Below, in pieces: positions 1 through 64,000 of a DNA stretch of 64,000 nucleotides. The stretch is from Hydrogenophaga sp. (GTDB taxonomy: Bacteria; Pseudomonadota; Gammaproteobacteria; Burkholderiales; Burkholderiaceae_C): assembly GCA_011391495.1 (NCBI GenBank), contig JAABQK010000011.1, forward strand, positions 1 to 64,000, given 5' to 3'. The notes below the pieces were generated by a model, which was not told where the DNA came from, ran no database searches, and was given only the letters and a program-made list of their open reading frames with translations. A program made the position numbers and the translations under genes. The stretch's first letter is position 1. The number at the start of each line of letters is the position of its first letter.

Positions 1-2
1 CT

Positions 3-359
3 CGTGAGCAGCAGGACCACACGTTTGGCCGCGCGCATGACACCAATGAGGAACTCGAAGACGCGCCGGCATCGGCCCACGTCAAGCGCACCGCACAGGA
101 GAGCTTCGAGCCAGAAGCCTTCGTCCTGCGCCGCTCCATGCCCTGGGCCGAAGGCAACGTCGGTGGACTGGTGTTCACCGCGTTTGGCCATTCGTTCGAC
201 GCATTCGAGGCCCTGCTGCGCCGCATGTCGGGTGCCGAAGACGGCATCACCGATGCGCTTTTCACCTTCACCGAGCCGGAAACCGGCGCGTATTTCTGGT
301 GCCCACCCATGCACGAAGGCCAGCTGGACCTGCGCGCCGTGGGCCTTACTGCCCGCTGA
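3..359 (+). CDS. DyP-type (YfeX-like) haem peroxidase, C-terminal part
   Basis: This is the last 118 codons of a gene whose start lies before the window. DyP-type peroxidases bind haem b and oxidise substrates with H2O2. The visible part carries the family's C-terminal block: a TFGRAHDTNEEL segment, a polar AHVKR stretch, then RRSMPWAEG, GLVFTAFGHSFDAFEALL and the closing TGAYFWCPP motif. The ferredoxin-like fold and haem-proximal His region are upstream and cannot be inspected, so catalytic competence is not testable here. The frame is open from base 3 and ends at TGA 357-359. Confidence 0.8.
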   Translation, partial: REQQDHTFGRAHDTNEELEDAPASAHVKRTAQESFEPEAFVLRRSMPWAEGNVGGLVFTAFGHSFDAFEALLRRMSGAEDGITDALFTFTEPETGAYFWCPPMHEGQLDLRAVGLTAR

Positions 360-428
360 CCGGTCGGCACCCGCTGTGATCCGGCGGCCAGACGGGGAAA
401 CAGCCGAGGGTATGTCCGGGGCAGGGGT

Positions 429-442
429 TTGACAAATATCAA
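429..442 (+). promoter_or_regulatory. FNR-type anaerobox upstream of sqr
   Basis: TTGAC-AAAT-ATCAA matches the FNR/ANR consensus TTGAT-N4-ATCAA at 9 of 10 fixed positions. Its centre (435.5) is about 76 bp before the sqr start. If FNR activates from -41.5, transcription would begin near 477, with a weak CAAGAT -10 at 465-470. The fnr gene at 39279 supplies a candidate regulator. The site is seen; its use is inferred. Confidence 0.6.
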
Positions 443-511
443 GCGTTGCAAGGCCTCAGGGATGCAAGATCCAAAGCTTGTTCCAGAACGGGTTCTCAAG
501 GAGACACAACC

Positions 512-1801
512 ATGGCTCGAATCGTGATATTGGGTGCCGGCCTCGGCGGCATGCCCATGGCCTATGAGATGAAGGCGCTGGCCCGCCCTGGCGACACGGT
601 GACGGTGATCAGCGATGCACCCAAATTCCATTTCGTGCCGTCCAATCCCTGGGTGGCGGTGAACTGGCGCACCCGCAAGGACATCGAGGTGGACATCGCC
701 CCGGCGCTCAAGCGCAAGGGCATCGAGTCCATCATCCAGCGCGCCAAGCGGGTACACCCCGAAGCGAACCAGATCGAAATGGAAGACGGCAGTCGCGTGG
801 ACTACGACTACCTGGTTATCGCCACCGGTCCCAAGCTGGCGTTCGACGAGATTGAAGGCCTGGGTCCGCACGGCGGCCACACGCAGTCGATCTGCCACGT
901 GAGCCACGCCGAGACCACCAAGCTCGCCTGGGACGACTTCGTGCAGGCACCCGGTCCCATCGTGGTGGGTGCGGTGCAGGGTGCGTCCTGCTTCGGTCCG
1001 GCCTACGAATTCGCGATGATCATGGACACCGACCTGCGAAAGCGCAAGATCCGCGACAAGGTGCCCATGACCTTCGTGACTTCCGAGCCCTACATCGGCC
1101 ACCTCGGGCTGGGTGGCGTGGGCGACTCCAAGGGCATGCTCGAATCGGCCATGCGCCAGCGCCACATCAAGTGGATCTGCAACGCCAAGACCACCAAGGT
1201 CGAGGCCGGCCAGATGTTCGTGACCGAGCACAACGACCAGGGCCAGCCGATCAAGGAGCACGTGCTGCCCTTCAAGCACAGCATGATGCTGCCGGCTTTC
1301 AAGGGCGTGGACGCGGTGTTCGGCATCGAAGGCCTGACCAACCCGCGTGGCTTCATCACCATCGACGAACACCAGCGCAACGCCAGGTTCAAGAACATCT
1401 TCAGCATCGGTGTCTGTGTCGCGATTCCGCCGGTGGAGGCCACCCCCATCCCCTGCGGCACGCCCAAGACCGGCTACATGATCGAGTCCATGGTCACGGC
1501 CACGGCGCACAACATCCGCGAGCTGCTCGACGGCCAGGAGCCCACGCACAAGGCGACCTGGAACACGGTCTGCCTGGCCGACTTCGGCGATACCGGCGCA
1601 GCCTTCGTGGCCCTGCCGCAGATCCCGCCCCGCAACGTGAGCTGGTTCAGCGAAGGCAAGTGGGTGCACCTGGCCAAGGTCGCGTTCGAGAAGTACTTCA
1701 TGCGCAAGATGGAAAAAGGCACCTCCGAGCCGATCTACGAAAAGATCATCATGGACTTCATCGGCATCACCAAGCTCAAGGCCAAGCTGACGGGCAAGTA
1801 A
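512..1801 (+). CDS. sqr: Sulfide:quinone oxidoreductase, type I
   Basis: This is a 429-aa FAD flavoprotein that oxidises sulfide and passes electrons to membrane quinone. The dinucleotide fold opens at once (VILGAGLGGMPMAYE). The three redox cysteines of the Acidithiobacillus-type enzyme are all present: Cys128 in SICHVSHAE, Cys160 in GASCFGPAYEF and Cys354 in NTVCLADFGD. The second FAD region (TPKTGYMIESM) and the C-terminal membrane-anchoring segment (KWVHLAKVAFEKYFMRKM) are also present. The ATG at 512 is chosen because AAGGAGA precedes it; the same frame is open upstream to 446. The gene stands alone, between the DyP gene and a convergent FKBP gene, and has an FNR-type box upstream. It implies sulfide use or detoxification feeding the quinone pool. 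Confidence 0.93.
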   Translation: MARIVILGAGLGGMPMAYEMKALARPGDTVTVISDAPKFHFVPSNPWVAVNWRTRKDIEVDIAPALKRKGIESIIQRAKRVHPEANQIEMEDGSRVDYDYLVIATGPKLAFDEIEGLGPHGGHTQSICHVSHAETTKLAWDDFVQAPGPIVVGAVQGASCFGPAYEFAMIMDTDLRKRKIRDKVPMTFVTSEPYIGHLGLGGVGDSKGMLESAMRQRHIKWICNAKTTKVEAGQMFVTEHNDQGQPIKEHVLPFKHSMMLPAFKGVDAVFGIEGLTNPRGFITIDEHQRNARFKNIFSIGVCVAIPPVEATPIPCGTPKTGYMIESMVTATAHNIRELLDGQEPTHKATWNTVCLADFGDTGAAFVALPQIPPRNVSWFSEGKWVHLAKVAFEKYFMRKMEKGTSEPIYEKIIMDFIGITKLKAKLTGK

Positions 1802-1818
1802 ACCTTGCCGGCACAAGC

Positions 1819-1853
1819 AAAAGCCCTGTGAGCGTTGCGCTCACAGGGCTTTT
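1819..1853. terminator. Bidirectional intrinsic terminator between sqr and FKBP gene
   Basis: A perfect 16-bp inverted repeat (1819-1834 and 1838-1853) with a TTG loop ends in T-tracts on both strands. It lies between the convergent sqr and FKBP genes and can serve both. Confidence 0.85.
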
Positions 1854-1873
1854 GCGTTTCAGAAGCGGCGCGC

Positions 1874-2317
1874 TTACTTGCCGTTGATACCGAGCAGTTC
1901 CACTTCGAACAACAGCGTCGCATTGGGCGGGATCACGCCGCCGGCGCCGCGTTCACCGTAGGCGATGCTGCTCGGGCAGGTCAGCTTGGCCTTGCCGCCC
2001 AGCTTCATGCGCTGCACGCCCTCGGTCCAGCAGGGAATCACGCGGTTGAGCGGGAACTCGATCGGCGTGCCGCGCGAGTAGGAGCTGTCGAACTCCTTGC
2101 CGTCCGGGAACGTGCCTTTGTAGTGCACTTTCACGGTGTCGGCCGCCCCGGGGCTGGCGCCGGTGCCATCCTTGAGCGAGCGGTACACCAGGCCGGTCTT
2201 GGTCACCACCGCGCCGGCCTCCTTGGCTGCGGCGTCGAGCGTCGCATTCTGCGCGAAGGCCGGGAGGGTGCACAGGCTGCTCGCGAGTGCGGCGGTACAG
2301 ATCAGGAAACGCTTCAT
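1874..2317 (-). CDS. Periplasmic FKBP-type peptidyl-prolyl cis-trans isomerase
   Basis: A 147-aa protein with an N-terminal Sec signal peptide (KR, hydrophobic stretch, cleavage near AFA-QNA at about residue 22) followed by one FKBP domain. The domain shows the fold landmarks VKVHYKGTFPDGKEFDSS, the hydrophobic pocket around PLNRVIPCWTEGVQRM and the closing PPNATLLFEVELLGI strand. FKBPs catalyse proline isomerisation during protein folding; the signal places this one in the periplasm. It begins 11 bp after the dusA stop on the same strand, so the two are probably co-transcribed. Confidence 0.9.
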   Translation of the reverse strand: MKRFLICTAALASSLCTLPAFAQNATLDAAAKEAGAVVTKTGLVYRSLKDGTGASPGAADTVKVHYKGTFPDGKEFDSSYSRGTPIEFPLNRVIPCWTEGVQRMKLGGKAKLTCPSSIAYGERGAGGVIPPNATLLFEVELLGINGK

Positions 2318-2328
2318 GGTTCGAGTTC

Positions 2329-3354
2329 TCAGGTGGATGAAAGAAGGGAATCGGTGTGTATCGTTTCGGCAGGATGGCCCACATGCGCCTGGGCCAGCGC
2401 CCAGACCTCGCGCGCAGGCAGCTGCTTCAGGTGGTGGTCACTCCAGACTTGGCGCCACTTGCGCGCGCCGTGCAGGCCGTGGCGCAGGCCCAGCATGTGG
2501 CTGGCAATGGAGTACCAGTTCACCCCGTCTTCGGCGTGGGCGCGCTCCATGTAGTCCACCATGGCCAGCTCCACCGCTTCGCGGTTCGGTGCCGGGCGGC
2601 TGGTGTCGCCATAGAAGCGAGCATCCCAGTCGACCATGAGCCAGGGGTTGTGGTACGCCTCGCGGCCGATCATCACGCCATCCACATGAGCCAGCTGCGC
2701 GGCGATCTGCTCGTTGGTGGTGATGCCGCCGTTGACGGCGATGGTCAGCTGCGGGAAGTCCTGCTTGAGGCGGTGGGCCAGCTCGTAGCGCAGCGGCGGA
2801 ATTTCCCGGTTTTCTTTCGGCGAAAGACCCTTGAGCCAGGCATTGCGGGCGTGCACCAGGAACACCTGGCAGCCGCCTTCGGCCACCGTGCCCACGAAGT
2901 CGCGCACGAAATCGTAGCTCTCGACCTTGTCGATGCCAATGCGGTGTTTGACGGTGACCGGGATGTCCACGACGTCCACCATGGCTTTCACGCAGTCGCG
3001 CACCAGTGCGGCCTCGCCCATCAGGCAGGCACCGAAGGCGCCGCGCAGCACGCGTTCGCTCGGGCAGCCGCAGTTGAGGTTGATCTCATCGTAACCCCGC
3101 GCCTGCCCCAGCAGGGCACATTTCGCCAGATCCGCCGGCTCACTGCCGCCCAGCTGCAGGGCCACCGGATGCTCTTCGGCGTTGAAATGCAGATGCTGAG
3201 CCGCGTTGCCATGGATCAGCGCACCCGTGGTCACCATCTCGGTGTAAAGCAACGTGTGGCGAGTGAGCAGCCGGTGAAAGAACCGGCAATGGCGGTCGGT
3301 CCATCCCATCATCGGGGCAACGGACAGGCGCCTGGGGGAAACGGGGAAAGACAT
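2329..3354 (-). CDS. dusA: tRNA-dihydrouridine(20/20a) synthase
   Basis: A 341-aa FMN enzyme that reduces uridine in the tRNA D-loop. The N-terminal SVAPMMGWTDRHCRFFHR segment is the DusA-type opening. The catalytic cysteine is in NLNCGCPSERV, and the FMN phosphate-binding region is at VNGGITT and MIGREAYHNPW. The ATG at 3354 is chosen because it gives the family's normal N-terminus; the frame stays open further upstream but reads the GC-rich palindromic spacer. It is followed 11 bp later by the FKBP gene. Confidence 0.93.
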   Translation of the reverse strand: MSFPVSPRRLSVAPMMGWTDRHCRFFHRLLTRHTLLYTEMVTTGALIHGNAAQHLHFNAEEHPVALQLGGSEPADLAKCALLGQARGYDEINLNCGCPSERVLRGAFGACLMGEAALVRDCVKAMVDVVDIPVTVKHRIGIDKVESYDFVRDFVGTVAEGGCQVFLVHARNAWLKGLSPKENREIPPLRYELAHRLKQDFPQLTIAVNGGITTNEQIAAQLAHVDGVMIGREAYHNPWLMVDWDARFYGDTSRPAPNREAVELAMVDYMERAHAEDGVNWYSIASHMLGLRHGLHGARKWRQVWSDHHLKQLPAREVWALAQAHVGHPAETIHTDSLLSST

Positions 3355-3377
3355 CGCGCGATTATCCCTGCACCCAC

Positions 3378-3402
3378 AAAAAAGCCCCGCCGAAGCAGGG
3401 CT
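3378..3402 (-). terminator. Intrinsic terminator after phaB
   Basis: An 8-bp stem (3383-3390 with 3395-3402, one G-U pair) and a 4-base loop are followed on the minus strand by a run of six Ts (3378-3383). It closes the phaCAB operon before dusA. Confidence 0.75.
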
Positions 3403-3420
3403 GCAGTAACAAGGTGCCCC

Positions 3421-3490
3421 CCGCGGCGCCGTGGGTCCGGCTCCCTGGGCCCACCAGCGCCGCCCCCTGAGGGGGTGGCGCGGTCCACAA
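3421..3490. repeat. GC-rich palindromic spacer
   Basis: This is a cluster of short dyads between phaB and dusA. The clearest is a 10-bp stem at 3458-3467 and 3471-3480 with a TGA loop and one G-T mismatch; another is GTGGG...CCCAC around 3431-3454. It resembles REP/BIME-like intergenic palindromes of comamonads. Only one copy is visible in this window, so whether it is a dispersed repeat cannot be judged here. Confidence 0.4.
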
Positions 3491-3522
3491 GCGCGGACCC
3501 GGCGTGGGGGCGGCGGGCACAT

Positions 3523-4260
3523 TCAGCCCATGTGCAGTCCGCCGTTGACCGAGAAGTCCGCACCGGTGGCGTAACCGCCCTCTTCGCTGGCCAACCAGGC
3601 GATGATGGAGGCGATTTCGCTCGGCTTGCCCAGGCGCTTGACCGGCACCGTGGCGACGATCTTCTCCAGCACGTCGGGACGGATGGCGTTGACCATGTCG
3701 GTGCCGATGTAGCCCGGGCTCACGGTGTTGACTGTCACGCCCTTGGTGGCCAGTTCCTGCGCCAGCGCCATCGAAAAGCCGTGCATGCCGGCCTTGGCGG
3801 CCGAGTAGTTGGTCTGACCGGCCTGGCCCTTCTCACCGTTCACCGACGAGATGTTGATGATGCGGCCCCAGCCCTTTTCGACCATGTCGCCCACGACCTG
3901 CTTGGTCACGTTGAACATGGAGTCCAGGTTGGTGTTCATCACCGCGTCCCAGTCGTCGCGCGACATCTTCAGGAACATGCGGTCCTTGGTGATGCCGGCG
4001 TTGTTGACCAGCACGTCGATGCTGCCGTGTTCGGCCTTGGTTTTGGTGAAGGCTTCGACGGTCGAGTCCCAGTCTCCCACGTTGCCGACGGAGGCGTAGA
4101 AGGTGTAGCCCAGCGCCTTCTGCTCGTCCAGCCACTTGGTGAAATCGCGCGTCGGGCCGCAGCCGGCGATGACCTTGAAGCCCTCCTTGTGCAGGCGCTG
4201 GCAGATGGCGGTACCGATGCCGCCCATGCCGCCGGTGACGTACGCTACTTTTTGACTCAT
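3523..4260 (-). CDS. phaB: Acetoacetyl-CoA reductase
   Basis: A 245-aa short-chain dehydrogenase that reduces acetoacetyl-CoA to (R)-3-hydroxybutyryl-CoA with NADPH, the second step of polyhydroxybutyrate synthesis. It shows the Rossmann motif TGGMGGIG, the NNAG motif, the catalytic Ser in NISSVNGEKGQAGQ and the Tyr-Lys pair in NYSAAKAG. Length matches PhaB, and SVNGEKGQ is typical of PhaB rather than FabG. It is the last gene of phaC-phaA-phaB, 58 bp after phaA, and is followed by a terminator. Confidence 0.95.
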   Translation of the reverse strand: MSQKVAYVTGGMGGIGTAICQRLHKEGFKVIAGCGPTRDFTKWLDEQKALGYTFYASVGNVGDWDSTVEAFTKTKAEHGSIDVLVNNAGITKDRMFLKMSRDDWDAVMNTNLDSMFNVTKQVVGDMVEKGWGRIINISSVNGEKGQAGQTNYSAAKAGMHGFSMALAQELATKGVTVNTVSPGYIGTDMVNAIRPDVLEKIVATVPVKRLGKPSEIASIIAWLASEEGGYATGADFSVNGGLHMG

Positions 4261-4318
4261 TGTGATGCTCCTCTAGGTGGTGGCTTTCGCCTTGAAAAAA
4301 CGAATCGGGGTATGCAGG

Positions 4319-5500
4319 TCAGGCGCGTTCCACGGCGAGAGACACGCCCATGCCGCCACCGATGCACAGCGCTGCCAGGCCCTTCTTGGCGCCGCTGCGC
4401 TGCATCTCGTGCAGCAGCGTCACCAGGATGCGGCAACCGGACGCACCGATCGGGTGTCCGATGGCAATGGCGCCACCATTGACGTTGACCTTGGCCGGGT
4501 CGATGTCCAGCGCCATGTTGACAGCGCAGGCCTGGGCGGCAAAGGCTTCGTTGAGTTCGAAAACGTCCACGTCGGAGGCCTTCCAGCCCGCGCGGGCCAG
4601 AGCCTTCTGCGACGCGGGCACCGGGCCCATGCCCATGGTGGCGGGATCGAGACCACTGGTGCCGAAGGCGGCGATGCGCGCCAGCGGGGTCAGGCCCAGG
4701 GCAGCGGCCTTCTTGGCCGTCATCACCATCACGGCAGCGGCGCCGTCGTTGATGCCCGAGGCGTTGCCGGCGGTCACGGAACCGGCCTTGTCAAAGGCGG
4801 GGCGCAGACCGGCCAGCACTTCGGCGGTGGTCTTGGCGTTGATGAACTCGTCGCTGTTGAAGACGACGGGGTCGCCCTTGCGCTGCGGGATGTTCACGCC
4901 GACGATCTCGTCCTTGAACTTGCCCGCGGCCTGTGCAGCGGCAGCCTTGCTCTGGCTGCCAGCGGCCAGTGCATCCTGCATCTCGCGTGTGATGCCATGG
5001 GCCTTGGCCACGTTCTCGGCGGTGATGCCCATGTGGTACTGGTTGTAGACGTCCCACAGGCCGTCCACGATCATGGTGTCGGTCATCTTCCAGTCGCCCA
5101 TGCGCTGGCCGTCGCGGCTGCCGTTGAGCACGTGCGGGCTGGCGCTCATGTTTTCCTGGCCACCGGCGATCACGATCTCGCTGTCGCCCCAGGCCACGGC
5201 CTGTGCCGCCAGCATCACGGCCTTCAGGCCCGAGCCGCAGACGGCGTTGATGGTGAGCGCCGGGGTTTCCTTGGCCACGCCGGCCTTCATCATGGCCTGG
5301 CGGGCCGGATTCTGACCACAGCCAGCGGCCAGCACCTGGCCCATGATCACTTCACCGATCGCATCGACGGGCAGGCCGGTGCGCTCCAGCAGTGCCTTGA
5401 TGACGATGCTGCCCAGCTCGGTGGCCGGCGTCTTGGCGAGCGAGCCGCCGAACTTGCCCACGGCGGTGCGGGCGGCTGAAACGATGACGATGTCTTCCAT
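4319..5500 (-). CDS. phaA: Acetyl-CoA C-acetyltransferase (beta-ketothiolase)
   Basis: A 393-aa thiolase condensing two acetyl-CoA into acetoacetyl-CoA. The nucleophile is Cys88 (NAVCGSGLKA), with the catalytic His349 in GHPIGASGC and Cys379 in LCIGGGMG. Its length equals that of characterised PhaA enzymes. It lies between phaC (41 bp upstream) and phaB, completing the operon from acetyl-CoA to polymer. Confidence 0.96.
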   Translation of the reverse strand: MEDIVIVSAARTAVGKFGGSLAKTPATELGSIVIKALLERTGLPVDAIGEVIMGQVLAAGCGQNPARQAMMKAGVAKETPALTINAVCGSGLKAVMLAAQAVAWGDSEIVIAGGQENMSASPHVLNGSRDGQRMGDWKMTDTMIVDGLWDVYNQYHMGITAENVAKAHGITREMQDALAAGSQSKAAAAQAAGKFKDEIVGVNIPQRKGDPVVFNSDEFINAKTTAEVLAGLRPAFDKAGSVTAGNASGINDGAAAVMVMTAKKAAALGLTPLARIAAFGTSGLDPATMGMGPVPASQKALARAGWKASDVDVFELNEAFAAQACAVNMALDIDPAKVNVNGGAIAIGHPIGASGCRILVTLLHEMQRSGAKKGLAALCIGGGMGVSLAVERA

Positions 5501-5541
5501 GTGAGTGTCTCCTCTGGGGTCAAAAAAGCGGATTCAGAAAT

Positions 5542-7410
5542 TCAGGCCCGGGCCTTGACGTAGCGGCCGGGCGCGGGTTCGATGGCGGCGTAGGTCTTGC
5601 CTTTGCCGTAGGTCTTGGGCGCGGCAATCTGCTTGCCAGCGAGCGGCTTGAGCCAGGCGGCCCAGTCGGTCCACCAGCTGCCCTTGTGCTCGGTGGCGCC
5701 GGCTATCCATTCGTTCACGTCGGCCGGGAACCTGGTGGCGTTGCTCACCCAGTGGCTGCGCTTGCCGGCTGCGGGCGGGTTGATGACGCCAGCGATGTGA
5801 CCCGATGCCCCCATGACGAAACGCTTCTTGCCCGGGAACACCTGGGTGCTCGCGTAGGCACCGCCGATGGGCACGATATGGTCTTCGCGCGAACCGTAGA
5901 TGTAGACCGGCAGCTTCACTTTGCGGAAGTCGACCTTCTCGCCGCACACCGTGGCGGTGCCGGGCTTGACCAGGTTGTTTTCCAGGTAGGTCTGGCGCAG
6001 GTACCAGGCGTAATAAGGGCCAGGCAGGTTGGTCGCGTCGGAGTTCCAGTACAGCAGGTCGAAAGGCGGTGGCGATTCGCCCTTGAGGTAGTTGCCCACC
6101 ACGTAGTTCCACACCAGATCGTTCGGACGCAGGAAGCTGAAGGTGGTGGAGAGATCGCGGCCGGGCATGAGGCCACCCTGGGCGAACTGCATCTCGCGCA
6201 TCTTGACGAAGTTCTCGTCGATGAACACGTCGAGGATGCCGGTATCGGTGAAATCGATCAGCGTGGTCAGGAAGGTGGCGCTGTTGACCGGCTCTTCGCC
6301 GCGCGCGGCCAGCACGGCCAGCGCCGTCCCCAGCATGGTGCCGCCGACGCAGAAGCCGAGCGCGTTGATGGTTTCCGCACCGGTGATGTCCTGCGTGACG
6401 TCGATCGCCTTGATGACCGCGTCCTCGATGTAGTTGTCCCAGGTCTTGTGCGCGAGCGACTCGTCCGGGTTGCGCCAACTCACCACGAAGGTGCGATGGC
6501 CCTGCTCCACACAGTAGCGGATCAGCGAATTGCTGGGTTGCAGATCGAGGATGTAGAACTTGTTGATGCAGGGCGGCACCAGCAGGAATGGGCGCTCGTA
6601 CACCTTGGCCGTGAGCGGCTTGTATTCGATGAGCTGGAACAACTCGTTCTCGAACACCACAGCGCCTTCGGTGGTGGCCACGTTCTTGCCAACCTCGAAC
6701 ACGCTCTCGTCGGTCATGGACACATGACCCTGCTTCATGTCGTGCAGCAGGTTGGCCACGCCCTTGGCAATGCTCTCGCCCTTGGTCTCCAGCGCCATTT
6801 TCTGCGCCTCGGCGTTGAAGGCGAGGAAGTTGCTGGGCGCGCTGGCGTCGATCCATTGCTGCACGGCAAAGCGCACACGGGTGCGGGTCTTGGCATCGCC
6901 CTCCACCGCCTCGGCCATGGCCATCAGGGTGCGGGCGTTGAGCAGGTAGGCCGCAGCCGAAAAGGCCGCCACCGGGTTGCTGGACCAGGCCTCGGCAGCG
7001 AAGCGGCGGTCGCCTGTGGGCTTGGCTTCCAGGCCCTGGTTCCAGAGGCCCGCCACATCCTTGATGTAGGTGTTCTGGATTTCGATCAGCTTGGCGGGAT
7101 CGAAACTGACCTTGTGGCCCGCCGCCTGGCTGAACATCTCGTTCATGCCGGGGAGGCCTGCACCCATCATGCCCGGCATGGCCATGCCGGCACCGGCTGC
7201 GGGCACGGTCATGCCAAACGGATGGGCCGCGCCACCCTGCGGCATGAAGGCCCTGAAGGCCGCAAATGGATCGGCAGCGCCCTGCGCGGACGGCTGGGCC
7301 GCGGCGCCCGGGAAAGCCTGGGCGACCTGCGTCCATTGGCTGATGAGGCTTTGTTGGAACTGCTGCGCAGCCTCCAGCCAGGGCTGTTGGGGATTTTTCC
7401 CAGATGTCAT
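5542..7410 (-). CDS. phaC: Class I poly(3-hydroxyalkanoate) synthase
   Basis: A 622-aa polymerase that joins (R)-3-hydroxyacyl-CoA units into PHB granules. The alpha/beta-hydrolase core carries the lipase-like box GFCVGG with Cys354 as nucleophile, Asp510 in SREDHIVP and His538 in GASGHIAGVINPP. The N-terminal region has a Gly/Met/Pro/Ala-rich stretch (roughly residues 35-95), making the protein longer than the 589-aa Cupriavidus enzyme. The ATG at 7410 is preceded by GGAGACAAGC; the longer in-frame extension upstream has no comparable site. It is first in phaC-phaA-phaB. A GATAAT hexamer on the minus strand (7441-7446) is a possible -10. Confidence 0.95.
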   Translation of the reverse strand: MTSGKNPQQPWLEAAQQFQQSLISQWTQVAQAFPGAAAQPSAQGAADPFAAFRAFMPQGGAAHPFGMTVPAAGAGMAMPGMMGAGLPGMNEMFSQAAGHKVSFDPAKLIEIQNTYIKDVAGLWNQGLEAKPTGDRRFAAEAWSSNPVAAFSAAAYLLNARTLMAMAEAVEGDAKTRTRVRFAVQQWIDASAPSNFLAFNAEAQKMALETKGESIAKGVANLLHDMKQGHVSMTDESVFEVGKNVATTEGAVVFENELFQLIEYKPLTAKVYERPFLLVPPCINKFYILDLQPSNSLIRYCVEQGHRTFVVSWRNPDESLAHKTWDNYIEDAVIKAIDVTQDITGAETINALGFCVGGTMLGTALAVLAARGEEPVNSATFLTTLIDFTDTGILDVFIDENFVKMREMQFAQGGLMPGRDLSTTFSFLRPNDLVWNYVVGNYLKGESPPPFDLLYWNSDATNLPGPYYAWYLRQTYLENNLVKPGTATVCGEKVDFRKVKLPVYIYGSREDHIVPIGGAYASTQVFPGKKRFVMGASGHIAGVINPPAAGKRSHWVSNATRFPADVNEWIAGATEHKGSWWTDWAAWLKPLAGKQIAAPKTYGKGKTYAAIEPAPGRYVKARA

Positions 7411-7538
7411 GCTTGTCTCCAATGGTTCTTCTGGCGTCTTATTATCGGAGCCTCTGGGGAGGCATTCCGGGTTTTCCCTAGTGTCGGCAAGCTGGCTTCC
7501 AGCAAGCTGACAACCCGTCGCGCTTGGCAAGGAACGCT

Positions 7539-7862
7539 GTGTATCTGGTGGTGATTGGCTGGCTGTATGTGGTGCTCATGATGGCGGTGGCCGAAGCGTC
7601 GAACACGACGGGCACCGTTCTCGGGGCCATTGTGACCTTTTTTCTTTACGGTTTGATGCCGGTCGCACTGGTGGTTTACCTGATGCGCACGCCCCAGCGC
7701 CGCAAGGAGATCAAGGCACGCGAGGCTGCCGAAGCGGCGGCCTTACAGGCCAGCACCGCAGCGATGGAACCGGCGCCCCTTTCAGGTCAGCCAGATGCAG
7801 GCGGCCATGCGCCCGGTGCTGCCGAGCCGGGCGGCATCGCGGCGGTGCGAGAAGAACGCTGA
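7539..7862 (+). CDS. Small membrane protein of unknown function
   Basis: A 107-aa protein with two predicted membrane helices (residues about 3-20 and 28-48), then a charged RRKEIKAREAAEAAA stretch and an Ala/Pro/Gly-rich tail. No family is recognised. The GTG at 7539 is preferred because AAGGA lies 5 bases before it; a TTG at 7524 is the only alternative in the open frame. The 3' end overlaps the convergent pgeF gene by 81 bp, which is unusual. Transcribed away from phaC. Confidence 0.55.
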   Translation: MYLVVIGWLYVVLMMAVAEASNTTGTVLGAIVTFFLYGLMPVALVVYLMRTPQRRKEIKAREAAEAAALQASTAAMEPAPLSGQPDAGGHAPGAAEPGGIAAVREER

Positions 7863-8609
7863 GTCCCGCGTCACGGTGCACCAGGTGGACGTGCCGTCGT
7901 TGCCGTAGATGCGCGTGACACCCAGTGCCTGCAGCCGCAGACGGGCCAGCGCCGGCAGGCTGGCCAGGTACTTGCCCGGAATCTGTGCCGCCTTGAAACC
8001 GCCCAGCGCTGCCGGGTCTTGCGACACAAACGCCTCGCGAACCTCGGCACCCACTTCAAACACGGTCGGCCCGATGCAGGGCCCAAGCCAGGCCAGGGTG
8101 CTGGCCGCCACGCTGTCGCGCCCGGCCTGGGGGTCTTGCATCTGGACGGCGTGAACGAACGCCGCGAACGTGGTCTCCAGAACACCCTGCCCCGCTTGAG
8201 CGGCGCCCTCGCCCGCCAGACCGCGCCAGCCGGCATGGGCCGCTGCCACCACGGTGCCCGCCGAGTGGGTGAACAGCACCGGCAGACAGTCCGCCACCAT
8301 GATGGTGCAGGCCACCCCCACCTGGCTGGCGAGGCAGGCATCGGCTGGCGTACCGTCGGGTGTGCGGTCATCCAGCGCGACCACCGCCGTGCCATGCACC
8401 TGCTGCAGAAAGACCGGCCGCACGCCCAGGGCGTCGGCCAGCCGCAGGCGATTGGCCGCCACCGCCGCGGGGTCGTCCCGCACATGGTCGCCCAGATTGA
8501 AGCTGTCAAACGGCGGCACCGACACGCCGCCGCTGCGCGTGGTGAACAGCGCCCTGACGCGAGCCGGCGCGGGCCATTCGGGCACCAGCCAGTCTTCTGG
8601 CTGGCGCAT
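7782..8609 (-). CDS. pgeF: Peptidoglycan editing factor / multicopper polyphenol oxidase family
   Basis: A 275-aa protein of the YfiH/PgeF family (DUF152). Members hydrolyse mis-incorporated amino acids from the peptidoglycan precursor and have also been described as purine nucleoside phosphorylases and laccases. Metal-site motifs are present: His in FLQQVHGTAVV, Cys in VADCLPVLF and His in AAHAGWRGL, plus LGPCIGPTVFEVG. The start codon overlaps the maiA stop by one base (TGATG), so the two are translationally coupled. The 3' end runs 81 bp into a convergent small membrane-protein gene. Confidence 0.88.
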   Translation of the reverse strand: MRQPEDWLVPEWPAPARVRALFTTRSGGVSVPPFDSFNLGDHVRDDPAAVAANRLRLADALGVRPVFLQQVHGTAVVALDDRTPDGTPADACLASQVGVACTIMVADCLPVLFTHSAGTVVAAAHAGWRGLAGEGAAQAGQGVLETTFAAFVHAVQMQDPQAGRDSVAASTLAWLGPCIGPTVFEVGAEVREAFVSQDPAALGGFKAAQIPGKYLASLPALARLRLQALGVTRIYGNDGTSTWCTVTRDSAFFSHRRDAARLGSTGRMAACIWLT

Positions 8610-9250
8610 CAGGCCTCGAAGTCCGGACAGGACGAAGGCTGGGCCTGCTGGAAAGCGGGCAGCGCCATGCAGGCATCAAACGCCGCCATGGTGCGTGGCA
8701 GGCCGTCGAGCGGGGTGTTGAAACGCTGGCCGTTGAAGATCTGCGGCACCAGGCAGCAGTCGGCCAGCGTGGGCGTGTCGCCATAGCAGTAGCGCGAAGC
8801 GGGCAACTGGGCCAACTGGCGCTCGAACGCCTCCAGGCCGGTGCGCACCCAGTGCCGGTACCACGTGTTCTTGGCCTCCTCGTCCACCTTGAGTTCCCTG
8901 GCCAGGTACTTCAACACGCGCAGGTTGTTGATCGGGTGGATCTCGCAGGCGATCGACTGCGCCAGCGCACGCACCCGGGCCCGTCCGATCGCATCGGCCG
9001 GCACGAGTGCCGGTTCGGGATGCATCTCGTCGAGGTACTCGATGATCGCCATGGATTGCGACAGGCGCGTGCCGTCGTCGAGCTCCAGCAAGGGCACCAG
9101 CTGGTCGGCCGCGATGTCGCCATAGGCGGGCTGCTTGTGCTCGCCCTTGGCCAGGTGCACCGGCACGTATTCGTAAGGCATGCCCTTGAGCGCGAGCGCG
9201 ATGCGCACGCGGAAAGAGGCCGAGGAGCGGAAGTAGTTGTAGAGCTTCAT
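8609..9250 (-). CDS. maiA: Maleylacetoacetate (or maleylpyruvate) isomerase, GST zeta class
   Basis: A 213-aa glutathione-S-transferase-fold protein. The N-terminal SSASFRVRIALALKG motif, with the catalytic Ser in the SSA(S/C) position, defines the zeta class that isomerises cis-maleyl intermediates of tyrosine or gentisate catabolism using glutathione. SMAIIEYLDE is the glutathione-binding turn, and C-terminal helices complete the fold. No other homogentisate or gentisate gene lies adjacent, so which substrate it serves is open. It is coupled to pgeF by a one-base overlap and is divergent from the enoyl-CoA hydratase gene. Confidence 0.88.
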   Translation of the reverse strand: MKLYNYFRSSASFRVRIALALKGMPYEYVPVHLAKGEHKQPAYGDIAADQLVPLLELDDGTRLSQSMAIIEYLDEMHPEPALVPADAIGRARVRALAQSIACEIHPINNLRVLKYLARELKVDEEAKNTWYRHWVRTGLEAFERQLAQLPASRYCYGDTPTLADCCLVPQIFNGQRFNTPLDGLPRTMAAFDACMALPAFQQAQPSSCPDFEA

Positions 9251-9351
9251 GAAGGCCGAGGATAAACCGGTTGGCGCTGTTTCGATCCGCTGCCTTTATC
9301 CTGCGGATACCGACCGGCCAGACAGGCCGTGCCAACCCATCGAGGGCACCC

Positions 9352-10044
9352 ATGGACATCCACACCCACATCACCGACGGCGTGCTTCACATCCGCCTGC
9401 AACGGCCGCAGCGGCTCAACGCGCTGACGCTGTCGATGAGCCGCGAACTGCTGGATGCCGTGCAAAGCGGTGTGGCCGACGCCTCGGTGCGGGTGCTGCT
9501 GCTCAGCGGCGAAGGCCGCGCCTTTTGTGCCGGCAAGGACCGTGACGATCCGGCCACGGGCGCGTTCGTGGACACGCTGCAGGCGCTCGCCCTGTGCCTG
9601 ATGAACGCACCGCAGCCTGTGGTCTGCGCCGTTCAGGGCTGGGCCGTGGGCGCGGGGCTGGAGCTGATGCTCAACGCCGACCTCGCGGTCGCGGCTCGCA
9701 GCTCACGATTCGCCCTGCCCGAGGTGCGGGTGGGCCTGTTCGGCACCGGTGGCATCGCGGCGCTGCTGCCGCGGCTGGTGGGCCTGCAGAAAGCCAAGGG
9801 TATGCTGATGCTGGGCGAAGAACTGGATGCCCAGGCGGCCGAACGGCTGGGCCTGGTGTGGACCGTGGTGGACGACGAGGTCCTGACCGATCGGGCATGG
9901 GCCATTGCGCGCCAGCTCGCATGCAGCGATCCCCGCCTGCTGGGTGAAATCAAGCGCCTGGTACACAGTGAAACCCTGGGCCAACTGGACGCGGTGCTGG
10001 CCCGCGAAGCCGCGGTACACGCGCGGCTGAGGGACGACACCTGA
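9352..10044 (+). CDS. Enoyl-CoA hydratase/isomerase family protein
   Basis: A 230-aa crotonase-fold protein. It shows the N-terminal LQRPQRLNALTLSM motif, the oxyanion-hole segment SGEGRAFCAGKD and the second hole region QGWAVGAGLELMLNADLAV. The Glu pair typical of dedicated hydratases is not obvious: GLFGTGGIAALLPRLVG occupies the region, so isomerase or another crotonase activity is equally possible. ATG 9352 gives the standard N-terminus. It stands alone on this strand between maiA and the ACP operon. Confidence 0.8.
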   Translation: MDIHTHITDGVLHIRLQRPQRLNALTLSMSRELLDAVQSGVADASVRVLLLSGEGRAFCAGKDRDDPATGAFVDTLQALALCLMNAPQPVVCAVQGWAVGAGLELMLNADLAVAARSSRFALPEVRVGLFGTGGIAALLPRLVGLQKAKGMLMLGEELDAQAAERLGLVWTVVDDEVLTDRAWAIARQLACSDPRLLGEIKRLVHSETLGQLDAVLAREAAVHARLRDDT

Positions 10045-10071
10045 AAAGCGTCCCTGCCCACCCTGTCCGCT

Positions 10072-10308
10072 CTAGCGAGACAGGTAACCGACCAGGCCGT
10101 GCAGGGTGAAGAGCTTCGGGTAGTCGCTCTCGGGTATGGGCACACCGCTGCCCCGGCTCAGGCCGATGATGAAATTGAGGAAGTCCATCGAGTCGAGGTC
10201 CAGGGCTTCGCGCAGGTCTTCCTGGTCAGCGACGCTGGACAGGTCGGCTTCGGGCGCAATGCCTGCAAGCACATCGGCGGCGAGTTGTCGGGTTTCGGCG
10301 GCATTCAT
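10072..10308 (-). CDS. Stand-alone acyl carrier protein
   Basis: A 78-aa phosphopantetheine-binding protein; the attachment site is Ser40 in LDLDSMDFLNF. It diverges from fatty-acid AcpP, with IPESDYPKL in place of the usual acidic helix II/III region, and it is not next to fab genes. Instead it lies 18 bp after the E2 gene as the last member of the operon ligase-E1alpha-E1beta-E2-ACP. That position suggests it accepts or delivers the acyl group handled by this complex; this is inference. Confidence 0.88.
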   Translation of the reverse strand: MNAAETRQLAADVLAGIAPEADLSSVADQEDLREALDLDSMDFLNFIIGLSRGSGVPIPESDYPKLFTLHGLVGYLSR

Positions 10309-10326
10309 GGTGGTTTTCGCAATGAC

Positions 10327-11568
10327 TCAGAGGTGTTCGGGGGATTGAAGGGCGCGGTCCAGTGCAGCGAGCAACTGACCACCCAGATGACCATCGCTGG
10401 CGCGGTGGTCCGCCGCCAGCGTGGTGTTCACGACCGGACGCACCTGCACCTGGGCGCCCACCACCCAAGGGCGCTGCACCACCCGGCCAAAACCGACGAT
10501 GGCCACCTGGGGCGGGTAGATCACGCCGAGCACGCTCTCAGCACCCCGTTCGCCCAGGCTGGTCACGGTGGTGGTGGGGTCGGTCAGCTCGGAGCTGCGC
10601 AGGCCACCGGCGCGCGCGCGCTGCACGAGGTCGCGCAGCGCCAGCATCAGTTCCGGCAACGACTTCCGGTCCACATCGTGAATCGCCGGTGCCACCAGGC
10701 CGCCCCCACGCAGCGCAATCGCCCAGCCGATGTGGATGCCCTGCCCGGCACGGAAGGCACCATTCTCAAAGAAGCCGTTGAGCTGGGGGACCTCCTGCAA
10801 CGCCTTCGCCGTGGCCTTGAGCAGCAGGACCGCACTGAGCAGACGCTGCTCGGGCGGCCGGTTGAGGTTCCAGGTTTCCAGCCAGGCGCTGGCGGCAGAA
10901 AAGTCGATGCTTTCGCTGAGGTAGTAGTGCGGGATCTCGCGCTTGGAGCGGCTCATGGCCGCCGCTATGGCCTGCCGCATCTGGGCGGCATCAAAGCCAC
11001 CCGCGCGCGCCCGCGGTGCGGCCGTTGACGTGGTTGCCGGGGTGCCAGGCGGTTTCACCAGCACCGCTGCCCGCTCCACATCCGCCAGCGTGACCGCGCC
11101 ATCCGCACCGCTTCCTGGCAAGACATCGGGATTCAGACCCAGCGCTTGCGCACGCTGGCGTGCCGCCGGGCTGACCCGCGCGCGGGTCGAACGCGGGCCG
11201 GGCGCTGGAGCCGACGGCGCCGGTGCGGGCGACCGCACCACCCCGAGAGGTCCTTCCGTGCGCGCAGGGACGGCAGGCACCGCGCCCAGCGGCGCCCCTG
11301 GCACGGAGGAGGGAATCGGGCCGCTCGCAGCCGCTTTAGCAGGGGTCACCAGCGCCAGCACCGCGCCCACCGGCAGGTCTTCGTTCAGCGTCGCCAGATG
11401 GTCGATCACGCCGTCGAGAAAAATCTCCACGTCGATGGCGCCCTTGTGGGTTTCCACCACGGCCACGACGTCGCCCGACTTCACGCGGTCGCCCGGCTTC
11501 ACCAGCCACTGGGCCACCTTGCCGGTCTCCATGTCGGCGCCCAGGGAGGGCATGAGGAATTCGGCCAT
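10327..11568 (-). CDS. 2-oxoacid dehydrogenase-type complex, E2 acyltransferase
   Basis: A 413-aa dihydrolipoamide acyltransferase. A single lipoyl domain spans residues 1-75, with Lys42 in the ETHKGAIDV loop. A Pro/Ala-rich linker follows, then a peripheral subunit-binding domain ([15 protein letters not shown]...[12 protein letters not shown], about 140-180), another linker and the catalytic domain ending in the HRASDG motif (His388, Asp392). All elements of a functional E2 are present. It is followed by an ACP and preceded by E1 beta 8 bp upstream. No E3 (lipoamide dehydrogenase) lies nearby, so E3 must be shared with another complex. The substrate could be pyruvate, acetoin or another 2-oxoacid. 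Confidence 0.9.
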
Positions 11569-11576
11569 GACTCGGA

Positions 11577-12569
11577 TCACCCCGGCTTCACCAGATGGCG
11601 TGCCACAGCCACGATGTCGCCCACCTGCGGCAGCGCCGCTTCTTCCATGTGCGCAGCGTAGGGCACCGGCACCTCGCGGCTGCAGACGCGGCGCACCGGG
11701 GCATCGAGTTCGTAGAGCGCATCCTCGGCCAGCCGGGCCGATATCTCGGCCGAGATGGAGCCGCTTCTCCAGCCCTCGTCCACGATCACACAGCGGTGCG
11801 TTCGGGCCACAGATCCGATGACCGTGGCCGTGTCGAGCGGGCGCAGCACGCGCAGGTCGATCACTTCGGCGCTGATGCCTTCGGCGGCCAGCGCATCGGC
11901 CGCTGCCAGACACTTGGGCAGGCTGTTGCCGTAGGTCACCAGACTCACGTCCCGGCCAGGGCGGCGCACCTTGGCGTGTTCGATATCCACCGCCGTCAGC
12001 GCCGGATCGAGTTCGCCCTCGGTGTTGTAGAGCACCACGTGTTCGAAGATCAGCACCGGGTTCGGATCGGCCAGCGCCGCGGCCAGCATGTGGCGTGCGT
12101 CGTCCACCGTGGCAGGCACCAGCACCTTGAGCCCCGGGATGTGCGCGTACCAGCCCTCCAGGCTGTGCGAATGCTGCGCCGCCAGCTGCCGCCCGCCTCC
12201 GGTGGCCATGCGGATGACCAGCGGCACGGCAAACTGCCCGCCGGACATGTGCGACAGCGTGGCCGCGTTGTTCATGATCTGGTCCAGCGCGAGCAGGCTG
12301 AAGTTGCAGGTCATGATCTCGACGATGGGCCGCAGGCCCGCCACGGCCGCCCCGATGCCCGCACCGGTGAAACCGTTCTCGGCCAGCGGCGTGTCGCGGA
12401 TGCGGTCGGGACCGAACTCTTCGAGCAGGCCCTTGGTCACGGCGTAGCAGCCGCCGTACTTGCCCACGTCCTCGCCCATCACGAAACAGCGCGGATCGGC
12501 CAGCAGGGCCTCACGGATCGCCTGCCGGCAGGCTTCGCGGTAGGTCATCTTCACCTGCTCCGCGTTCAT
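11577..12569 (-). CDS. 2-oxoacid/acetoin dehydrogenase-type E1 beta subunit
   Basis: A 330-aa transketolase-like subunit (pyrimidine-binding and C-terminal domains). Landmarks are the N-terminal [15 protein letters not shown], the ThDP-contacting [26 protein letters not shown] and [15 protein letters not shown], and the C-terminal [11 protein letters not shown]. It pairs with E1 alpha to decarboxylate a 2-oxo substrate (or cleave acetoin) and reductively acylate the E2 lipoyl group. It overlaps the E1 alpha stop by 4 bases (ATGA), indicating coupled translation. Confidence 0.92.
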
Positions 12570-13564
12570 GCCACGTGCTCCTGCACGATGCTGTCCATCA
12601 GGACAAAGCGCTCCAGCTGATCCAGCGGTTCGAGGGTCCCGGCCTCAGCGATCGCCACCGCCGCGCCGATCTCGGCGGCGATGCCGGCGTCGATCGCGGC
12701 CGACTCGTCCGGACTCAACAGATGGTTGTCGCTCATCCAGTGGCGCAGGCGCTCGATCGGGTCGCGCTGTTTCCAGTCCTCGATTTCTTCGCGCGTGCGG
12801 TAGGCCTGGGTGTCGAACATCGAGTGCGCGCGAAAGCGGTAGGTGCGGCACTCGAGGAAGAACGGACCCCTGCCGGCCCGGATGTGTTCCACCGCCTGCC
12901 GCGCGGCCGTCTCCATCCGGACCGGATCCATCGCATCGACCTGCGCACTGGCCATGCGGTAAGCCTCGGCCTTGCGGTAGACATCGGTCTGTGACTCCGA
13001 ATCTTCCAGCGGTACGCCCATGGCGTAGAGGTTGTTTTCGCAGACAAACAGCACTGGCAGCTGCCAGATGGCGGCGAGGTTCATGCTCTCGTGGAACGCT
13101 CCCTCGGCCACGGCACCTTCACCGAAAAAGCAGGCTGTGATCGCGCCCGGGCGCAGCTGCTTGTCGGCCATGGCGATGCCCACGGCCAGCGGCAGGCCGC
13201 CGCCCACGATGGCGTTGCCGCCGAAGAAGCGCCGCTCACGGTCGAAGATGTGCATGGAGCCGCCTCGGCCCCGACAGCAGCCTTCCAGCTTCCCCAGCAT
13301 CTCGGCCAGCAGCGCATCCATGGGCACGCCGCGCGCCAGCGCCTGGCCGTGCTCGCGGTAGGTGGCGACCACCGCGTCGCGCGCCTCCAGGGCACCCATC
13401 ACGCCCACCGCCACCGACTCCTCGCCGTCGTACAGGTGCAGGAAGCCGCGGATCTTCTGCGCCTGGTAGAGCTCGACGCACTTGGCCTCGAAGCGGCGGA
13501 TGCGCAGCATCTCGCGATACAGCCGGTGCAGATGGGCACGGTCCAGGTGGATCTTGTCGGTCAT
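12566..13564 (-). CDS. 2-oxoacid/acetoin dehydrogenase-type E1 alpha subunit
   Basis: A 332-aa ThDP-binding subunit. It opens with [18 protein letters not shown], has the substrate-channel region [15 protein letters not shown], the Mg-ThDP GDG-like motif as [19 protein letters not shown] with Asn in ENNLYAMG, and the phosphorylation-loop analogue [13 protein letters not shown] 13564 gives a standard E1 alpha N-terminus. The protein is most like the compact PdhA/AcoA type of two-subunit E1s. It lies 10 bp after the ligase gene in the five-gene operon. Confidence 0.92.
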
Positions 13565-13574
13565 CACGTCGCCC

Positions 13575-15338
<1,764 letters not shown>

Positions 15339-15473
15339 CTGCGTCTCCTCGGTTCGGGTCTGGGGGCCCCACCCGTGTCGCGCCGACGCCTGCACGCCAG
15401 CGCTCTCAGGACAGGAAAAAGCCCGGTACAGCGCGACGGGGTGTCCTCCCCGCTGACGCGATCACGGTGGTGG

Positions 15474-15950
15474 CTACTGGGTACTGCCGATGTGCATCCG
15501 GTAGGACGCACCGTTGGAGAACGTGCAGTTTCCTGCGCCCTGGTACGGAGTGTTCATCTGGTATTCGCAGGACATGTACATCCCCCGGGGGCTGAAAGCA
15601 CTGGCCACACCACGGCGCTCCTCATTGGAAACCCGCGTCGCCTCGCCCGTCAACACCTCGCCCATGTAGGACACATTGAACACGCCCTTACCCGTCATGA
15701 GGTTGGTCACGCTGCCCGAAATCACGCCAATCCTCGCCGCCTCCTCGTTGGACGGATACAGGCGCACCGGCAAACTGGCCGGCGCACCGGCCCGTGGACC
15801 AGCGGCCGGTCCAGGCCCCGGCCCCAGCGGGGGCAGCGGGTAGTGCTGGTAGATGACGCTGCCGTCCGGTGCACGTTCGGGCACCACATAACAGGCGCTC
15901 AGCACGGTAGCGGACAGCATCAGGACAGACAGACGAATGGCGGGGTGCAT
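15474..15950 (-). CDS. Putative outer-membrane lipoprotein
   Basis: A 158-aa protein with a lipoprotein signal (hydrophobic stretch ending LSAC, lipidated Cys at about residue 20) and then a Pro/Gly-rich segment (YPLPPLGPGPGP). The C-terminal domain contains SGSVTNLMTGKGVFNVSYMGEVLTGEATRV and two further cysteines (SCEY, GNCT) that could form a disulfide. The domain resembles small envelope lipoproteins of unknown role; no specific family is recognised. GGAGACCCGT precedes ATG 15950. Confidence 0.72.
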   Translation of the reverse strand: MHPAIRLSVLMLSATVLSACYVVPERAPDGSVIYQHYPLPPLGPGPGPAAGPRAGAPASLPVRLYPSNEEAARIGVISGSVTNLMTGKGVFNVSYMGEVLTGEATRVSNEERRGVASAFSPRGMYMSCEYQMNTPYQGAGNCTFSNGASYRMHIGSTQ

Positions 15951-16027
15951 ACGGGTCTCCTCACGGGTTGTGGCCACAAAACCGGTTTCAATCTACTCCT
16001 GCCCACCGCGCCGAAGATTGATCTGGC

Positions 16028-16969
16028 TCAAGCCCGCGCTGCACCCTGAGAGGCGATCGGCGCGGACCGCTGCAACTGGCCCAGCGCCTGCACCACCACC
16101 GGCACGATGCTCACCGCGTTGCTCGCATGGGGGATGCAGTCGGTGCTCCAGATCTGCCCAGCACCCGCCTCACGGATCAGCTGCACCGCACCGGCCGCGA
16201 ACAGCGCGTGCGTCACCGCCACATCCACCGAAGCGGCACCCGCCGCTTTCAGCAGCCGTGCAGCCTGCGCCACCGTGTGGCCCGAGCTGGCCACATCGTC
16301 CATGAGCACCACGGCCCGCCCGGCAAACGGCAGGTCGGGCAACTGAATGTCCACCTGGCGGTCGCCGTGGCGCGTCTTGCGGCACACGCCACTCTCCCAG
16401 CCGTGGCGCTGCGCAGCCTGCGCCACCCATTGCCAGGACTCTTCGTCGGGGCCGATCAGGAGCACGCCCCTGCGCTGGCTGGCGATGAAATCGGCCAGCA
16501 GCGGCGCGCCGCTGAGCACGATGGCGTCCTTCACCGGTACCGCCTCTTCCAGCGTCGCCACCCGGTGCAGGTGCGGGTCCACCGTGATGACCGCGTCAAA
16601 CAGGCTGGCGAGGAATCCGCCCACGATGCGCTGGCTGACCGCCTCGCCGGGGTTGAATGCGATGTCCTGCCGCATGTAGGCCAGGTAGGGCGCCACCAGG
16701 GTGAGGTGCAACGCGCCGAGCTGGCGCGCGGTCTGCCCGGCCAGCAGCAGCTCGACCAGTTTCTCGTTCGGCTGGTGCAGGCCACGCCAGAACACCACGC
16801 GCGGCGGCAGCGACTCGGGCAGGCGCAGGCGCAGCTCGCCGTCGGGAAAACGGTGGCGCTCGATCACCGCCAGCGTCAGGCCGGCGGCCTGGGCCGCCGC
16901 GCCGGCCATGCCCGCCTCGTCCTCGAAACAGAGCAGGCTGCCAGGTGCAGCGGCGAGGGCTTGGTCCAT
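16028..16969 (-). CDS. Divergent ribose-phosphate pyrophosphokinase (PRPP synthetase) family protein
   Basis: A 313-aa protein of two tandem phosphoribosyltransferase-type domains. The ATP-site element YMRQDIAFNPGE matches the RQD motif of PRPP synthetases, VDPHLHRVATLEE stands in for the DLHxxQxxGFF site, and VLMDDVASSGHTVAQAA is a clear PRPP-binding loop. The usual SPDxGG segment is replaced by GPDEESWQWV. It is shorter and more divergent than housekeeping Prs and closest in style to archaeal-type enzymes. Its start overlaps the stop of the AMP-phosphorylase-like gene by one base, so the two proteins are made together; a joint role in nucleotide ribose salvage is inferred. Confidence 0.82.
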   Translation of the reverse strand: MDQALAAAPGSLLCFEDEAGMAGAAAQAAGLTLAVIERHRFPDGELRLRLPESLPPRVVFWRGLHQPNEKLVELLLAGQTARQLGALHLTLVAPYLAYMRQDIAFNPGEAVSQRIVGGFLASLFDAVITVDPHLHRVATLEEAVPVKDAIVLSGAPLLADFIASQRRGVLLIGPDEESWQWVAQAAQRHGWESGVCRKTRHGDRQVDIQLPDLPFAGRAVVLMDDVASSGHTVAQAARLLKAAGAASVDVAVTHALFAAGAVQLIREAGAGQIWSTDCIPHASNAVSIVPVVVQALGQLQRSAPIASQGAARA

Positions 16970-18546
16970 CAGAACTCCACGAAAACGTGTGGCACCTGGT
17001 CCGCGTGGCCCAGGCTGTAGCCGCTAGCCCTGGCGCAGGCCTGGCGGGCAAACTCGAGGTCGGCCGGGTAGTTCGCGTAGACGCGGTACAGCACGTCCCC
17101 CGCGGCCACGCGGTCACCCAGCTTGCGCAACAGGTCCACGCCGGCACCCTTCACCTTGGGTGCGCCGGCCAGCCGGGCGATCTGCGCGATCTGCAGGTTG
17201 TCGATTCCCACCACAACGCCCGCTTCCGTGGCGGTGATGTCAAACGTGAGCGCACCCAGCGGGGGATGGTGGTGGTCGAACTCATGGGCACCCTGAGCCT
17301 GGATGATGGCCCGCATCTGTGCCAGGGCACGACCGGAATCGAGAATGTCGCGCGCAATGCCGAACCCGTCACCACCGCGGACATCGGGACTGCATTCGAT
17401 CAGCCGGCCCGCCAGCCGCAAGGACTTCTGGCGCAGGTCGTTCGGCGCGTCGGGGTCGTTCTCCAGCACCTGCATCACGTCGCGGGCCTCGAGTACCGGG
17501 CCCACACCGCGGCCCACCGGCTGGCGGCCGTCGGTGATGACCACATCCAGCGACAGGTGCATGCGCTGCGCGACGTATTCGAACAGGCGGCGCAGGCGCT
17601 GCGCTTCGGGCATGGATCGGACCTTGGCGCTGGGTCCGATCGGAATGTCCAGCACCAGGTGGGTGGCCCCGGCGGCGATCTTCTTCGACAGAATGGAGGC
17701 CACCATCTGGCCGGGCGAGTCGATGGACAGTGGTCGTTCGACCGAAATCAGCACATCGTCGGCCGGTGACAGATCGGCCGTGCCACCCCACGCCAGGCAG
17801 CCACGGTGGTCACGCACGATGTCGATGAGTTGCTCGAACGGCAGCTCCACATTGGCCAGCACCTCCATGGTGTCGGCGGTACCGGCCGGAGACGTGATGG
17901 CGCGCGAAGATGTCTTGGGAAACACCAGACCGTAGGCCGACACGATGGGCACCACCAGCATCGAGGTGCGGTTGCCCGGGATGCCGCCGATGCAGTGCTT
18001 GTCCACCACCAGAGACTCGTGCCAGTCGAGCGTGCGGCCGCTGGCCACCATGGCTTCGGTCAGGAAATACACCTCCTCGCGGTCGAGCTCGCTGCGGTTG
18101 CTGGCCACCACGAAAGCGGTGAGTTCGATCTTCGAATACCGCAGGTCGGCGATGTCGCGCACGATGGCATGGAAATCGTCGCGGGTCAGACGCTCGCCGT
18201 TGATCTTGCGAAACAGGGCCGGGATGGACTCTGGCGGTTCGGCCTGCGACACCGACGCCGGATGTCCGTCTTCCACTTCCAGCCGGGCGAACGCGTCTTC
18301 GGAAACGCCCAGTTCATTGCAACCCACGATGGACGCGTCGTTCACCACGTTGAGCGTGGCCAGGATGCGTTTGCCGTTGGCGCGTATCTCCACCTTGGAC
18401 AGCGCCTGAAAACCCTCGGCCCGGTAGACTGCGCAGTCGCGGTGCAGGTAGGCCACGTTCTCGTGGTAGGTGTCGATGGCCACGCGCCTGAGCGTGAGAC
18501 CCATGTGCCCCGCCTCAGCGGGTGCCTTTTCGGTGATCGTCTCCAT
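16969..18546 (-). CDS. Archaeal-type AMP/thymidine phosphorylase family protein
   Basis: A 525-aa enzyme of the long nucleoside phosphorylase family usually annotated putative thymidine phosphorylase. An N-terminal extension of about 85 residues precedes the DeoA-like core, as in archaeal AMP phosphorylases. The phosphate-binding region reads [20 protein letters not shown], the archaeal AMPpase pattern, rather than the GRGLGHTGGT of bacterial thymidine phosphorylase. AMP phosphorylase converts NMP plus phosphate to base plus ribose 1,5-bisphosphate. Substrate here is inferred from the motif only. The ATG at 18546 is chosen; no strong Shine-Dalgarno is seen. It is coupled to the PRPP-synthetase-like gene and lies 36 bp after gntR. 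Confidence 0.82.
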
Positions 18547-18582
18547 GTGCCAACGATACACCGATCGCCCACCCGGCCCGGT

Positions 18583-19302
18583 TCAGCCCACCACCAGCCG
18601 CATGCCGGGCAGCACGCGCTCGGACTCGGCACGCTTCTCCAGCGCCAGTCGCATGTTCATCTGCGCCACCTCGGTGTGCTCCACGGCGAGCGCCTGTGCG
18701 CGTGTGCCCTCGCCACGCTGCAGCGCATCAAACAACATGTGGTGCTGCCGGTGCGCATAGAGCATCCAGTCGCGGTCCAGCGCCACCGTGCCCTGCATCG
18801 GCAGCATGGCCGAGGCGGGGGCGAACGGCAGCTTGTCGTTGAGTGCCACGGCGCGCTGCAGGGCGCGGTTGCCACAGGCCTGCAGGATCAGCGCGTGAAA
18901 GCGGTCGTTCATCACCGCGTAGGCCGCATAGCCTTCGATCGTGAGCGGGTTGTTGGTCAGCAGACGGTCGCCTTCAAGCAAACAGGCCTGCAGATCACCC
19001 TGCAACTGGCGCGACACGCCGTGCTCGGCCACGAGCCGCGCGGCCATGCCTTCCAGATGACCCCGTACCGCAATCGCATCGGTCACTTCCTGTGCCGTGA
19101 ACTGGCGCACCAGGTACTTGCCAGTGTCGTTGGCCTCCACCAGACCTTCCTGCTCCAGCGTGACGAGGGCGGCCCGCACAGGCGTGCGCGAGGCCCCCAG
19201 ACGCTCGGCCAGCTGCTGCTCGGCCAGGCGCTGACCCGGCGCGAAATCGCCACTCAGGATCAGGTCGCGCAGTTGCATCAGAACGGTTTCTTGCAGACTC
19301 AT
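18583..19302 (-). CDS. GntR-family transcriptional regulator (FadR/FCD type)
   Basis: A 239-aa regulator. The winged HTH is at residues 1-70 (LRDLILSGDFAPGQRLAEQQ, then RLGASRTPVRAALVTLEQEGL) and an all-helical FCD ligand-binding domain occupies about 95-225, with candidate metal/ligand His and Asp residues (MNDRFHALIL, HRQHHMLFDAL). FCD regulators usually bind organic acids and control adjacent catabolic genes. The gene is divergent from the Rieske/GS-like cluster, and the 92-bp spacer has a clean dyad. It is also on the same strand as, and just upstream of, the AMP-phosphorylase-like pair, so it may affect both. Confidence 0.9.
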   Translation of the reverse strand: MSLQETVLMQLRDLILSGDFAPGQRLAEQQLAERLGASRTPVRAALVTLEQEGLVEANDTGKYLVRQFTAQEVTDAIAVRGHLEGMAARLVAEHGVSRQLQGDLQACLLEGDRLLTNNPLTIEGYAAYAVMNDRFHALILQACGNRALQRAVALNDKLPFAPASAMLPMQGTVALDRDWMLYAHRQHHMLFDALQRGEGTRAQALAVEHTEVAQMNMRLALEKRAESERVLPGMRLVVG

Positions 19303-19328
19303 GGCTCAAACTGTACACTGAACCAGGA

Positions 19329-19344
19329 AAACGGGATACCGTTT
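19329..19344. promoter_or_regulatory. Candidate GntR operator, AAACGG-GATA-CCGTTT
   Basis: A 6-bp perfect inverted repeat with a 4-base centre in the intergenic region between gntR and the divergent oxygenase gene. Its place and length suit a GntR/FCD dimer. Binding is inferred. Confidence 0.45.
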
Positions 19345-19394
19345 CGGAACCACTTCACTTCCACACGAGCCGGACCCGCCGGCGGAGACATCGC

Positions 19395-20792
19395 ATGAAA
19401 GCCGAACAGAACCAACGCATCACCCAGGTCGGCCCGGGCACGCCCGGTGGCGCTCTGCTGCGCCGCTACTGGCAACCCGTCGCCCTGCTCGACGAGTTCA
19501 ACCCAGAACTCGACCCTGCCATGGGTGTGCGCCCGGTGAAGGCGGTGCGCGTGCTGGGCCAGGATTTCGTGCTGTTCAAAGACGCACAGGGCGCCTATGG
19601 ACTGCTCGACCGCGACTGCCCGCACCGCGGTGCCGACCTCGCCTTCGGTCGCAACGAGGGGGATGGCCTGCGCTGCCCCTTCCACGGCTGGAAGTTCGAT
19701 GTGAGCGGCCAGTGCACGCAGACCCCGGGCGAGCCCCCGGGGAGCACGCTGTGCACGCGCATCCGCCAGCGCAGTTACCCGCTGCTGGAAAAGGCCGGCA
19801 CCCTGTTCGGCTGGTTCGGCCCCGAGGGCAGCACGCCACCACCCTTCCCGGCGCTGGACTGCTTCGAAGCGCCGGCCACACACAGCTTCGCCTTCAAGGG
19901 CCTGTGGCACTGCAACTGGCTGCAGGCCTTTGAGGTCGGCATCGACCCGGCGCACGCGTCCTACCTGCACCGCTTCTTCAACGACGCCTCGCTTGAAGGC
20001 AGCTACGGCAAGCAGTTCCGCGGAGCGAGCGCGGGCGAAGTAGGCGGCGAACGCTGGCCGATGACGAAAGTGATGCGCGAGTTTGACCAGCCCGACATCT
20101 CCTTCGAGGCCATGCCGTATGGCCTTCGCCTGACTGCGCTGCGCAAGATGACCGACGCGCTCACCCATGTGCGCATCACCAACGCGGTGTTTCCGCAGAC
20201 CTTCGTGATCCCGCTGTCCGAGACCATGACCATCACGCAGATGCATGTGCCAGTGGACGACACGCGCAACTACTGGTACGCCTTCTTCACCAGCTTCGCG
20301 GCGCCCGTGGACAAGGACACCATGCGCCAGCAGCGCCTGGCCGCGGTCACCCTGCCCGACTACATCCCGAAGTCCGGCCGGCACAACCACTGGGGCTTCA
20401 ACCCCGAAGAACAGCAGGGCCGCACCTACCTCGGCATGGGCGAGGACGACATCAACGTGCACGACCAGTGGGCCTGCGAGAGCATGGGCGCGATCCAGGA
20501 CCGCACCCGCGAACACCTGGGCACGACCGACAAAGTGATCATGGCGAACCGGCGCCTGCTGCTGCAGGCCATCGACACTGCCGAACAAGGCGGCACGCCG
20601 CCTGGCATCGCCGACCCGGACCTGCATCCGCGTATCCACGGTCCGGACACGGTGGACGGCATCGCACCTGCCGACACCTGGCAGACCTGGTGGCAGCACG
20701 CGGTGCGCGCCAAACGCGAAGGCGCTGCCTGGAAAAATCCGGGCCTGAAGCGGGCAGAAACCGCCGCGAACGAGAGCACCCTCGCGCCATGA
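19395..20792 (+). CDS. Rieske non-haem iron oxygenase, alpha subunit
   Basis: A 465-aa ring-hydroxylating/O-demethylating type oxygenase. The Rieske [2Fe-2S] ligands are Cys75-His77 (CPHRGAD) and Cys94-His97 (CPFHGWK). The mononuclear iron site is Asp184-x2-His187-x4-His192 (GIDPAHASYLH). Its length and lack of a beta-subunit gene suggest a homo-oligomeric phthalate dioxygenase/vanillate demethylase-like enzyme. Electrons could come from the ferredoxin two genes downstream, but no reductase gene is adjacent. It ends in ATGA, overlapping the GS-like gene by 4 bases. The substrate is unknown. Confidence 0.9.
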   Translation: MKAEQNQRITQVGPGTPGGALLRRYWQPVALLDEFNPELDPAMGVRPVKAVRVLGQDFVLFKDAQGAYGLLDRDCPHRGADLAFGRNEGDGLRCPFHGWKFDVSGQCTQTPGEPPGSTLCTRIRQRSYPLLEKAGTLFGWFGPEGSTPPPFPALDCFEAPATHSFAFKGLWHCNWLQAFEVGIDPAHASYLHRFFNDASLEGSYGKQFRGASAGEVGGERWPMTKVMREFDQPDISFEAMPYGLRLTALRKMTDALTHVRITNAVFPQTFVIPLSETMTITQMHVPVDDTRNYWYAFFTSFAAPVDKDTMRQQRLAAVTLPDYIPKSGRHNHWGFNPEEQQGRTYLGMGEDDINVHDQWACESMGAIQDRTREHLGTTDKVIMANRRLLLQAIDTAEQGGTPPGIADPDLHPRIHGPDTVDGIAPADTWQTWWQHAVRAKREGAAWKNPGLKRAETAANESTLAP

Positions 20793-22267
20793 CGCATTTC
20801 GCCGAGCGCTGCGATCAGCACGACGCCACCCGGGAAGCCGCCTGCCTGCAAGCCGCCCGGCACATCGAAGCCAGCGGCATCGAGCGCGTGCGCCTGGGCT
20901 GGTGCGATGCGCACGGCATGCTGCGCGGCAAGACCCTGATGGCGCACGCCGCCATCCAGGCGCTGCGCAACGGCGTGGGCATGGTCGGCACGCTGATGCT
21001 CAAAGACTCAGCCGACCGCACCGCCTGGAAAGTGTTCGAGCCCGGCGGCGCACACGACCTGCCCGGCTTTGCCAACGCCGCCAACCTGATGCTGCTGCCC
21101 GATCCCGCCAGCTTCACCCCCCTGCCCTGGCAGGCGAACACCGGCTGGCTGCGCTGCCAGCCCTGGTTTGCCGACGGCACGCCGGTTCCGCTGGACACCC
21201 GGCGCGTGCTGCAACAGGCACTGGCCCGCCTGGCCGACGCCGGCTACGGACTGAAGACCGGGCTGGAGGTCGAGTTCCACATCTACCGCATCACCGACAC
21301 CGCACCGCAGCTCGACCCGGAACTCGCGTCCTGGCCCGGCCTGCCGCCCATGGTGGAGATGATCCACCCCGGCTACAACCTGCAGGCCGAGGCCATGATC
21401 GACATGGCCGACGAACCGCTGGCCATCGTCATGCGCACGGCGCGGGCGCTGGGTCTGCCGCTGCAGTCGCTGGAGATCGAGCTCGGCCCGAGCCAGGTCG
21501 AAGCCGTGTTCGATGCCACTGACGCGCTCACCGCGGCCGACCAGATGGTGCTGTTCCGCAACGGCGTGCGCCAGGCGCTGCGCCGCGCTGGCTACCACGC
21601 CAGCTTCATGTGCCGTCCGCCATTCCCCAACATCATGTCCAGCGGCTGGCACCTGCACCAGTCGCTGGTGGACCTGACCACCGGTCGCAACGCCTGCGTG
21701 CGCGAGACACCCGCCCCCGGCAGCACCCCCGTCGACGCCGCGCACACGCTGTCCGACGCCGGTACCCATTGGCTCGCCGGCCTGCTCGCTCATGCCAGAG
21801 GCATGACGGCGCTGTGCACGCCGACCATCAACGGTTTTGCCCGCTTCCGGCCCCATGCGCTGGCGCCCCAGTCGGTCATCTGGGGCCAGGACAACCGCGG
21901 CGCCATGCTGCGCGTGGTCGGCGGCGCAGGTGACCGGGCCACTCGCATCGAGAACCGTGTCGGCGAACCGGCCGCCAACCCTTATCTCTATATGGCCGCG
22001 CAGATTCACGCTGGACTTGACGGGCTGGCGCGCGGCCTGCTGCCGCCACCCGCCTGTGAGGCGCCCTACGCCGAAGGCAGCGAAAAAATCCCGACCCAGC
22101 TGAGCGATGCCTTGTCCGCCCTGAGAGAGGACGCGGCGCTCAATGCAGGGCTGGGCGAAGACTTCGTGCGCTACTTCTGCCGCATCAAGCAGCAGGAGAT
22201 CGATCGCCATGCACAGGCCGAAGACAAGACCGATTTCGAACGACGCGAATACTTCAGCCGCATCTGA
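20789..22267 (+). CDS. Glutamine-synthetase-family ligase (gamma-glutamylation type)
   Basis: A 492-aa GS-fold protein. It shows the beta-grasp N-domain (SGIERVRLGWCDAHGMLRGKT), the metal-site GLEVEFHIY, the ammonia/metal region SSGWHLHQSL and the C-terminal TRIENRVGEPAANPYLYMAA. Adenylylation and housekeeping GlnA features are not obvious. Proteins of this class next to oxygenases (as in aniline or isopropylamine catabolism) glutamylate amines before oxidation, which is the inferred role here. Translation is coupled to the Rieske gene by the ATGA overlap. Confidence 0.85.
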   Translation: MTHFAERCDQHDATREAACLQAARHIEASGIERVRLGWCDAHGMLRGKTLMAHAAIQALRNGVGMVGTLMLKDSADRTAWKVFEPGGAHDLPGFANAANLMLLPDPASFTPLPWQANTGWLRCQPWFADGTPVPLDTRRVLQQALARLADAGYGLKTGLEVEFHIYRITDTAPQLDPELASWPGLPPMVEMIHPGYNLQAEAMIDMADEPLAIVMRTARALGLPLQSLEIELGPSQVEAVFDATDALTAADQMVLFRNGVRQALRRAGYHASFMCRPPFPNIMSSGWHLHQSLVDLTTGRNACVRETPAPGSTPVDAAHTLSDAGTHWLAGLLAHARGMTALCTPTINGFARFRPHALAPQSVIWGQDNRGAMLRVVGGAGDRATRIENRVGEPAANPYLYMAAQIHAGLDGLARGLLPPPACEAPYAEGSEKIPTQLSDALSALREDAALNAGLGEDFVRYFCRIKQQEIDRHAQAEDKTDFERREYFSRI

Positions 22268-22287
22268 ACCTGCTGGCCATCCTCACC

Positions 22288-22611
22288 ATGATCAAGATCC
22301 GATTCATCGCTGCCGACCAGTCGGTGCAAGACATCCAGGCCGCACCCGGCCAGAGCCTCATGAAAGCCGCCGTGGACGCCAACGTCACAGGCATCGAGGC
22401 CGACTGCGGCGGAACCCTCACCTGCGCCACCTGCCATGTGATGGTGGACGCCCCGTGGGCTGGCCGGCTGCCGCCGCCTGTGGCCGACGAGCGCGACATG
22501 CTGGACTTTGCCGCCAGCCCGGTGGAACCCGGTAGCCGCCTGAGCTGCCAGATTGCGCTCACGCCCGAGCTCGATGGCCTCGTCGTGCGACTGCCCGCGT
22601 CGCAGCACTGA
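22288..22611 (+). CDS. [2Fe-2S] ferredoxin, adrenodoxin/plant-like
   Basis: A 107-aa soluble electron carrier. Cluster ligands are in ADCGGTLTCATCHV (Cys-x5-Cys-x2-Cys), and the fourth Cys is in RLSCQIAL near residue 90. The DERDMLDFA segment is the usual acidic helix. It lies 20 bp after the GS-like gene and is the probable electron donor to the Rieske oxygenase of this cluster. Confidence 0.9.
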   Translation: MIKIRFIAADQSVQDIQAAPGQSLMKAAVDANVTGIEADCGGTLTCATCHVMVDAPWAGRLPPPVADERDMLDFAASPVEPGSRLSCQIALTPELDGLVVRLPASQH

Positions 22612-22683
22612 CCGTGTCGGACGGGGCGCACGACCCACGCCATCCCTATACTGACACTCCACCCCAACTGCCGAGAGCACGCC

Positions 22684-23379
22684 ATGAGCTACGTCTTCCC
22701 GCCACCCCCTGTCGTTTCCGTGCCTGTGGTGGGCCGCGCCGAACGCTTCCCGGTACACCGCATCTATTGCGTGGGCCGCAACTACGAAGAGCACGCGAAG
22801 GAAATGGGTTTCACCGGCCGTGAACCGCCCTTCTTCTTTCTCAAACCGGCCGACACCATCGTGGTGGCCGACGCCAGCCAGACAGCGGTCATCCCCTACC
22901 CCAGCCTCACGGCCAACCTGCACCATGAAATTGAACTCGTGGTCGCCATCGGCAAGGGAGGGCGCAACATCCGCGCCGAAGACGCAGGGCAGCACATCTT
23001 CGGCTATGCCGTCGGCCTGGACATGACGCGGCGCGACCTGCAGACCGAGATGAAGAAGCAGGGGCGTCCGTGGTGCATCGGGAAAGCCTACGACCAGTCC
23101 GCCCCCATCGGCCCCATCACACCCGCCACTGATGCCGGCGACATCCACAACGCCACCATCTGGGTACAGGTCAATGGCAGCGACCGCCAGCGCAGCCAGG
23201 TCAGCAAGCTCATCTGGAACGTGGCCGAGACGATCGAGCACCTCTCGACCGCCTGGGAACTGCAGCCTGGCGACCTGATCTACACCGGCACCCCGGAGGG
23301 CGTGGCCGCCGTGGTGCGCGGCGACACCATGACCGGCGGCGTCGAGGGTCTGACCGGCATCAGCGTCCAGGTCGCCTGA
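22684..23379 (+). CDS. Fumarylacetoacetate hydrolase family protein
   Basis: A 231-aa FAH-fold protein. The N-terminal IYCVGRNYEEHAKEMG, KPADTIV, the metal ligand pair in HHEIELVVAIGKGG and the Asp in YAVGLDMTRRDLQ match single-domain FAH proteins such as acylpyruvate hydrolases and 2-keto-4-pentenoate-type enzymes. These cleave or decarboxylate beta-diketo acids at the end of ring-cleavage pathways. In this cluster it could act on the oxidised, opened product. The exact substrate cannot be read from sequence. Confidence 0.88.
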   Translation: MSYVFPPPPVVSVPVVGRAERFPVHRIYCVGRNYEEHAKEMGFTGREPPFFFLKPADTIVVADASQTAVIPYPSLTANLHHEIELVVAIGKGGRNIRAEDAGQHIFGYAVGLDMTRRDLQTEMKKQGRPWCIGKAYDQSAPIGPITPATDAGDIHNATIWVQVNGSDRQRSQVSKLIWNVAETIEHLSTAWELQPGDLIYTGTPEGVAAVVRGDTMTGGVEGLTGISVQVA

Positions 23380-23517
23380 CCCGGGTGGTCCATGCCCATT
23401 CCGAACGACCCGCGCTGCGGGTTTGACCTCTGACGCCAAAGGCCAGAGAACCTTTACCCTCGACGGGTCTTCAGCCTTCGGCAACTCTTACCCCGATACC
23501 ACTCAGGAGAACATTCC

Positions 23518-24570
23518 ATGATCCAGCGCAGAACCCTGCTCCAGTCCGGTGCCGCCGTCGCCTTCGGGGTACCCGCCCTCGTCGGCTTTGCCCAGCAAAG
23601 CGTCACGCTCAAGTTCCACACCTTCATGTCGCCACAGTCCAATGTGTGGGTCAACATGCACAAGGCCTGGATGGACAAGGTCACCAAGGACTCGGACGGC
23701 CGCATCAAGTTCGAGGCATATCCCGCGATGCAGCTGGGCGGCTCGCCGGTGCAGTTGTTCGACCAGGCCAAGGACGGCGTGGTGGACATCGTCTGGACCC
23801 TGCCCGGCAACACCCCGGGGCGCTTCCCGCGCATCGAGGCCTTCGAACTGCCATTCATGATGAACAACGCGGAGGCCACGTCCAGAGCCTTCTGGGAATA
23901 CGTGCAGACCGTTGCCAAGGACGAATTCAGGGATGTGCAGCCGATCGCCTTGCAGGTGCACGGTCCGGGCATGTTCCACATGCGCAACAAGCAAATCCGC
24001 ACGGCCGATGACCTGCGCGGCTCCAAGGTGCGCGGCCCCACCAGGCAGATCACGAAAATGCTCGGCTACCTGGGCGCCACGCCCGTGGGCATGCCGCTGC
24101 CACAGATCACCGACTCGCTCTCCAAGGGCGTGATCGACGGCTGCGTGATACCGTGGGAAGTGGTGCCTTCCGTCAAGGTGCAGGAGCTGGCCAAGTTCCA
24201 CAGCGAGTTCGATCCCGCAGGTGGCGCGCTCTACACCACCACGTTCATCATGGCGATGAACAAGACGAAGTACGCCTCCTTGCCGCCGGACCTCAAAGCC
24301 GTCATCGACAAGAACTCCGGCATGGAGACCTCGGCTTGGCTAGGCAAGGTGCAGCAACAGGGCGACGTGGCCGGTCGTGAGTCGGCCGTCAAGCTCGGCA
24401 ACACCATCTACACCATCCCCGCGGCCGAAGCACAGGAATTCAAGCGCAAGGCCCGCCTGGTGGAAGTCGAGTGGATGCAGGACATGGACAAGCGCGGCTT
24501 CAACGGCAAACAGTTGCTCGACACCGCCAAGGCCCTGATCGCCAAACACGGCAAAGCCACCAAGGCCTGA
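23518..24570 (+). CDS. TRAP transporter solute-binding protein, DctP family
   Basis: A 350-aa periplasmic binding protein. The N-terminus RRTLLQSGAAVAFG is a Tat-like signal. The family features are KFHTFMSPQSNVW, PAMQLGGSP, the conserved RGPTRQITKMLGYLGATPVGMPL substrate-Arg region and DGCVIPWEVVP. TRAP transporters carry carboxylates with a Na gradient. No DctQ/DctM membrane genes are in the window, so the membrane partner is encoded elsewhere. It follows the FAH gene by 138 bp, and AGGAGAACATTCC precedes the ATG. A weak stem (23409-23423) in the gap suggests possible separate transcription. Confidence 0.88.
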   Translation: MIQRRTLLQSGAAVAFGVPALVGFAQQSVTLKFHTFMSPQSNVWVNMHKAWMDKVTKDSDGRIKFEAYPAMQLGGSPVQLFDQAKDGVVDIVWTLPGNTPGRFPRIEAFELPFMMNNAEATSRAFWEYVQTVAKDEFRDVQPIALQVHGPGMFHMRNKQIRTADDLRGSKVRGPTRQITKMLGYLGATPVGMPLPQITDSLSKGVIDGCVIPWEVVPSVKVQELAKFHSEFDPAGGALYTTTFIMAMNKTKYASLPPDLKAVIDKNSGMETSAWLGKVQQQGDVAGRESAVKLGNTIYTIPAAEAQEFKRKARLVEVEWMQDMDKRGFNGKQLLDTAKALIAKHGKATKA

Positions 24571-24607
24571 TGCCGCCTCCTGCCGTTGGGCGCCATGTGC
24601 CCGACGG

Positions 24608-24641
24608 ATGCAAAAGGGCTCCGCAAGGAGCCCTTTTGCAT
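24608..24641. terminator. Intrinsic terminator after the dctP-like gene
   Basis: A perfect 15-bp inverted repeat (24608-24622, 24627-24641) with a GCAA tetraloop and T-rich arms ends the catabolic cluster, 21 bp before the NUDIX gene. Confidence 0.82.
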
Positions 24642-24661
24642 TTCCCCCTACACTTTGTGGC

Positions 24662-25216
24662 ATGCACCGCAGCCCCATCAAACACTGCAGAGAATGCGGC
24701 ACCGCCGTCAGCTACCGGATCCCGGATGACGGTGACACCAAGCCCCGTGCCGTCTGCCCCGCATGCGCCACGATCCACTACGAAAATCCGCTCAATGTGG
24801 TGGGCACCGTGCCTGTGTGGGGCACTTCGGGTGAATACGTGCTGCTGTGCAAGCGCAACATCGAGCCACGGCGCGGCAAATGGACCCTCCCCGCCGGCTT
24901 CATGGAACTGGATGAAACGACGGCTCAGGGTGCGGCCCGCGAAACCGACGAAGAAGCCGGCGCGCAATTCGAACTGGGCGACATCTTCACCCTGATGAAT
25001 GTGGCGCGCGTAGGGCAAGTCCACCTGTACTACCGCGCCCGGCTGCTGAGCGACAGGTTCAACCCGGGCCCTGAAACCATCGAAGCGCGCTTGTTCACAG
25101 AAACGGAAATTCCCTGGGAAGAGATCGCGTTCCGCACCGTCAGGGAAACACTGGAACACTACTTTGCCGACCGCCGCAACGGCCATTTCGGATTTCACGC
25201 CTTCGACATCGCCTGA
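24662..25216 (+). CDS. NUDIX hydrolase with N-terminal zinc ribbon
   Basis: A 184-aa protein. Two Cys pairs near the N-terminus (HCRECG and VCPAC) form a zinc ribbon typical of NudC-like and related NUDIX proteins. The Nudix box is GFMELDETTAQGAARETDEE followed by AG, matching Gx5Ex7REUxEExGU. It hydrolyses a nucleoside diphosphate linked to another group; NAD(H)/ADP-ribose-type substrates are common for this architecture. ATG 24662 gives the family's standard start and lies 21 bp after the terminator, so a local promoter is expected. Confidence 0.88.
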   Translation: MHRSPIKHCRECGTAVSYRIPDDGDTKPRAVCPACATIHYENPLNVVGTVPVWGTSGEYVLLCKRNIEPRRGKWTLPAGFMELDETTAQGAARETDEEAGAQFELGDIFTLMNVARVGQVHLYYRARLLSDRFNPGPETIEARLFTETEIPWEEIAFRTVRETLEHYFADRRNGHFGFHAFDIA

Positions 25217-25324
25217 GGCGGAGGGCGTTCCGGACTGGGGCGCGCCGAGCCAACCCCCCGCTGGCCCGGTGCGGGCAACCCCTCACAACAAATGTGAAAC
25301 GGTACCGCAAAACCCAGAAACACG

Positions 25325-25357
25325 AACGGGTTACAGACTTTTGATCTGTAACCCGTT
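25325..25357 (-). terminator. Perfect 13-bp dyad downstream of tRNA-Pro
   Basis: The inverted repeat 25325-25337 and 25345-25357 with a 7-base loop lies just 3' of the tRNA on the minus strand. Position favours a tRNA terminator, though the following T-run is short and interrupted. Confidence 0.5.
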
Positions 25358-25365
25358 GATATAAA

Positions 25366-25442
25366 TGGTCGGCGTGGCGGGATTCGAACTCGCGACCCCT
25401 TGCACCCCATGCAAGTGCGCTACCAGGCTGCGCTACACGCCG
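25366..25442 (-). tRNA. tRNA-Pro (GGG anticodon)
   Basis: A 77-nt cloverleaf read on the minus strand. The acceptor stem is CGGCGTG paired with CACGCCG, the D-stem GCGC/GCGC, the anticodon stem CTTGC/GCAAG with loop ATGGGGT (anticodon GGG), and the T-arm has GTTCGAATC. The 3' CCA is encoded (25366-25368). It reads proline CCC codons. It lies after merR in the thrS-ihfA block, a common Burkholderiales arrangement. Confidence 0.95.
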
Positions 25443-25477
25443 ACAAGCCTCGCATTATAGCCGGCGAAACTGGCCTT

Positions 25478-25945
25478 TCAGGCCGAATGCAGCAGAAGCT
25501 CGCGAATTTCCAGCAACTCACGGCGCACGTCACTGAAAATCCTCGTCGCACCATTGATGGCCGATCCCGGTGGCGTTGCCATGGGCTTGACAACTTCGGG
25601 TGAGGTTGACGGGTCGCCAGCTTCGACAGCGGTCTCAATGACCTCAAACGCCTCATCTTCGTCATGGCGACGCTTGTCCCGGTCAGCCTGGACGAGTTCC
25701 TGCAGCTTGTTGCGCGCCCCACTGATGGTGAACCCCTGGTCATACAAAAGTTCACGGATACGACGGATCATCAGCACTTCATGATGCTGGTAATAGCGCC
25801 GGTTGCCGCGGCGTTTCATGGGGCGCAACTGGGTGAATTCCTGCTCCCAATACCGCAGCACATGGGGCTTGACGCCACAGAGCTCACCCACTTCACCGAT
25901 GGTGAAATAGCGCTTTGCAGGAATGGGAGGAAGTGCTTTTTCCAT
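25478..25945 (-). CDS. MerR-family transcriptional regulator
   Basis: A 155-aa protein whose MerR HTH (residues about 13-80: YFTIGEVGELCGVKPHVLRY, then WEQEF and NRRYYQHHEVLMIRRI) is followed by a charged, probably flexible region and a short helical C-terminus (RRELLEIRELLLHS). It has no cysteine metal site, so it is not a metal sensor of the classic kind. Its place directly after ihfA is conserved in betaproteobacteria. ATG 25945 is preferred over a TTG three codons upstream; neither has a strong Shine-Dalgarno. Confidence 0.88.
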   Translation of the reverse strand: MEKALPPIPAKRYFTIGEVGELCGVKPHVLRYWEQEFTQLRPMKRRGNRRYYQHHEVLMIRRIRELLYDQGFTISGARNKLQELVQADRDKRRHDEDEAFEVIETAVEAGDPSTSPEVVKPMATPPGSAINGATRIFSDVRRELLEIRELLLHSA

Positions 25946-26090
25946 GAAAATCAATACGGTACGAACCGAACCTTGAAATTTACTCTAACATGGATCAGCC
26001 TGCGCGCACGAGCTCAAAATTTCGTACATATTGTTGCAATCACCACGGTGGCCCTTGACCGAGGAACCGTGGGCACGCTAGGAAACGAAA

Positions 26091-26119
26091 AAAAACCCGA
26101 TGACCGAGCGTCACCGGGT
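26091..26119 (-). terminator. Intrinsic terminator after ihfA
   Basis: A 10-bp stem with one G-U pair (26095-26104, 26110-26119) is followed on the minus strand by eight Ts. It separates the ihfA end of the long translation operon from merR. Confidence 0.8.
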
Positions 26120-26151
26120 ATGCATCCAAACCGCCTACTGCGGCCGCAGCG

Positions 26152-26478
26152 TCAGGTGCCGACAACAGCCGTCTGAACCTGTTCTTTGAGCTTGGGGCTC
26201 GCATGAAAGGTGACCACCCGACGCTCCTCAATCGCCACCGGCTCTCCGGTGCGCGGGTTGCGGCCCGGACGTGGCGCCTTGGTGCGAATCTGAAAGTTGC
26301 CGAAGCCTGAAATCTTGACGTCTGTCCCCTCGACGAGGCTGTCCGTGATGAGGTCAAAGAAAGCATCGATCATGTCTTTGGACTCGCGCTTGTTCAGACC
26401 AATCTGGTCGAACAGCAACTCGGCCAGCTGTGCTTTGGTCAATGCCGGTGTTTCCAGACTTTCGACGGCGAGTTCCAT
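26152..26478 (-). CDS. ihfA: Integration host factor alpha subunit
   Basis: A 108-aa DNA-bending protein of the HU/IHF family. It shows LTKAQLAELLFDQIGLNKRE, ISGFGNFQIRTKAPRPGRNP with the intercalating Pro in the beta arm (RNPRTGEP), and the closing RRVVTFHASPKLK. It pairs with IhfB to bend DNA at promoters and in recombination. It lies 26 bp after pheT, the usual pheST-ihfA linkage. Confidence 0.96.
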   Translation of the reverse strand: MELAVESLETPALTKAQLAELLFDQIGLNKRESKDMIDAFFDLITDSLVEGTDVKISGFGNFQIRTKAPRPGRNPRTGEPVAIEERRVVTFHASPKLKEQVQTAVVGT

Positions 26479-26504
26479 GCGTTGATTCTCCAGGCTTGTT
26501 CTTG

Positions 26505-28928
26505 TCAGGCTCGCAGGCGGGCTGCCACGCGGTGCCTCAGGGATTCGAGCACCTCTTGCACGGTCGCCTCGATTTCTTCGTCAGTCAGTGTAGCCTCGTC
26601 GCGGTTCAGCACCAGTCGAACGGCGAGGCTCTTTTCATCCTGGGCCAGACCCGTGCCAGAGTCAGCCTGCTTTTTAGGACGGTACACGTCAAACAGCACG
26701 GCGTCGCGCAGCAGACCGCCCCCACCGGACCGGATCGCATCCATCACGGCGGCGTGGGTCACCGACTCCTTGACCACGATTGCGAGGTCGCGTTCGACCG
26801 CCTGGTGGCGACTCACGCCCTGGTACGCCGGCACGGAGCGGGCCAACACCGCGTCGAGTTCGAGTTCGAACAGGATTGGAGCCTGGCTCAGGTCGTAAGC
26901 CTGTCGCCACCTGGGATGCATCTCGCCCACATGCCCCATGCAACGCCCGTCCAGCCAGACACTGGCGCAACGACCAGGGTGCATGGCTGGGTGTTCCGCA
27001 GGACGGAACTCCGGAACCATGGGCGCCAGCAGCGCCTGTACGTCGCCCTTGGCGTCGAAGAAGTCCAGCGTGCGTTCGGGGCTGCCCCATTGCAGGGCAT
27101 TGAGTGCGCCATAACCCAGACCGGCGACGCGCATGGGTTGATGGAAACCCGCCACGCTGGTGTGGCTATCGGTCACCGAAGGGTCCTTGAAGAACACGCG
27201 GCCCACTTCGAACAGGCGCACACGGTGCGCCTTGCGATCCAGATTGAACTTGAGCACTGCAATCAGGCTGCCCAGCAACGAGGAACGCATCACGCTCATC
27301 TGGCTGGCGATCGGATTCAGCAACTTGATGGGGTCGGCATTGCCAGCGAGTTCGCGCTCCCAGCGCTCATCCACAAAGCTGAAGTTGATGGTTTCCTGGT
27401 AGCCCAGCTGTGCCAGTTGGCGGCGCACGGCAAACGGACCCCGGCGTGCCTCGGTCCGGATCTTGGCGGTGATGGGTGCCAGCGGTGGCGTGTGCGGCAG
27501 TTGCTCGTAACCGATGATCCGCGCGACTTCCTCGATCAGATCCTCCTCGATCTGCAGGTCGAAGCGGAAAGCCGGTGGTGCCACCGTCACAGTCCCTTCG
27601 CCTTCGGTCACGTCCAGGCCCAGGCGGCGCAGCGCACCCGCGCACTGCTCCTGCGTGACCGCCATGCCGATCACCTTGGCCGCCCGCGCGACGCGCAGTG
27701 TCACGGGCTTGCCCTCGGGCAGCGCCAGCGTCCGGTCTTCCAGAGGCCCGGCCTGGCCACCACAGATATCCAGCACGAGCTGGGTGATGCGCTCCACATG
27801 CTCGACCGTGGTGGACGGATCCACGCCACGCTCGAAGCGGTGGCCCGCGTCGGTGCTGAAGTTGAAGCGGCGCGAGCGGCCAGCAATCGCCTTCGGCCAC
27901 CAGAAGGCAGCCTCGATGAAAATGTTCTGCGTGTCGTCGGATACGGCCGTGGCATCACCACCCATGATGCCGGCCAGTGACTCGACCGCCTGATCGTCGG
28001 CGATCACACCGACGGCTCCATCGACCGTCACGGTGTTGCCGTTGAGCAGCTTGAGCTGCTCGCCCTCGCGACCCCAGCGGACCTGCAGGCCGCCGTGGAT
28101 CTTGTCGAGGTCAAAGATGTGCGAGGGACGACCCAGCTCGAACATCACGTAGTTGGAGATATCCACCAGGGGAGAGACGCTGCGCTGGCCGCACCGCGCC
28201 AACCGCTCCACCATCCAGGCGGGCGTGACGGCGCGCGTGTTCACGCCTCGCACCACGCGGCCACTGAACCGACCGCAAAGATCGGGGGCCTGCACGCTGA
28301 CGGGCAGGCGGTCTTGAATCTGCACCGGCATGACAGGGAACTCGGGCTGCAGCAGCGGTGAACCGGTCAGCGCCGACACCTCGCGCGCGATGCCGTACAC
28401 GCTCAGGCAGTGGGCCAGATTGGGCGTGAGCTTGAGGGTGAACAGCATGTCGTCCAGACCCAGCTGCTTGCGGATACTGACGCCAACCACGGCGTCATCA
28501 ACCAGCTCCAACAGACCGCTGCTCTCTTCCGAGATCTGCAGCTCTTTCGCTGAGCACAGCATGCCCTGACTCTCAACACCACGCAATTTGCCCAGCTTGA
28601 TGGCAAAGGGCTTCCCATCTTCGCCCGGTGGCAGGAGCGCTCCCACGGTGGCGCACGGCACCTTGATGCCGGCGCGCGCATTGGGCGCACCGCACACGAT
28701 ATTCAGCGGCTCGCCCTGCCCCACGTCCACCTGGCACACCCGCAGGCGGTCGGCGTTGGGGTGTTGCTCGGCGCTCAGGATCTGACCCACCACCACGCCG
28801 GTGAAGGCAGGCGCGAAGGGGCGCAGTTCCTCCACTTCCAGCCCAGCCATGGTCAGGGTGTCCGCCAGCTGCTGGCTGGTCAGTGGGGGGTTGCAGAAGG
28901 CACGCAGCCAGGATTCGGGAAATTGCAT
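26505..28928 (-). CDS. pheT: Phenylalanyl-tRNA synthetase beta subunit
   Basis: An 807-aa subunit of the alpha2beta2 enzyme. Domains in order are an EMAP/tRNA-binding fold (about 40-150), the B3/B4 editing region (about 210-390), B5 (about 410-480) and the ferredoxin-fold anticodon-binding domain at the C-terminus (SRHQAVERDLAIVV onward). It clears misacylated Tyr-tRNA(Phe) and positions tRNA. It begins 18 bp after the pheS stop. Confidence 0.96.
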   Translation of the reverse strand: MQFPESWLRAFCNPPLTSQQLADTLTMAGLEVEELRPFAPAFTGVVVGQILSAEQHPNADRLRVCQVDVGQGEPLNIVCGAPNARAGIKVPCATVGALLPPGEDGKPFAIKLGKLRGVESQGMLCSAKELQISEESSGLLELVDDAVVGVSIRKQLGLDDMLFTLKLTPNLAHCLSVYGIAREVSALTGSPLLQPEFPVMPVQIQDRLPVSVQAPDLCGRFSGRVVRGVNTRAVTPAWMVERLARCGQRSVSPLVDISNYVMFELGRPSHIFDLDKIHGGLQVRWGREGEQLKLLNGNTVTVDGAVGVIADDQAVESLAGIMGGDATAVSDDTQNIFIEAAFWWPKAIAGRSRRFNFSTDAGHRFERGVDPSTTVEHVERITQLVLDICGGQAGPLEDRTLALPEGKPVTLRVARAAKVIGMAVTQEQCAGALRRLGLDVTEGEGTVTVAPPAFRFDLQIEEDLIEEVARIIGYEQLPHTPPLAPITAKIRTEARRGPFAVRRQLAQLGYQETINFSFVDERWERELAGNADPIKLLNPIASQMSVMRSSLLGSLIAVLKFNLDRKAHRVRLFEVGRVFFKDPSVTDSHTSVAGFHQPMRVAGLGYGALNALQWGSPERTLDFFDAKGDVQALLAPMVPEFRPAEHPAMHPGRCASVWLDGRCMGHVGEMHPRWRQAYDLSQAPILFELELDAVLARSVPAYQGVSRHQAVERDLAIVVKESVTHAAVMDAIRSGGGGLLRDAVLFDVYRPKKQADSGTGLAQDEKSLAVRLVLNRDEATLTDEEIEATVQEVLESLRHRVAARLRA

Positions 28929-28946
28929 CTTGTCGTACCTACGGAA

Positions 28947-29999
28947 TCAACGGAACTGCGTGAGAAAGCGGATGTCGCCGTCAAAAAACAGGCGTAGATC
29001 GTTCACGCCATAGCGCAGCATGGTGAAGCGATCCAGCCCCATCCCGAAGGCGAAGCCGATGTAACGCTCGGGGTCCAGGCCCATGTTGCGCACCACGTTC
29101 GGATGCACCTGCCCCGAGCCAGCCACTTCCAGCCAGCGCCCGGCCAGCGAGCCGCTCTGGAACTGGATGTCGATCTCGGCGCTGGGTTCGGTGAACGGGA
29201 AGAAACTGGGACGGAACCGCAGCACCAGATCGTCACGCTCGAAAAAGGCGCGGCAGAAATTCGTGAAGACGAACTTCAGGTCCTTGAAGCTCACGTTCTC
29301 GCCAATCCACAGACCTTCGCACTGGTGAAACATGGGCGAGTGCGTGGCATCGCTGTCCACGCGGTAGGTCCGGCCCGGCGCGATGACGCGGATTTCAGGC
29401 ATCGCCTGACCGGTATCGCTCAGAGCACGGTGCTGCTCGACGTGCTGCAGGGCGTGGCGCACCTGCACCGGACTGGTGTGTGTGCGCAGGAGATTGGGTG
29501 CGTCCGCGCTGCCACCTTCGACATAGAAGGTGTCGTGCATCGAACGCGCCGGGTGATCGGCTGGCGTGTTGAGCGCGGTGAAGTTGAACCAGTCGGACTC
29601 GATCTCGGGGCCTTCGGCCACATCAAAACCCATGGAGCCAAAGATCGACTCGATGCGTTCCAGCGTGAGACTCACCGGGTGCAGACCACCTTGCCCGCGC
29701 TGCCGGCCGGGGAGGCTCACATCCAGCGCTTCCGCCTTGAGCTGGGCTTCCAGCTCGGCATCAGCGAGCGCCTGGCGGCGCGCATGCAGGGCACCTTCAA
29801 TCGCCTGCTTGGCCTGGTTGATGGCAGCGCCGCGGGTCTTCTTTTCGTCGACGGACAAAGAGCCCATGCCCTTCATCAGTTCCGTTATGCGACCCGACTT
29901 GCCCAGATAGACAGCCTTGGCATTTTCAAGATCGGCGGGGGTGGCTGCCTGCGCAAATCCTGCGCGGGCGCTCTCGACCAGTGCGTCCAACTCGTTCAT
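28947..29999 (-). CDS. pheS: Phenylalanyl-tRNA synthetase alpha subunit
   Basis: A 350-aa catalytic subunit. The N-terminal coiled coil (about 1-90) is followed by class II motif 1 ([19 protein letters not shown]), motif 2 (around [20 protein letters not shown]) and motif 3 ([17 protein letters not shown]), with the active-site segment [10 protein letters not shown]. The 120-bp gap before it contains an intrinsic-terminator-like structure, so expression may be partly separated from rplT. Confidence 0.96.
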
Positions 30000-30020
30000 G
30001 TGTGTCTTGTGCGTAAAAGC

Positions 30021-30071
30021 AAAAAAGGGGCTGAGAGCCGCGAGGGAAATCCCTCAAGCCTCAACCCCTTT
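30021..30071 (-). terminator. Terminator/attenuator-like hairpin between rplT and pheS
   Basis: A 12-bp outer stem (30024-30035 with 30060-30071, one G-U pair) encloses a 5-bp inner stem (30042-30046 with 30051-30055). Six Ts follow on the minus strand, 22 bp before the pheS ATG. No Phe-rich leader peptide was found in the gap. It could be a partial terminator that sets pheST dosage. Confidence 0.65.
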
Positions 30072-30119
30072 GAGCGACTGGGATCACCGCTGCATGCACA
30101 GCGACGATACCGCCGTGAA

Positions 30120-30479
30120 TCAAGCGGCCAGCTTGGCTTTGACTTGCTCCACGATGCTGTTGAAAGCAGCAACGTCGTTCACGGCCAGATCGGCCAGGAC
30201 CTTGCGGTCGATTTCGATGGAGGCCTTTTTCAGGCCATTGGCGAACTGGCTGTACGTCAGGCCGCAAGCACGTGCACCGGCGTTGATACGCGCGATCCAC
30301 AGCTGACGGAAGACGCGCTTCTTGGTACGGCGGTCACGGTAAGCGTACTGACCGGCCTTCATCACCGCCTGTTTGGCGATGCGGAAGACGTTGCCGCGGC
30401 GACCGCGAAAGCCTTTTGCAAGGGCGAGAACTTTTTTGTGACGGGCGCGTGCCGTTACACCACGTTTGACGCGAGGCAT
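30120..30479 (-). CDS. rplT: 50S ribosomal protein L20
   Basis: A 119-aa large-subunit protein needed for 23S rRNA folding. [18 protein letters not shown] is the canonical basic N-terminus, and [14 protein letters not shown] with the globular C-domain follows. In Enterobacteria L20 also represses infC-rpmI-rplT translation. It lies 24 bp after rpmI. Confidence 0.98.
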
Positions 30480-30503
30480 GTGTAGCTCCTTGTTCGTCGT
30501 TGA

Positions 30504-30707
30504 TCAAATGCCCATGCCGGGCAGCATCTGTGCCATGTGACCCATATTGGTCTCATGGACAGTCACCGAACCGCGCAGGTGGCGCTTGTTCTTGGTGGTC
30601 TTCTTGGTCAAGATGTGACGTTTGAAGGCTTGACCGCGTTTGACGGTGCCACCGGGACGAACGCGAAAACGCTTTTTCGCGCTGCTCTTGGTCTTCATTT
30701 TGGGCAT
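30504..30707 (-). CDS. rpmI: 50S ribosomal protein L35
   Basis: A 67-aa basic protein beginning [14 protein letters not shown], the family's standard start. ATG 30707 is preferred over the ATG two codons upstream because AAGGAG then lies at normal spacing (7 bases) instead of about one base. It is between infC and rplT. Confidence 0.97.
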
Positions 30708-30786
30708 CTTCATGCTCCTTTTTCATTTGTGCTCGTGAGGCGCTGCGAACCTTCCGCAGACTTGTTGGCCCCGAGCCACTTTTGAT

Positions 30787-30806
30787 GAAGTGCCGTCAGG
30801 CACTTC
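30787..30806 (-). other. Stem-loop in infC-rpmI spacer
   Basis: A perfect 8-bp stem (30787-30794, 30799-30806) with a 4-base loop lies about 80 bp before rpmI. No T-run follows on the minus strand, so it is not a terminator. A role in L20-type autoregulation of rpmI-rplT is possible but unproven. Confidence 0.35.
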
Positions 30807-30892
30807 GTTCGGCACCATGGCTTTCGCCAGATACCTCGAACCAGCAGGAGACTACCCTGCCGGTCCAATTCTTTTTGCTTCCTTGCCGGCGT

Positions 30893-31504
30893 TCAGGCCG
30901 CCGGCTGTTCAGCACCTTGCACCGGCGCCTCAGAGACTTTGGCACCACCGCCACCGGCCTTCTTGCGTCCAGGCGCAATCATCATGATCATCTGGCGCCC
31001 TTCCAGCTTGGGGAACTGCTCCACCACGATGGAATCGGCCAGCTCGTCACGGATGCGGTTGAGCAGGGCCAGACCCAACTCCTGGTGCGTGATCTCGCGA
31101 CCGCGAAAGCGCAGCGTGATCTTGCATTTGTCACCGTCATCGAGAAAGCGCCGGATGTTGCGCATCTTGATGTTGTAGTCACCCTCATCGGTACCAGGAC
31201 GGAATTTGATCTCCTTGATCTCAATGACCGTCTGCTTGGCCTTGGCTTCCGCAGCTTTCTTCTGTTCCTGGTACTTGAACTTGCCGTAGTCCATCAGGCG
31301 ACACACCGGGGGGATGGCGGTGGCCGCAATCTCGACCAGATCCACATCCAGCTCACCGGCCATGCGCAGCGCTTCTTGCAGACTGACGATACCCAACGGC
31401 TCGTTCTCCGGACCGTTGAGGCGAACCTCAGGCGCCATGATTTCACGGTTCAGTCGGTGTGCGCGCTCTTCACGCTGGCGGCGGTCGCGAAAGTTGGTAG
31501 CTAT
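30893..31504 (-). CDS. infC: Translation initiation factor IF-3, with ATA start
   Basis: A 203-aa factor that prevents 50S joining and checks the initiator tRNA-start codon pair. The N-domain ([20 protein letters not shown]), linker ([13 protein letters not shown]) and C-domain ([20 protein letters not shown]) are intact. The first ATG (31438) would lose the conserved [14 protein letters not shown] region. Reading back, an ATA codon at 31502-31504 lies 6 bases after AAGGAA and starts the sequence (I)ATNFRDRR, so ATA is the likely start. infC is known to use rare start codons that IF-3 itself discriminates against, which gives autoregulation. It lies 110 bp after thrS. Confidence 0.92.
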
Positions 31505-31614
31505 GGTGGTTTCCTTTGTGTGGGCAGTTCAAACAATCAGGCAGGCCACAGGCCTGCCCTGCTGCATCCGCGATGTGCGCAGCAGCCGCGAGGGAGTCAA
31601 CCGGATGTTTGAGT

Positions 31615-33534
31615 TCAAACTTTGGAAGAAACGTCTGCCGCAATCAGTCTGGAAAACTCTTCCAGCGGCATGACGCCGAGGTCTTTGTTACCCCGCGCCC
31701 GCACAGCCACAGCGCCAGCGGCCCTCTCCTTGTCGCCCACGACAAGGATGTAAGGCGGCTTTTGCAACGCGTGCTCTCGTATTTTATACGTAATTTTCTC
31801 GTTGCGCAGATCAGCCTCGGCCCTAAGCCCTTGATTTTGCAGCGATTTGACGATTTCACGACAGTAATCGCTCTGCGCGTCGGTGATATTGAGCACCGCC
31901 ACCTGCACCGGCGCGAGCCATACGGGCAGCGCGCCCGCATGTTCTTCGATCAGGATGCCGATGAAACGCTCCAGGCTGCCGACGATCGCGCGGTGCAGCA
32001 TCACCGGCCGCTGACGACTGCCGTCTTCGGCCACATACTCGGCGTCCAGCCGCTCGGGCATGGAAAAGTCGACCTGGATGGTGCCGCACTGCCACTGGCG
32101 TCCGATGGCATCCTTCAGGGTGTATTCGATCTTCGGACCATAGAACGCACCTTCGCCGGGCGAGATTTCAAACTCGCAGCCCGAGGCACGCAGGCTCTCC
32201 ATCAGCGCATGTTCGGCCTTGTCCCAGATGGCGTCGCTGCCGATGCGTGCGTCTGGCCGGGTCGCAATCTTGTAGATGATGTTTCTGAAACCGAAGTCGG
32301 CGTAGACCTTCTGGAGCAGCGTCGTGTAGGCCACACACTCGGCCAGGATCTGGTCTTCCGTGCAGAAAATGTGACCATCGTCCTGCGTGAAGCCGCGCAC
32401 GCGCATGATCCCGTGCAGGCCACCACTGGGTTCGTTGCGATGGCATTGCCCGAATTCACCGTAGCGCAATGGCAAGTCGCGGTAGCTCTTGATGCCCTGC
32501 TTGAAGATCAGGATGTGACCCGGACAGTTCATGGGCTTCAAGGCGTAGTCGCGCTTTTCACTCTCGGTGGTGAACATGTTGTCGCGGTACTTGTCCCAAT
32601 GGCCGGTTTTCTCCCACAGACCCTTGTCCAGAAGCTGCGGACCCTTGACTTCCTGGTAACCGTTCTCGCGGTACACGCGGCGCATGTACTGCTCCACCTC
32701 CTGCCACAGCGTCCAGCCCTTGGGATGCCAGAACACCAGGCCGGGCGCGTGGTCGTCGATATGGAACAGATCCAACTCACGCCCCAGCTTGCGGTGGTCG
32801 CGTTTCTCGGCCTCCTCCAGCATGGTCAGGTGCTGCTGCAGGTCTTCCTTGCTCGCCCAGGCCGTGCCGTAGATGCGCTGGAGCATCTCGTTTCGATGGT
32901 CACCGCGCCAGTAGGCTCCCGCCACTTTCATCAACTTGAAGTGCTTGAGCTTCCCGGTGCTCGGCACGTGCGGGCCGCGGCACAGGTCTTCGAATGCCCC
33001 TTCGCGGTAGAGCGACACATCCTCGTTGCTCGGAATGCTCGCAATGATCTCGGCCTTGTAGTGCTCACCCAGGCCCTTGAAATGGTCCACCGCCTCGTCG
33101 CGCGGCAGCACGCGGCGCACGACCGGTTCATCCTTCGCGGCCAGCTCGGCCATGCGCTTCTCGATGGCGACCAGGTCCTCAGGCGTGAACGGGCGCTTGT
33201 AGGAGAAGTCGTAGAAGAAACCGTTTTCGATCACCGGGCCGATCGTCACCTGCGCATCGGGAAACAGTTCTTTCACGGCATACGCCAACAGGTGGGCCGT
33301 GGAATGCCGAATCACCTCCAAACCATCAGCGTCCTTCGCCGTGACGATGGACACGTGACTGTCGAGGGTAATCTGATAGCTGGTATCGACGACACGGGCC
33401 GCATCGCCCTGACCAATCTTCCCTGCCAGCGCAGCCTTGGCCAAGCCAGAGCCAATGGAGGCAGCAACCTCGGCGACTGTGACCGGGCCGGGGTACTCAC
33501 GTTGCGAACCGTCAGGGAGCGTGATGTGAAGCAT
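31615..33534 (-). CDS. thrS: Threonyl-tRNA synthetase
   Basis: A 639-aa class II synthetase. Order: TGS domain ([16 protein letters not shown], about 1-62), editing domain ([16 protein letters not shown] with its catalytic His pair), the catalytic core with the zinc Cys in [12 protein letters not shown] and motif 2 [11 protein letters not shown], and the C-terminal anticodon domain. ATG 33534 gives the normal TGS start; the frame is open 10 codons further. Just upstream on the same strand are a Thr-rich leader ORF and a terminator hairpin, pointing to transcription attenuation. Confidence 0.97.
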
Positions 33535-33550
33535 GGAACATCCAAAAATG

Positions 33551-33574
33551 AAAAAGCGCGGCATGGGCCGCGCT
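33551..33574 (-). terminator. Attenuator-like terminator 16 bp before thrS
   Basis: A perfect 8-bp GC-rich stem (33555-33562, 33567-33574) with a 4-base loop is followed on the minus strand by TTTTT, then a short T-rich gap to the thrS ATG. It lies between the leader ORF and thrS, exactly where an attenuator would be. Confidence 0.78.
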
Positions 33575-33619
33575 GGAAGAGGTCGAGAAAGGCAATCAGG
33601 CAGGCGCGATCTGCCGGCC

Positions 33620-33661
33620 TCACGTGGCCGAAAGGAAAGACGACGTAGTTCGCGGTGTCAT
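33620..33661 (-). CDS. Threonine-rich leader peptide of thrS
   Basis: A 13-codon ORF, ATG at 33661 to TGA at 33620, reading [13 protein letters not shown]. Four of 13 residues are Thr (ACA, ACT, ACG, ACG), including an adjacent pair. AAAGG lies about 10 bases before the ATG. The stop codon sits inside a GGCC-N6-GGCC dyad, and about 45 bases later comes the terminator. The design resembles amino-acid-operon leaders, in which ribosome stalling at scarce charged tRNA blocks terminator formation. No homologue is known to me; translation is inferred. Confidence 0.6.
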
Positions 33662-33842
33662 AACCAAGCTGCCTTTCTCACTCTGATTTGATTTGCCTTC
33701 ATTTTACCCGCCCCTTTTGACGCGGACTTGGGCGCAGCCAGCCCTGCTGGCGGATCGCACGAGGATGTGGCACAAAACCGGATTAAGGAGGAAACTCGAA
33801 AAGCAAGACAGATTCCCTGTTGCGTCATTCCGGAGTTGAACC

Positions 33843-34223
33843 ATGACATCTCAGACTTTACGCCCATCGGTTGCAGCCCTTCTTCTGGGGATCGCCAGCC
33901 TGTCCGGCTGTGTGGTCGGCCCGGCGCCATATGGCCCATTGGCCTACCCCAGCTACCCGGTGTACTCACAACCAGCGCCCTACCCGCTGGATGGCGTCAT
34001 CATGAGCACGACACCACCGCCCCCGCCTCGCGTCGAGGTGATTCCCGCCTTGCCGTTCGTGGGTGCGATCTGGATCAGTGGCTACTGGAACTGGAGCGAC
34101 AACCGGCACGTCTGGGTGCCCGGTCATTACGCCCGTCCAGTCCCGGGCCATCGTTTCCAGCCCCATCGCTGGGAGCAAGGCCGTGGCGGCTGGCACCTGA
34201 GCGGTGGTTTCTGGACCCGTTGA
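33843..34223 (+). CDS. YXWGXW/WxxGxW-repeat lipoprotein
   Basis: A 126-aa secreted protein with a lipoprotein signal ending LSGC (Cys about residue 23), then a Tyr/Pro-rich segment (YGPLAYPSYPVYSQPAPYP) and aromatic repeats WISGYWNWS, HVWVPGHYARP and GWHLSGGFW. Such repeats occur in small proteobacterial envelope lipoproteins; the function is not established. GGAG lies 8 bases before the ATG. Monocistronic, convergent with aceA. Confidence 0.8.
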   Translation: MTSQTLRPSVAALLLGIASLSGCVVGPAPYGPLAYPSYPVYSQPAPYPLDGVIMSTTPPPPPRVEVIPALPFVGAIWISGYWNWSDNRHVWVPGHYARPVPGHRFQPHRWEQGRGGWHLSGGFWTR

Positions 34224-34242
34224 GCGCTGGCATCGAGCCATG

Positions 34243-34271
34243 AAAAAAGCCCGCAGGTGGAACCTGCGGGC
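34243..34271 (-). terminator. Intrinsic terminator after aceA
   Basis: A perfect 10-bp stem (34249-34258, 34262-34271) with a GGA loop is followed on the minus strand by six Ts (34243-34248). It terminates aceA and may also stop readthrough from the lipoprotein gene. Confidence 0.85.
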
Positions 34272-34296
34272 CGGGATGCCAGGGGTCAGCCGGAGA

Positions 34297-35628
34297 TCAG
34301 TGGAACTGCTCTTCTTCGGTCGAGCCGGTCAGGGCTTTCACGGAAGACGAACCGCCCTGAATCACGGTGGTCACATCGTCGAAGTAACCAGCGCCCACTT
34401 CCTGCTGGTGCGACACGAAGGTGTAACCCTTGTCGCGAGCAGCAAATTCGGGCTCCTGCACCATGTTGACGTAGTGCTTCATGCCTTCTCCGCGAGCGTA
34501 AGCGTGGGCGAACTGGAAGGTGTTGAACCAGTTGATGTGGATGCCGGCCAGCGTGATGAACTGGTAGCGGTAGCCCAGAGCAGCCAGGTCTTCCTGGAAA
34601 GAAGCGATCTGCTTGTCGTCCAGATTCTTCTTCCAGTTGAAAGATGGCGAGCAGTTGTACGACAGCAGCTTGCCCGGGCAGGCGGCTTGCACGGCTTGCG
34701 CGAACTCACGGGCAAAGCCGATGTCGGGCACGCCAGTCTCGCACCACACCAGGTCGGCGTAGGGGGCGTAGGCGACGCCGCGGCTGATGGCTTGTTCCAG
34801 GCCGTTCTTGACGCGGTAGAAACCTTCCTGTGTGCGCTCGCCAGTCAGGAAAGGCTTGTCGTTGGCGTCGTGGTCACTGGTGATCAGGTTGGCAGCTTCG
34901 GCATCGGTGCGGGCGAGCACGATGGTGGAGACACCCATCACGTCAGCGGCGAAGCGGGCGGCGATCAGCTTCTCGCAGGCTTCCTGCGTGGGCACCAGCA
35001 CCTTGCCACCCATGTGGCCACACTTCTTCACAGCGGCCAGCTGGTCTTCGAAATGAACGCCAGCAGCACCGGCGGCGATCATGTTCTTCATCAGTTCGAA
35101 GGCGTTCAGAACGCCACCGAAACCGGCTTCAGCGTCGGCCACGATCGGCAGGAAGTAGTCGATGAATTCAGGCGAGCCCGGCTCGATGCCACGGCCCCAC
35201 TGGATTTCGTCGGCGCGCTTGAAGGTGTTGTTGATGCGGCGAACCATGGTCGGCACCGAGTCGTAGGCGTACAGCGACTGGTCGGGGTACATGGTTTCGC
35301 TGGTGTTGCCGTCGGCGGCGACTTGCCAGCCCGACAGGTACACAGCTTCCAGACCGGCCTTGGCCTGCTGCATGGCCTGACCAGCGGAGATCGCGCCGAA
35401 GGCGTTCACATAACCCTTCTTGGCGCCGCCGTTGACCTTGTCCCACAGCTTCTCTGCGCCGCGCTTGGCCAGCGTGTGCTCGATCTGCATGCTGCCGCGC
35501 AGGCGCACGACGTCAGCGGCGGAATAGCCACGCTTCACGCCCTTCCAGCGGGGGTTGGTGGCCCAGTCTTTTTCCAGGGCTTCAATTTGCTGTTGGCGGC
35601 TCAGCTGTTCGGTGAGGGATTGGGGCAT
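34297..35628 (-). CDS. aceA: Isocitrate lyase
   Basis: A 443-aa first enzyme of the glyoxylate shunt, splitting isocitrate to glyoxylate and succinate. The signature catalytic loop [13 protein letters not shown] contains the nucleophilic Cys. The Mg-binding EDQLAAVK and [15 protein letters not shown] regions are present, as is the substrate-binding [11 protein letters not shown] 35628 gives the standard [11 protein letters not shown]-terminus. The gene fits growth on acetate and with the two acetate-CoA ligases in the window. A long AT-rich control region lies upstream. Confidence 0.96.
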
Positions 35629-35697
35629 TTGAATACTCTCCGTGAGGTTGATACAAGGGGTCGGCAAGGTTGCCATGCAAGTCGGGTGCCGATGAAC

Positions 35698-35751
35698 AGA
35701 CTTTAAGTCTTGTAGAAGAGTTTTGGAACATCTTATGTCTTATATAAGACA
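35698..35751 (-). promoter_or_regulatory. Dyad operator cluster upstream of aceA (GTCTT-N4-AAGAC type)
   Basis: TGTCTTATATAAGACA (35736-35751) is a perfect 16-bp palindrome. A degenerate copy GTCTT-GTAG-AAGAG is at 35707-35720, 30 bp away (about three helical turns), and AGACTT-T-AAGTCT (35698-35710) overlaps it. They lie 70-123 bp before the aceA start. A repeated dyad at this spacing indicates a dimeric regulator binding cooperatively. The regulator is not in the window. Confidence 0.55.
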
Positions 35752-35801
35752 AATATTTTTTCCATATTTTTCAAAGATCTATGAACAACTTTTCTCAATG
35801 C

Positions 35802-35872
35802 GACATTTCTTTTCTTGTATAGAGAAATTATTTTGCACCGCAGCATACTGTTTTCTCATATCAAGAAATGTC
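35802..35872. promoter_or_regulatory. Second dyad family, TTTCT-N7-AGAAA (two copies), in AT-rich region
   Basis: Copies at 35811-35827 (TTTCT-TGTATAG-AGAAA) and 35852-35868 (TTTCT-CATATCA-AGAAA) share a central TAT and are 41 bp apart. They are embedded in a larger inverted repeat (35802-35811 with 35863-35872). The rest of the 399-bp gap between aceA and the DMT gene (35629-36027) shows no gene; its left and middle parts are far more AT-rich than the surroundings. Confidence 0.45.
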
Positions 35873-36027
35873 ACTCTCTCATTCCGGAATGACGGAGCGG
35901 TCTTGGCTGGTGGGACCACGGACCTTGCAGCGTTCGGGCCGCTGATGGTGCACAGCAACCGTGCGGTGGTGACCATCCCGAATGCACGCGTCGAACCACA
36001 GACCCGCTTCAGGCATGATCCTCGCCC

Positions 36028-36990
36028 ATGGCGCCACCAAGCACTGCGATCCCCGTCCACCACCATCGCTGGCGCGCCTATGCCAGCCTTGCCTTGAGCA
36101 TGTCTCTGGTTGGCAGTTATGTGGCGCTGTCCAAACCGCTTGTGCTGGTGTTCCCCGTTTTCTTGCTGGCCTGGCTGCGCTTTGGCATTGGAGGCCTCGC
36201 CATGCTGCGCTGGCTGCGCAAACCCAGCGACGAACCGCCCATCAGCCCTCGCACGCGGCGCCTCCTGTTTCTGGAGTCCTTCCTCGGCAACTTTCTGTTT
36301 TCGATCTGCATGTTGTTTGGCGTGAGCATGACCACGGCTGTCGCCGCTGGCGTCGTCATGTCCTCCATCCCGGCCGTCGTCGCGATCCTGAGCTGGGTCT
36401 TTCTCAAGGAGCGAATCGGAGGGCGCACGGCTGCGGCCATTGCCTGCGCAGCCATCGGCATCGGCCTGTTTTCCCTGCAGAAACCGGAACTCGGCTCCGC
36501 GCTGGCGCACGAAGCCCTGTTCCTGGGACTCTCGGAGTCGGTATGGGGGAACCTGCTGGTGTTTGCCGCTGTCGTGTGCGAGGCGTCCTACGTGGTGATC
36601 GGCAAGTCGCTGACCGAAGGCCTGGGACCCAAGCGCATCTCGGCCATCATCAATCTGTGGGGCTTTGCACTGGTCACTCCATTCGGACTCTGGGCTGCCT
36701 GGCGATTTGACTTCACGTCGGTCAGCGCTGGCATCTGGGGACTCCTGTTTTTCTATGCCCTGGCGGCCAGCGTCTGGACCGTCTGGCTCTGGATGACCGG
36801 TTTGAAGAGCGTGCCCGCCTCACGTGCCGGTGTCTTTACCGTGATGCTTCCAGTGAGTGCGGCGGCCATTGGGGTGCTGTTCATGGGGGAGCATCTCACG
36901 TCCATGCAACTGCTGGCGTTTGCCATTGCCCTGGTTGGCCTGCTACTGGCCACCCTACCGACCAGGCAACCCGCGCCCGCGCAGGGGTGA
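36028..36990 (+). CDS. EamA/DMT-family transporter
   Basis: A 320-aa inner-membrane protein with about ten hydrophobic helices in two EamA repeats (about 20-145 and 175-305). AVAAGVVMSSIPAVVAILSW and the Pro-Glu-like LKERIGGR at the end of the first repeat, and VFTVMLPVSAAAIGVLFMGE in the second, are typical. Drug/metabolite transporters export or import small metabolites such as amino acids; the substrate cannot be predicted. It is convergent with the SafE-like gene (17 bp apart). Confidence 0.88.
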   Translation: MAPPSTAIPVHHHRWRAYASLALSMSLVGSYVALSKPLVLVFPVFLLAWLRFGIGGLAMLRWLRKPSDEPPISPRTRRLLFLESFLGNFLFSICMLFGVSMTTAVAAGVVMSSIPAVVAILSWVFLKERIGGRTAAAIACAAIGIGLFSLQKPELGSALAHEALFLGLSESVWGNLLVFAAVVCEASYVVIGKSLTEGLGPKRISAIINLWGFALVTPFGLWAAWRFDFTSVSAGIWGLLFFYALAASVWTVWLWMTGLKSVPASRAGVFTVMLPVSAAAIGVLFMGEHLTSMQLLAFAIALVGLLLATLPTRQPAPAQG

Positions 36991-37007
36991 TGGCGCGTCG
37001 ACGCCGA

Positions 37008-37679
37008 TCACATGCAGAACAGCCCCGTTGGGTTGGTCACACCCATCCAGAGCGCCCAGCCGGAAGTTGCCGCCAAAGCCAGACCGGCCAGCCGAATGCC
37101 CCAGGCTCCGGACCGACCGCCCCTCAGGCGCAGCAGCAACCAGGGAGCGACGGTAAGGGAAATCGACGTGCCCAGAGAGAACAGCGCCATGATGCCTGCG
37201 CCTTCGAAGGCATTGGCCGAGAGAGAAGCCACCAGCAGGGCCGAATAGAGCAAACCGCAGGGCATGAGCGCCCAGGCCAAGCCCAAAACGATGGGGGCAC
37301 GCGCACCCAGGCGCACCAGTACCGGGCGCGCCTTGCGCCACAGCGCCTGGGCCAGACTGTCGATCCAGGCGGGTTGGCGGGCCTGCCAGATCAGCACAAC
37401 CCCGAGCAGAAAGGCCGCCACGTGAAACATGGTCCAGACCGGTCGGATGGCGATGGTGTTGGTACCCAGCAAGGCCAATCCCTGGACAGAGCCCGCGGCA
37501 AAGGCACCAAACAAGGCGTACCCCACCATGCGGCTGAACTGAAAGGACAGCAGCGCCCGGGTACTCCGTGCGCCCGCAGCACGGCTGATGCCCGCGCAAG
37601 CCGCACCGCACATGGCAACGCAGTGGGGCCCGCCCACCAAGCCCATGAACAGGGCTGTGATCGCCATTGATGTCTGCAT
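37008..37679 (-). CDS. Sulfite exporter TauE/SafE-family membrane protein (cbb3-locus type)
   Basis: A 223-aa protein with about six membrane helices. The first helix holds GGPHCVAMCGAAC, a Cys-rich motif conserved in the short COG2836-type members found near cbb3 oxidase genes, where copper delivery or assembly roles have been suggested. ATG 37679 is used; a GTG three codons upstream is also open. It follows hemN by 48 bp and is likely co-transcribed from the FNR-box promoter. Confidence 0.8.
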   Translation of the reverse strand: MQTSMAITALFMGLVGGPHCVAMCGAACAGISRAAGARSTRALLSFQFSRMVGYALFGAFAAGSVQGLALLGTNTIAIRPVWTMFHVAAFLLGVVLIWQARQPAWIDSLAQALWRKARPVLVRLGARAPIVLGLAWALMPCGLLYSALLVASLSANAFEGAGIMALFSLGTSISLTVAPWLLLRLRGGRSGAWGIRLAGLALAATSGWALWMGVTNPTGLFCM

Positions 37680-37727
37680 GCGAGGCACTGTACCGGGAAC
37701 ACGAAGCCCCGGTCGCGAAGCGGGCCG

Positions 37728-39107
37728 TCAGATGATCTTGGAGAAGCGTGCGCGATCCTGATCGACCTGCAGATTCTTGTCGAACACCATGGCAATGGCG
37801 CGCACCAGGAACCAGCCCGTTCCCGTGACCTGCATGCCGCCGCTGTCCAGCGTGACCAGTCCGCTCTCAGCCAGGCCGGCCAGCACCTCCAGTTCACGCG
37901 CGAAATAAGCCTTGAAATCAATCAGATGTCCAAGCTCGATGGACTCGTAATGGAGCGCCCCCTGGCACATGATGGACATGATGACGGATCGGCGCAGCAA
38001 GTCGTCGCGCGTGAGCGCCAAGCCACGCACGACGGGCAAGCGGCCCTGGTCCAGCGAGTCGTAGTAGTCCTCGAGCGTCTTGGCATTCTGGCTGTAGGTG
38101 GCACCGATGCGCCCAATGGCCGACACACCCAGAGCGATCAGGTCGCAATCGGGCTGCGTGCTGTAGCCCTGAAAGTTGCGATGCAAACGCCCCTGGCGCT
38201 TGGCAACAGCCAACGCATCGGTTGGAAGCGCGAAATGGTCCATGCCCACATAGACATAGCCGGCATCCATCAGGGCATCCAGCGACGCCGACAACATCGA
38301 TAGCTTGTCAGCCCCGCTGGGAAGTTCGGCAGCAATGATGCGGCGCTGGGGCTTGAAGCGGGTTGGCAAATGCGCATAGGCATACAAGGCAATGCGGTCC
38401 GGGCGCAGCTCGTTGACCTGGGCCAGGGTGCGCGCAAAAGACTCCGGCGTCTGCAGTGGCAGGCCGTAGATCAGATCCACGTTCACCGACTCAAATCCGA
38501 TCTTGCGGGCGGTTTCCACCAAGGCAAACACCTGTTCGGCGGGCTGCACGCGATGCACGGCCTTCTGCACAGCGGGATCAAAGTCCTGCACGCCAAAACT
38601 CAGGCGATTGAACCCCAGTCTGGCCAAGGTCTGAAGACGCTGGTCGGTCACAGTTCTGGGGTCGACCTCAATCGAATACTCACCACCGGGCACCAGCGTG
38701 AAATTGCGCCGGATCATGGTCATGAGGTCTTCCAGCTCCGCATCGGACAGGAAGGTAGGTGTACCCCCACCCAGGTGCAACTGGGACACACTGTGCCCCT
38801 GGCCAAAATGCTGGATCTGCAAATCCACTTCGCGCGACAGGTAACGCAGATACTCTGCTGCGCGTTCGTGGTGCTTGGTGATCACCTTGTTGCAGGCACA
38901 GTAGTAGCAGACCGATTCGCAGAAGGGAACGTGCACATACAGAGACAAGGGCAAAGCCATTGACCCTGCGCGCCGTTGTTCGAGCGCCTGAATGTAGTCT
39001 TGCTCGGTGAAGGCTTCCACAAAACGGTCAGCCGTGGGGTACGAGGTGTAGCGCGGCCCAGGAACGTCGAATCGCTTCAGCAATTCATTGGATATGGCGT
39101 GACTCAC
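37728..39107 (-). CDS. hemN: Oxygen-independent coproporphyrinogen III oxidase
   Basis: A 459-aa radical-SAM enzyme making protoporphyrinogen under low oxygen, so haem supply for cbb3 oxidase continues. The [4Fe-4S] motif is Cys63-x3-Cys67-x2-Cys70 (PFCESVCYYC). The characteristic N-terminal DVPGPRYTSYPTADRF and the GGGTPTFLS SAM-binding motif are present. GTG 39107 is chosen because GGAGA lies 7 bases before it and the conserved sequence starts there. A perfect FNR box is about 60 bp upstream. Confidence 0.95.
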   Translation of the reverse strand: MSHAISNELLKRFDVPGPRYTSYPTADRFVEAFTEQDYIQALEQRRAGSMALPLSLYVHVPFCESVCYYCACNKVITKHHERAAEYLRYLSREVDLQIQHFGQGHSVSQLHLGGGTPTFLSDAELEDLMTMIRRNFTLVPGGEYSIEVDPRTVTDQRLQTLARLGFNRLSFGVQDFDPAVQKAVHRVQPAEQVFALVETARKIGFESVNVDLIYGLPLQTPESFARTLAQVNELRPDRIALYAYAHLPTRFKPQRRIIAAELPSGADKLSMLSASLDALMDAGYVYVGMDHFALPTDALAVAKRQGRLHRNFQGYSTQPDCDLIALGVSAIGRIGATYSQNAKTLEDYYDSLDQGRLPVVRGLALTRDDLLRRSVIMSIMCQGALHYESIELGHLIDFKAYFARELEVLAGLAESGLVTLDSGGMQVTGTGWFLVRAIAMVFDKNLQVDQDRARFSKII

Positions 39108-39160
39108 AAAAATTCTCCAGTTCGGATGAGCCACTGTGCAGCATCCGCGCCTGGGAGCCC

Positions 39161-39174
39161 TTGATCTTGATCAA
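39161..39174. promoter_or_regulatory. Perfect FNR anaerobox between hemN and fnr
   Basis: TTGAT-CTTG-ATCAA matches the FNR consensus at all ten fixed positions. The centre at 39167.5 lies 60 bp before hemN (minus) and 112 bp before fnr (plus), so it could activate hemN from near -41.5 and also autoregulate fnr. Neither side has a good -10. Confidence 0.82.
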
Positions 39175-39278
39175 GACAAGCGGGTGAAGGCGGAATCCAC
39201 CTTGACGCCTGAGCTCCGGCTTTTATGGCCACTGGAGGGCTTGATGGGTTAAGCTTGCCGTGCAAATTCTGGAAAATT

Positions 39279-39998
39279 ATGGACGTTCAAAGCATAAAAG
39301 TTGCCTGTTCCAGCTGCAATCTGCGGGAGTTGTGTCTGCCCATGGGACTCAACCCCGACGAAATGGACAAGCTGGATCACGTGATCTCATCCCGCCGCCG
39401 CATCAAGCGGGGCACGGCACTGTTCAACACGGGTGACAAGTTCACGTCTCTGTTTGCCGTTCGTTCAGGCTTTTTCAAGACCTGTGTCACCACCGCCGAT
39501 GGCCGTGATCAGGTCACTGGATTCCAGATGACGGGCGAGATCATCGGACTTGACGGTATCGTCAGCGACCACCATTCTTGCGACGCCATTGCCCTGGAAG
39601 ATGCGGAGGTGTGTGTGATGCCCTTTGACCAGGTGGAGGAGCTTTCTCGCGAATTCACCACCCTGCAGCACCATGTGCACAAGATCATGAGCCGAGAGAT
39701 CGTGCGGGACCACAGCGTCATGCTCCTGCTGGGCAGCATGCGGGCTGAAGAACGCCTGGCGGCCTTTTTGCTGAATCTGGTGCAACGGCTGCATGCCAGG
39801 GGTTTTTCACAGTCTGAACTGATTCTGCGCATGACCCGCGAAGAGATCGGCAGTTACCTGGGCATGAAGCTCGAGACGGTGAGTCGCACCTTCTCCAAGT
39901 TTGTCGAGGACGGCATCATTGAAGTCAAGCAACGGTATGTCCGTATCAAAAGCACAGAAGGACTCAAACAGATCGTGAATCCGCCAGCCAGTCGCTGA
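39279..39998 (+). CDS. fnr: FNR-type oxygen-sensing transcription regulator
   Basis: A 239-aa CRP/FNR protein. The [4Fe-4S] ligands are Cys10, Cys13, Cys19 (ACSSCNLRELC) and Cys101 (DHHSCDA), with the same spacing as E. coli FNR. The cyclic-nucleotide-like beta roll and dimer helix follow. The C-terminal HTH reads TREEIGSYLGMKLETVSRTF; the E-x2-SR recognition residues specify TTGAT half-sites, matching the boxes found in this window. ATG 39279 gives a standard N-terminus just before the cysteines; the frame is open further upstream. Divergent from hemN, convergent with the cco operon. Confidence 0.96.
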   Translation: MDVQSIKVACSSCNLRELCLPMGLNPDEMDKLDHVISSRRRIKRGTALFNTGDKFTSLFAVRSGFFKTCVTTADGRDQVTGFQMTGEIIGLDGIVSDHHSCDAIALEDAEVCVMPFDQVEELSREFTTLQHHVHKIMSREIVRDHSVMLLLGSMRAEERLAAFLLNLVQRLHARGFSQSELILRMTREEIGSYLGMKLETVSRTFSKFVEDGIIEVKQRYVRIKSTEGLKQIVNPPASR

Positions 39999-40017
39999 CC
40001 GTATCGATTCCGGCATA

Positions 40018-40053
40018 GAAAAGCCCCGCGCCAATCACTTGGCCGGGGTTTTC
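40018..40053. terminator. Terminator between fnr and the cco operon
   Basis: An imperfect GC-rich hairpin (AAAGCCCCG...CGGGGTTTT with inner CCAA/TTGG) with A/T arms lies between the convergent fnr and the last gene of the cco operon. Confidence 0.7.
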
Positions 40054-40073
40054 TGCTGTTCGGTGAACGGGAC

Positions 40074-40367
40074 TCAGCAGCAGGGCCCGTTCTTGGCGCA
40101 ATCCCGAGGCCGCTCCGACTCCGGCACCGGACATCGATTGACTTCAAACGGCGACATCGACAGCAGGGTCGTCAACGCACTGGAGGCCATGGTGACACCC
40201 CAGAAGACAAAAAATGCCAGCGTATAGACCGCCTGACGCGACAGCTCCAGCGGGTTTCCAAACCAGTGAAGATCACTCGGATCCACCATCGCAAACACGA
40301 TCATTTCCAGCACAGCCGCGACCAGAAAGGCCGGCCACGCAATCCACATCCACCGTTGGGCCCACAT
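40074..40367 (-). CDS. Small cco-operon membrane protein, Cys-rich tail
   Basis: A 97-aa protein with two predicted helices (about 7-25 and 45-68) joined by a short loop. The C-terminal tail contains three cysteine sites (NRCPVPE, RDCAKNG, PCC at the very end). AGGAGACAAAACG precedes ATG 40367. I recognise no named family; the position as the last gene after ccoG-ccoH suggests a role in oxidase assembly or copper/haem handling. The Cys tail could bind metal; this is inference. Confidence 0.65.
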   Translation of the reverse strand: MWAQRWMWIAWPAFLVAAVLEMIVFAMVDPSDLHWFGNPLELSRQAVYTLAFFVFWGVTMASSALTTLLSMSPFEVNRCPVPESERPRDCAKNGPCC

Positions 40368-40456
40368 CGTTTTGTCTCCTCGGATTCTCAGTTGACTGAT
40401 TGACGCGTGAAGCGGATGCATCCTTCCGCAGCAGCACGCCTGGATTCCCGGCCGAA

Positions 40457-40756
40457 CTACTTGTCAGACGGCACCAACGGCGAAGCTGCGTGGTTGCGTG
40501 CCTGGTGCGCAGGTTGTAACTTGATCCATGCGTCGGTCCGTGCCTGTCCCTCCAGTCCCTGGACCGCCTTCAGGTCGCGCTCGTAGTCGGCTTTGTTGAG
40601 GACAGGGTCAGCCCCGTCGATCGCAATGAACGCCGTGACGATTGCCGCAATGACGACCACCAACGGTCCACCCACCACCAGCCACATATGGGGTACCCGC
40701 CACCAGGGAGTCGGACGCAGCGGGTCTGAGGAGGTCTTGAATGTGGTGGTGTTCAT
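40457..40756 (-). CDS. ccoH: FixH/CcoH-family cbb3 oxidase assembly protein
   Basis: A 99-aa single-pass membrane protein: PWWRVPHMWLVVGGPLVVVIAAIVTAF-type N-terminal helix (about residues 17-45), then a periplasmic DGADPVLNKADYERD segment characteristic of the short beta-proteobacterial CcoH. CcoH stabilises the cbb3 complex during assembly. It lies 39 bp after ccoG. Confidence 0.82.
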   Translation of the reverse strand: MNTTTFKTSSDPLRPTPWWRVPHMWLVVGGPLVVVIAAIVTAFIAIDGADPVLNKADYERDLKAVQGLEGQARTDAWIKLQPAHQARNHAASPLVPSDK

Positions 40757-40795
40757 GGTGGGCTCAGTGTCGGATTGTTCGGTTGCGGAGGGGAC

Positions 40796-42265
40796 TCAAC
40801 GGGGCACCAGGAAGGCCGCCTTTTCGGTGACGCTGATGCCAGCGTCACTCTCTGCCTGGATGTCGAAATGGATCGGGTGCGAACCGGTGGCAGCAGCGCC
40901 CGGAGGGATCTGAACCCGAAGGACTGCCGACCGCACTTCGGTAGGCAACACTTCAATCACCGACTCTGACGCGATGGCAATGCCGGGCAAACCGGAAACG
41001 CGGATCACATAACGCTGCGTGCTCTCGGTCGCGTTCATCACCTGCAGGCGGAAAACGTTTTCGATTCGCCCCTGCTCCACCATACGGGCCAAGGCACCGC
41101 GATCACGGATCACATCGACCTTGAGCGGCGTGCGCAGAAACAGGCTGACCATCACGGCAAGGGATATCGCCAGCAGAATAGACGTGTACACCAAGACCCT
41201 GGGGCGCATGGCCCGCCGGATCATCTGGCGGGTGCTCCAGCCTTGTGCCATGCCGTTCTGCGTCGAGTACTTGACCAGCCCACGCGGATAGCCGACCTTG
41301 TCCATCACTTCGTCGCAAACGTCAATACAGGCGCCGCATCCGATGCACTCGTATTGCAGACCGTTGCGAATGTCGATCCCGGTCGGGCAGACCTGAACGC
41401 ACAAGGTGCAGTCCACGCAGGCGCCGAGACCCAAGGCAGCAGGATCGGCTTTCTTGGAGCGCGGACCACGCGGTTCACCACGTTTTTCGTCGTAGGTGAC
41501 GATCATCGTGTCCTTGTCGAACATGGCGCTCTGGAAGCGTGCGTAGGGGCACATGTACTTGCAAACCTGCTCACGCATGAAGCCTGCATTGCCGTAGGTG
41601 GCAAAACCGTAGAAGAAGACCCAGAAGGTCTGCCATGGGCCCAGCGAAGCCGCCAGCGACAGCGCTGCCAGTTCACGGATCGGGGTGAAGTAGCCCACGA
41701 AGGTGAAGCCGGTCCACAACGCGAACAGGATCCAGAGCGCATGCTTGAGCCACTTCTTGCCAAACTTGCTTGCAGACAGGGGCGATTGGTCCAGCCTCAT
41801 GCGGGCGGAACGGTCCCCTTCGACCTTCTTCTCGATCCAGAGAAAAATCTCCGTGTAGACGGTCTGTGGGCAGGCGTAGCCACACCAAAGGCGTCCGGCA
41901 ACGGCCGTGAACAGGAACAGCGCCAGCGCTGCGATGACGAGAAGCCCGGTCAGGTAGATGAAATCCTGCGGATAGAGGACCAAGCCGAAAATGTAGAAGC
42001 GGCGTGCTTCCAGATCGAAGAGCACCGCCTGCCTGGCATTCCACTCCAGCCAGGGCAGGCCGTAGAAAACAATCTGGGTGATCCAGACCGTGATCCAGCG
42101 CCAATTGGAGAACAGACCTGAGACAGATCGCGGGTAGATTGTCTTGCGCGAGGCGTAAAGCGACACCATGACCTCGTCTCCAGCCGGCACTGCGTTGGCA
42201 GGATGGGCTGAAACGGGCGCGATGCTGCGCGGACTGTCTTTGTTGTCTGGGGTGGCGGAACTCAC
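40796..42265 (-). CDS. ccoG: Cytochrome cbb3 oxidase accessory protein CcoG (FixG)
   Basis: A 489-aa polytopic iron-sulfur protein, recently linked to copper(II) reduction for cbb3 assembly. It has about five helices, an intramembrane CGYACPQTVYTE motif, and two [4Fe-4S] motifs (CVDCTLCVQVCP and CIGCGACIDVCD), then a C-terminal periplasmic Ig-like domain. GTG 42265 is chosen because family members have about 40 residues before SLYASRK; a TTG at 42301 and an ATG at 42169 are alternatives. It follows ccoP by 73 bp. Confidence 0.93.
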   Translation of the reverse strand: MSSATPDNKDSPRSIAPVSAHPANAVPAGDEVMVSLYASRKTIYPRSVSGLFSNWRWITVWITQIVFYGLPWLEWNARQAVLFDLEARRFYIFGLVLYPQDFIYLTGLLVIAALALFLFTAVAGRLWCGYACPQTVYTEIFLWIEKKVEGDRSARMRLDQSPLSASKFGKKWLKHALWILFALWTGFTFVGYFTPIRELAALSLAASLGPWQTFWVFFYGFATYGNAGFMREQVCKYMCPYARFQSAMFDKDTMIVTYDEKRGEPRGPRSKKADPAALGLGACVDCTLCVQVCPTGIDIRNGLQYECIGCGACIDVCDEVMDKVGYPRGLVKYSTQNGMAQGWSTRQMIRRAMRPRVLVYTSILLAISLAVMVSLFLRTPLKVDVIRDRGALARMVEQGRIENVFRLQVMNATESTQRYVIRVSGLPGIAIASESVIEVLPTEVRSAVLRVQIPPGAAATGSHPIHFDIQAESDAGISVTEKAAFLVPR

Positions 42266-42338
42266 AAGAAACCCAAGGTTGGAAAAGGAAAAGAGCCGCA
42301 ACAGTCAACAGACCACTGCGGCCCTCCTGGATCAACGA

Positions 42339-43247
42339 TCAATTGCCCGTCTTGTTCGACATGCCCCAGACGTAAGAAGCCAGCACGTTGATCTGGGCAT
42401 CGTTCAACAGCGCAGCCTGAGCCGGCATCTGGTTGTTGAAGCCGTTGTTGACCGCCCGAGCGATGGCCTCTTCACCCCAGCCGTGCAGCCAGATGCCATC
42501 GGTGAGATTGGGTGCACCGACCGCAGCCATGCCCTTGCCATCGGCGCCGTGGCAGGCTGCACAAGCAGCGAACTTTTCCTTGCCCTGGGTCGCACGCACA
42601 GCGTCATGCGGACTGCCCGACAGGCTCAGCACATAGTTGGCCACGTTACGAACATCTTCCGGTCCACCAACAGCGGCAGCCATCGGTGGCATGACGCCCA
42701 CGCGCCCCTGGCCAATGGTGGCCTTGATGTACGCATGGTCTCCTGAACCCAGCCAGTCCTGGTCGGTCAGGTTGGGGAAGCTCTTGGCACCACGCGCATC
42801 CGAACCATGGCACTGGGCACAATAGTTCATGAAGAGGCGCTCACCGATGGCCATGGCTTCGGCGTCAGCAGCGATCTTCTCAGGCGGCATGCCATTGAAC
42901 TTGGCGTAGATAGGCGCGATGGCCGCCTCCACCTTTTCAACTTCAGCTGTGTGCTGACCCTGGGAAGTCCAGCCCAGAACACCCTGGAATTTGCCGAACG
43001 TCGGATACAGCGCACCGTAAACCAGCGCGAAGATGACCGTGATGATGAAGAGATAGACCCACCACTTGGGCAGCGGGTTGTTCATCTCGGCCAGATCACC
43101 ATCCCAGACATGCCCGGTGGTGTTGTCGGCATGTGTGGCAGCCTTGGTGGTGCCGCTGATCCAGAGCAGGATCAGGCAGGCAATGATGCTGACCAAGGTC
43201 AACCCCGCCACATAGAGGTGCCAGAAATCACTTGTAAAGTCGCTCAT
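42339..43247 (-). CDS. ccoP: cbb3-type cytochrome c oxidase subunit III (dihaem)
   Basis: A 302-aa membrane-anchored dihaem cytochrome c carrying electrons to CcoO/CcoN. Two N-terminal helices (about 10-30 and 62-80) are of the long-CcoP type. Haem sites are CAQCH at 143-147 and CAACH at 229-233, with Met ligands in MPPMAAA and QMPAQAA-type segments. It follows ccoQ by 26 bp. Confidence 0.96.
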   Translation of the reverse strand: MSDFTSDFWHLYVAGLTLVSIIACLILLWISGTTKAATHADNTTGHVWDGDLAEMNNPLPKWWVYLFIITVIFALVYGALYPTFGKFQGVLGWTSQGQHTAEVEKVEAAIAPIYAKFNGMPPEKIAADAEAMAIGERLFMNYCAQCHGSDARGAKSFPNLTDQDWLGSGDHAYIKATIGQGRVGVMPPMAAAVGGPEDVRNVANYVLSLSGSPHDAVRATQGKEKFAACAACHGADGKGMAAVGAPNLTDGIWLHGWGEEAIARAVNNGFNNQMPAQAALLNDAQINVLASYVWGMSNKTGN

Positions 43248-43273
43248 GATGTTTCTCTTGTTGGTGCCGCGGT

Positions 43274-43411
43274 TTAGTCGTCGTTGAAGGGCAACTGTGC
43301 TGCCTCGTCAAAGCTGGCCTGGTTGCGTTTGGACCAGGCCCAGACCACGATGCCCACGAAGGTCAGCAAACTGACCACCGTGACGATGCTGCGGAGATCG
43401 TTGATATCCAT
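43274..43411 (-). CDS. ccoQ: cbb3 oxidase small subunit CcoQ
   Basis: A 45-aa protein (MDINDLRSIV...) with one membrane helix (about 9-27, VTVVSLLTFVGIVVWAW), then a short charged tail ending FNDD. CcoQ stabilises the cbb3 complex. It is 14 bp after the ccoO stop and 26 bp before ccoP. Read directly from the sequence because it is so short; the reading frame and ending are typical. Confidence 0.93.
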   Translation of the reverse strand: MDINDLRSIVTVVSLLTFVGIVVWAWSKRNQASFDEAAQLPFNDD

Positions 43412-43425
43412 GATGGGCCTTGGGC

Positions 43426-44439
43426 TTATTGCAGGGAGACTTCAACGCGCCGGGCTTCGGCATTCGAGCCGGCACCTTCGGTTGCAGCCGGCTTGACCAG
43501 TTCAAGCTGGGCCTCGCTCACACCCATGCCCATCAAAGCATCGCGAACCGCAAAGGCACGCTGCTTGGCCAGTTCCTGGTTGGACGCCAGGTCGCCAGTG
43601 GCATCATGAAAACCGCTGAGGTTGAGCTTTTTGCCTTCCTTGGCGGCCGTGGCCATTTGCGCCAGCGCCTCCGAAGCACCGGTCGCCAGATCGGCCTTGC
43701 CGGAGGCGAAGTAGAACTTCACCACACCGTTTTCCACCACCACGCTGGCCGCATCGGCTGGCTCGGCAGCAGCGGGAGCCGTTTCGGTAACTGCAGCGGC
43801 CACTGCTGCAGGCCTGGTGGCGCTGCGCGCTGTACCCAGCACCTGCAGGTAAGCGATAACCGCTTCCATCTGGGTCTTGCCTTTCACCTCCTCGGTGGAC
43901 TTGGCAATCTCCTCGTCCGAGTACGGAGCACCCAGGGTCCGCAGCACTTCCATGCGCTTGGGCAGGCTGTCGGCATCCACCAGCTTCTCGGCGAGGAAGG
44001 GATAGGCCGGCATGTTCGACTCGGGCACCAGATCACGCGGGTTGGTCAGGTGGATGCGGTGCCACTCGTCACTGTAACGACCCCCCACGCGGTGCAGGTC
44101 CGGACCCGTGCGCTTGGAGCCCCACTGGAACGGACGGTCGTACACGAACTCGCCCGCCACCGAATAAGGACCATAACGCAGCGTCTCGGCCTGGAAGGGG
44201 CGGATCATCTGCGAGTGGCAGTTGTAGCACCCTTCGCTCACGTACACATCGCGGCCTGCGAGTTGCAGCGCACTGTAGGGCTTGAGGCCCTCGATCGGCG
44301 TGGTGGTGGACTTCTGGAAGAACAGAGGAACAATTTCCACCAGACCACCCACGGCCACCACGAGCGTGATCAACACGATCATGAGGAAGTTGTTGGTCTC
44401 GATCCGGGCGTGGCCTATGATTTTTTCGTTGTTTGCCAT
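43426..44439 (-). CDS. ccoO: cbb3 oxidase subunit II (CcoO) fused to an OmpA-like domain
   Basis: A 337-aa protein. Residues 1-205 are a normal CcoO: an N-terminal membrane helix (18-40), the haem c site CYNCH (71-75), [16 protein letters not shown] and the MPAYPFL Met-ligand region. After an Ala/Pro-rich linker (about 206-235) comes an OmpA/MotB-like domain (239-337) with [18 protein letters not shown] and [12 protein letters not shown], retaining the Asp and Arg that bind meso-diaminopimelate in peptidoglycan-binding relatives. Typical CcoO ends near 200 residues, so this is a fusion. The frame is continuous with no sign of frameshift. It lies 11 bp after ccoN. Confidence 0.93.
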
Positions 44440-44450
44440 GTTGGTGCTCC

Positions 44451-45896
44451 TCAGGCGTGTGCGGGGTTGACAGCGAGGACGGGCACGTCTTCAACACGGC
44501 CTTGGCGCATCGTCATGACGACGTTCCACAGCATGACCAGCATGCCGCCGAGGTAAAGCAAACCGCCCAGCAGACGAATCACATAGAACGGGAAGGTGGC
44601 TTTTACCGACTCGACGAAGGTGTAGGTCAGGCTGCCATCGGGGTTGACCGAGCGCCACATCAGACCCTGCATCACCCCAGCGATCCACATCGCGGCGATG
44701 TACAGCACGATGCCGATGGTGGCGACCCAGAAGTGCAGCTCAATGGCGGGCACCGAGTACATCTTCTTCTGGCCGAACAGGCGCGGGATCAGGTAGTACA
44801 GCGAACCCATGGACACCAGACCCACCCAGCCCAGAGCACCGGAGTGCACGTGGCCCACGGTCCAGTCGGTGTAGTGTGAGAGTGCATTGACGGTCTTGAT
44901 GGACATCATCGGACCTTCGAAGGTGGACATGCCGTAGAACGACAGGGACACGATCAGGAAGCGCAGGATGGGGTCGTCACGCAGCTTGTGCCAGGCACCC
45001 GACAGGGTCATGATGCCGTTGATCATGCCGCCCCAGCTGGGGGCCAGCAGGATCAAGGAGAACACCATGCCGACCGATTGCGTCCAGTCCGGCAACGCGG
45101 TGTAGTGCAGGTGGTGAGGACCCGCCCACATGTAGGTGAAGATCAGCGCCCAGAAGTGGACGATGGACAGGCGGTAGGAGTAGACCGGACGCTCGGCCTG
45201 CTTGGGAATGAAGTAGTACATCATGCCCAGGAAGGCAGCCGTCAGGAAGAAGCCCACGGCATTGTGGCCGTACCACCATTGCACCATGGCGTCCTGCACG
45301 CCGGCGTAGGCCGAGTAGGAGTGCGTGGCGCTGGTCGGGATCGCCAGGTTGTTGAAGATGTGCAGCAGGGCGATGGTGATGATGTAGGCACCAAAGAACC
45401 AGTTGGCCACATAGATGTGCTTGACCTTGCGGATGCCGACCGTGCCGAAGAACACAACCGCGTACGACACCCAGACCACCGTGATCAAGAGATCGATCGG
45501 CCAGATCAGTTCGGCGTACTCCTTGCTCTGGGTCAGACCCATCGGCAACGTGATGACCGCCGAGACGATCACCGCATTCCAGCCCCAGAAGGTCAGCCAA
45601 GCCAGCTTGTTCGAGAACAAGGCGGTGTGACAGGTTCGTTGAACCACGTAGTAACTGGTTGCAAACAGCACCGACCCGCCGAACGCAAAAATCACCGCGT
45701 TGGTGTGTAGCGGACGGAGGCGACCGTAGGTCAGCCATTCAATGCCCATATTGAGCTCGGGCCAGGTCAACTGGGCCGCAATGATCACCCCCACCAGCAT
45801 GCCCACCACGCCGTAGATCACGGACATGACGGCAAACCCGCGGACCACACCATCGTTGTAGACCGCCGGTTGGCTGGCCTTTGTTGTCACGGACAT
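44451..45896 (-). CDS. ccoN: cbb3-type cytochrome c oxidase subunit I
   Basis: A 481-aa catalytic subunit, with about 12 helices, carrying the low-spin haem b and the haem b3-CuB site. Conserved His-rich segments include [48 protein letters not shown] and [17 protein letters not shown]. This high-affinity oxidase works at low oxygen. GGAG lies about 7 bases before the ATG. An FNR box is about 65 bp upstream, and it is the first gene of ccoNOQP-G-H. Confidence 0.97.
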
Positions 45897-45953
45897 ACAG
45901 AACTCCTCATAAATGTCACTTGGCGAGTGTCCACATGTAACCCGCCCACCGCC

Positions 45954-45967
45954 TTGACTTAAGTCAA
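45954..45967 (-). promoter_or_regulatory. FNR-type box upstream of ccoN
   Basis: TTGAC-TTAA-GTCAA is a perfect palindrome matching the FNR consensus at 8 of 10 fixed positions, with the symmetric T-to-C change common in Burkholderiales. The centre is 64.5 bp before the ccoN ATG, allowing a start site near 45919 with the activator at -41.5. It overlaps the ccoS stop codon. Confidence 0.75.
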
Positions 45968-46101
45968 TCGCCCCTGAGAATGCGCTCGCCTTCTCTTTCT
46001 ATGTTGTCAAACTGCCCCCCTTGAAGCGCCCACCAAAAGATGCCAATGATGGCGAACACGAGAACCAGAGAGACAGGAATCAACAAAAACAGGACATCCA
46101 T
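45964..46101 (-). CDS. ccoS: cbb3 oxidase assembly protein CcoS
   Basis: A 45-aa protein: one membrane helix (about 4-25, [20 protein letters not shown]), then the conserved [19 protein letters not shown] region that typifies CcoS, needed for cofactor insertion into cbb3 oxidase. GGAGG lies 8 bases before ATG 46101. It follows ccoI by 30 bp; its stop lies within the FNR box of ccoN. Confidence 0.93.
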
Positions 46102-46131
46102 GTTGGACACCTCCAGAAAGAGACCAAAGCA

Positions 46132-48615
46132 CTAGGCCGATGGTACGCCCGCTGCACCATACCCACCGGGGGTATCAGAGGTTGTAGCGGGGACATTGGA
46201 TGCCAGACGCAGGGCATTGGCGATGACCAGCAAGGAACTGCCGGCCATGCCGAGGCCGGCCAGCCAAGGCGGCATCCAGCCCACCAAGGCCAGGGGGACA
46301 GCCACCAAGTTGTACGCGGCAGCCCAGATCAGGTTTTGCCGCACGATGCGCATCGTGGACTTCGCCTGTCGCAGCGTCAAGACGACATCCATCACCTGCC
46401 CACCCTGAATCACATAGTCGGATTGGGCTTGGGCCAGGGGGGCAGCATGACCGAGTGCGAAGGACGTGTCGGCACGCGCCAGCACGGGACCATCGTTCAG
46501 GCCATCACCCACCATGGCCAGCCTGTGTCCATGTTCCTGCAGCCTCACCACCTCGGTAAGCTTGCGCTCAGGAGTGGCACCGGCGATCACATGGTCCACG
46601 CCCACGGCCATGCCCACTTGATGGGCTGCCGACTCGCGGTCCCCCGACAGAAGCCAGGTTTGAATGCCCATGGCACGCAGGGCAGCCACGGCGGTCTTTG
46701 CATCTTCCCGAAGACCTTCCTGGAATTCGAAGGTCGCGAACCACCCCTGTCCGTCCGCCAGATAGGTCCGCGGAGAATGCCCCTCGTCGATTCCAGCAGG
46801 CTGGATCACGCCGCAAAAAACCGCCGAGCCCAGGCGCACCGTCATGCCATCGGGCAGTCTGCCCTGCAGGCCCTGCCCCGCCACTTCACTCAGGTCAGAA
46901 AGCTGGAGCGAAGACGGGCCACCCACAGCGCCGCCAGGGTCAGCCTCGGCAAGTGCCCGGGAAACCGGATGCAATGAGCCTTGGGCCAGCGAAGCGGCCA
47001 GCGCCAGCGCCTGTTCCCGGGTGACGCCATCGCGGGTGCGAACGGTCTGCAACACCAGCCGGTCGTGGGTGAGCGTGCCGGTTTTGTCAAAGATCACGGT
47101 ATTGATGCCAGACAAAGCTTCGAAGGCCTGCAGCCGCCGCACCAGAATGCCCCTCCGGGCCAACGCTCCCGCAGAGGTGAGCATGGCCGCAGGCGTGGCC
47201 AGCGACAGGGCACAGGGACAGGTCACGATCAGCACCGCCACCGCGACGGCAAGCGCTTTGGTGTGATCGATCTGCCACCAGTACCATCCGGCACATGCTG
47301 CAGCCAACAGCACCAGCACCAGGAACGGTGCAGCGATGCGGTCGGCCAGCACCGCCAGCCGCGGCTTTTCGGTGGATGCCTTTTCCATCAGCGCCACGAT
47401 CTGGGCAAAACGGGTATCGCGCCCGAGGCGCTGCACCGCAATGAGCACCGGCCCTCCCAGGTTGAAGCTGCCGGCCACGACGCCCTGCCCGCGCCCACGG
47501 CTCACGGGGTTCGACTCACCGGTGAGCAGTGCTTCGTCCACTGTCGCGTTCGGGCTCAGGATTTCACCATCGCCGGGGAAAGCCTGTCCGGCCTGAACCC
47601 GCACGGTATCGCCCACCACCAGGCGGCGCACCGAAACCGTCTCAAAACCACCATCCGCTTTCTGGCGCTCGCACACCTCTGGCAAGCGATTCATGAGACT
47701 GTCCAGCGCACCGGCCGTGCGGTCACGGGCCTTGTGCTCCAGGTAGCGCCCCCCCAGCAGGAAAAAAACGAACATGGTCAGTGAGTCGAACCAGACCTCA
47801 TGCCCCCAGGGGCCGGTTGGATCGAAGGTGGCAGCGGAGCTGACCAGAAATGTCACCAGGATGCCGATCGAAACCGGGGTGTCCATCCCCACCCGCCCGA
47901 GCCGGAGATCGCGCCACGCGCTGCGGAAAAATGGTCCGCTGGCGAAGAACACCACCGGCAGGCTCAGCACCCAGCTGGCCCAGCGCAGCAACTGGTCTAT
48001 GTCGGCGGGTATTTCCCCGGGCTCCGTCACGTAGGCCGGCCATGCGTACATCATGACCTGCATCGCACAGAACCCCGCGACAAACAGGCGCCACAGCGCC
48101 TGTCTGGTTTCGCGCAGCCGCTCGCTGATGGAGAGTGCCTGCTGCATCGGCAACAGGCGGTAACCCGTCTGCCCGACCGCCTGCGCCAGGCTGGACATGC
48201 GGGTCTTCGCGGGATCCCATCGCACCGTCAGACGGCGGGTGGCGGCATGCACCTGGGCCAGCTGCACGCCGGGCAGGTCCTGCAGGGCGCATTCCACCGT
48301 GTCGGCGCAGGCAGCACAGTACATGCCCTGCACCATGAGAACCGACTCGGCCATCGGCCGACCATCGAGCTCGCGGTATTCGGTGAAGTCCTGCTGCTCG
48401 ACCGGATCGTCCAGCACGGCAAAATTGTCCGTGACGGTCAGAGGGCCTCGATGGGCACCGAAAACATCGAAGGAGCCGAAACCCTGCGCGCCGATGTCTG
48501 GCTTGAGGTCCTGGTTCGCAGGCTTGAGGGCAGAAGATCGCCCAATGGGAAACCCCACCGGGGGCGCGGTGACGGCCTCTTTCATGAGGCGAGAATAATC
48601 CAGCTCAGGGTCCAT
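46132..48615 (-). CDS. ccoI: Copper-transporting P-type ATPase CcoI (FixI)
   Basis: An 827-aa P1B-type ATPase that exports copper for cbb3 oxidase. Order: an N-terminal Cys-poor segment, a heavy-metal-associated domain with MYCAACADTVE (about 93-160), eight helices including the CPC site (TCPCALSLATPAAML), the phosphorylation Asp in DKTGTLTHD, TGES in the actuator (LLTGESNP) and MVGDGLNDGPVLARAD at the hinge. It is longer at the N-terminus than CopA. ATG 48615 lies 5 bp from an FNR box. Confidence 0.95.
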   Translation of the reverse strand: MDPELDYSRLMKEAVTAPPVGFPIGRSSALKPANQDLKPDIGAQGFGSFDVFGAHRGPLTVTDNFAVLDDPVEQQDFTEYRELDGRPMAESVLMVQGMYCAACADTVECALQDLPGVQLAQVHAATRRLTVRWDPAKTRMSSLAQAVGQTGYRLLPMQQALSISERLRETRQALWRLFVAGFCAMQVMMYAWPAYVTEPGEIPADIDQLLRWASWVLSLPVVFFASGPFFRSAWRDLRLGRVGMDTPVSIGILVTFLVSSAATFDPTGPWGHEVWFDSLTMFVFFLLGGRYLEHKARDRTAGALDSLMNRLPEVCERQKADGGFETVSVRRLVVGDTVRVQAGQAFPGDGEILSPNATVDEALLTGESNPVSRGRGQGVVAGSFNLGGPVLIAVQRLGRDTRFAQIVALMEKASTEKPRLAVLADRIAAPFLVLVLLAAACAGWYWWQIDHTKALAVAVAVLIVTCPCALSLATPAAMLTSAGALARRGILVRRLQAFEALSGINTVIFDKTGTLTHDRLVLQTVRTRDGVTREQALALAASLAQGSLHPVSRALAEADPGGAVGGPSSLQLSDLSEVAGQGLQGRLPDGMTVRLGSAVFCGVIQPAGIDEGHSPRTYLADGQGWFATFEFQEGLREDAKTAVAALRAMGIQTWLLSGDRESAAHQVGMAVGVDHVIAGATPERKLTEVVRLQEHGHRLAMVGDGLNDGPVLARADTSFALGHAAPLAQAQSDYVIQGGQVMDVVLTLRQAKSTMRIVRQNLIWAAAYNLVAVPLALVGWMPPWLAGLGMAGSSLLVIANALRLASNVPATTSDTPGGYGAAGVPSA

Positions 48616-48619
48616 GCGC

Positions 48620-48633
48620 TTGATTTAAGTCAA
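48620..48633. promoter_or_regulatory. FNR-type box between ccoI and uspA
   Basis: TTGAT-TTAA-GTCAA matches the consensus at 9 of 10 positions. It lies only 5-18 bp upstream of the ccoI ATG, too close to be an upstream activator there, but its centre is about 40 bp before a TAGTCT -10 (48655-48660) pointing to uspA. This fits a class II FNR promoter for uspA and possible repression of ccoI, or a ccoI promoter farther up. Confidence 0.68.
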
Positions 48634-48696
48634 CCGCAGCCGGGCGGTCTTTGTTAGTCTATTGTCTGTCCAACAACAATTCCATTGGAGAACAGC

Positions 48697-49140
48697 ATGT
48701 ACAAGCGCATCCTCGTGGCCACCGACGGCTCGAAGTTGTCCAAAATGGCGGTCGAACATGCCATCAATCTGGCCGACATCACGGGCGCCGAAGTGGTCGC
48801 CCTGAAGGTGGTGCCACGCTATCCGCAGACCTATTTCGAGGGTGGTGTGGCGCTGGCAGCGGCCGAGGTGGCTCGCATCGAGAAGCAATGGCAGGAGGAA
48901 GCCATGCAAGCGGTCAATGCCGTGAAATCAGCGGGCCAGTTGCGCGAGGTCAAGGTCAAGCCCGTCACGGTCAAGTCCGACCTGATTGCCGAGGCCATCA
49001 TTGCCGCGGCCAAACGCAACAAGTGCGATCTGATTGTCATGGCCTCGCATGGCCGCCGGGGCATCAAGCGACTGTTGCTCGGCAGTGAAACCCAGCAAGT
49101 GCTGACGCATTCGCACACACCGGTGCTGGTGCTGCGCTGA
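48697..49140 (+). CDS. Universal stress protein UspA family
   Basis: A 147-aa single-domain Usp: the N-terminal YKRILVATDGSKLSKMAVEH and the ATP-binding GHGRRGIKRLLLGSETQQVL-like segment (SHGRRGIKRLLLGSE) are both present, so an ATP-binding type is likely. ATG 48697 has GGAGAACAGC before it; a TTG four codons upstream is not used. A likely FNR-driven promoter precedes it, tying it to low-oxygen stress. Confidence 0.92.
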   Translation: MYKRILVATDGSKLSKMAVEHAINLADITGAEVVALKVVPRYPQTYFEGGVALAAAEVARIEKQWQEEAMQAVNAVKSAGQLREVKVKPVTVKSDLIAEAIIAAAKRNKCDLIVMASHGRRGIKRLLLGSETQQVLTHSHTPVLVLR

Positions 49141-49149
49141 TCGCCTCAC

Positions 49150-49201
49150 GCCAACCCCAAAGAGAAAGCCCGCTGGTGCGGGCTTTCTCTTTGGGGTTGG
49201 C
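49150..49201. terminator. Strong bidirectional terminator (24-bp perfect stem)
   Basis: The inverted repeat 49150-49173 and 49178-49201 is perfect with a TGGT loop, between convergent uspA and the MatB-like gene. It is the longest perfect dyad I noticed in the window. Confidence 0.9.
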
Positions 49202-49208
49202 CCGTTCT

Positions 49209-50762
49209 TCAGACGAACAGGTGTGTGTGCTGCTCGCGCAACAGGTTCTTCTGCACTTTGCCCATGGCGTTGCGCGGCAGCTCCCGGACCACGAAACAGC
49301 GCTTGGGAATCTTGAAGTTGGCCAATTGTGCCTTCAGCGTGGCGATGATCTGGCTTTCATCAAGGGCCACGCCGGGCTTGGCGATCACCAAGGCAACCCC
49401 CACCTCGCCAAAATCCGGGTGCGGCACGCCCACCACCGCGCTCTCGGCCACGCCGGGCAATTCGTTGATGAAGCCTTCGATCTCGGCCGGATAGACGTTG
49501 TAGCCACCGGAAATGATCAGGTCCTTGCTGCGGCCGACGATGGTCACGTAGCCACGCTCGTCGATGCGGCCCACATCACCGGTCTTGAAGAAACCGTCGA
49601 CGGTGAACTCCTCGGCTGTTTTCTCCGGCATGCGCCAATAGCCGCTGAACACGTTGGGCCCACGCACCTGGATACCGCCGATCTCGCCCGGCGGCACAGG
49701 CAGACCGGCGTCGTCCATCACACGCAGGTCCACACCCGGCAGAGGAAAACCGACCGTGCCACCCCGCCGCTCGGTCTGGCCTGAATGCCGCGGGTCAGCG
49801 GCACAGGGGTTGGAGGTGAGCATGATCGTTTCGCTCATGCCGTACCGTTCGAGGATGGTGTGCCCCGTGCGGGATTTCCATTCGTTGAAGGTCTCGATCA
49901 GCAGCGGAGCCGATCCCGAGATGAACAGGCGCATGTGGGCAGCCTGCTGCGGCGTGAGTCCCGGCTCGGCCAGCATGCGCACGTAGAGCGTGGGTACGCC
50001 CATGAAGACCGTGGCCTCACGCATCCTCTCCAGCACGGCCTTGGGATCGAAGCTTGAAAGCCAGAGCATCTTGCTGCCATTGATCAGTGCACCGTGAATG
50101 GCCACAAAGAGTCCATGCACATGAAAGATGGGCAACGCGTGGATGAGCACATCGTCGGGCTGCCAGCACCAGTAGTCGCGCAGGACCAGCGCGTTGCTGC
50201 GCAGATTGCCGTGGGTCAGCATGGCGCCCTTGCTGCGGCCGGTGGTCCCACTGGTGTAGAGGATGGCGGCAAGATCGTCATCGCCCTTCTGGGCGGGGGT
50301 GTGGCGGTCACCGTGGTGGACGGCTCGTTCCAGCAGACTGCCGGTACGGTCATCTCCCAGGGTGAACACATGCCGGGTCCCGGCAGTGAACGCGATCTTG
50401 CTGACCCAGCCGAAGTTCTTCGGGCTGCAGACCACCACGGCCGGTTCGGCGTTGCCAATGAAGTACTCGATCTCGGCACGCTGGTAGGCGGTGTTGAGGG
50501 GCAGGAACACATGGCCGGCGCGCAGCGTGGCCAGGTAGAGCACCATGGCTTCAACCGACTTCTCCACCTGCACGGCGATGCGCGATTGCGGAGGAAGCTC
50601 CAGCGAGTCGAGCAGGTTGGCCAGCATGGCGGTGGCCCGATCCAGGTCACGCCAGGAGTAGCGCAGGCCAGGGGCGGAGGCGTCGACGGTCTCGACGGCC
50701 ACGCTGTCGAGGTCTTGCGGAAAAGCCGCGCACAGGGTGACAAACAGATTGAGGTTGCTCAT
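49209..50762 (-). CDS. MatB-like malonyl(methylmalonyl)-CoA synthetase / acyl-CoA ligase
   Basis: A 517-aa AMP-forming ligase. ILYTSGTTGRSKGAMLTHGN is the P-loop motif, ALPIFHVHGLFVAIHGALI and LERYGMSETIML are characteristic of MatB, TVDGFFKTGDVGRIDERGY is the A7/A8 region, and the C-terminal catalytic Lys is in PRNAMGKVQKN. The dicarboxylate preference is inferred from overall resemblance, not from checked substrate residues. It follows the enoyl-CoA hydratase by 37 bp, in an operon with a Bug-type binding protein. Confidence 0.85.
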   Translation of the reverse strand: MSNLNLFVTLCAAFPQDLDSVAVETVDASAPGLRYSWRDLDRATAMLANLLDSLELPPQSRIAVQVEKSVEAMVLYLATLRAGHVFLPLNTAYQRAEIEYFIGNAEPAVVVCSPKNFGWVSKIAFTAGTRHVFTLGDDRTGSLLERAVHHGDRHTPAQKGDDDLAAILYTSGTTGRSKGAMLTHGNLRSNALVLRDYWCWQPDDVLIHALPIFHVHGLFVAIHGALINGSKMLWLSSFDPKAVLERMREATVFMGVPTLYVRMLAEPGLTPQQAAHMRLFISGSAPLLIETFNEWKSRTGHTILERYGMSETIMLTSNPCAADPRHSGQTERRGGTVGFPLPGVDLRVMDDAGLPVPPGEIGGIQVRGPNVFSGYWRMPEKTAEEFTVDGFFKTGDVGRIDERGYVTIVGRSKDLIISGGYNVYPAEIEGFINELPGVAESAVVGVPHPDFGEVGVALVIAKPGVALDESQIIATLKAQLANFKIPKRCFVVRELPRNAMGKVQKNLLREQHTHLFV

Positions 50763-50799
50763 GGTCTGGACGACAGGTGGGGATAGACGATCAAAAGAC

Positions 50800-51570
50800 T
50801 CAGAAGACCGGCTCTCGCTTCTCCAGGAAAGCCCGGATGCCTTCGCGGTGTTCCGCGCTGTCGGCGTAGCGGTAGGCGGTCGCTGCACTTCGTTCGACTT
50901 CTGACACCCCTTCACGGCAGGCGCGCAGGGTCTGCTTGTTCATCCGCGCAGCCTCCGGCGCCAACACGGCGACGCGCTGGGCGCGGGCCGCCACATCCGC
51001 TGCCACCAACTGGTCGGCGATCAGGGCGTTCAGGAAACCACGGGTCTTCATCTCGGCGGCGTCGAACACCGCCGCCTCCAGCAACATCTCGCGCGCCGTG
51101 GCCACGCCCGCCTCCCGTGCCACCAGCCGGGCTTCCCGCGGGGCCATGGGAAATCCGAGCCTGGCAATCGGTGCTCCAAAGCGTGCGCGTTGCCCCGCCA
51201 CCCGGATGTCGCAGCAGCTCGCGATCTCCATCCCGGCGCCCATGCAATGGCCTTCGATCTGCGCCAGCAGAGGCAGGTCGCACGCCAGCATCGCCAGCAA
51301 TCCCCCCCAGACTTCGTTCTCGTGGAAATCGCGCAGGCTGTCTTCGACGAAGCGGAAATCGGGGTACTCGGAAATGTCACCTCCGGCGCAGAAATGCCCA
51401 CCCTCCCCGCACACGATCACGCAGCGCAGGTCCGAGCGCTGCTGCAAGGCGTCGAACGTGGTCCTGAGTTCCCGCCACATCGCACGCGACATGGCGTTGA
51501 ACTTGCCGGGGTGAGCCAGGGTCACCCGTGCAACCGGGCCCTGTGTGTCCAGCCGGATGTGCCCGCTCAT
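50800..51570 (-). CDS. Enoyl-CoA hydratase/isomerase family protein
   Basis: A 256-aa crotonase-fold enzyme with oxyanion-hole segments VCGEGGHFCAGGDISEY and IEGHCMGAGMEIASCCDIRVA. The catalytic Glu positions are in the GFPMAPREARLVAREAG region and differ from housekeeping FadB, so the activity (hydration, isomerisation or decarboxylation) is uncertain. Start and preceding stop are separated by two bases (TGAGCATG). Middle gene of the binding protein-hydratase-ligase operon. Confidence 0.85.
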   Translation of the reverse strand: MSGHIRLDTQGPVARVTLAHPGKFNAMSRAMWRELRTTFDALQQRSDLRCVIVCGEGGHFCAGGDISEYPDFRFVEDSLRDFHENEVWGGLLAMLACDLPLLAQIEGHCMGAGMEIASCCDIRVAGQRARFGAPIARLGFPMAPREARLVAREAGVATAREMLLEAAVFDAAEMKTRGFLNALIADQLVAADVAARAQRVAVLAPEAARMNKQTLRACREGVSEVERSAATAYRYADSAEHREGIRAFLEKREPVF

Positions 51571-51572
51571 GC

Positions 51573-52562
51573 TCAGTCGAGCTTGGCACCCGAGGCTTTG
51601 ACCACCTGTGCCCATTTGCGGATTTCGCTTTTCACGAACGCTTCGAACGGCGCGCCGCTGACGTTGGCGAACTCGGCGCCCTGAGCCGCCCAGACCGCCT
51701 TGGCCTCGTCGGTGCTGACGGCCTTGCGGATGTCTTCGATGGCACGGGTCTGCGCCTCGGCAGGAGCACCCTTGGGAGCCCACACGCCATACCAGGTGGT
51801 CACGTTGTAGTCAGGAAGACCGAGCTCGGCGGCACAGGGCACGTCCGGGAAAGCCGCGCTGCGTTTGCTGCCCGACACCATCAGCGCCTTGATGCGCCCC
51901 CCTTTGATGTGGGCGGCGGACGAGCCCAGTCCATCGAACATCATGTCCACGTTGCCAGCGATCAGATCGTTCAGGGCAGGACCGGCACCCCGGTAGGGAA
52001 TGTGGGTGATGAAGGTTTTGGTCTGTTGCTTGAACAACTCGCCAGCCAGGTGGTGCGAGGTACCGCTACCCGCCGAACCGTAGTTGAATTTGCCGGGATT
52101 GGCCTTGACCTTCGCGAGAAAGTCCTGAAAACCGGCTTCACTGTGTTTTTTTGCGTTGACCACCAGCACCTGCGGGACGCTCGCCACCAAGATGAGCGGT
52201 ATCAGGTCCTTTTCGATGTCGTAGTCGAGCCTGGGGTACATGCTCGGCGCAATGGTGTGGTGCACCGCCCCCATGAACAAGGTGTAGCCGTCGGGCGCGG
52301 CCCGCGAGGCAATGCCCGCTCCGAGAGTGCCACCGGCACCTCCGCGGTTGTCGATCACCATTGACTTGCCCGTCAGGCGCAAGAACTGGGCGGCCAGCGG
52401 TCTCGCGAAAGCATCGGTGCCCCCGCCTGCGGGAAACGGCACGATCATCGTGACCGTCTTAGACGGCCAGGCCGCCTGGGCCTGGGTCAACAAGGGTGCG
52501 CCTGCGGCACCAGCCAAGGCAGCGCGCAGCAAGCTGCGGCGGTTGAGGTGGGCGATCGTCAT
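51573..52562 (-). CDS. Bug/TctC-family periplasmic solute-binding protein
   Basis: A 329-aa tripartite tricarboxylate transporter binding protein with a Tat-like signal (NRRSLLRAALAGAAGAP). Family motifs are VTMIVPFPAGGGTDAFARPL, VIDNRGGAGGTLGA, GYTLFMGAVHHTIAPSMY, GSAGSGTSHHLAGELFK and HIPYRGAGPALNDLIAGNV. The two loops with Gly-rich bends hold a carboxylate through water bridges. No TctA/TctB lies nearby. It is first in the operon with an enoyl-CoA hydratase and a MatB-like ligase, so the bound solute may be a carboxylic acid later activated to CoA. Confidence 0.9.
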   Translation of the reverse strand: MTIAHLNRRSLLRAALAGAAGAPLLTQAQAAWPSKTVTMIVPFPAGGGTDAFARPLAAQFLRLTGKSMVIDNRGGAGGTLGAGIASRAAPDGYTLFMGAVHHTIAPSMYPRLDYDIEKDLIPLILVASVPQVLVVNAKKHSEAGFQDFLAKVKANPGKFNYGSAGSGTSHHLAGELFKQQTKTFITHIPYRGAGPALNDLIAGNVDMMFDGLGSSAAHIKGGRIKALMVSGSKRSAAFPDVPCAAELGLPDYNVTTWYGVWAPKGAPAEAQTRAIEDIRKAVSTDEAKAVWAAQGAEFANVSGAPFEAFVKSEIRKWAQVVKASGAKLD

Positions 52563-52650
52563 GGATTTGTCTCCTGTTGGTGTCATGGGTTTGGCCGACG
52601 TGTTTCCGCCGTGCCGGCCGGATTTTGCCCTGCGCGGGTCTGCAATGATG

Positions 52651-53478
52651 TCAGGCGTGCGTCCGCGCACTGGCAGAGGCACGCCGACCGAACCACCACC
52701 ACAGGCCGGCGCCCCCCAGGATCATGGGCACGCACAGCCACTGGCCCATGCTCATGCCCAAGGACAGCAGGCCCAGATGCGCGTCGGGCTCACGAAAGAA
52801 CTCGGCGATGAAGCGGAACACACCGTAACCGAACAGGAAGGCGGCCGCGACCTGACCGCTCGCGCGCTGCTTGCGTCCGTAGAGCCAGAGCAACACGAAC
52901 AGCAGCAGACCCTCCATCAGAAACTGGTAAGCCTGCGACGGGTGACGTGGCAAGTCGCCGGCGCCGCGAAACACCATGCCCCAGGGCAGCGAAGGATCGG
53001 ACACGCGGCCCCACAGTTCACCGTTGATGAAGTTGCCCAAGCGCCCGGCGGCCAGTCCCGTGGGCACGCAGGGTGCAACAAAATCCATCACCTGCAGGAA
53101 GGGCCGTCGGCGGCTGTGCGCATACCAGACCATGGCCGCCATCACACCCAGCATGCCCCCGTGAAAACTCATGCCGCCCTGCCAGACAGCAAAGATCTCC
53201 AGCGGATTGGCGAGGTAGTACGCAGGCTTGTAGAACAGGCAGTAGCCGATGCGCCCGCCCAGCACCACGCCCATCACACCCAGGAACAGGATGTCCTCGG
53301 TGTCACGACGGGCCCAGGGCTGCGGCTGGCGAATGGAAGCGAAGGGCTCGTGCTTCAGCCGGGCGTTGGCCAGCAGCATGAACAGTCCGAAGGCTGCGAG
53401 GTACGTCAGCCCATACCAGTGAATGGCCAGGGGACCGAGCTTGAGAGCGACAGGATCGATGTGGGGATGTATCAGCAT
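52651..53478 (-). CDS. lgt: Phosphatidylglycerol-prolipoprotein diacylglyceryl transferase
   Basis: A 275-aa inner-membrane enzyme with seven helices that attaches diacylglyceryl to the lipobox Cys of prolipoproteins. The essential residues occur in [10 protein letters not shown] (His) and the signature [14 protein letters not shown] (Arg, Asn, Glu). ATG 53478 gives the usual start; the frame is open seven codons further. It provides the lipidation for the lipoproteins at 15474 and 33843. It lies 97 bp after ilvD. Confidence 0.95.
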
Positions 53479-53575
53479 GGCCTGCGATTGTGCACGCAAG
53501 CCATGCCTGAGCGGGCACCGGATGCGATCGCCCGCTCAGGCCATGCGGGCTTGGTGCCCGAACAGCCCCAGAAGC

Positions 53576-55411
53576 TCAGTCTTCCAGCTGCGACAGATCG
53601 CGCACCGCCCCTTTGTCGGCTGACATCACCAGCTTGGCATACGCCTTGAGCGCAGCCGACACCTTGCGTTTGCGCGGCTGCGCGGGCTTCCAGCCCCTGA
53701 TGTCCTGATCGGCACGGCGCTTGGCCAGCTCTTCCTCGGACAGCAGCACATCGATGCGGCGGTTGGGAATGTCGATGCGGATCCGGTCACCGTTGCGCAC
53801 GAGACCGATGGCGCCGCCGGCCGCTGCTTCGGGCGACACGTGGCCAATGGACAGGCCCGAGGTGCCACCCGAGAAACGGCCATCGGTCAGCAGCGCGCAG
53901 GCCTTGCCCAGTCCCTTGGACTTGATGTACGACGTGGGGTACAGCATCTCCTGCATGCCTGGGCCACCCTTGGGGCCTTCGTAGCGCACGATCACGACGT
54001 CACCGGCCTTGACCTGGTCTTCCAGGATATGGGCCACGGCCTCGTCCTGCGACTCGGTCACATGGGCCGGACCTTCGAACACCATGAGCGCGTCGTCGAC
54101 TCCGGCCGTCTTCACCACGCAACCGTCGAGCGCGATGTTGCCGTACAGCACGGCCAAGCCACCCTCTTGCGAGAATGCGTGATCACCCGAACGGATGCAA
54201 CCCTCGGCGCGATCGGTGTCCAGGCTCGACCAGCGGGTCTTTTGGCTGAATGCCACCTGGGTCGGGATGCCGGCGGGGCCGGCCTTGTAAAACGTCTGCA
54301 CCTCGGCACTGGGTTCGCGCACGATGTCCCACTGGTCCAGCGCATCCTTCATCGTCTTCGAATACACCGTGGGCACGTCGGTGTGAAGCTTGCCGGCACG
54401 GTCCAGCTCGCCGAGGATGCCCATGATGCCGCCGGCGCGGTGCACGTCTTCGATATGGTATTTCTGCGTGTTCGGTGCGACCTTGCACAGCTGTGGCACC
54501 GAGCGCGAGAGCCGGTCGATGTCCTTCAGGGTGAAGTCGATCTCCGCCTCCTGCGCGATGGCCAGGATGTGCAGGATGGTGTTGGTCGAGCCGCCCATGG
54601 CGATGTCGAGCGTGATGGCGTTTTCAAATGCCTTGAAACCCATGGAGCGCGGCAAGACGGACTCGTCGTCCTGCTCGTAGTAGCGCTTGCACAGCTCCAC
54701 CGCGACACGCCCGGCGCGCCTGAACAGCTGTTCGCGGTCGGCGTGGGTGGCGACCACGGTGCCGTTGCCGGGCAGGGACAAGCCCAGCGCCTCGGTCAGG
54801 CAGTTCATCGAATTGGCGGTGAACATGCCCGAACAGGAGCCGCAAGTCGGGCAAGCCGAGCGCTCCACTTCGGCCACGTCTTCATCCGACACGTTGGGGT
54901 CAGCGGCCATCACCATCGCATCGATCAGATCGATCTTGAAAACGCCCAGTTTCGTCTTGCCGGCTTCCATCGGGCCGCCCGATACGAACACCACGGGGAT
55001 GTTCAGCCGCATCGCAGCCATCAGCATGCCGGGGGTGATCTTGTCGCAATTGGAGATGCAAACCAGCGCGTCGGCGCAATGGGCATTGACCATGTACTCG
55101 ACCGAGTCGGCAATGATGTCGCGACTGGGCAGTGAATACAGCATGCCGTCATGCCCCATGGCAATGCCGTCGTCCACCGCGATGGTGTTGAACTCCTTGG
55201 CCACACCGCCGGCCGCTTCAATTTCGCGCGCCACCAACTGACCCAGATCCTTCAGGTGCACGTGGCCGGGCACGAACTGGGTGAACGAATTGGCGATCGC
55301 GATGATGGGCTTGCTGAAGTCCTCGTCCTTCATGCCGGTGGCCCGCCAGAGTGAACGGGCACCCGCCATGTTGCGGCCGGCGGTGGATGTCTTGGAGCGA
55401 TAGGCTGGCAT
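53576..55411 (-). CDS. ilvD: Dihydroxy-acid dehydratase
   Basis: A 611-aa iron-sulfur dehydratase in valine/isoleucine/leucine synthesis. Cluster ligands are in [10 protein letters not shown] and [18 protein letters not shown], with [20 protein letters not shown] near the C-terminus. Length is standard. ATG 55411 follows the family start [19 protein letters not shown]. No leader peptide with enough branched-chain codons was found upstream. Confidence 0.97.
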
Positions 55412-55540
55412 GGTGTTTCTTTGTTTTCAGACGCAGTGAAGGAAGACAGAATTATGTCCCAGCCCCTTCTGCGCCATCGCGGTCGGACGCCGCGACCCCG
55501 ACGGGGCCGTGGACTCCACCCGGCCGCCGGGTGGTTGCCT

Positions 55541-55780
55541 TCAGCGGCGCCTGCTTTTGATGCCGAGCGCCTCGCGCTGCTTGTCGATGCGGTCCTGTTT
55601 TTTCTGGTCCATCTTTTCCATGGCCTTGCGCTTGGTGTACCCCGTGGCATCGGCCCAGGCCCACCAGGCCACCGCCAGTGCAAAAGGTGAAAGCACCCAC
55701 CACCAAGAGAGCTCGGCGACGAAACCGATCTGCAGATACTTCAACAGCATCAGGACCATGCCCGCAATCAACAAATACAT
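55541..55780 (-). CDS. Small Trp-rich membrane protein
   Basis: A 79-aa protein with two close helices holding six Trp residues (ELSWWWVLSPFALAVAWWAW), then a charged, Lys/Arg-rich helix (TKRKAMEKMDQKKQDRIDKQ). It matches the TIGR04438-type small Trp-rich proteins of Burkholderiales; function unknown. GGAGGGTGTG precedes ATG 55780, which is preferred over an open frame 12 codons longer. Confidence 0.85.
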   Translation of the reverse strand: MYLLIAGMVLMLLKYLQIGFVAELSWWWVLSPFALAVAWWAWADATGYTKRKAMEKMDQKKQDRIDKQREALGIKSRRR

Positions 55781-55901
55781 CACACCCTCCGGTAAAGGCC
55801 CGATAAAGCCCGGCAAGAAACTGTAACCGAGCGTATCAAGGACGCCCGAATCGCTAAAATCACGGCTGTGAGCTTCTCACTTCATCCACAAGGACAACAC
55901 C

Positions 55902-56207
55902 ATGAAACGCGCTCTCCTGATTATGGCCGCGATGGCCGCCATCTCCGCTCCTGCCCTGGCCGACGAAGCCCTGGCCAAGAGCAAGAACTGCATGGCCTGC
56001 CATGCCGCTGACAAGAAGCTGGTGGGCCCCGCCTACAAGGACGTGGCCAAGAAGTACGCTGGTGACGCCAAAGCCGCCGACATGCTGGCCACCAAGATCG
56101 TCAAGGGTGGCTCGGGTGTCTGGGGTGCCATCCCCATGCCCGCCAACACCCAGGTCAGCGATGCCGATGCCAAGAAGCTGGCCGCCTGGGTCCTCAGCCT
56201 GAAGTAA
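55902..56207 (+). CDS. Class I cytochrome c (c551/c552-like)
   Basis: A 101-aa periplasmic monohaem cytochrome. Signal peptide with cleavage near ALA-DEA (about residue 20), haem site CMACH (30-34), then [14 protein letters not shown] and the Met ligand in GAIPMPAN (about 79). It can feed electrons to the cbb3 oxidase; the pairing is inferred. Short 5' gap from the Trp-rich gene (divergent), terminator after it. Confidence 0.94.
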
Positions 56208-56224
56208 TCGCTTCTTGTGCTCAA

Positions 56225-56257
56225 CAAAAAACCCGCTGGATCCCAGCGGGTTTTTTG
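56225..56257. terminator. Bidirectional terminator between cytochrome c gene and acs
   Basis: A perfect 15-bp inverted repeat (56225-56239, 56243-56257), ATC loop, with A6 and T6 arms. Serves the convergent cytochrome c and acs genes. Confidence 0.9.
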
Positions 56258-56290
56258 TCGTCTGGCGCCTGACGGCGCCAGCGGCTGGGA

Positions 56291-58285
<1,995 letters not shown>

Positions 58286-58498
58286 GGGGCAGTCTCCTCT
58301 GGGGGTGTGGTAACAGTGAACTCGGCGAATGTGCGCAAAGGCTCTTACGAGCCGCTTACTTGCGCACAGTAGCACGCGACGCCGGATAGAGGCCAGGCCC
58401 TTCGTGACGGGCCGACCGGCCGATGAAAACGGCGTGGGGGCCTACAATCCCGACTCAACAGCCTGGCCCCATCCCGGGTCCTTTTCCTCTCTGCCTAC

Positions 58499-59098
58499 AT
58501 GAGCCAAATTCCCCCACCCAACCGCACCATTCAGGCTCTGCCGAACCTGATCTTTGCCAGCCGCTGGCTGCAACTGCCGCTCTATCTCGGTCTGATTCTT
58601 GCGCAGGGCATCTACGTCTTCCATTTCTGGGTCGAACTGGTTCACCTGATCGAGGCAGCGTTCGGCAACAAGGACGCACTGGCTGCACTCGTCAAGAGCA
58701 TCGGCTACAAAGAGTCCTTTGAGGTGACCGCCCTCAACGAAACCATCATCATGCTGGTGGTGCTGGCGCTGATCGACGTGGTCATGATCTCCAACCTGCT
58801 GATCATGGTGATCGTGGGCGGTTATGAAACCTTCGTCAGTCGCATGCACCTGGAGAACCACCCCGACCAGCCCGAATGGCTGAGCCATGTGAACGCCTCC
58901 GTGCTGAAAGTCAAGCTGGCCACCGCCATCATCGGGATCTCGTCCATCCACCTGCTCAAGACCTTCATCAACGCCGCCAACTACGAGGAAAAGGTGCTGA
59001 TGTGGCAGACCATCATCCACGTGGTCTTCCTGCTCAGCGCCATGGCGATTGCCATGACCGATCGGTTGATGAGCAAACCGGCGGGCAGCGACCACTGA
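58499..59098 (+). CDS. UPF0114/YqhA-family membrane protein
   Basis: A 199-aa protein with four predicted helices (about 22-45, 75-105, 130-150 and 165-185). The family-typical features ASRWLQLPLYLGLILAQGIY, NETIIMLVVLALIDVVMISNLL and VIVGGYETFVSR are clear. The function is unknown. A TACAAT hexamer at 58443-58448 is a possible -10. The 213-bp gap to acs holds promoters for both divergent genes but no recognisable operator. Confidence 0.9.
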   Translation: MSQIPPPNRTIQALPNLIFASRWLQLPLYLGLILAQGIYVFHFWVELVHLIEAAFGNKDALAALVKSIGYKESFEVTALNETIIMLVVLALIDVVMISNLLIMVIVGGYETFVSRMHLENHPDQPEWLSHVNASVLKVKLATAIIGISSIHLLKTFINAANYEEKVLMWQTIIHVVFLLSAMAIAMTDRLMSKPAGSDH

Positions 59099-59122
59099 AC
59101 CTTCAGCGGGCTCGCTGCCCGG

Positions 59123-59148
59123 ATGCGGCCGCGAAGGCCGCATTTTTT
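59123..59148 (+). terminator. Terminator after the UPF0114 gene
   Basis: An 8-bp stem (59123-59130, 59136-59143) with a GCGAA loop, then TTTTTT on the plus strand, 24 bp after the stop. Confidence 0.85.
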
Positions 59149-59165
59149 CTGCCGTTTGATCGCCC

Positions 59166-60551
59166 TCAGCGTCCCACCATCCGTTCCGGCACCACCCAGC
59201 GGTCAAATTCTTCAGCCGAGACATGGCCCAGCACCAGCGCGGCTTCGCGCAGGGTCATGCCGTCCCGGTGCGCTCTCTTCGCGATCGCGGCAGCCCGGTC
59301 GTAGCCGATGTGAGGGTTCAGCGCGGTGACCAGCATCAGGGACCGCTCCAGCAACTCGGCGATGCGTTCGCGGTTCGGCTCGATGCCCACAGCGCAGTGG
59401 TGGTTAAAGCTCGCCATGCCGTCGGCCAGTAGCCGCACGCTCTGCAGGAAGTTGTGCGCCACCATTGGGCGGAACACGTTGAGTTCAAAGTGACCCGAGG
59501 CTCCACCGATGTTGATCGCCACATCGTTGCCCATCACCTGGCAACACAGCATGGTTAGCGCCTCGCACTGAGTCGGGTTCACCTTGCCTGGCATGATGGA
59601 TGAGCCAGGCTCGTTCTCGGGGATTGACAGTTCGCCCAGTCCGCTGCGCGGGCCGCTGGCGAGCCAGCGCACGTCGTTGGCGATCTTCATCAGGCTCGCC
59701 GCCAGGCCTTTGAGCACGCCGTGGGCGTGCACCAGCCCGTCGCAGCTGGCCAGCGCTTCGAACTTGTTGGGCGCGCTCACCAGCGGCAGCCCGGTATGGC
59801 GGGCCAGTTCGGCCGCCACCTGCTCCCCAAAGCCCTGTGGCGCATTGAGCCCGGTACCGACTGCCGTGCCTCCCAGTGCCAGCTCGCACAGGTGCGGCAA
59901 GGCGGCGCGCACATGGCGCTCGGCATGCAGCAGCTGCGCCACCCAGCCCGACATCTCCTGCCCCAGCGTGATGGGCGTGGCATCCTGCAGGTGGGTGCGA
60001 CCGATCTTCACGATGTCGTCGAAAGCCACGGCCTTGGCTGCCAGGGTCTCGCGCAACCCCGCCAGGGCCGGCAGCAGCCGCAGCGTGAGCCCTTCCACTG
60101 CAGCCAGGTGCATGGCGGAGGGGAACACGTCGTTGGACGACTGGCTCCGGTTCACGTCGTCGTTCGGATGCAGCAGGCGCCCTTCCCCGCGCGCACCACC
60201 CAGCAGCTCGCTGGCGCGGTTGGCCAGCACCTCGTTCATGTTCATGTTCGTCTGCGTGCCCGACCCGGTCTGCCACACCACCAGCGGGAACTCGGCATCA
60301 CACCGCCCGGCGATCACCTCGTCGGCCGCGGCCATGATCGCCTGCGCTTTCTCCCCGGCCAGCCCGGCCAGCGAGCGGTTCACCACCGCACAGGCACGCT
60401 TAACTCGGGCCAGTGCATGGATCAATTCAACCGGCATGTGCTCACCGGAGATGTCGAAGTGTTCGAGCGAGCGCTGGGTCTGCGCGCCCCACAGGCGGTC
60501 GGCGGGCACCTTGATCGGCCCCATGCTGTCGGATTCGGTCCGGGTGTCCAT
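59166..60551 (-). CDS. fumC: Fumarate hydratase, class II
   Basis: A 461-aa iron-independent fumarase of the aspartase/argininosuccinase superfamily. [19 protein letters not shown] and [16 protein letters not shown] are the signature segments; the catalytic Ser is in the latter. [13 protein letters not shown] holds the active His-equivalent region. GGAGAAGAGCC precedes ATG 60551; the open frame continues far upstream through the antisense of fumA and murI, but that part has no Fum features. Head-to-head with the class I enzyme. Confidence 0.96.
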
Positions 60552-60683
60552 GGCTCTTCTCCAGTCGTCAGCCGTTGAAAGGCTCGGCCTGTCAAAATAA
60601 CAGGTTGATCCCACCGTAGCAGACCTTGCGCCGCGCCACCAGTGCGGCACCCGTTGTCCACGTCCACACCATTGCCCCACGCC

Positions 60684-62237
60684 ATGACCACGAGCATCCG
60701 CCAGAACGACCTGATCGAATCCGTCGCCGCCGCCCTGCAGTACATCAGCTACTACCACCCGGCTGACTACATCGCCCACCTGGCCCGCGCCTACGAACGC
60801 GAGCAGAGCGCCGCCGCCAAGGACGCGATCGCGCAGATCCTGACCAATAGCAAGATGAGCGCCACCGGCCACCGCCCGATCTGCCAGGACACCGGCATCG
60901 TCAACGTGTTCCTCAAGGTGGGCATGGACGTGCGCTGGGAAGGCTTCTCCGGCAGCCTGGACGACGCGATCAACGAAGGCGTGCGCCGCGGCTACAACCA
61001 CCCGGACAACACGCTGCGAGCCAGCGTGGTGGCCGACCCGCAGTTCGAGCGCAAGAACACCAAGGACAACACCCCGGCCGTGATCTTCACCGAGATCGTG
61101 CCGGGCAACACGGTGGAAGTGACCGTGGCGGCCAAGGGCGGCGGCTCCGAGAACAAGTCCAAGATGGTCATGCTCAACCCCGGTGACAACGTGGTCGACT
61201 GGGTGCTGAAGACCGTGCCGACCATGGGCGCCGGCTGGTGCCCGCCGGGCGTGCTGGGCATCGGCATCGGCGGCACCGCCGAAAAGGCCGTGCTCATGGC
61301 CAAGGAGAGCCTGATGGACGACCTGGACATGTACCAACTTCAGGCCAAGGCATCCAAAGGCGAAAAGCTCACCAAGGTCGAAGAAATGCGCCTGGAGCTG
61401 TATGAGAAGGTCAACGCGCTGGGCATTGGCGCGCAGGGCCTGGGCGGCCTGACCACCGTGCTTGACGTGAAAATCAAGATGTACCCCACGCACGCGGCCA
61501 GCAAGCCCGTGGCCATGATCCCGAACTGCGCCGCCACGCGCCATGCGCACTTCGTGCTCGACGGCAGCGGGCCTGTCTACATCGACCCGCCGAGCCTGGA
61601 CCTCTGGCCCGACGTGGCCTGGACGCCCGACTACGTCAAGAGCAAGAAGGTGAACCTCGACACGTTGACCCCCGCCGAAGTGGCGAGCTGGAAACCCGGC
61701 GACACCCTGCTGCTCAACGGCAAGATGCTCACCGGCCGCGACGCCGCGCACAAGCGCATCCAGGACATGCTGGCCAAGGGTGAAGAGCTGCCTGTCGACT
61801 TCACCAACCGCGTGATCTATTACGTCGGTCCGGTGGACCCGGTCAAGGGTGAAGCCGTAGGCCCCGCCGGCCCGACCACCGCCACGCGCATGGACGGTTT
61901 CACCGAAATGATGCTGGCACAGACCGGCCTGATCGCCATGATCGGCAAGGCCGAGCGCGGCCCGGTTGCGATCGAGGCGATCAAGAAGCACCAGTCGGCC
62001 TACCTCATGGCCGTGGGTGGCGCCGCCTATCTCGTCTCCAAGGCGATCAAGACCGCCAAGGTGGTGGGTTTTGCCGACCTCGGCATGGAGGCCATCTACG
62101 AGTTCGACGTGATCGACATGCCGGTCACCGTGGCGGTCGACGCCGGCGGCACCAGTGCCCACATCACCGGACCATCCGAGTGGAGCAAACGCATCGCCTC
62201 CGGCGAATTCAAGGGCATCACGGTGGCAACGGCTTGA
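60684..62237 (+). CDS. fumA: Fumarate hydratase, class I (iron-sulfur)
   Basis: A 517-aa [4Fe-4S] fumarase. The N-terminal alpha domain has cluster cysteines in [28 protein letters not shown] and [12 protein letters not shown]; the beta domain begins at about residue 330 and includes [19 protein letters not shown] 60684 is preferred over an open extension upstream. The last codons overlap murI. Class I enzymes are oxygen-labile, class II enzymes stable, so the two may serve different conditions. Confidence 0.95.
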
Positions 62238-63055
62238 AGACCATCGGCGTTTTTGACAGCGGGGTGGGTGGCCTGAGTGTGTTGCGCGCCCTGCTGACAG
62301 AGATTCCGCAGGCGCATTTCGTCTATGTGGCCGACAGCGGTTACGCACCCTACGGTGAGCGCAGTGCGCAACAGGTGATCGACCGTGCGCAACGCATCAC
62401 CACCTACCTGCGAAGGAACCATGCCATCGATGCGCTGGTGGTGGCCTGCAACACGGCCACCGCGCTGGCGATCGAGAGCCTGCGGAGCAGGCACCCGGAC
62501 CTGCCCATCGTGGGTGTGGAGCCTGCGCTCAAACCTGCGGCTGCCATCACCCGCACCGGGCATGTCGGCGTTCTCGCCACGCGCGGCACCATCGAGAGCG
62601 AGCGCTTCGCCCGCCTGCGAGCCCGCACACAAGCCGACACCACCGCCCCGCTGCACTTCAGTTGCCAGGCCTGCGACGGACTGGCCGATGCGATTGAGCG
62701 GGGTGACTCGGCGACCACGGAGATGCTGTGCGAACGCTATGTGCACGCACTGCAGTCGGGCACACACACGACCGAACCCATGGACACGCTGGTGCTGGGC
62801 TGCACGCACTACCCCTTCGCCACCGAAGAACTGAGCCGATGGTGCGGGCCTGGCGTGACACTGGTGGAAACCGGGGTACCGGTGGCGAGGCGTACCCGGG
62901 ACGTGTTGAAGATGGGAAAGGCGGAGGCAGAAACGGACGACGGACGCCACGGCGCGGCGTTGACGCTACTCTCCACTGGCGATCCGGCTGCACTCGCCGC
63001 CGCAGCCCATCGCTGGCTGGGTACCCAGGTCAGCGCCAGCAGCCTCAAGGACTGA
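62234..63055 (+). CDS. murI: Glutamate racemase, TTG start
   Basis: A 273-aa cofactor-independent enzyme making D-glutamate for peptidoglycan. [14 protein letters not shown], the catalytic Cys in ACNTATALA and the second Cys in [10 protein letters not shown] are intact. The TTG at 62234 overlaps the fumA stop (TTGA), and it starts the conserved sequence [12 protein letters not shown] directly; no ATG is available at that place. Translation is probably coupled to fumA, an unusual pairing of a TCA-cycle and a cell-wall gene. Confidence 0.94.
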
Positions 63056-63151
63056 GCCTCCACCAGGGAACCGTGAGCATTGCAGGTTCCCCGGACCCAC
63101 CGCATGATCCTTTGCGGCCTTTTTCCCGACTGGAGAAAAATAGGGTGTCGA

Positions 63152-64000
63152 TCAGTCTGAGGCGAGGGCCGCCTCACGCCCACGTCCCATGTTCACCGGC
63201 AGCAGCAACACCAGCCCCACCAGGAACAGCACCGCAGTCGAGCCAATGGCCAGCCGTTGATTGCCACCGGTCATCCAGGTGATGGCCCCGTAGCTCAGCG
63301 GTCCGATGATGCTGGCCAGTCTCGTGGCAAAGGTCCACAAGCCATAAAACTCGGCAAGTTGTTTCGGCGGCGCCAGCATGCCCGCCATGGCCCGGCCGGA
63401 GGACTGGCTGGATCCCATGCACAGTCCGGCGATCGCTGCAGCGTACCAGAACCCCCCCTTGGTGGTGGTGAGCGCGGCGATCACGCAGGTCGCCATCCAA
63501 CCCACCAGCGTGATGCCCAGCGCCAGCTTGTGGCCCAGGCGGTCCTGCCAGTAGCCGAACGCGAACGCTCCCAGCGCCGCAGCAATGTTCAGCACAAAGA
63601 TCAGCACCATGGTCTCCTGCTGTACAAAGCCGATCACCTGCTCCGCATAGATCGCCGCCAGCGTGATGGCCACCGCCACCCCGCCCTGGTAGGCCACCGC
63701 ACAGGCGAGCAGCCACATGAAATCGCGGTAGCGCCGAGCGTTCCGGAAAGTGGTTCGCAGCTGGCGCAGCGAGGCGAGCAGCCCACCTGCAGCTTTTGAC
63801 GGATCGGGTAACGCACGCTCGCGCAGCAGGCTCAGCGTGAACAGTGCCGCAACGGCGAAGATACCGGCGGTGATGAGCATCGTGACCGGCACGAACTGGG
63901 CTGCTGTCTGCCCCAGGGATTGGGCCCACAGCACATAGGCCAGACTCAGGCCCAAGGCCAGCATGCCCCCGAAATAGCCGAAGCTCCAGCCCCAACCGCT
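63152..64000 (-). CDS. MFS transporter (UMF1-like), N-terminus beyond window
   Basis: The visible 282 codons are open to the window edge. They show about eight helices in MFS arrangement, with the inter-half loop RALPDPSKAAGGLLASLRQLRTTFRN and a second-half motif-A-like FGYWQDRLGHKLAL. Overall pattern and GLCMGSSQSSGRAMAGMLAP favour the UMF1/Vacuole-effluxer-like branch often found in proteobacteria near housekeeping genes. Substrate unknown. The 96-bp gap to murI holds a dyad (GGGAACC/GGTTCCC, about 63066-63091). Confidence 0.8.
   Translation of the reverse strand, partial: SGWGWSFGYFGGMLALGLSLAYVLWAQSLGQTAAQFVPVTMLITAGIFAVAALFTLSLLRERALPDPSKAAGGLLASLRQLRTTFRNARRYRDFMWLLACAVAYQGGVAVAITLAAIYAEQVIGFVQQETMVLIFVLNIAAALGAFAFGYWQDRLGHKLALGITLVGWMATCVIAALTTTKGGFWYAAAIAGLCMGSSQSSGRAMAGMLAPPKQLAEFYGLWTFATRLASIIGPLSYGAITWMTGGNQRLAIGSTAVLFLVGLVLLLPVNMGRGREAALASD

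Follow-up and report, generated by a model that had tools for sequence, protein, structure and literature searches.

The gene cluster studied here is the sad operon of Hydrogenophaga, by which an aromatic amine is probably tagged with glutamate before its ring is oxidised. It lies in a window of 64,000 nucleotides of a Hydrogenophaga sp. genome (GCA_011391495.1, contig JAABQK010000011.1, positions 1 to 64,000), and its features are collected in Table 1. The initial annotation found no pathway name for this combination of genes, but the operon, composed of sadA (Rieske oxygenase), sadB (glutamine synthetase (GS)-like ligase) and a ferredoxin gene, is already described (PMC5632844, PMC3704786). 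According to PMC5632844, it serves the deamination of 4-aminobenzenesulfonate (sulfanilate) in strain PBC and is shared by the Hydrogenophaga genomes available at the time; its authors think that the original substrate was a natural analogue, and both papers pose as an open question what these dioxygenases act on in nature.

Table 1. Features of the sad cluster and its regulatory spacer; positions are those of the window.
Feature	Positions	Strand	Remarks
GntR/FCD transcriptional regulator	18583..19302	-	PF00392 63 bits, PF07729 47 bits; divergent from sadA
Likely GntR operator, palindrome AAACGGGATACCGTTT	19329..19344	.	In the shared spacer 19303-19394 (92 bp)
sadA orthologue, single alpha-type Rieske oxygenase (phthalate dioxygenase/LigX type)	19395..20792	+	PF00355, PF19301
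sadB orthologue, glutamine-synthetase-like ligase	20789..22267	+	PF00120 about 246 bits; best PDB match NpaA1 (8wwu)
[2Fe-2S] ferredoxin, sadD orthologue by position	22288..22611	+	PF00111 40 bits; TIGR02007 46 bits, under cut-off
FAH-family hydrolase or tautomerase, fumarylpyruvate-hydrolase-like	22684..23379	+	PF01557 189 bits
TRAP solute-binding protein DctP, orphan	23518..24570	+	PF03480 142 bits

The six genes are found where the initial annotation had placed them and have the identities that it gave them, with the ATGA overlap that joins the Rieske gene to the GS-like gene, and their motifs are intact: CxH-x16-CxxH at residue 75 and ExxxDxxHxxxxH at residue 180 of SadA, the Cx5Cx2C spacing of the ferredoxin and HHEIE at residue 80 of the FAH-family hydrolase (FAH). 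From the comparison of loci, this grouping is not a chance one, because the Rieske gene adjoins in 73 of the 80 homologous loci (six of the other seven end at a contig end and one, L097, is without it), and the concern that these genes might never co-occur elsewhere is thus removed.

The dyad noticed earlier in the spacer between the GntR and Rieske genes is confirmed as a conserved palindrome. In other loci of Hydrogenophaga and the Comamonadaceae, too, a GntR orthologue is transcribed divergently from sadA, and 42 of the 45 distinct sadA-GntR spacers (from 59 loci) have at most four mismatches to AAACGGTATACCGTTT, which is reached by 0.18% of shuffled spacers; the remaining three have five mismatches, as do 1.9% of the shuffles. 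These spacers are related, and the count therefore shows conservation of the palindrome, not 45 independent events. The palindrome is a likely binding site of the GntR protein, which would be a repressor acting at the AAACGGKATACCGTTT operator.

SadA is present in 54 of the 67 Hydrogenophaga genomes and in 41 of the 44 high-quality ones. The sad operon (4-aminobenzenesulfonate 3,4-dioxygenase) of H. intermedia PBC shares the Rieske oxygenase, the GS-like protein and the ferredoxin with the window, a comparison made via the sequences of genome G405, not those of PBC itself; G405 is a probable H. intermedia, judging by its 4-sulfomuconolactone hydrolase. In G405 (locus L178), the genes of GntR, SadA, SadB, ferredoxin, FAH, DctP and a Nudix protein stand together as an orthologous block, so that the GntR, FAH, DctP and Nudix neighbours are also those of the window; the order SadA-SadB-ferredoxin is the same, and the identities to the window are 76%, 74% and 75%, respectively. 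In the SadA tree, the window and G405 belong to one clade of 28 rows (support 99/98), comprising 25 Hydrogenophaga sequences and three (L047, L049 and L088) labelled just Betaproteobacteria or Comamonadaceae.

The best PDB match of SadB is NpaA1 (8wwu) with 331 bits, the runner-up PDB sequence reaching 151 bits, and SadB is predicted to be a gamma-glutamyl aryl-amide synthetase of the GoaS/NpaA1 class, not an ammonia-using GS. The possibility that it is a housekeeping GS, raised in the initial annotation, is rejected, as SadB (246 bits) is the weakest of the six PF00120 genes in the window's genome, one on contig C32 scoring 447 bits. Its tunnel residues are K72, R77 and T78. Among 134 distinct SadB sequences (from 155 loci; many are close kin, some genomes enter the SadB and SadA sets twice, once under a number and once as a contig with a name, and 124 SadB groups are obtained when joined at 98% identity), the position of NpaA1 F75 is occupied by Lys72 in all 134, the position of S80 by Arg77 in 124 (six have His, three Lys and one Gln) and the position of the selectivity residue M81 by Thr78 in 132; a smaller tunnel-residue set of 57 sequences consists of 48 of the 80 genome_contigs loci, 8 of the 13 plasmids and the window. 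In five aniline-type ligases, the residues at the F75 position are F, F, V, H and F (Phe in three, Lys in none) and those at the S80 position are T, A, G, A and A, and the five other GS proteins of the window's genome have no basic residue there (M, N, Q and two gaps).

The best PDB matches of SadA are 9ina, 7fhr and 7fjl. Its residues H187, H192, D357, D184 and R260 do not vary across all 79 aligned homologues (the SadA set holds 121 sequences, many closely related), and R260 aligns with R244 of phthalate dioxygenase, which presumably has a carboxylate role. Because Lys72 is invariant and Arg77 mostly kept in SadB, and R260 is invariant in SadA, the substrate of SadAB would be an aryl amine with a negative charge; with the plasmid neighbourhoods described below also considered, p-aminobenzoate (4-aminobenzoate) is the most likely one. 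p-Aminobenzoate is a precursor of folate, and some members of the genus are reported or predicted to be unable to make it.

The plasmid relatives were compared in 13 neighbourhoods, which are those of all records with at least 45% identity among the 40 listed of 602 plasmid records matching SadA. On six of these plasmids, PnbB, the 4-hydroxylaminobenzoate lyase of the 4-nitrobenzoate route (PF16155, 205 bits), is encoded within 12 kb of SadA, and just 10 of 72,556 plasmid records have PnbB at 59% identity or more, these six among them. In the SadA tree, the six clusters, five from Burkholderiaceae and one from Methylobacterium, are split over two places. They resemble the window in having homologous SadA (57-59%), SadB (46-50%) and ferredoxin; they differ in having an FAD reductase and PnbB in all six and an amidotransferase in four, and no FAH or DctP match is found within the stretch. 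PnbB is near none of the 80 genome_contigs SadA loci, and the link to nitrobenzoate therefore comes from the plasmid relatives, whose SadA is 57-59% identical. In Palleronia, pca genes are found about 10 kb from SadA. A 4-aminobenzoate degradation pathway with such genes was not found in the literature covered, most subscription journals being outside this coverage.

The pathway proposed as a whole, with 4-aminobenzoate as its most likely substrate, is put forward with moderate confidence; gene content, synteny, conservation, tunnel residues and genome context are observed, and from these we infer the reactions, the substrate, the operator and the sharing of a permease. SadB would attach glutamate, at the expense of ATP, to the amino group of an anionic para-aminoaryl acid, most likely 4-aminobenzoate. 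Electrons would pass from a reductase encoded elsewhere via the ferredoxin to SadA, which would dioxygenate the amine-bearing ring carbon and its neighbour, releasing the nitrogen and leaving a catechol; 4-aminobenzoate would become protocatechuate and, in specialised strains, 4-aminobenzenesulfonate would become 4-sulfocatechol. Glutamylation of an aromatic amine by a GS-like ligase before Rieske dioxygenation is also the order in the AtdA, TdnQTA1A2B and NpaA1-A5 systems. The scheme of the initial annotation, in which a carboxylated aromatic amine is taken up, glutamylated and then oxygenated by the Rieske enzyme, is thus retained in outline as probable.

Of the enzymes that the initial annotation had listed as missing, neither a reductase nor a deglutamylase adjoins the genes of the cluster, and candidates for ring cleavage and deglutamylation are found elsewhere in the genome. 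A reductase was not found in this genome (assembly 86% complete), where the three best matches are 32-41% identical, and the 41% match has a Pyr_redox_dim domain, which the plasmid reductase does not have. Gan et al. (2012) reportedly found the reductase gene sadC of strain PBC separately, apart from sadABD, and a window with no reductase gene is therefore unsurprising. On contig C3, the gene of a possible deglutamylase neighbours a GS-like gene. Contig C22 encodes the beta subunit of a class III extradiol dioxygenase (600 bits, cut-off 317), a candidate ring-cleavage enzyme, which would then cleave protocatechuate. Its neighbour genes are presumably LigC-, LigI- and LigJ-like; NCBIfam names none of them.

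The PDB matches of DctP are 5im2 (582 bits), 7nr2 (310 bits) and 7nsw (256 bits), and the solved proteins matched at 256-310 bits are taken here to be TarP and FcbT1. There is no DctQM beside the window DctP, a difference from TarPQM and related aromatic-acid TRAP transporters (PMC3610893). DctM, DctQ and the three nearest paralogues of the window DctP (about 50% identical; the next is 33%) are encoded about 10 kb from the extradiol gene of C22. The aromatic acid would be imported via the TRAP binding protein, probably together with the C22 permease, its own DctQM having been lost.

The PDB matches of FAH are 6j5y (296 bits) and 4maq (233 bits), and it resembles fumarylpyruvate hydrolases, no NCBIfam model being over its cut-off (best NF007967, 164 of 201 bits). 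In 44 of the 54 sadA-bearing genomes of the genus, it is encoded no more than 5 kb from sadA; in 12 related loci, DctM separates FAH from DctP (DctQ is confirmed in L072), and flavoprotein genes lie between the ferredoxin and FAH genes in the Ramlibacter and Polaromonas loci L066 and L072, the latter also with an ABM protein. These features speak for another anionic amine (3-aminobenzoate, 4-aminosalicylate or a para-aminophenyl acid), degraded through a maleyl- or fumarylpyruvate-type intermediate with FAH as a dedicated late enzyme, but this is rather unlikely: FAH is present in 52 of the 54 genomes with SadA and also in 8 of the 13 without it (in G429 at a contig end), which weakens the idea that FAH strictly accompanies SadA, and neither a gentisate-type dioxygenase nor a maleylpyruvate isomerase is found in the annotated neighbours (plasmid gene tables and about 20 Pfam-scanned ORFs). 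In the preferred 4-aminobenzoate pathway, FAH would be a late or clean-up enzyme acting on a diketo acid; to our knowledge, protocatechuate 4,5-cleavage has no FAH step. In H. aromaticivorans (L048), the stretch inserted between the FAH and DctP genes was considered as a source of missing pathway genes and rejected on the content of its five ORFs (two glycosyltransferases, one methyltransferase domain, one weak transporter match and one matchless).

Sulfanilate could also be the substrate throughout the genus, strains without sulfocatechol genes excreting 4-sulfocatechol; the reported function in PBC and the conservation in the genus (PMC5632844) speak for this reading, but it is improbable. 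The 4-sulfomuconolactone hydrolase (NF042924) is over the cut-off only in G405 (603 versus 500 bits), the best match in the window's genome having 209 bits, and the sad operon is common where this hydrolase is absent over cut-off (54 versus 1 of the 67 genomes); the downstream 4-sulfocatechol genes characterise the mineralisation of sulfanilate and are not a mark of the sad operon. With the maleylacetate reductase of the sulfanilate degrader N. resinovorum SA1 as query, no match at 1e-40 is found in the window's genome, and 43-50% matches are found in 30 of the 67 genomes, so that this query does not discriminate H. intermedia. At position 78 of SadB, G405 (Lys) and SA1 (Asn) alone deviate from Thr among the 134 distinct sequences, a pattern of two sequences noticed post hoc, the SA1 locus being assigned as a sulfanilate locus from context only. 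G405 has the hydrolase and Lys78; the window's SadB has Thr78, and its genome has no hydrolase over cut-off. The SadB of G427 is 98.4% identical to that of G405, with eight differences including T78K; G427 has Thr, and its 4-sulfomuconolactone hydrolase is not over cut-off. In the SadA alignment, no column with at most four deviants includes both sulfanilate-type sequences. The natural analogue favoured by the authors of PMC5632844 also argues against sulfanilate, and the sequence comparisons suggest that the operon ordinarily serves a natural acid, for instance p-aminobenzoate, and not sulfanilate, a dye chemical.

Neutral aromatic amines (aniline, chloroanilines), handled as in the AtdA, TdnQ and Npa systems, are very improbable substrates, since, although the nearest solved relative of SadB, NpaA1, acts on naphthylamine and anilines, an aniline-type system is rejected on the Rieske architecture (one alpha-type gene in the window, alpha plus beta in L192, L193, L194 and L197, four of the five annotated aniline-type loci, a sixth, annotation-free locus being left out) and on the Lys in the SadB tunnel, an adjacent amidotransferase being found in four of these five loci and none among the six genes at 18583-24570.

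If p-aminobenzoate is the substrate, a wider picture can be sketched tentatively: sad may be a near-core p-aminobenzoate pathway of Hydrogenophaga that was turned at least two times independently to sulfanilate, by the change of SadB Thr78 to Lys in Hydrogenophaga and to Asn in Novosphingobium together with the capture of sulfocatechol genes, Lys72 marking the whole class of anionic-aryl-amine ligases. This would narrow the question of the natural substrate to one residue and two substrates, and Lys72 with Thr or with Lys/Asn at position 78 would be a sequence mark by which GS-like ligases for acidic aromatic amines may be predicted. It would also make concrete how an industrial pollutant can come to be handled by a pathway of natural origin.

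The cluster, for which the initial annotation found no nameable pathway, is the sad operon of Hydrogenophaga, already present in the literature; the operon itself is known and is recognised here in the window, and orthology between the two is close to certain. In PMC5632844, sadA is described as 4-aminobenzenesulfonate 3,4-dioxygenase and sadB as glutamine synthetase, with a ferredoxin in the same set, the operon is described as fairly conserved across the Hydrogenophaga genomes then known, and a natural analogue is given as the probable original substrate; PMC3704786 also raises this question for the same oxygenase group. The six genes and the palindrome annotated initially are each found in place, and the ATGA overlap of sadA and sadB follows from the sadB start at 20789. 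The palindrome, AAACGGGATACCGTTT, lies in the 92-bp spacer between the GntR gene and sadA, and its perfect form, AAACGGTATACCGTTT, is approached with at most four mismatches in 42 of 45 distinct sadA/divergent-GntR spacers. Forty-four of these 45 spacers also have a second conserved block, TGTACAC, on the upstream side of the palindrome. Many Hydrogenophaga loci also have, upstream of their sad regulator, the phosphorylase-type gene (NF003338, 705 bits) that lies end to end with a diphosphokinase gene in the window.

Coordinates of the sad cluster and of the compared loci
Feature	Sequence	Positions	Strand
Thymidine/AMP-phosphorylase-type and ribose-phosphate diphosphokinase genes	window	16028-18561	-
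Whole cluster	window	18583-24570	
GntR/FCD regulator	window	18583-19302	-
Spacer	window	19303-19394	
Palindrome	window	19329-19344	
sadA (Rieske oxygenase)	window	19395-20792	+
sadB (GS-like ligase)	window	20789-22267	
Ferredoxin	window	22288-22611	
FAH	window	22684-23379	
DctP	window	23518-24570	
Three DctP, one DctQ-DctM pair	L204 (G000:C22:327901-345000)	6492-14105	
FAD_binding_3 and FAD_oxidored flavoprotein genes, ferredoxin-FAH interval	L066	11815-16021	
ABM, TctC and FAD_oxidored flavoprotein genes, ferredoxin-FAH interval	L072	11851-16415	
Insert between FAH and DctP, including two genes for glycosyltransferases and one with a methyltransferase domain	L048 (H. aromaticivorans)	12604-16799	
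Second sad-type cluster	L179 (G432:C55:1-20000)	8170-19998	

It is likely that the sad substrate is an acidic aryl amine, because five lines of evidence agree: the SadB tunnel, the SadA arginine, the TRAP protein, PnbB and the genomes with no hydrolase over the cut-off. That it is specifically 4-aminobenzoate is an evenly balanced proposition. In NpaA1, the closest solved SadB relative, the tunnel bottleneck is lined by F75, F86 and W235, M81 and W235 are termed decisive, and V201 shapes the pocket, as described in PMC11335346. The F75 position is lysine in all 134 distinct SadB sequences, and the S80 position is arginine in 124, histidine in six, lysine in three and glutamine in one, as compared with F, F, V, H, F and T, A, G, A, A, respectively, in five aniline-type ligases, two of which belong to nearly identical systems. 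At the F75 position, the remaining five GS-family proteins encoded by the window genome show M, N, Q and two gaps; lysine and arginine are absent from both positions in all five. In SadA, the arginine at the phthalate dioxygenase R244 position is present in 79 of 79 homologues. The window DctP is close in sequence to solved TRAP proteins that bind aromatic acids. PnbB (4-hydroxylaminobenzoate lyase) is encoded beside SadA, within 10-12 kb on either side, on six of the 13 plasmids with a close SadA among the matches listed (at least 45% identity); in the SadA tree these six take up two different regions, and of 72,556 plasmid records just 10 have a PnbB of at least 59% identity. 4-Aminobenzoate would be the expected over-reduction product of 4-nitrobenzoate. 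Counting against this line, no PnbB gene lies in the vicinity of any of the 80 genome_contigs loci. Sulfomuconolactone hydrolase is not over the cut-off in 66 of the 67 genus genomes, although SadA (E 1e-60) is kept in 54 of the 67, including 41 of the 44 of high quality.

Among the same 13 plasmids and within the same 10-12 kb, again for the matches listed, an FAD ferredoxin reductase is encoded on nine and an amidotransferase on five. A reductase match is seen at four of the 80 genome_contigs loci, and the search of the window genome yielded no convincing reductase. This genome, which its closest relatives place in Hydrogenophaga, comprises 3.2 Mb in 68 contigs and has a stated completeness of 86%. 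Judging from gene content, contig C22 of this genome may be the source of both the ring-cleavage step and the permease for the orphan binding protein of the window. It carries two LigB-family dioxygenase genes, one of which encodes a class III extradiol dioxygenase beta subunit (600 bits, cut-off 317); this subunit scores 578 bits against the protocatechuate 4,5-dioxygenase model, whose cut-off of 837 is out of reach for a single subunit. The genes beside it presumably resemble LigC, LigI and LigJ, names that NCBIfam gives to none of them. About 10 kb away are DctM, DctQ and three DctP genes, the latter encoding the closest own-genome paralogues of the window DctP (about 50% identical; the next 33%). 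At this locus, several aromatic-acid binding proteins may be served by a single permease.

A Rieske gene adjoins the SadB relative in 73 of 80 named contigs; six of the other seven end at the contig edge and one (L097) has no Rieske gene. The pair occurs on contigs labelled Beta-, Alpha- and Gammaproteobacteria and on one MAG contig each labelled, by assignment, Acidimicrobiia and Flavobacteriales. The order FAH, DctM, DctP is found in 12 loci, nearly all of other Comamonadaceae or Burkholderiales. Because related loci have this order and extra genes between ferredoxin and FAH, the Hydrogenophaga form looks like a shortened version that has lost DctQM. ORFs like the extra genes of L066 and L072 are found again in other Comamonadaceae loci, and these genes suggest steps absent from Hydrogenophaga. 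The second sad-type cluster in a Hydrogenophaga genome (L179) closely resembles the one on the Polaromonas JS666 plasmid; a reductase of its own and an ABC transporter of the branched-chain type are encoded there as well. The FAH protein resembles fumarylpyruvate hydrolases and FAHD1-type enzymes, reaching no curated cut-off. Its gene lies no more than 5 kb from sadA in 44 of the 54 sadA-bearing genus genomes, and in the other ten it is on another contig (seven), about 11 kb off (one) or absent (two). It is present in 52/54 genomes with sadA versus 8/13 without (Fisher p 0.002, uncorrected for completeness and kinship), and is taken as an accessory enzyme.

The one genus genome with 4-sulfomuconolactone hydrolase over the cut-off, G405 (603 bits, cut-off 500), has next to it a 3-carboxymuconate cycloisomerase-like gene, a transposase-like gene and a gene 46% identical to the maleylacetate reductase of Novosphingobium resinovorum SA1, an arrangement also reported for H. 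intermedia. The G405 sad locus preserves the gene order of the window (GntR, SadA (76%), SadB (74%), ferredoxin (75%), FAH, DctP, Nudix), and its SadA is inside the Hydrogenophaga clade of the SadA tree (support 99/98); L063, on a contig titled Hydrogenophaga, is outside. The NpaA1 M81 position corresponds to Thr78 of the window SadB and is threonine in 132 of 134 distinct SadB sequences, the exceptions being lysine in G405, the hydrolase-bearing genome, and asparagine in SA1, a 4-aminobenzenesulfonate degrader according to PMC5632844. Position 78 is the sole SadB column with at most four deviants that takes in both; there are 19 columns with two deviants each, and these deviants form 19 pairs. 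Since the SadA proteins of G405 and SA1 are widely separated in the tree, the sequences suggest that the two changes are convergent. The SadB nearest to that of G405, from G427, is 98.4% identical, with T78K among the eight differences; in G427, which is 97% complete, no sulfomuconolactone hydrolase exceeds the cut-off. From this post hoc pattern of two sequences, in which the SA1 locus is tied to sulfanilate by context, residue 78 of SadB is a candidate selectivity switch, by which one residue could have recruited the operon to a pollutant. The operon is a known one, and the present evidence supports a narrower range of substrates for it.
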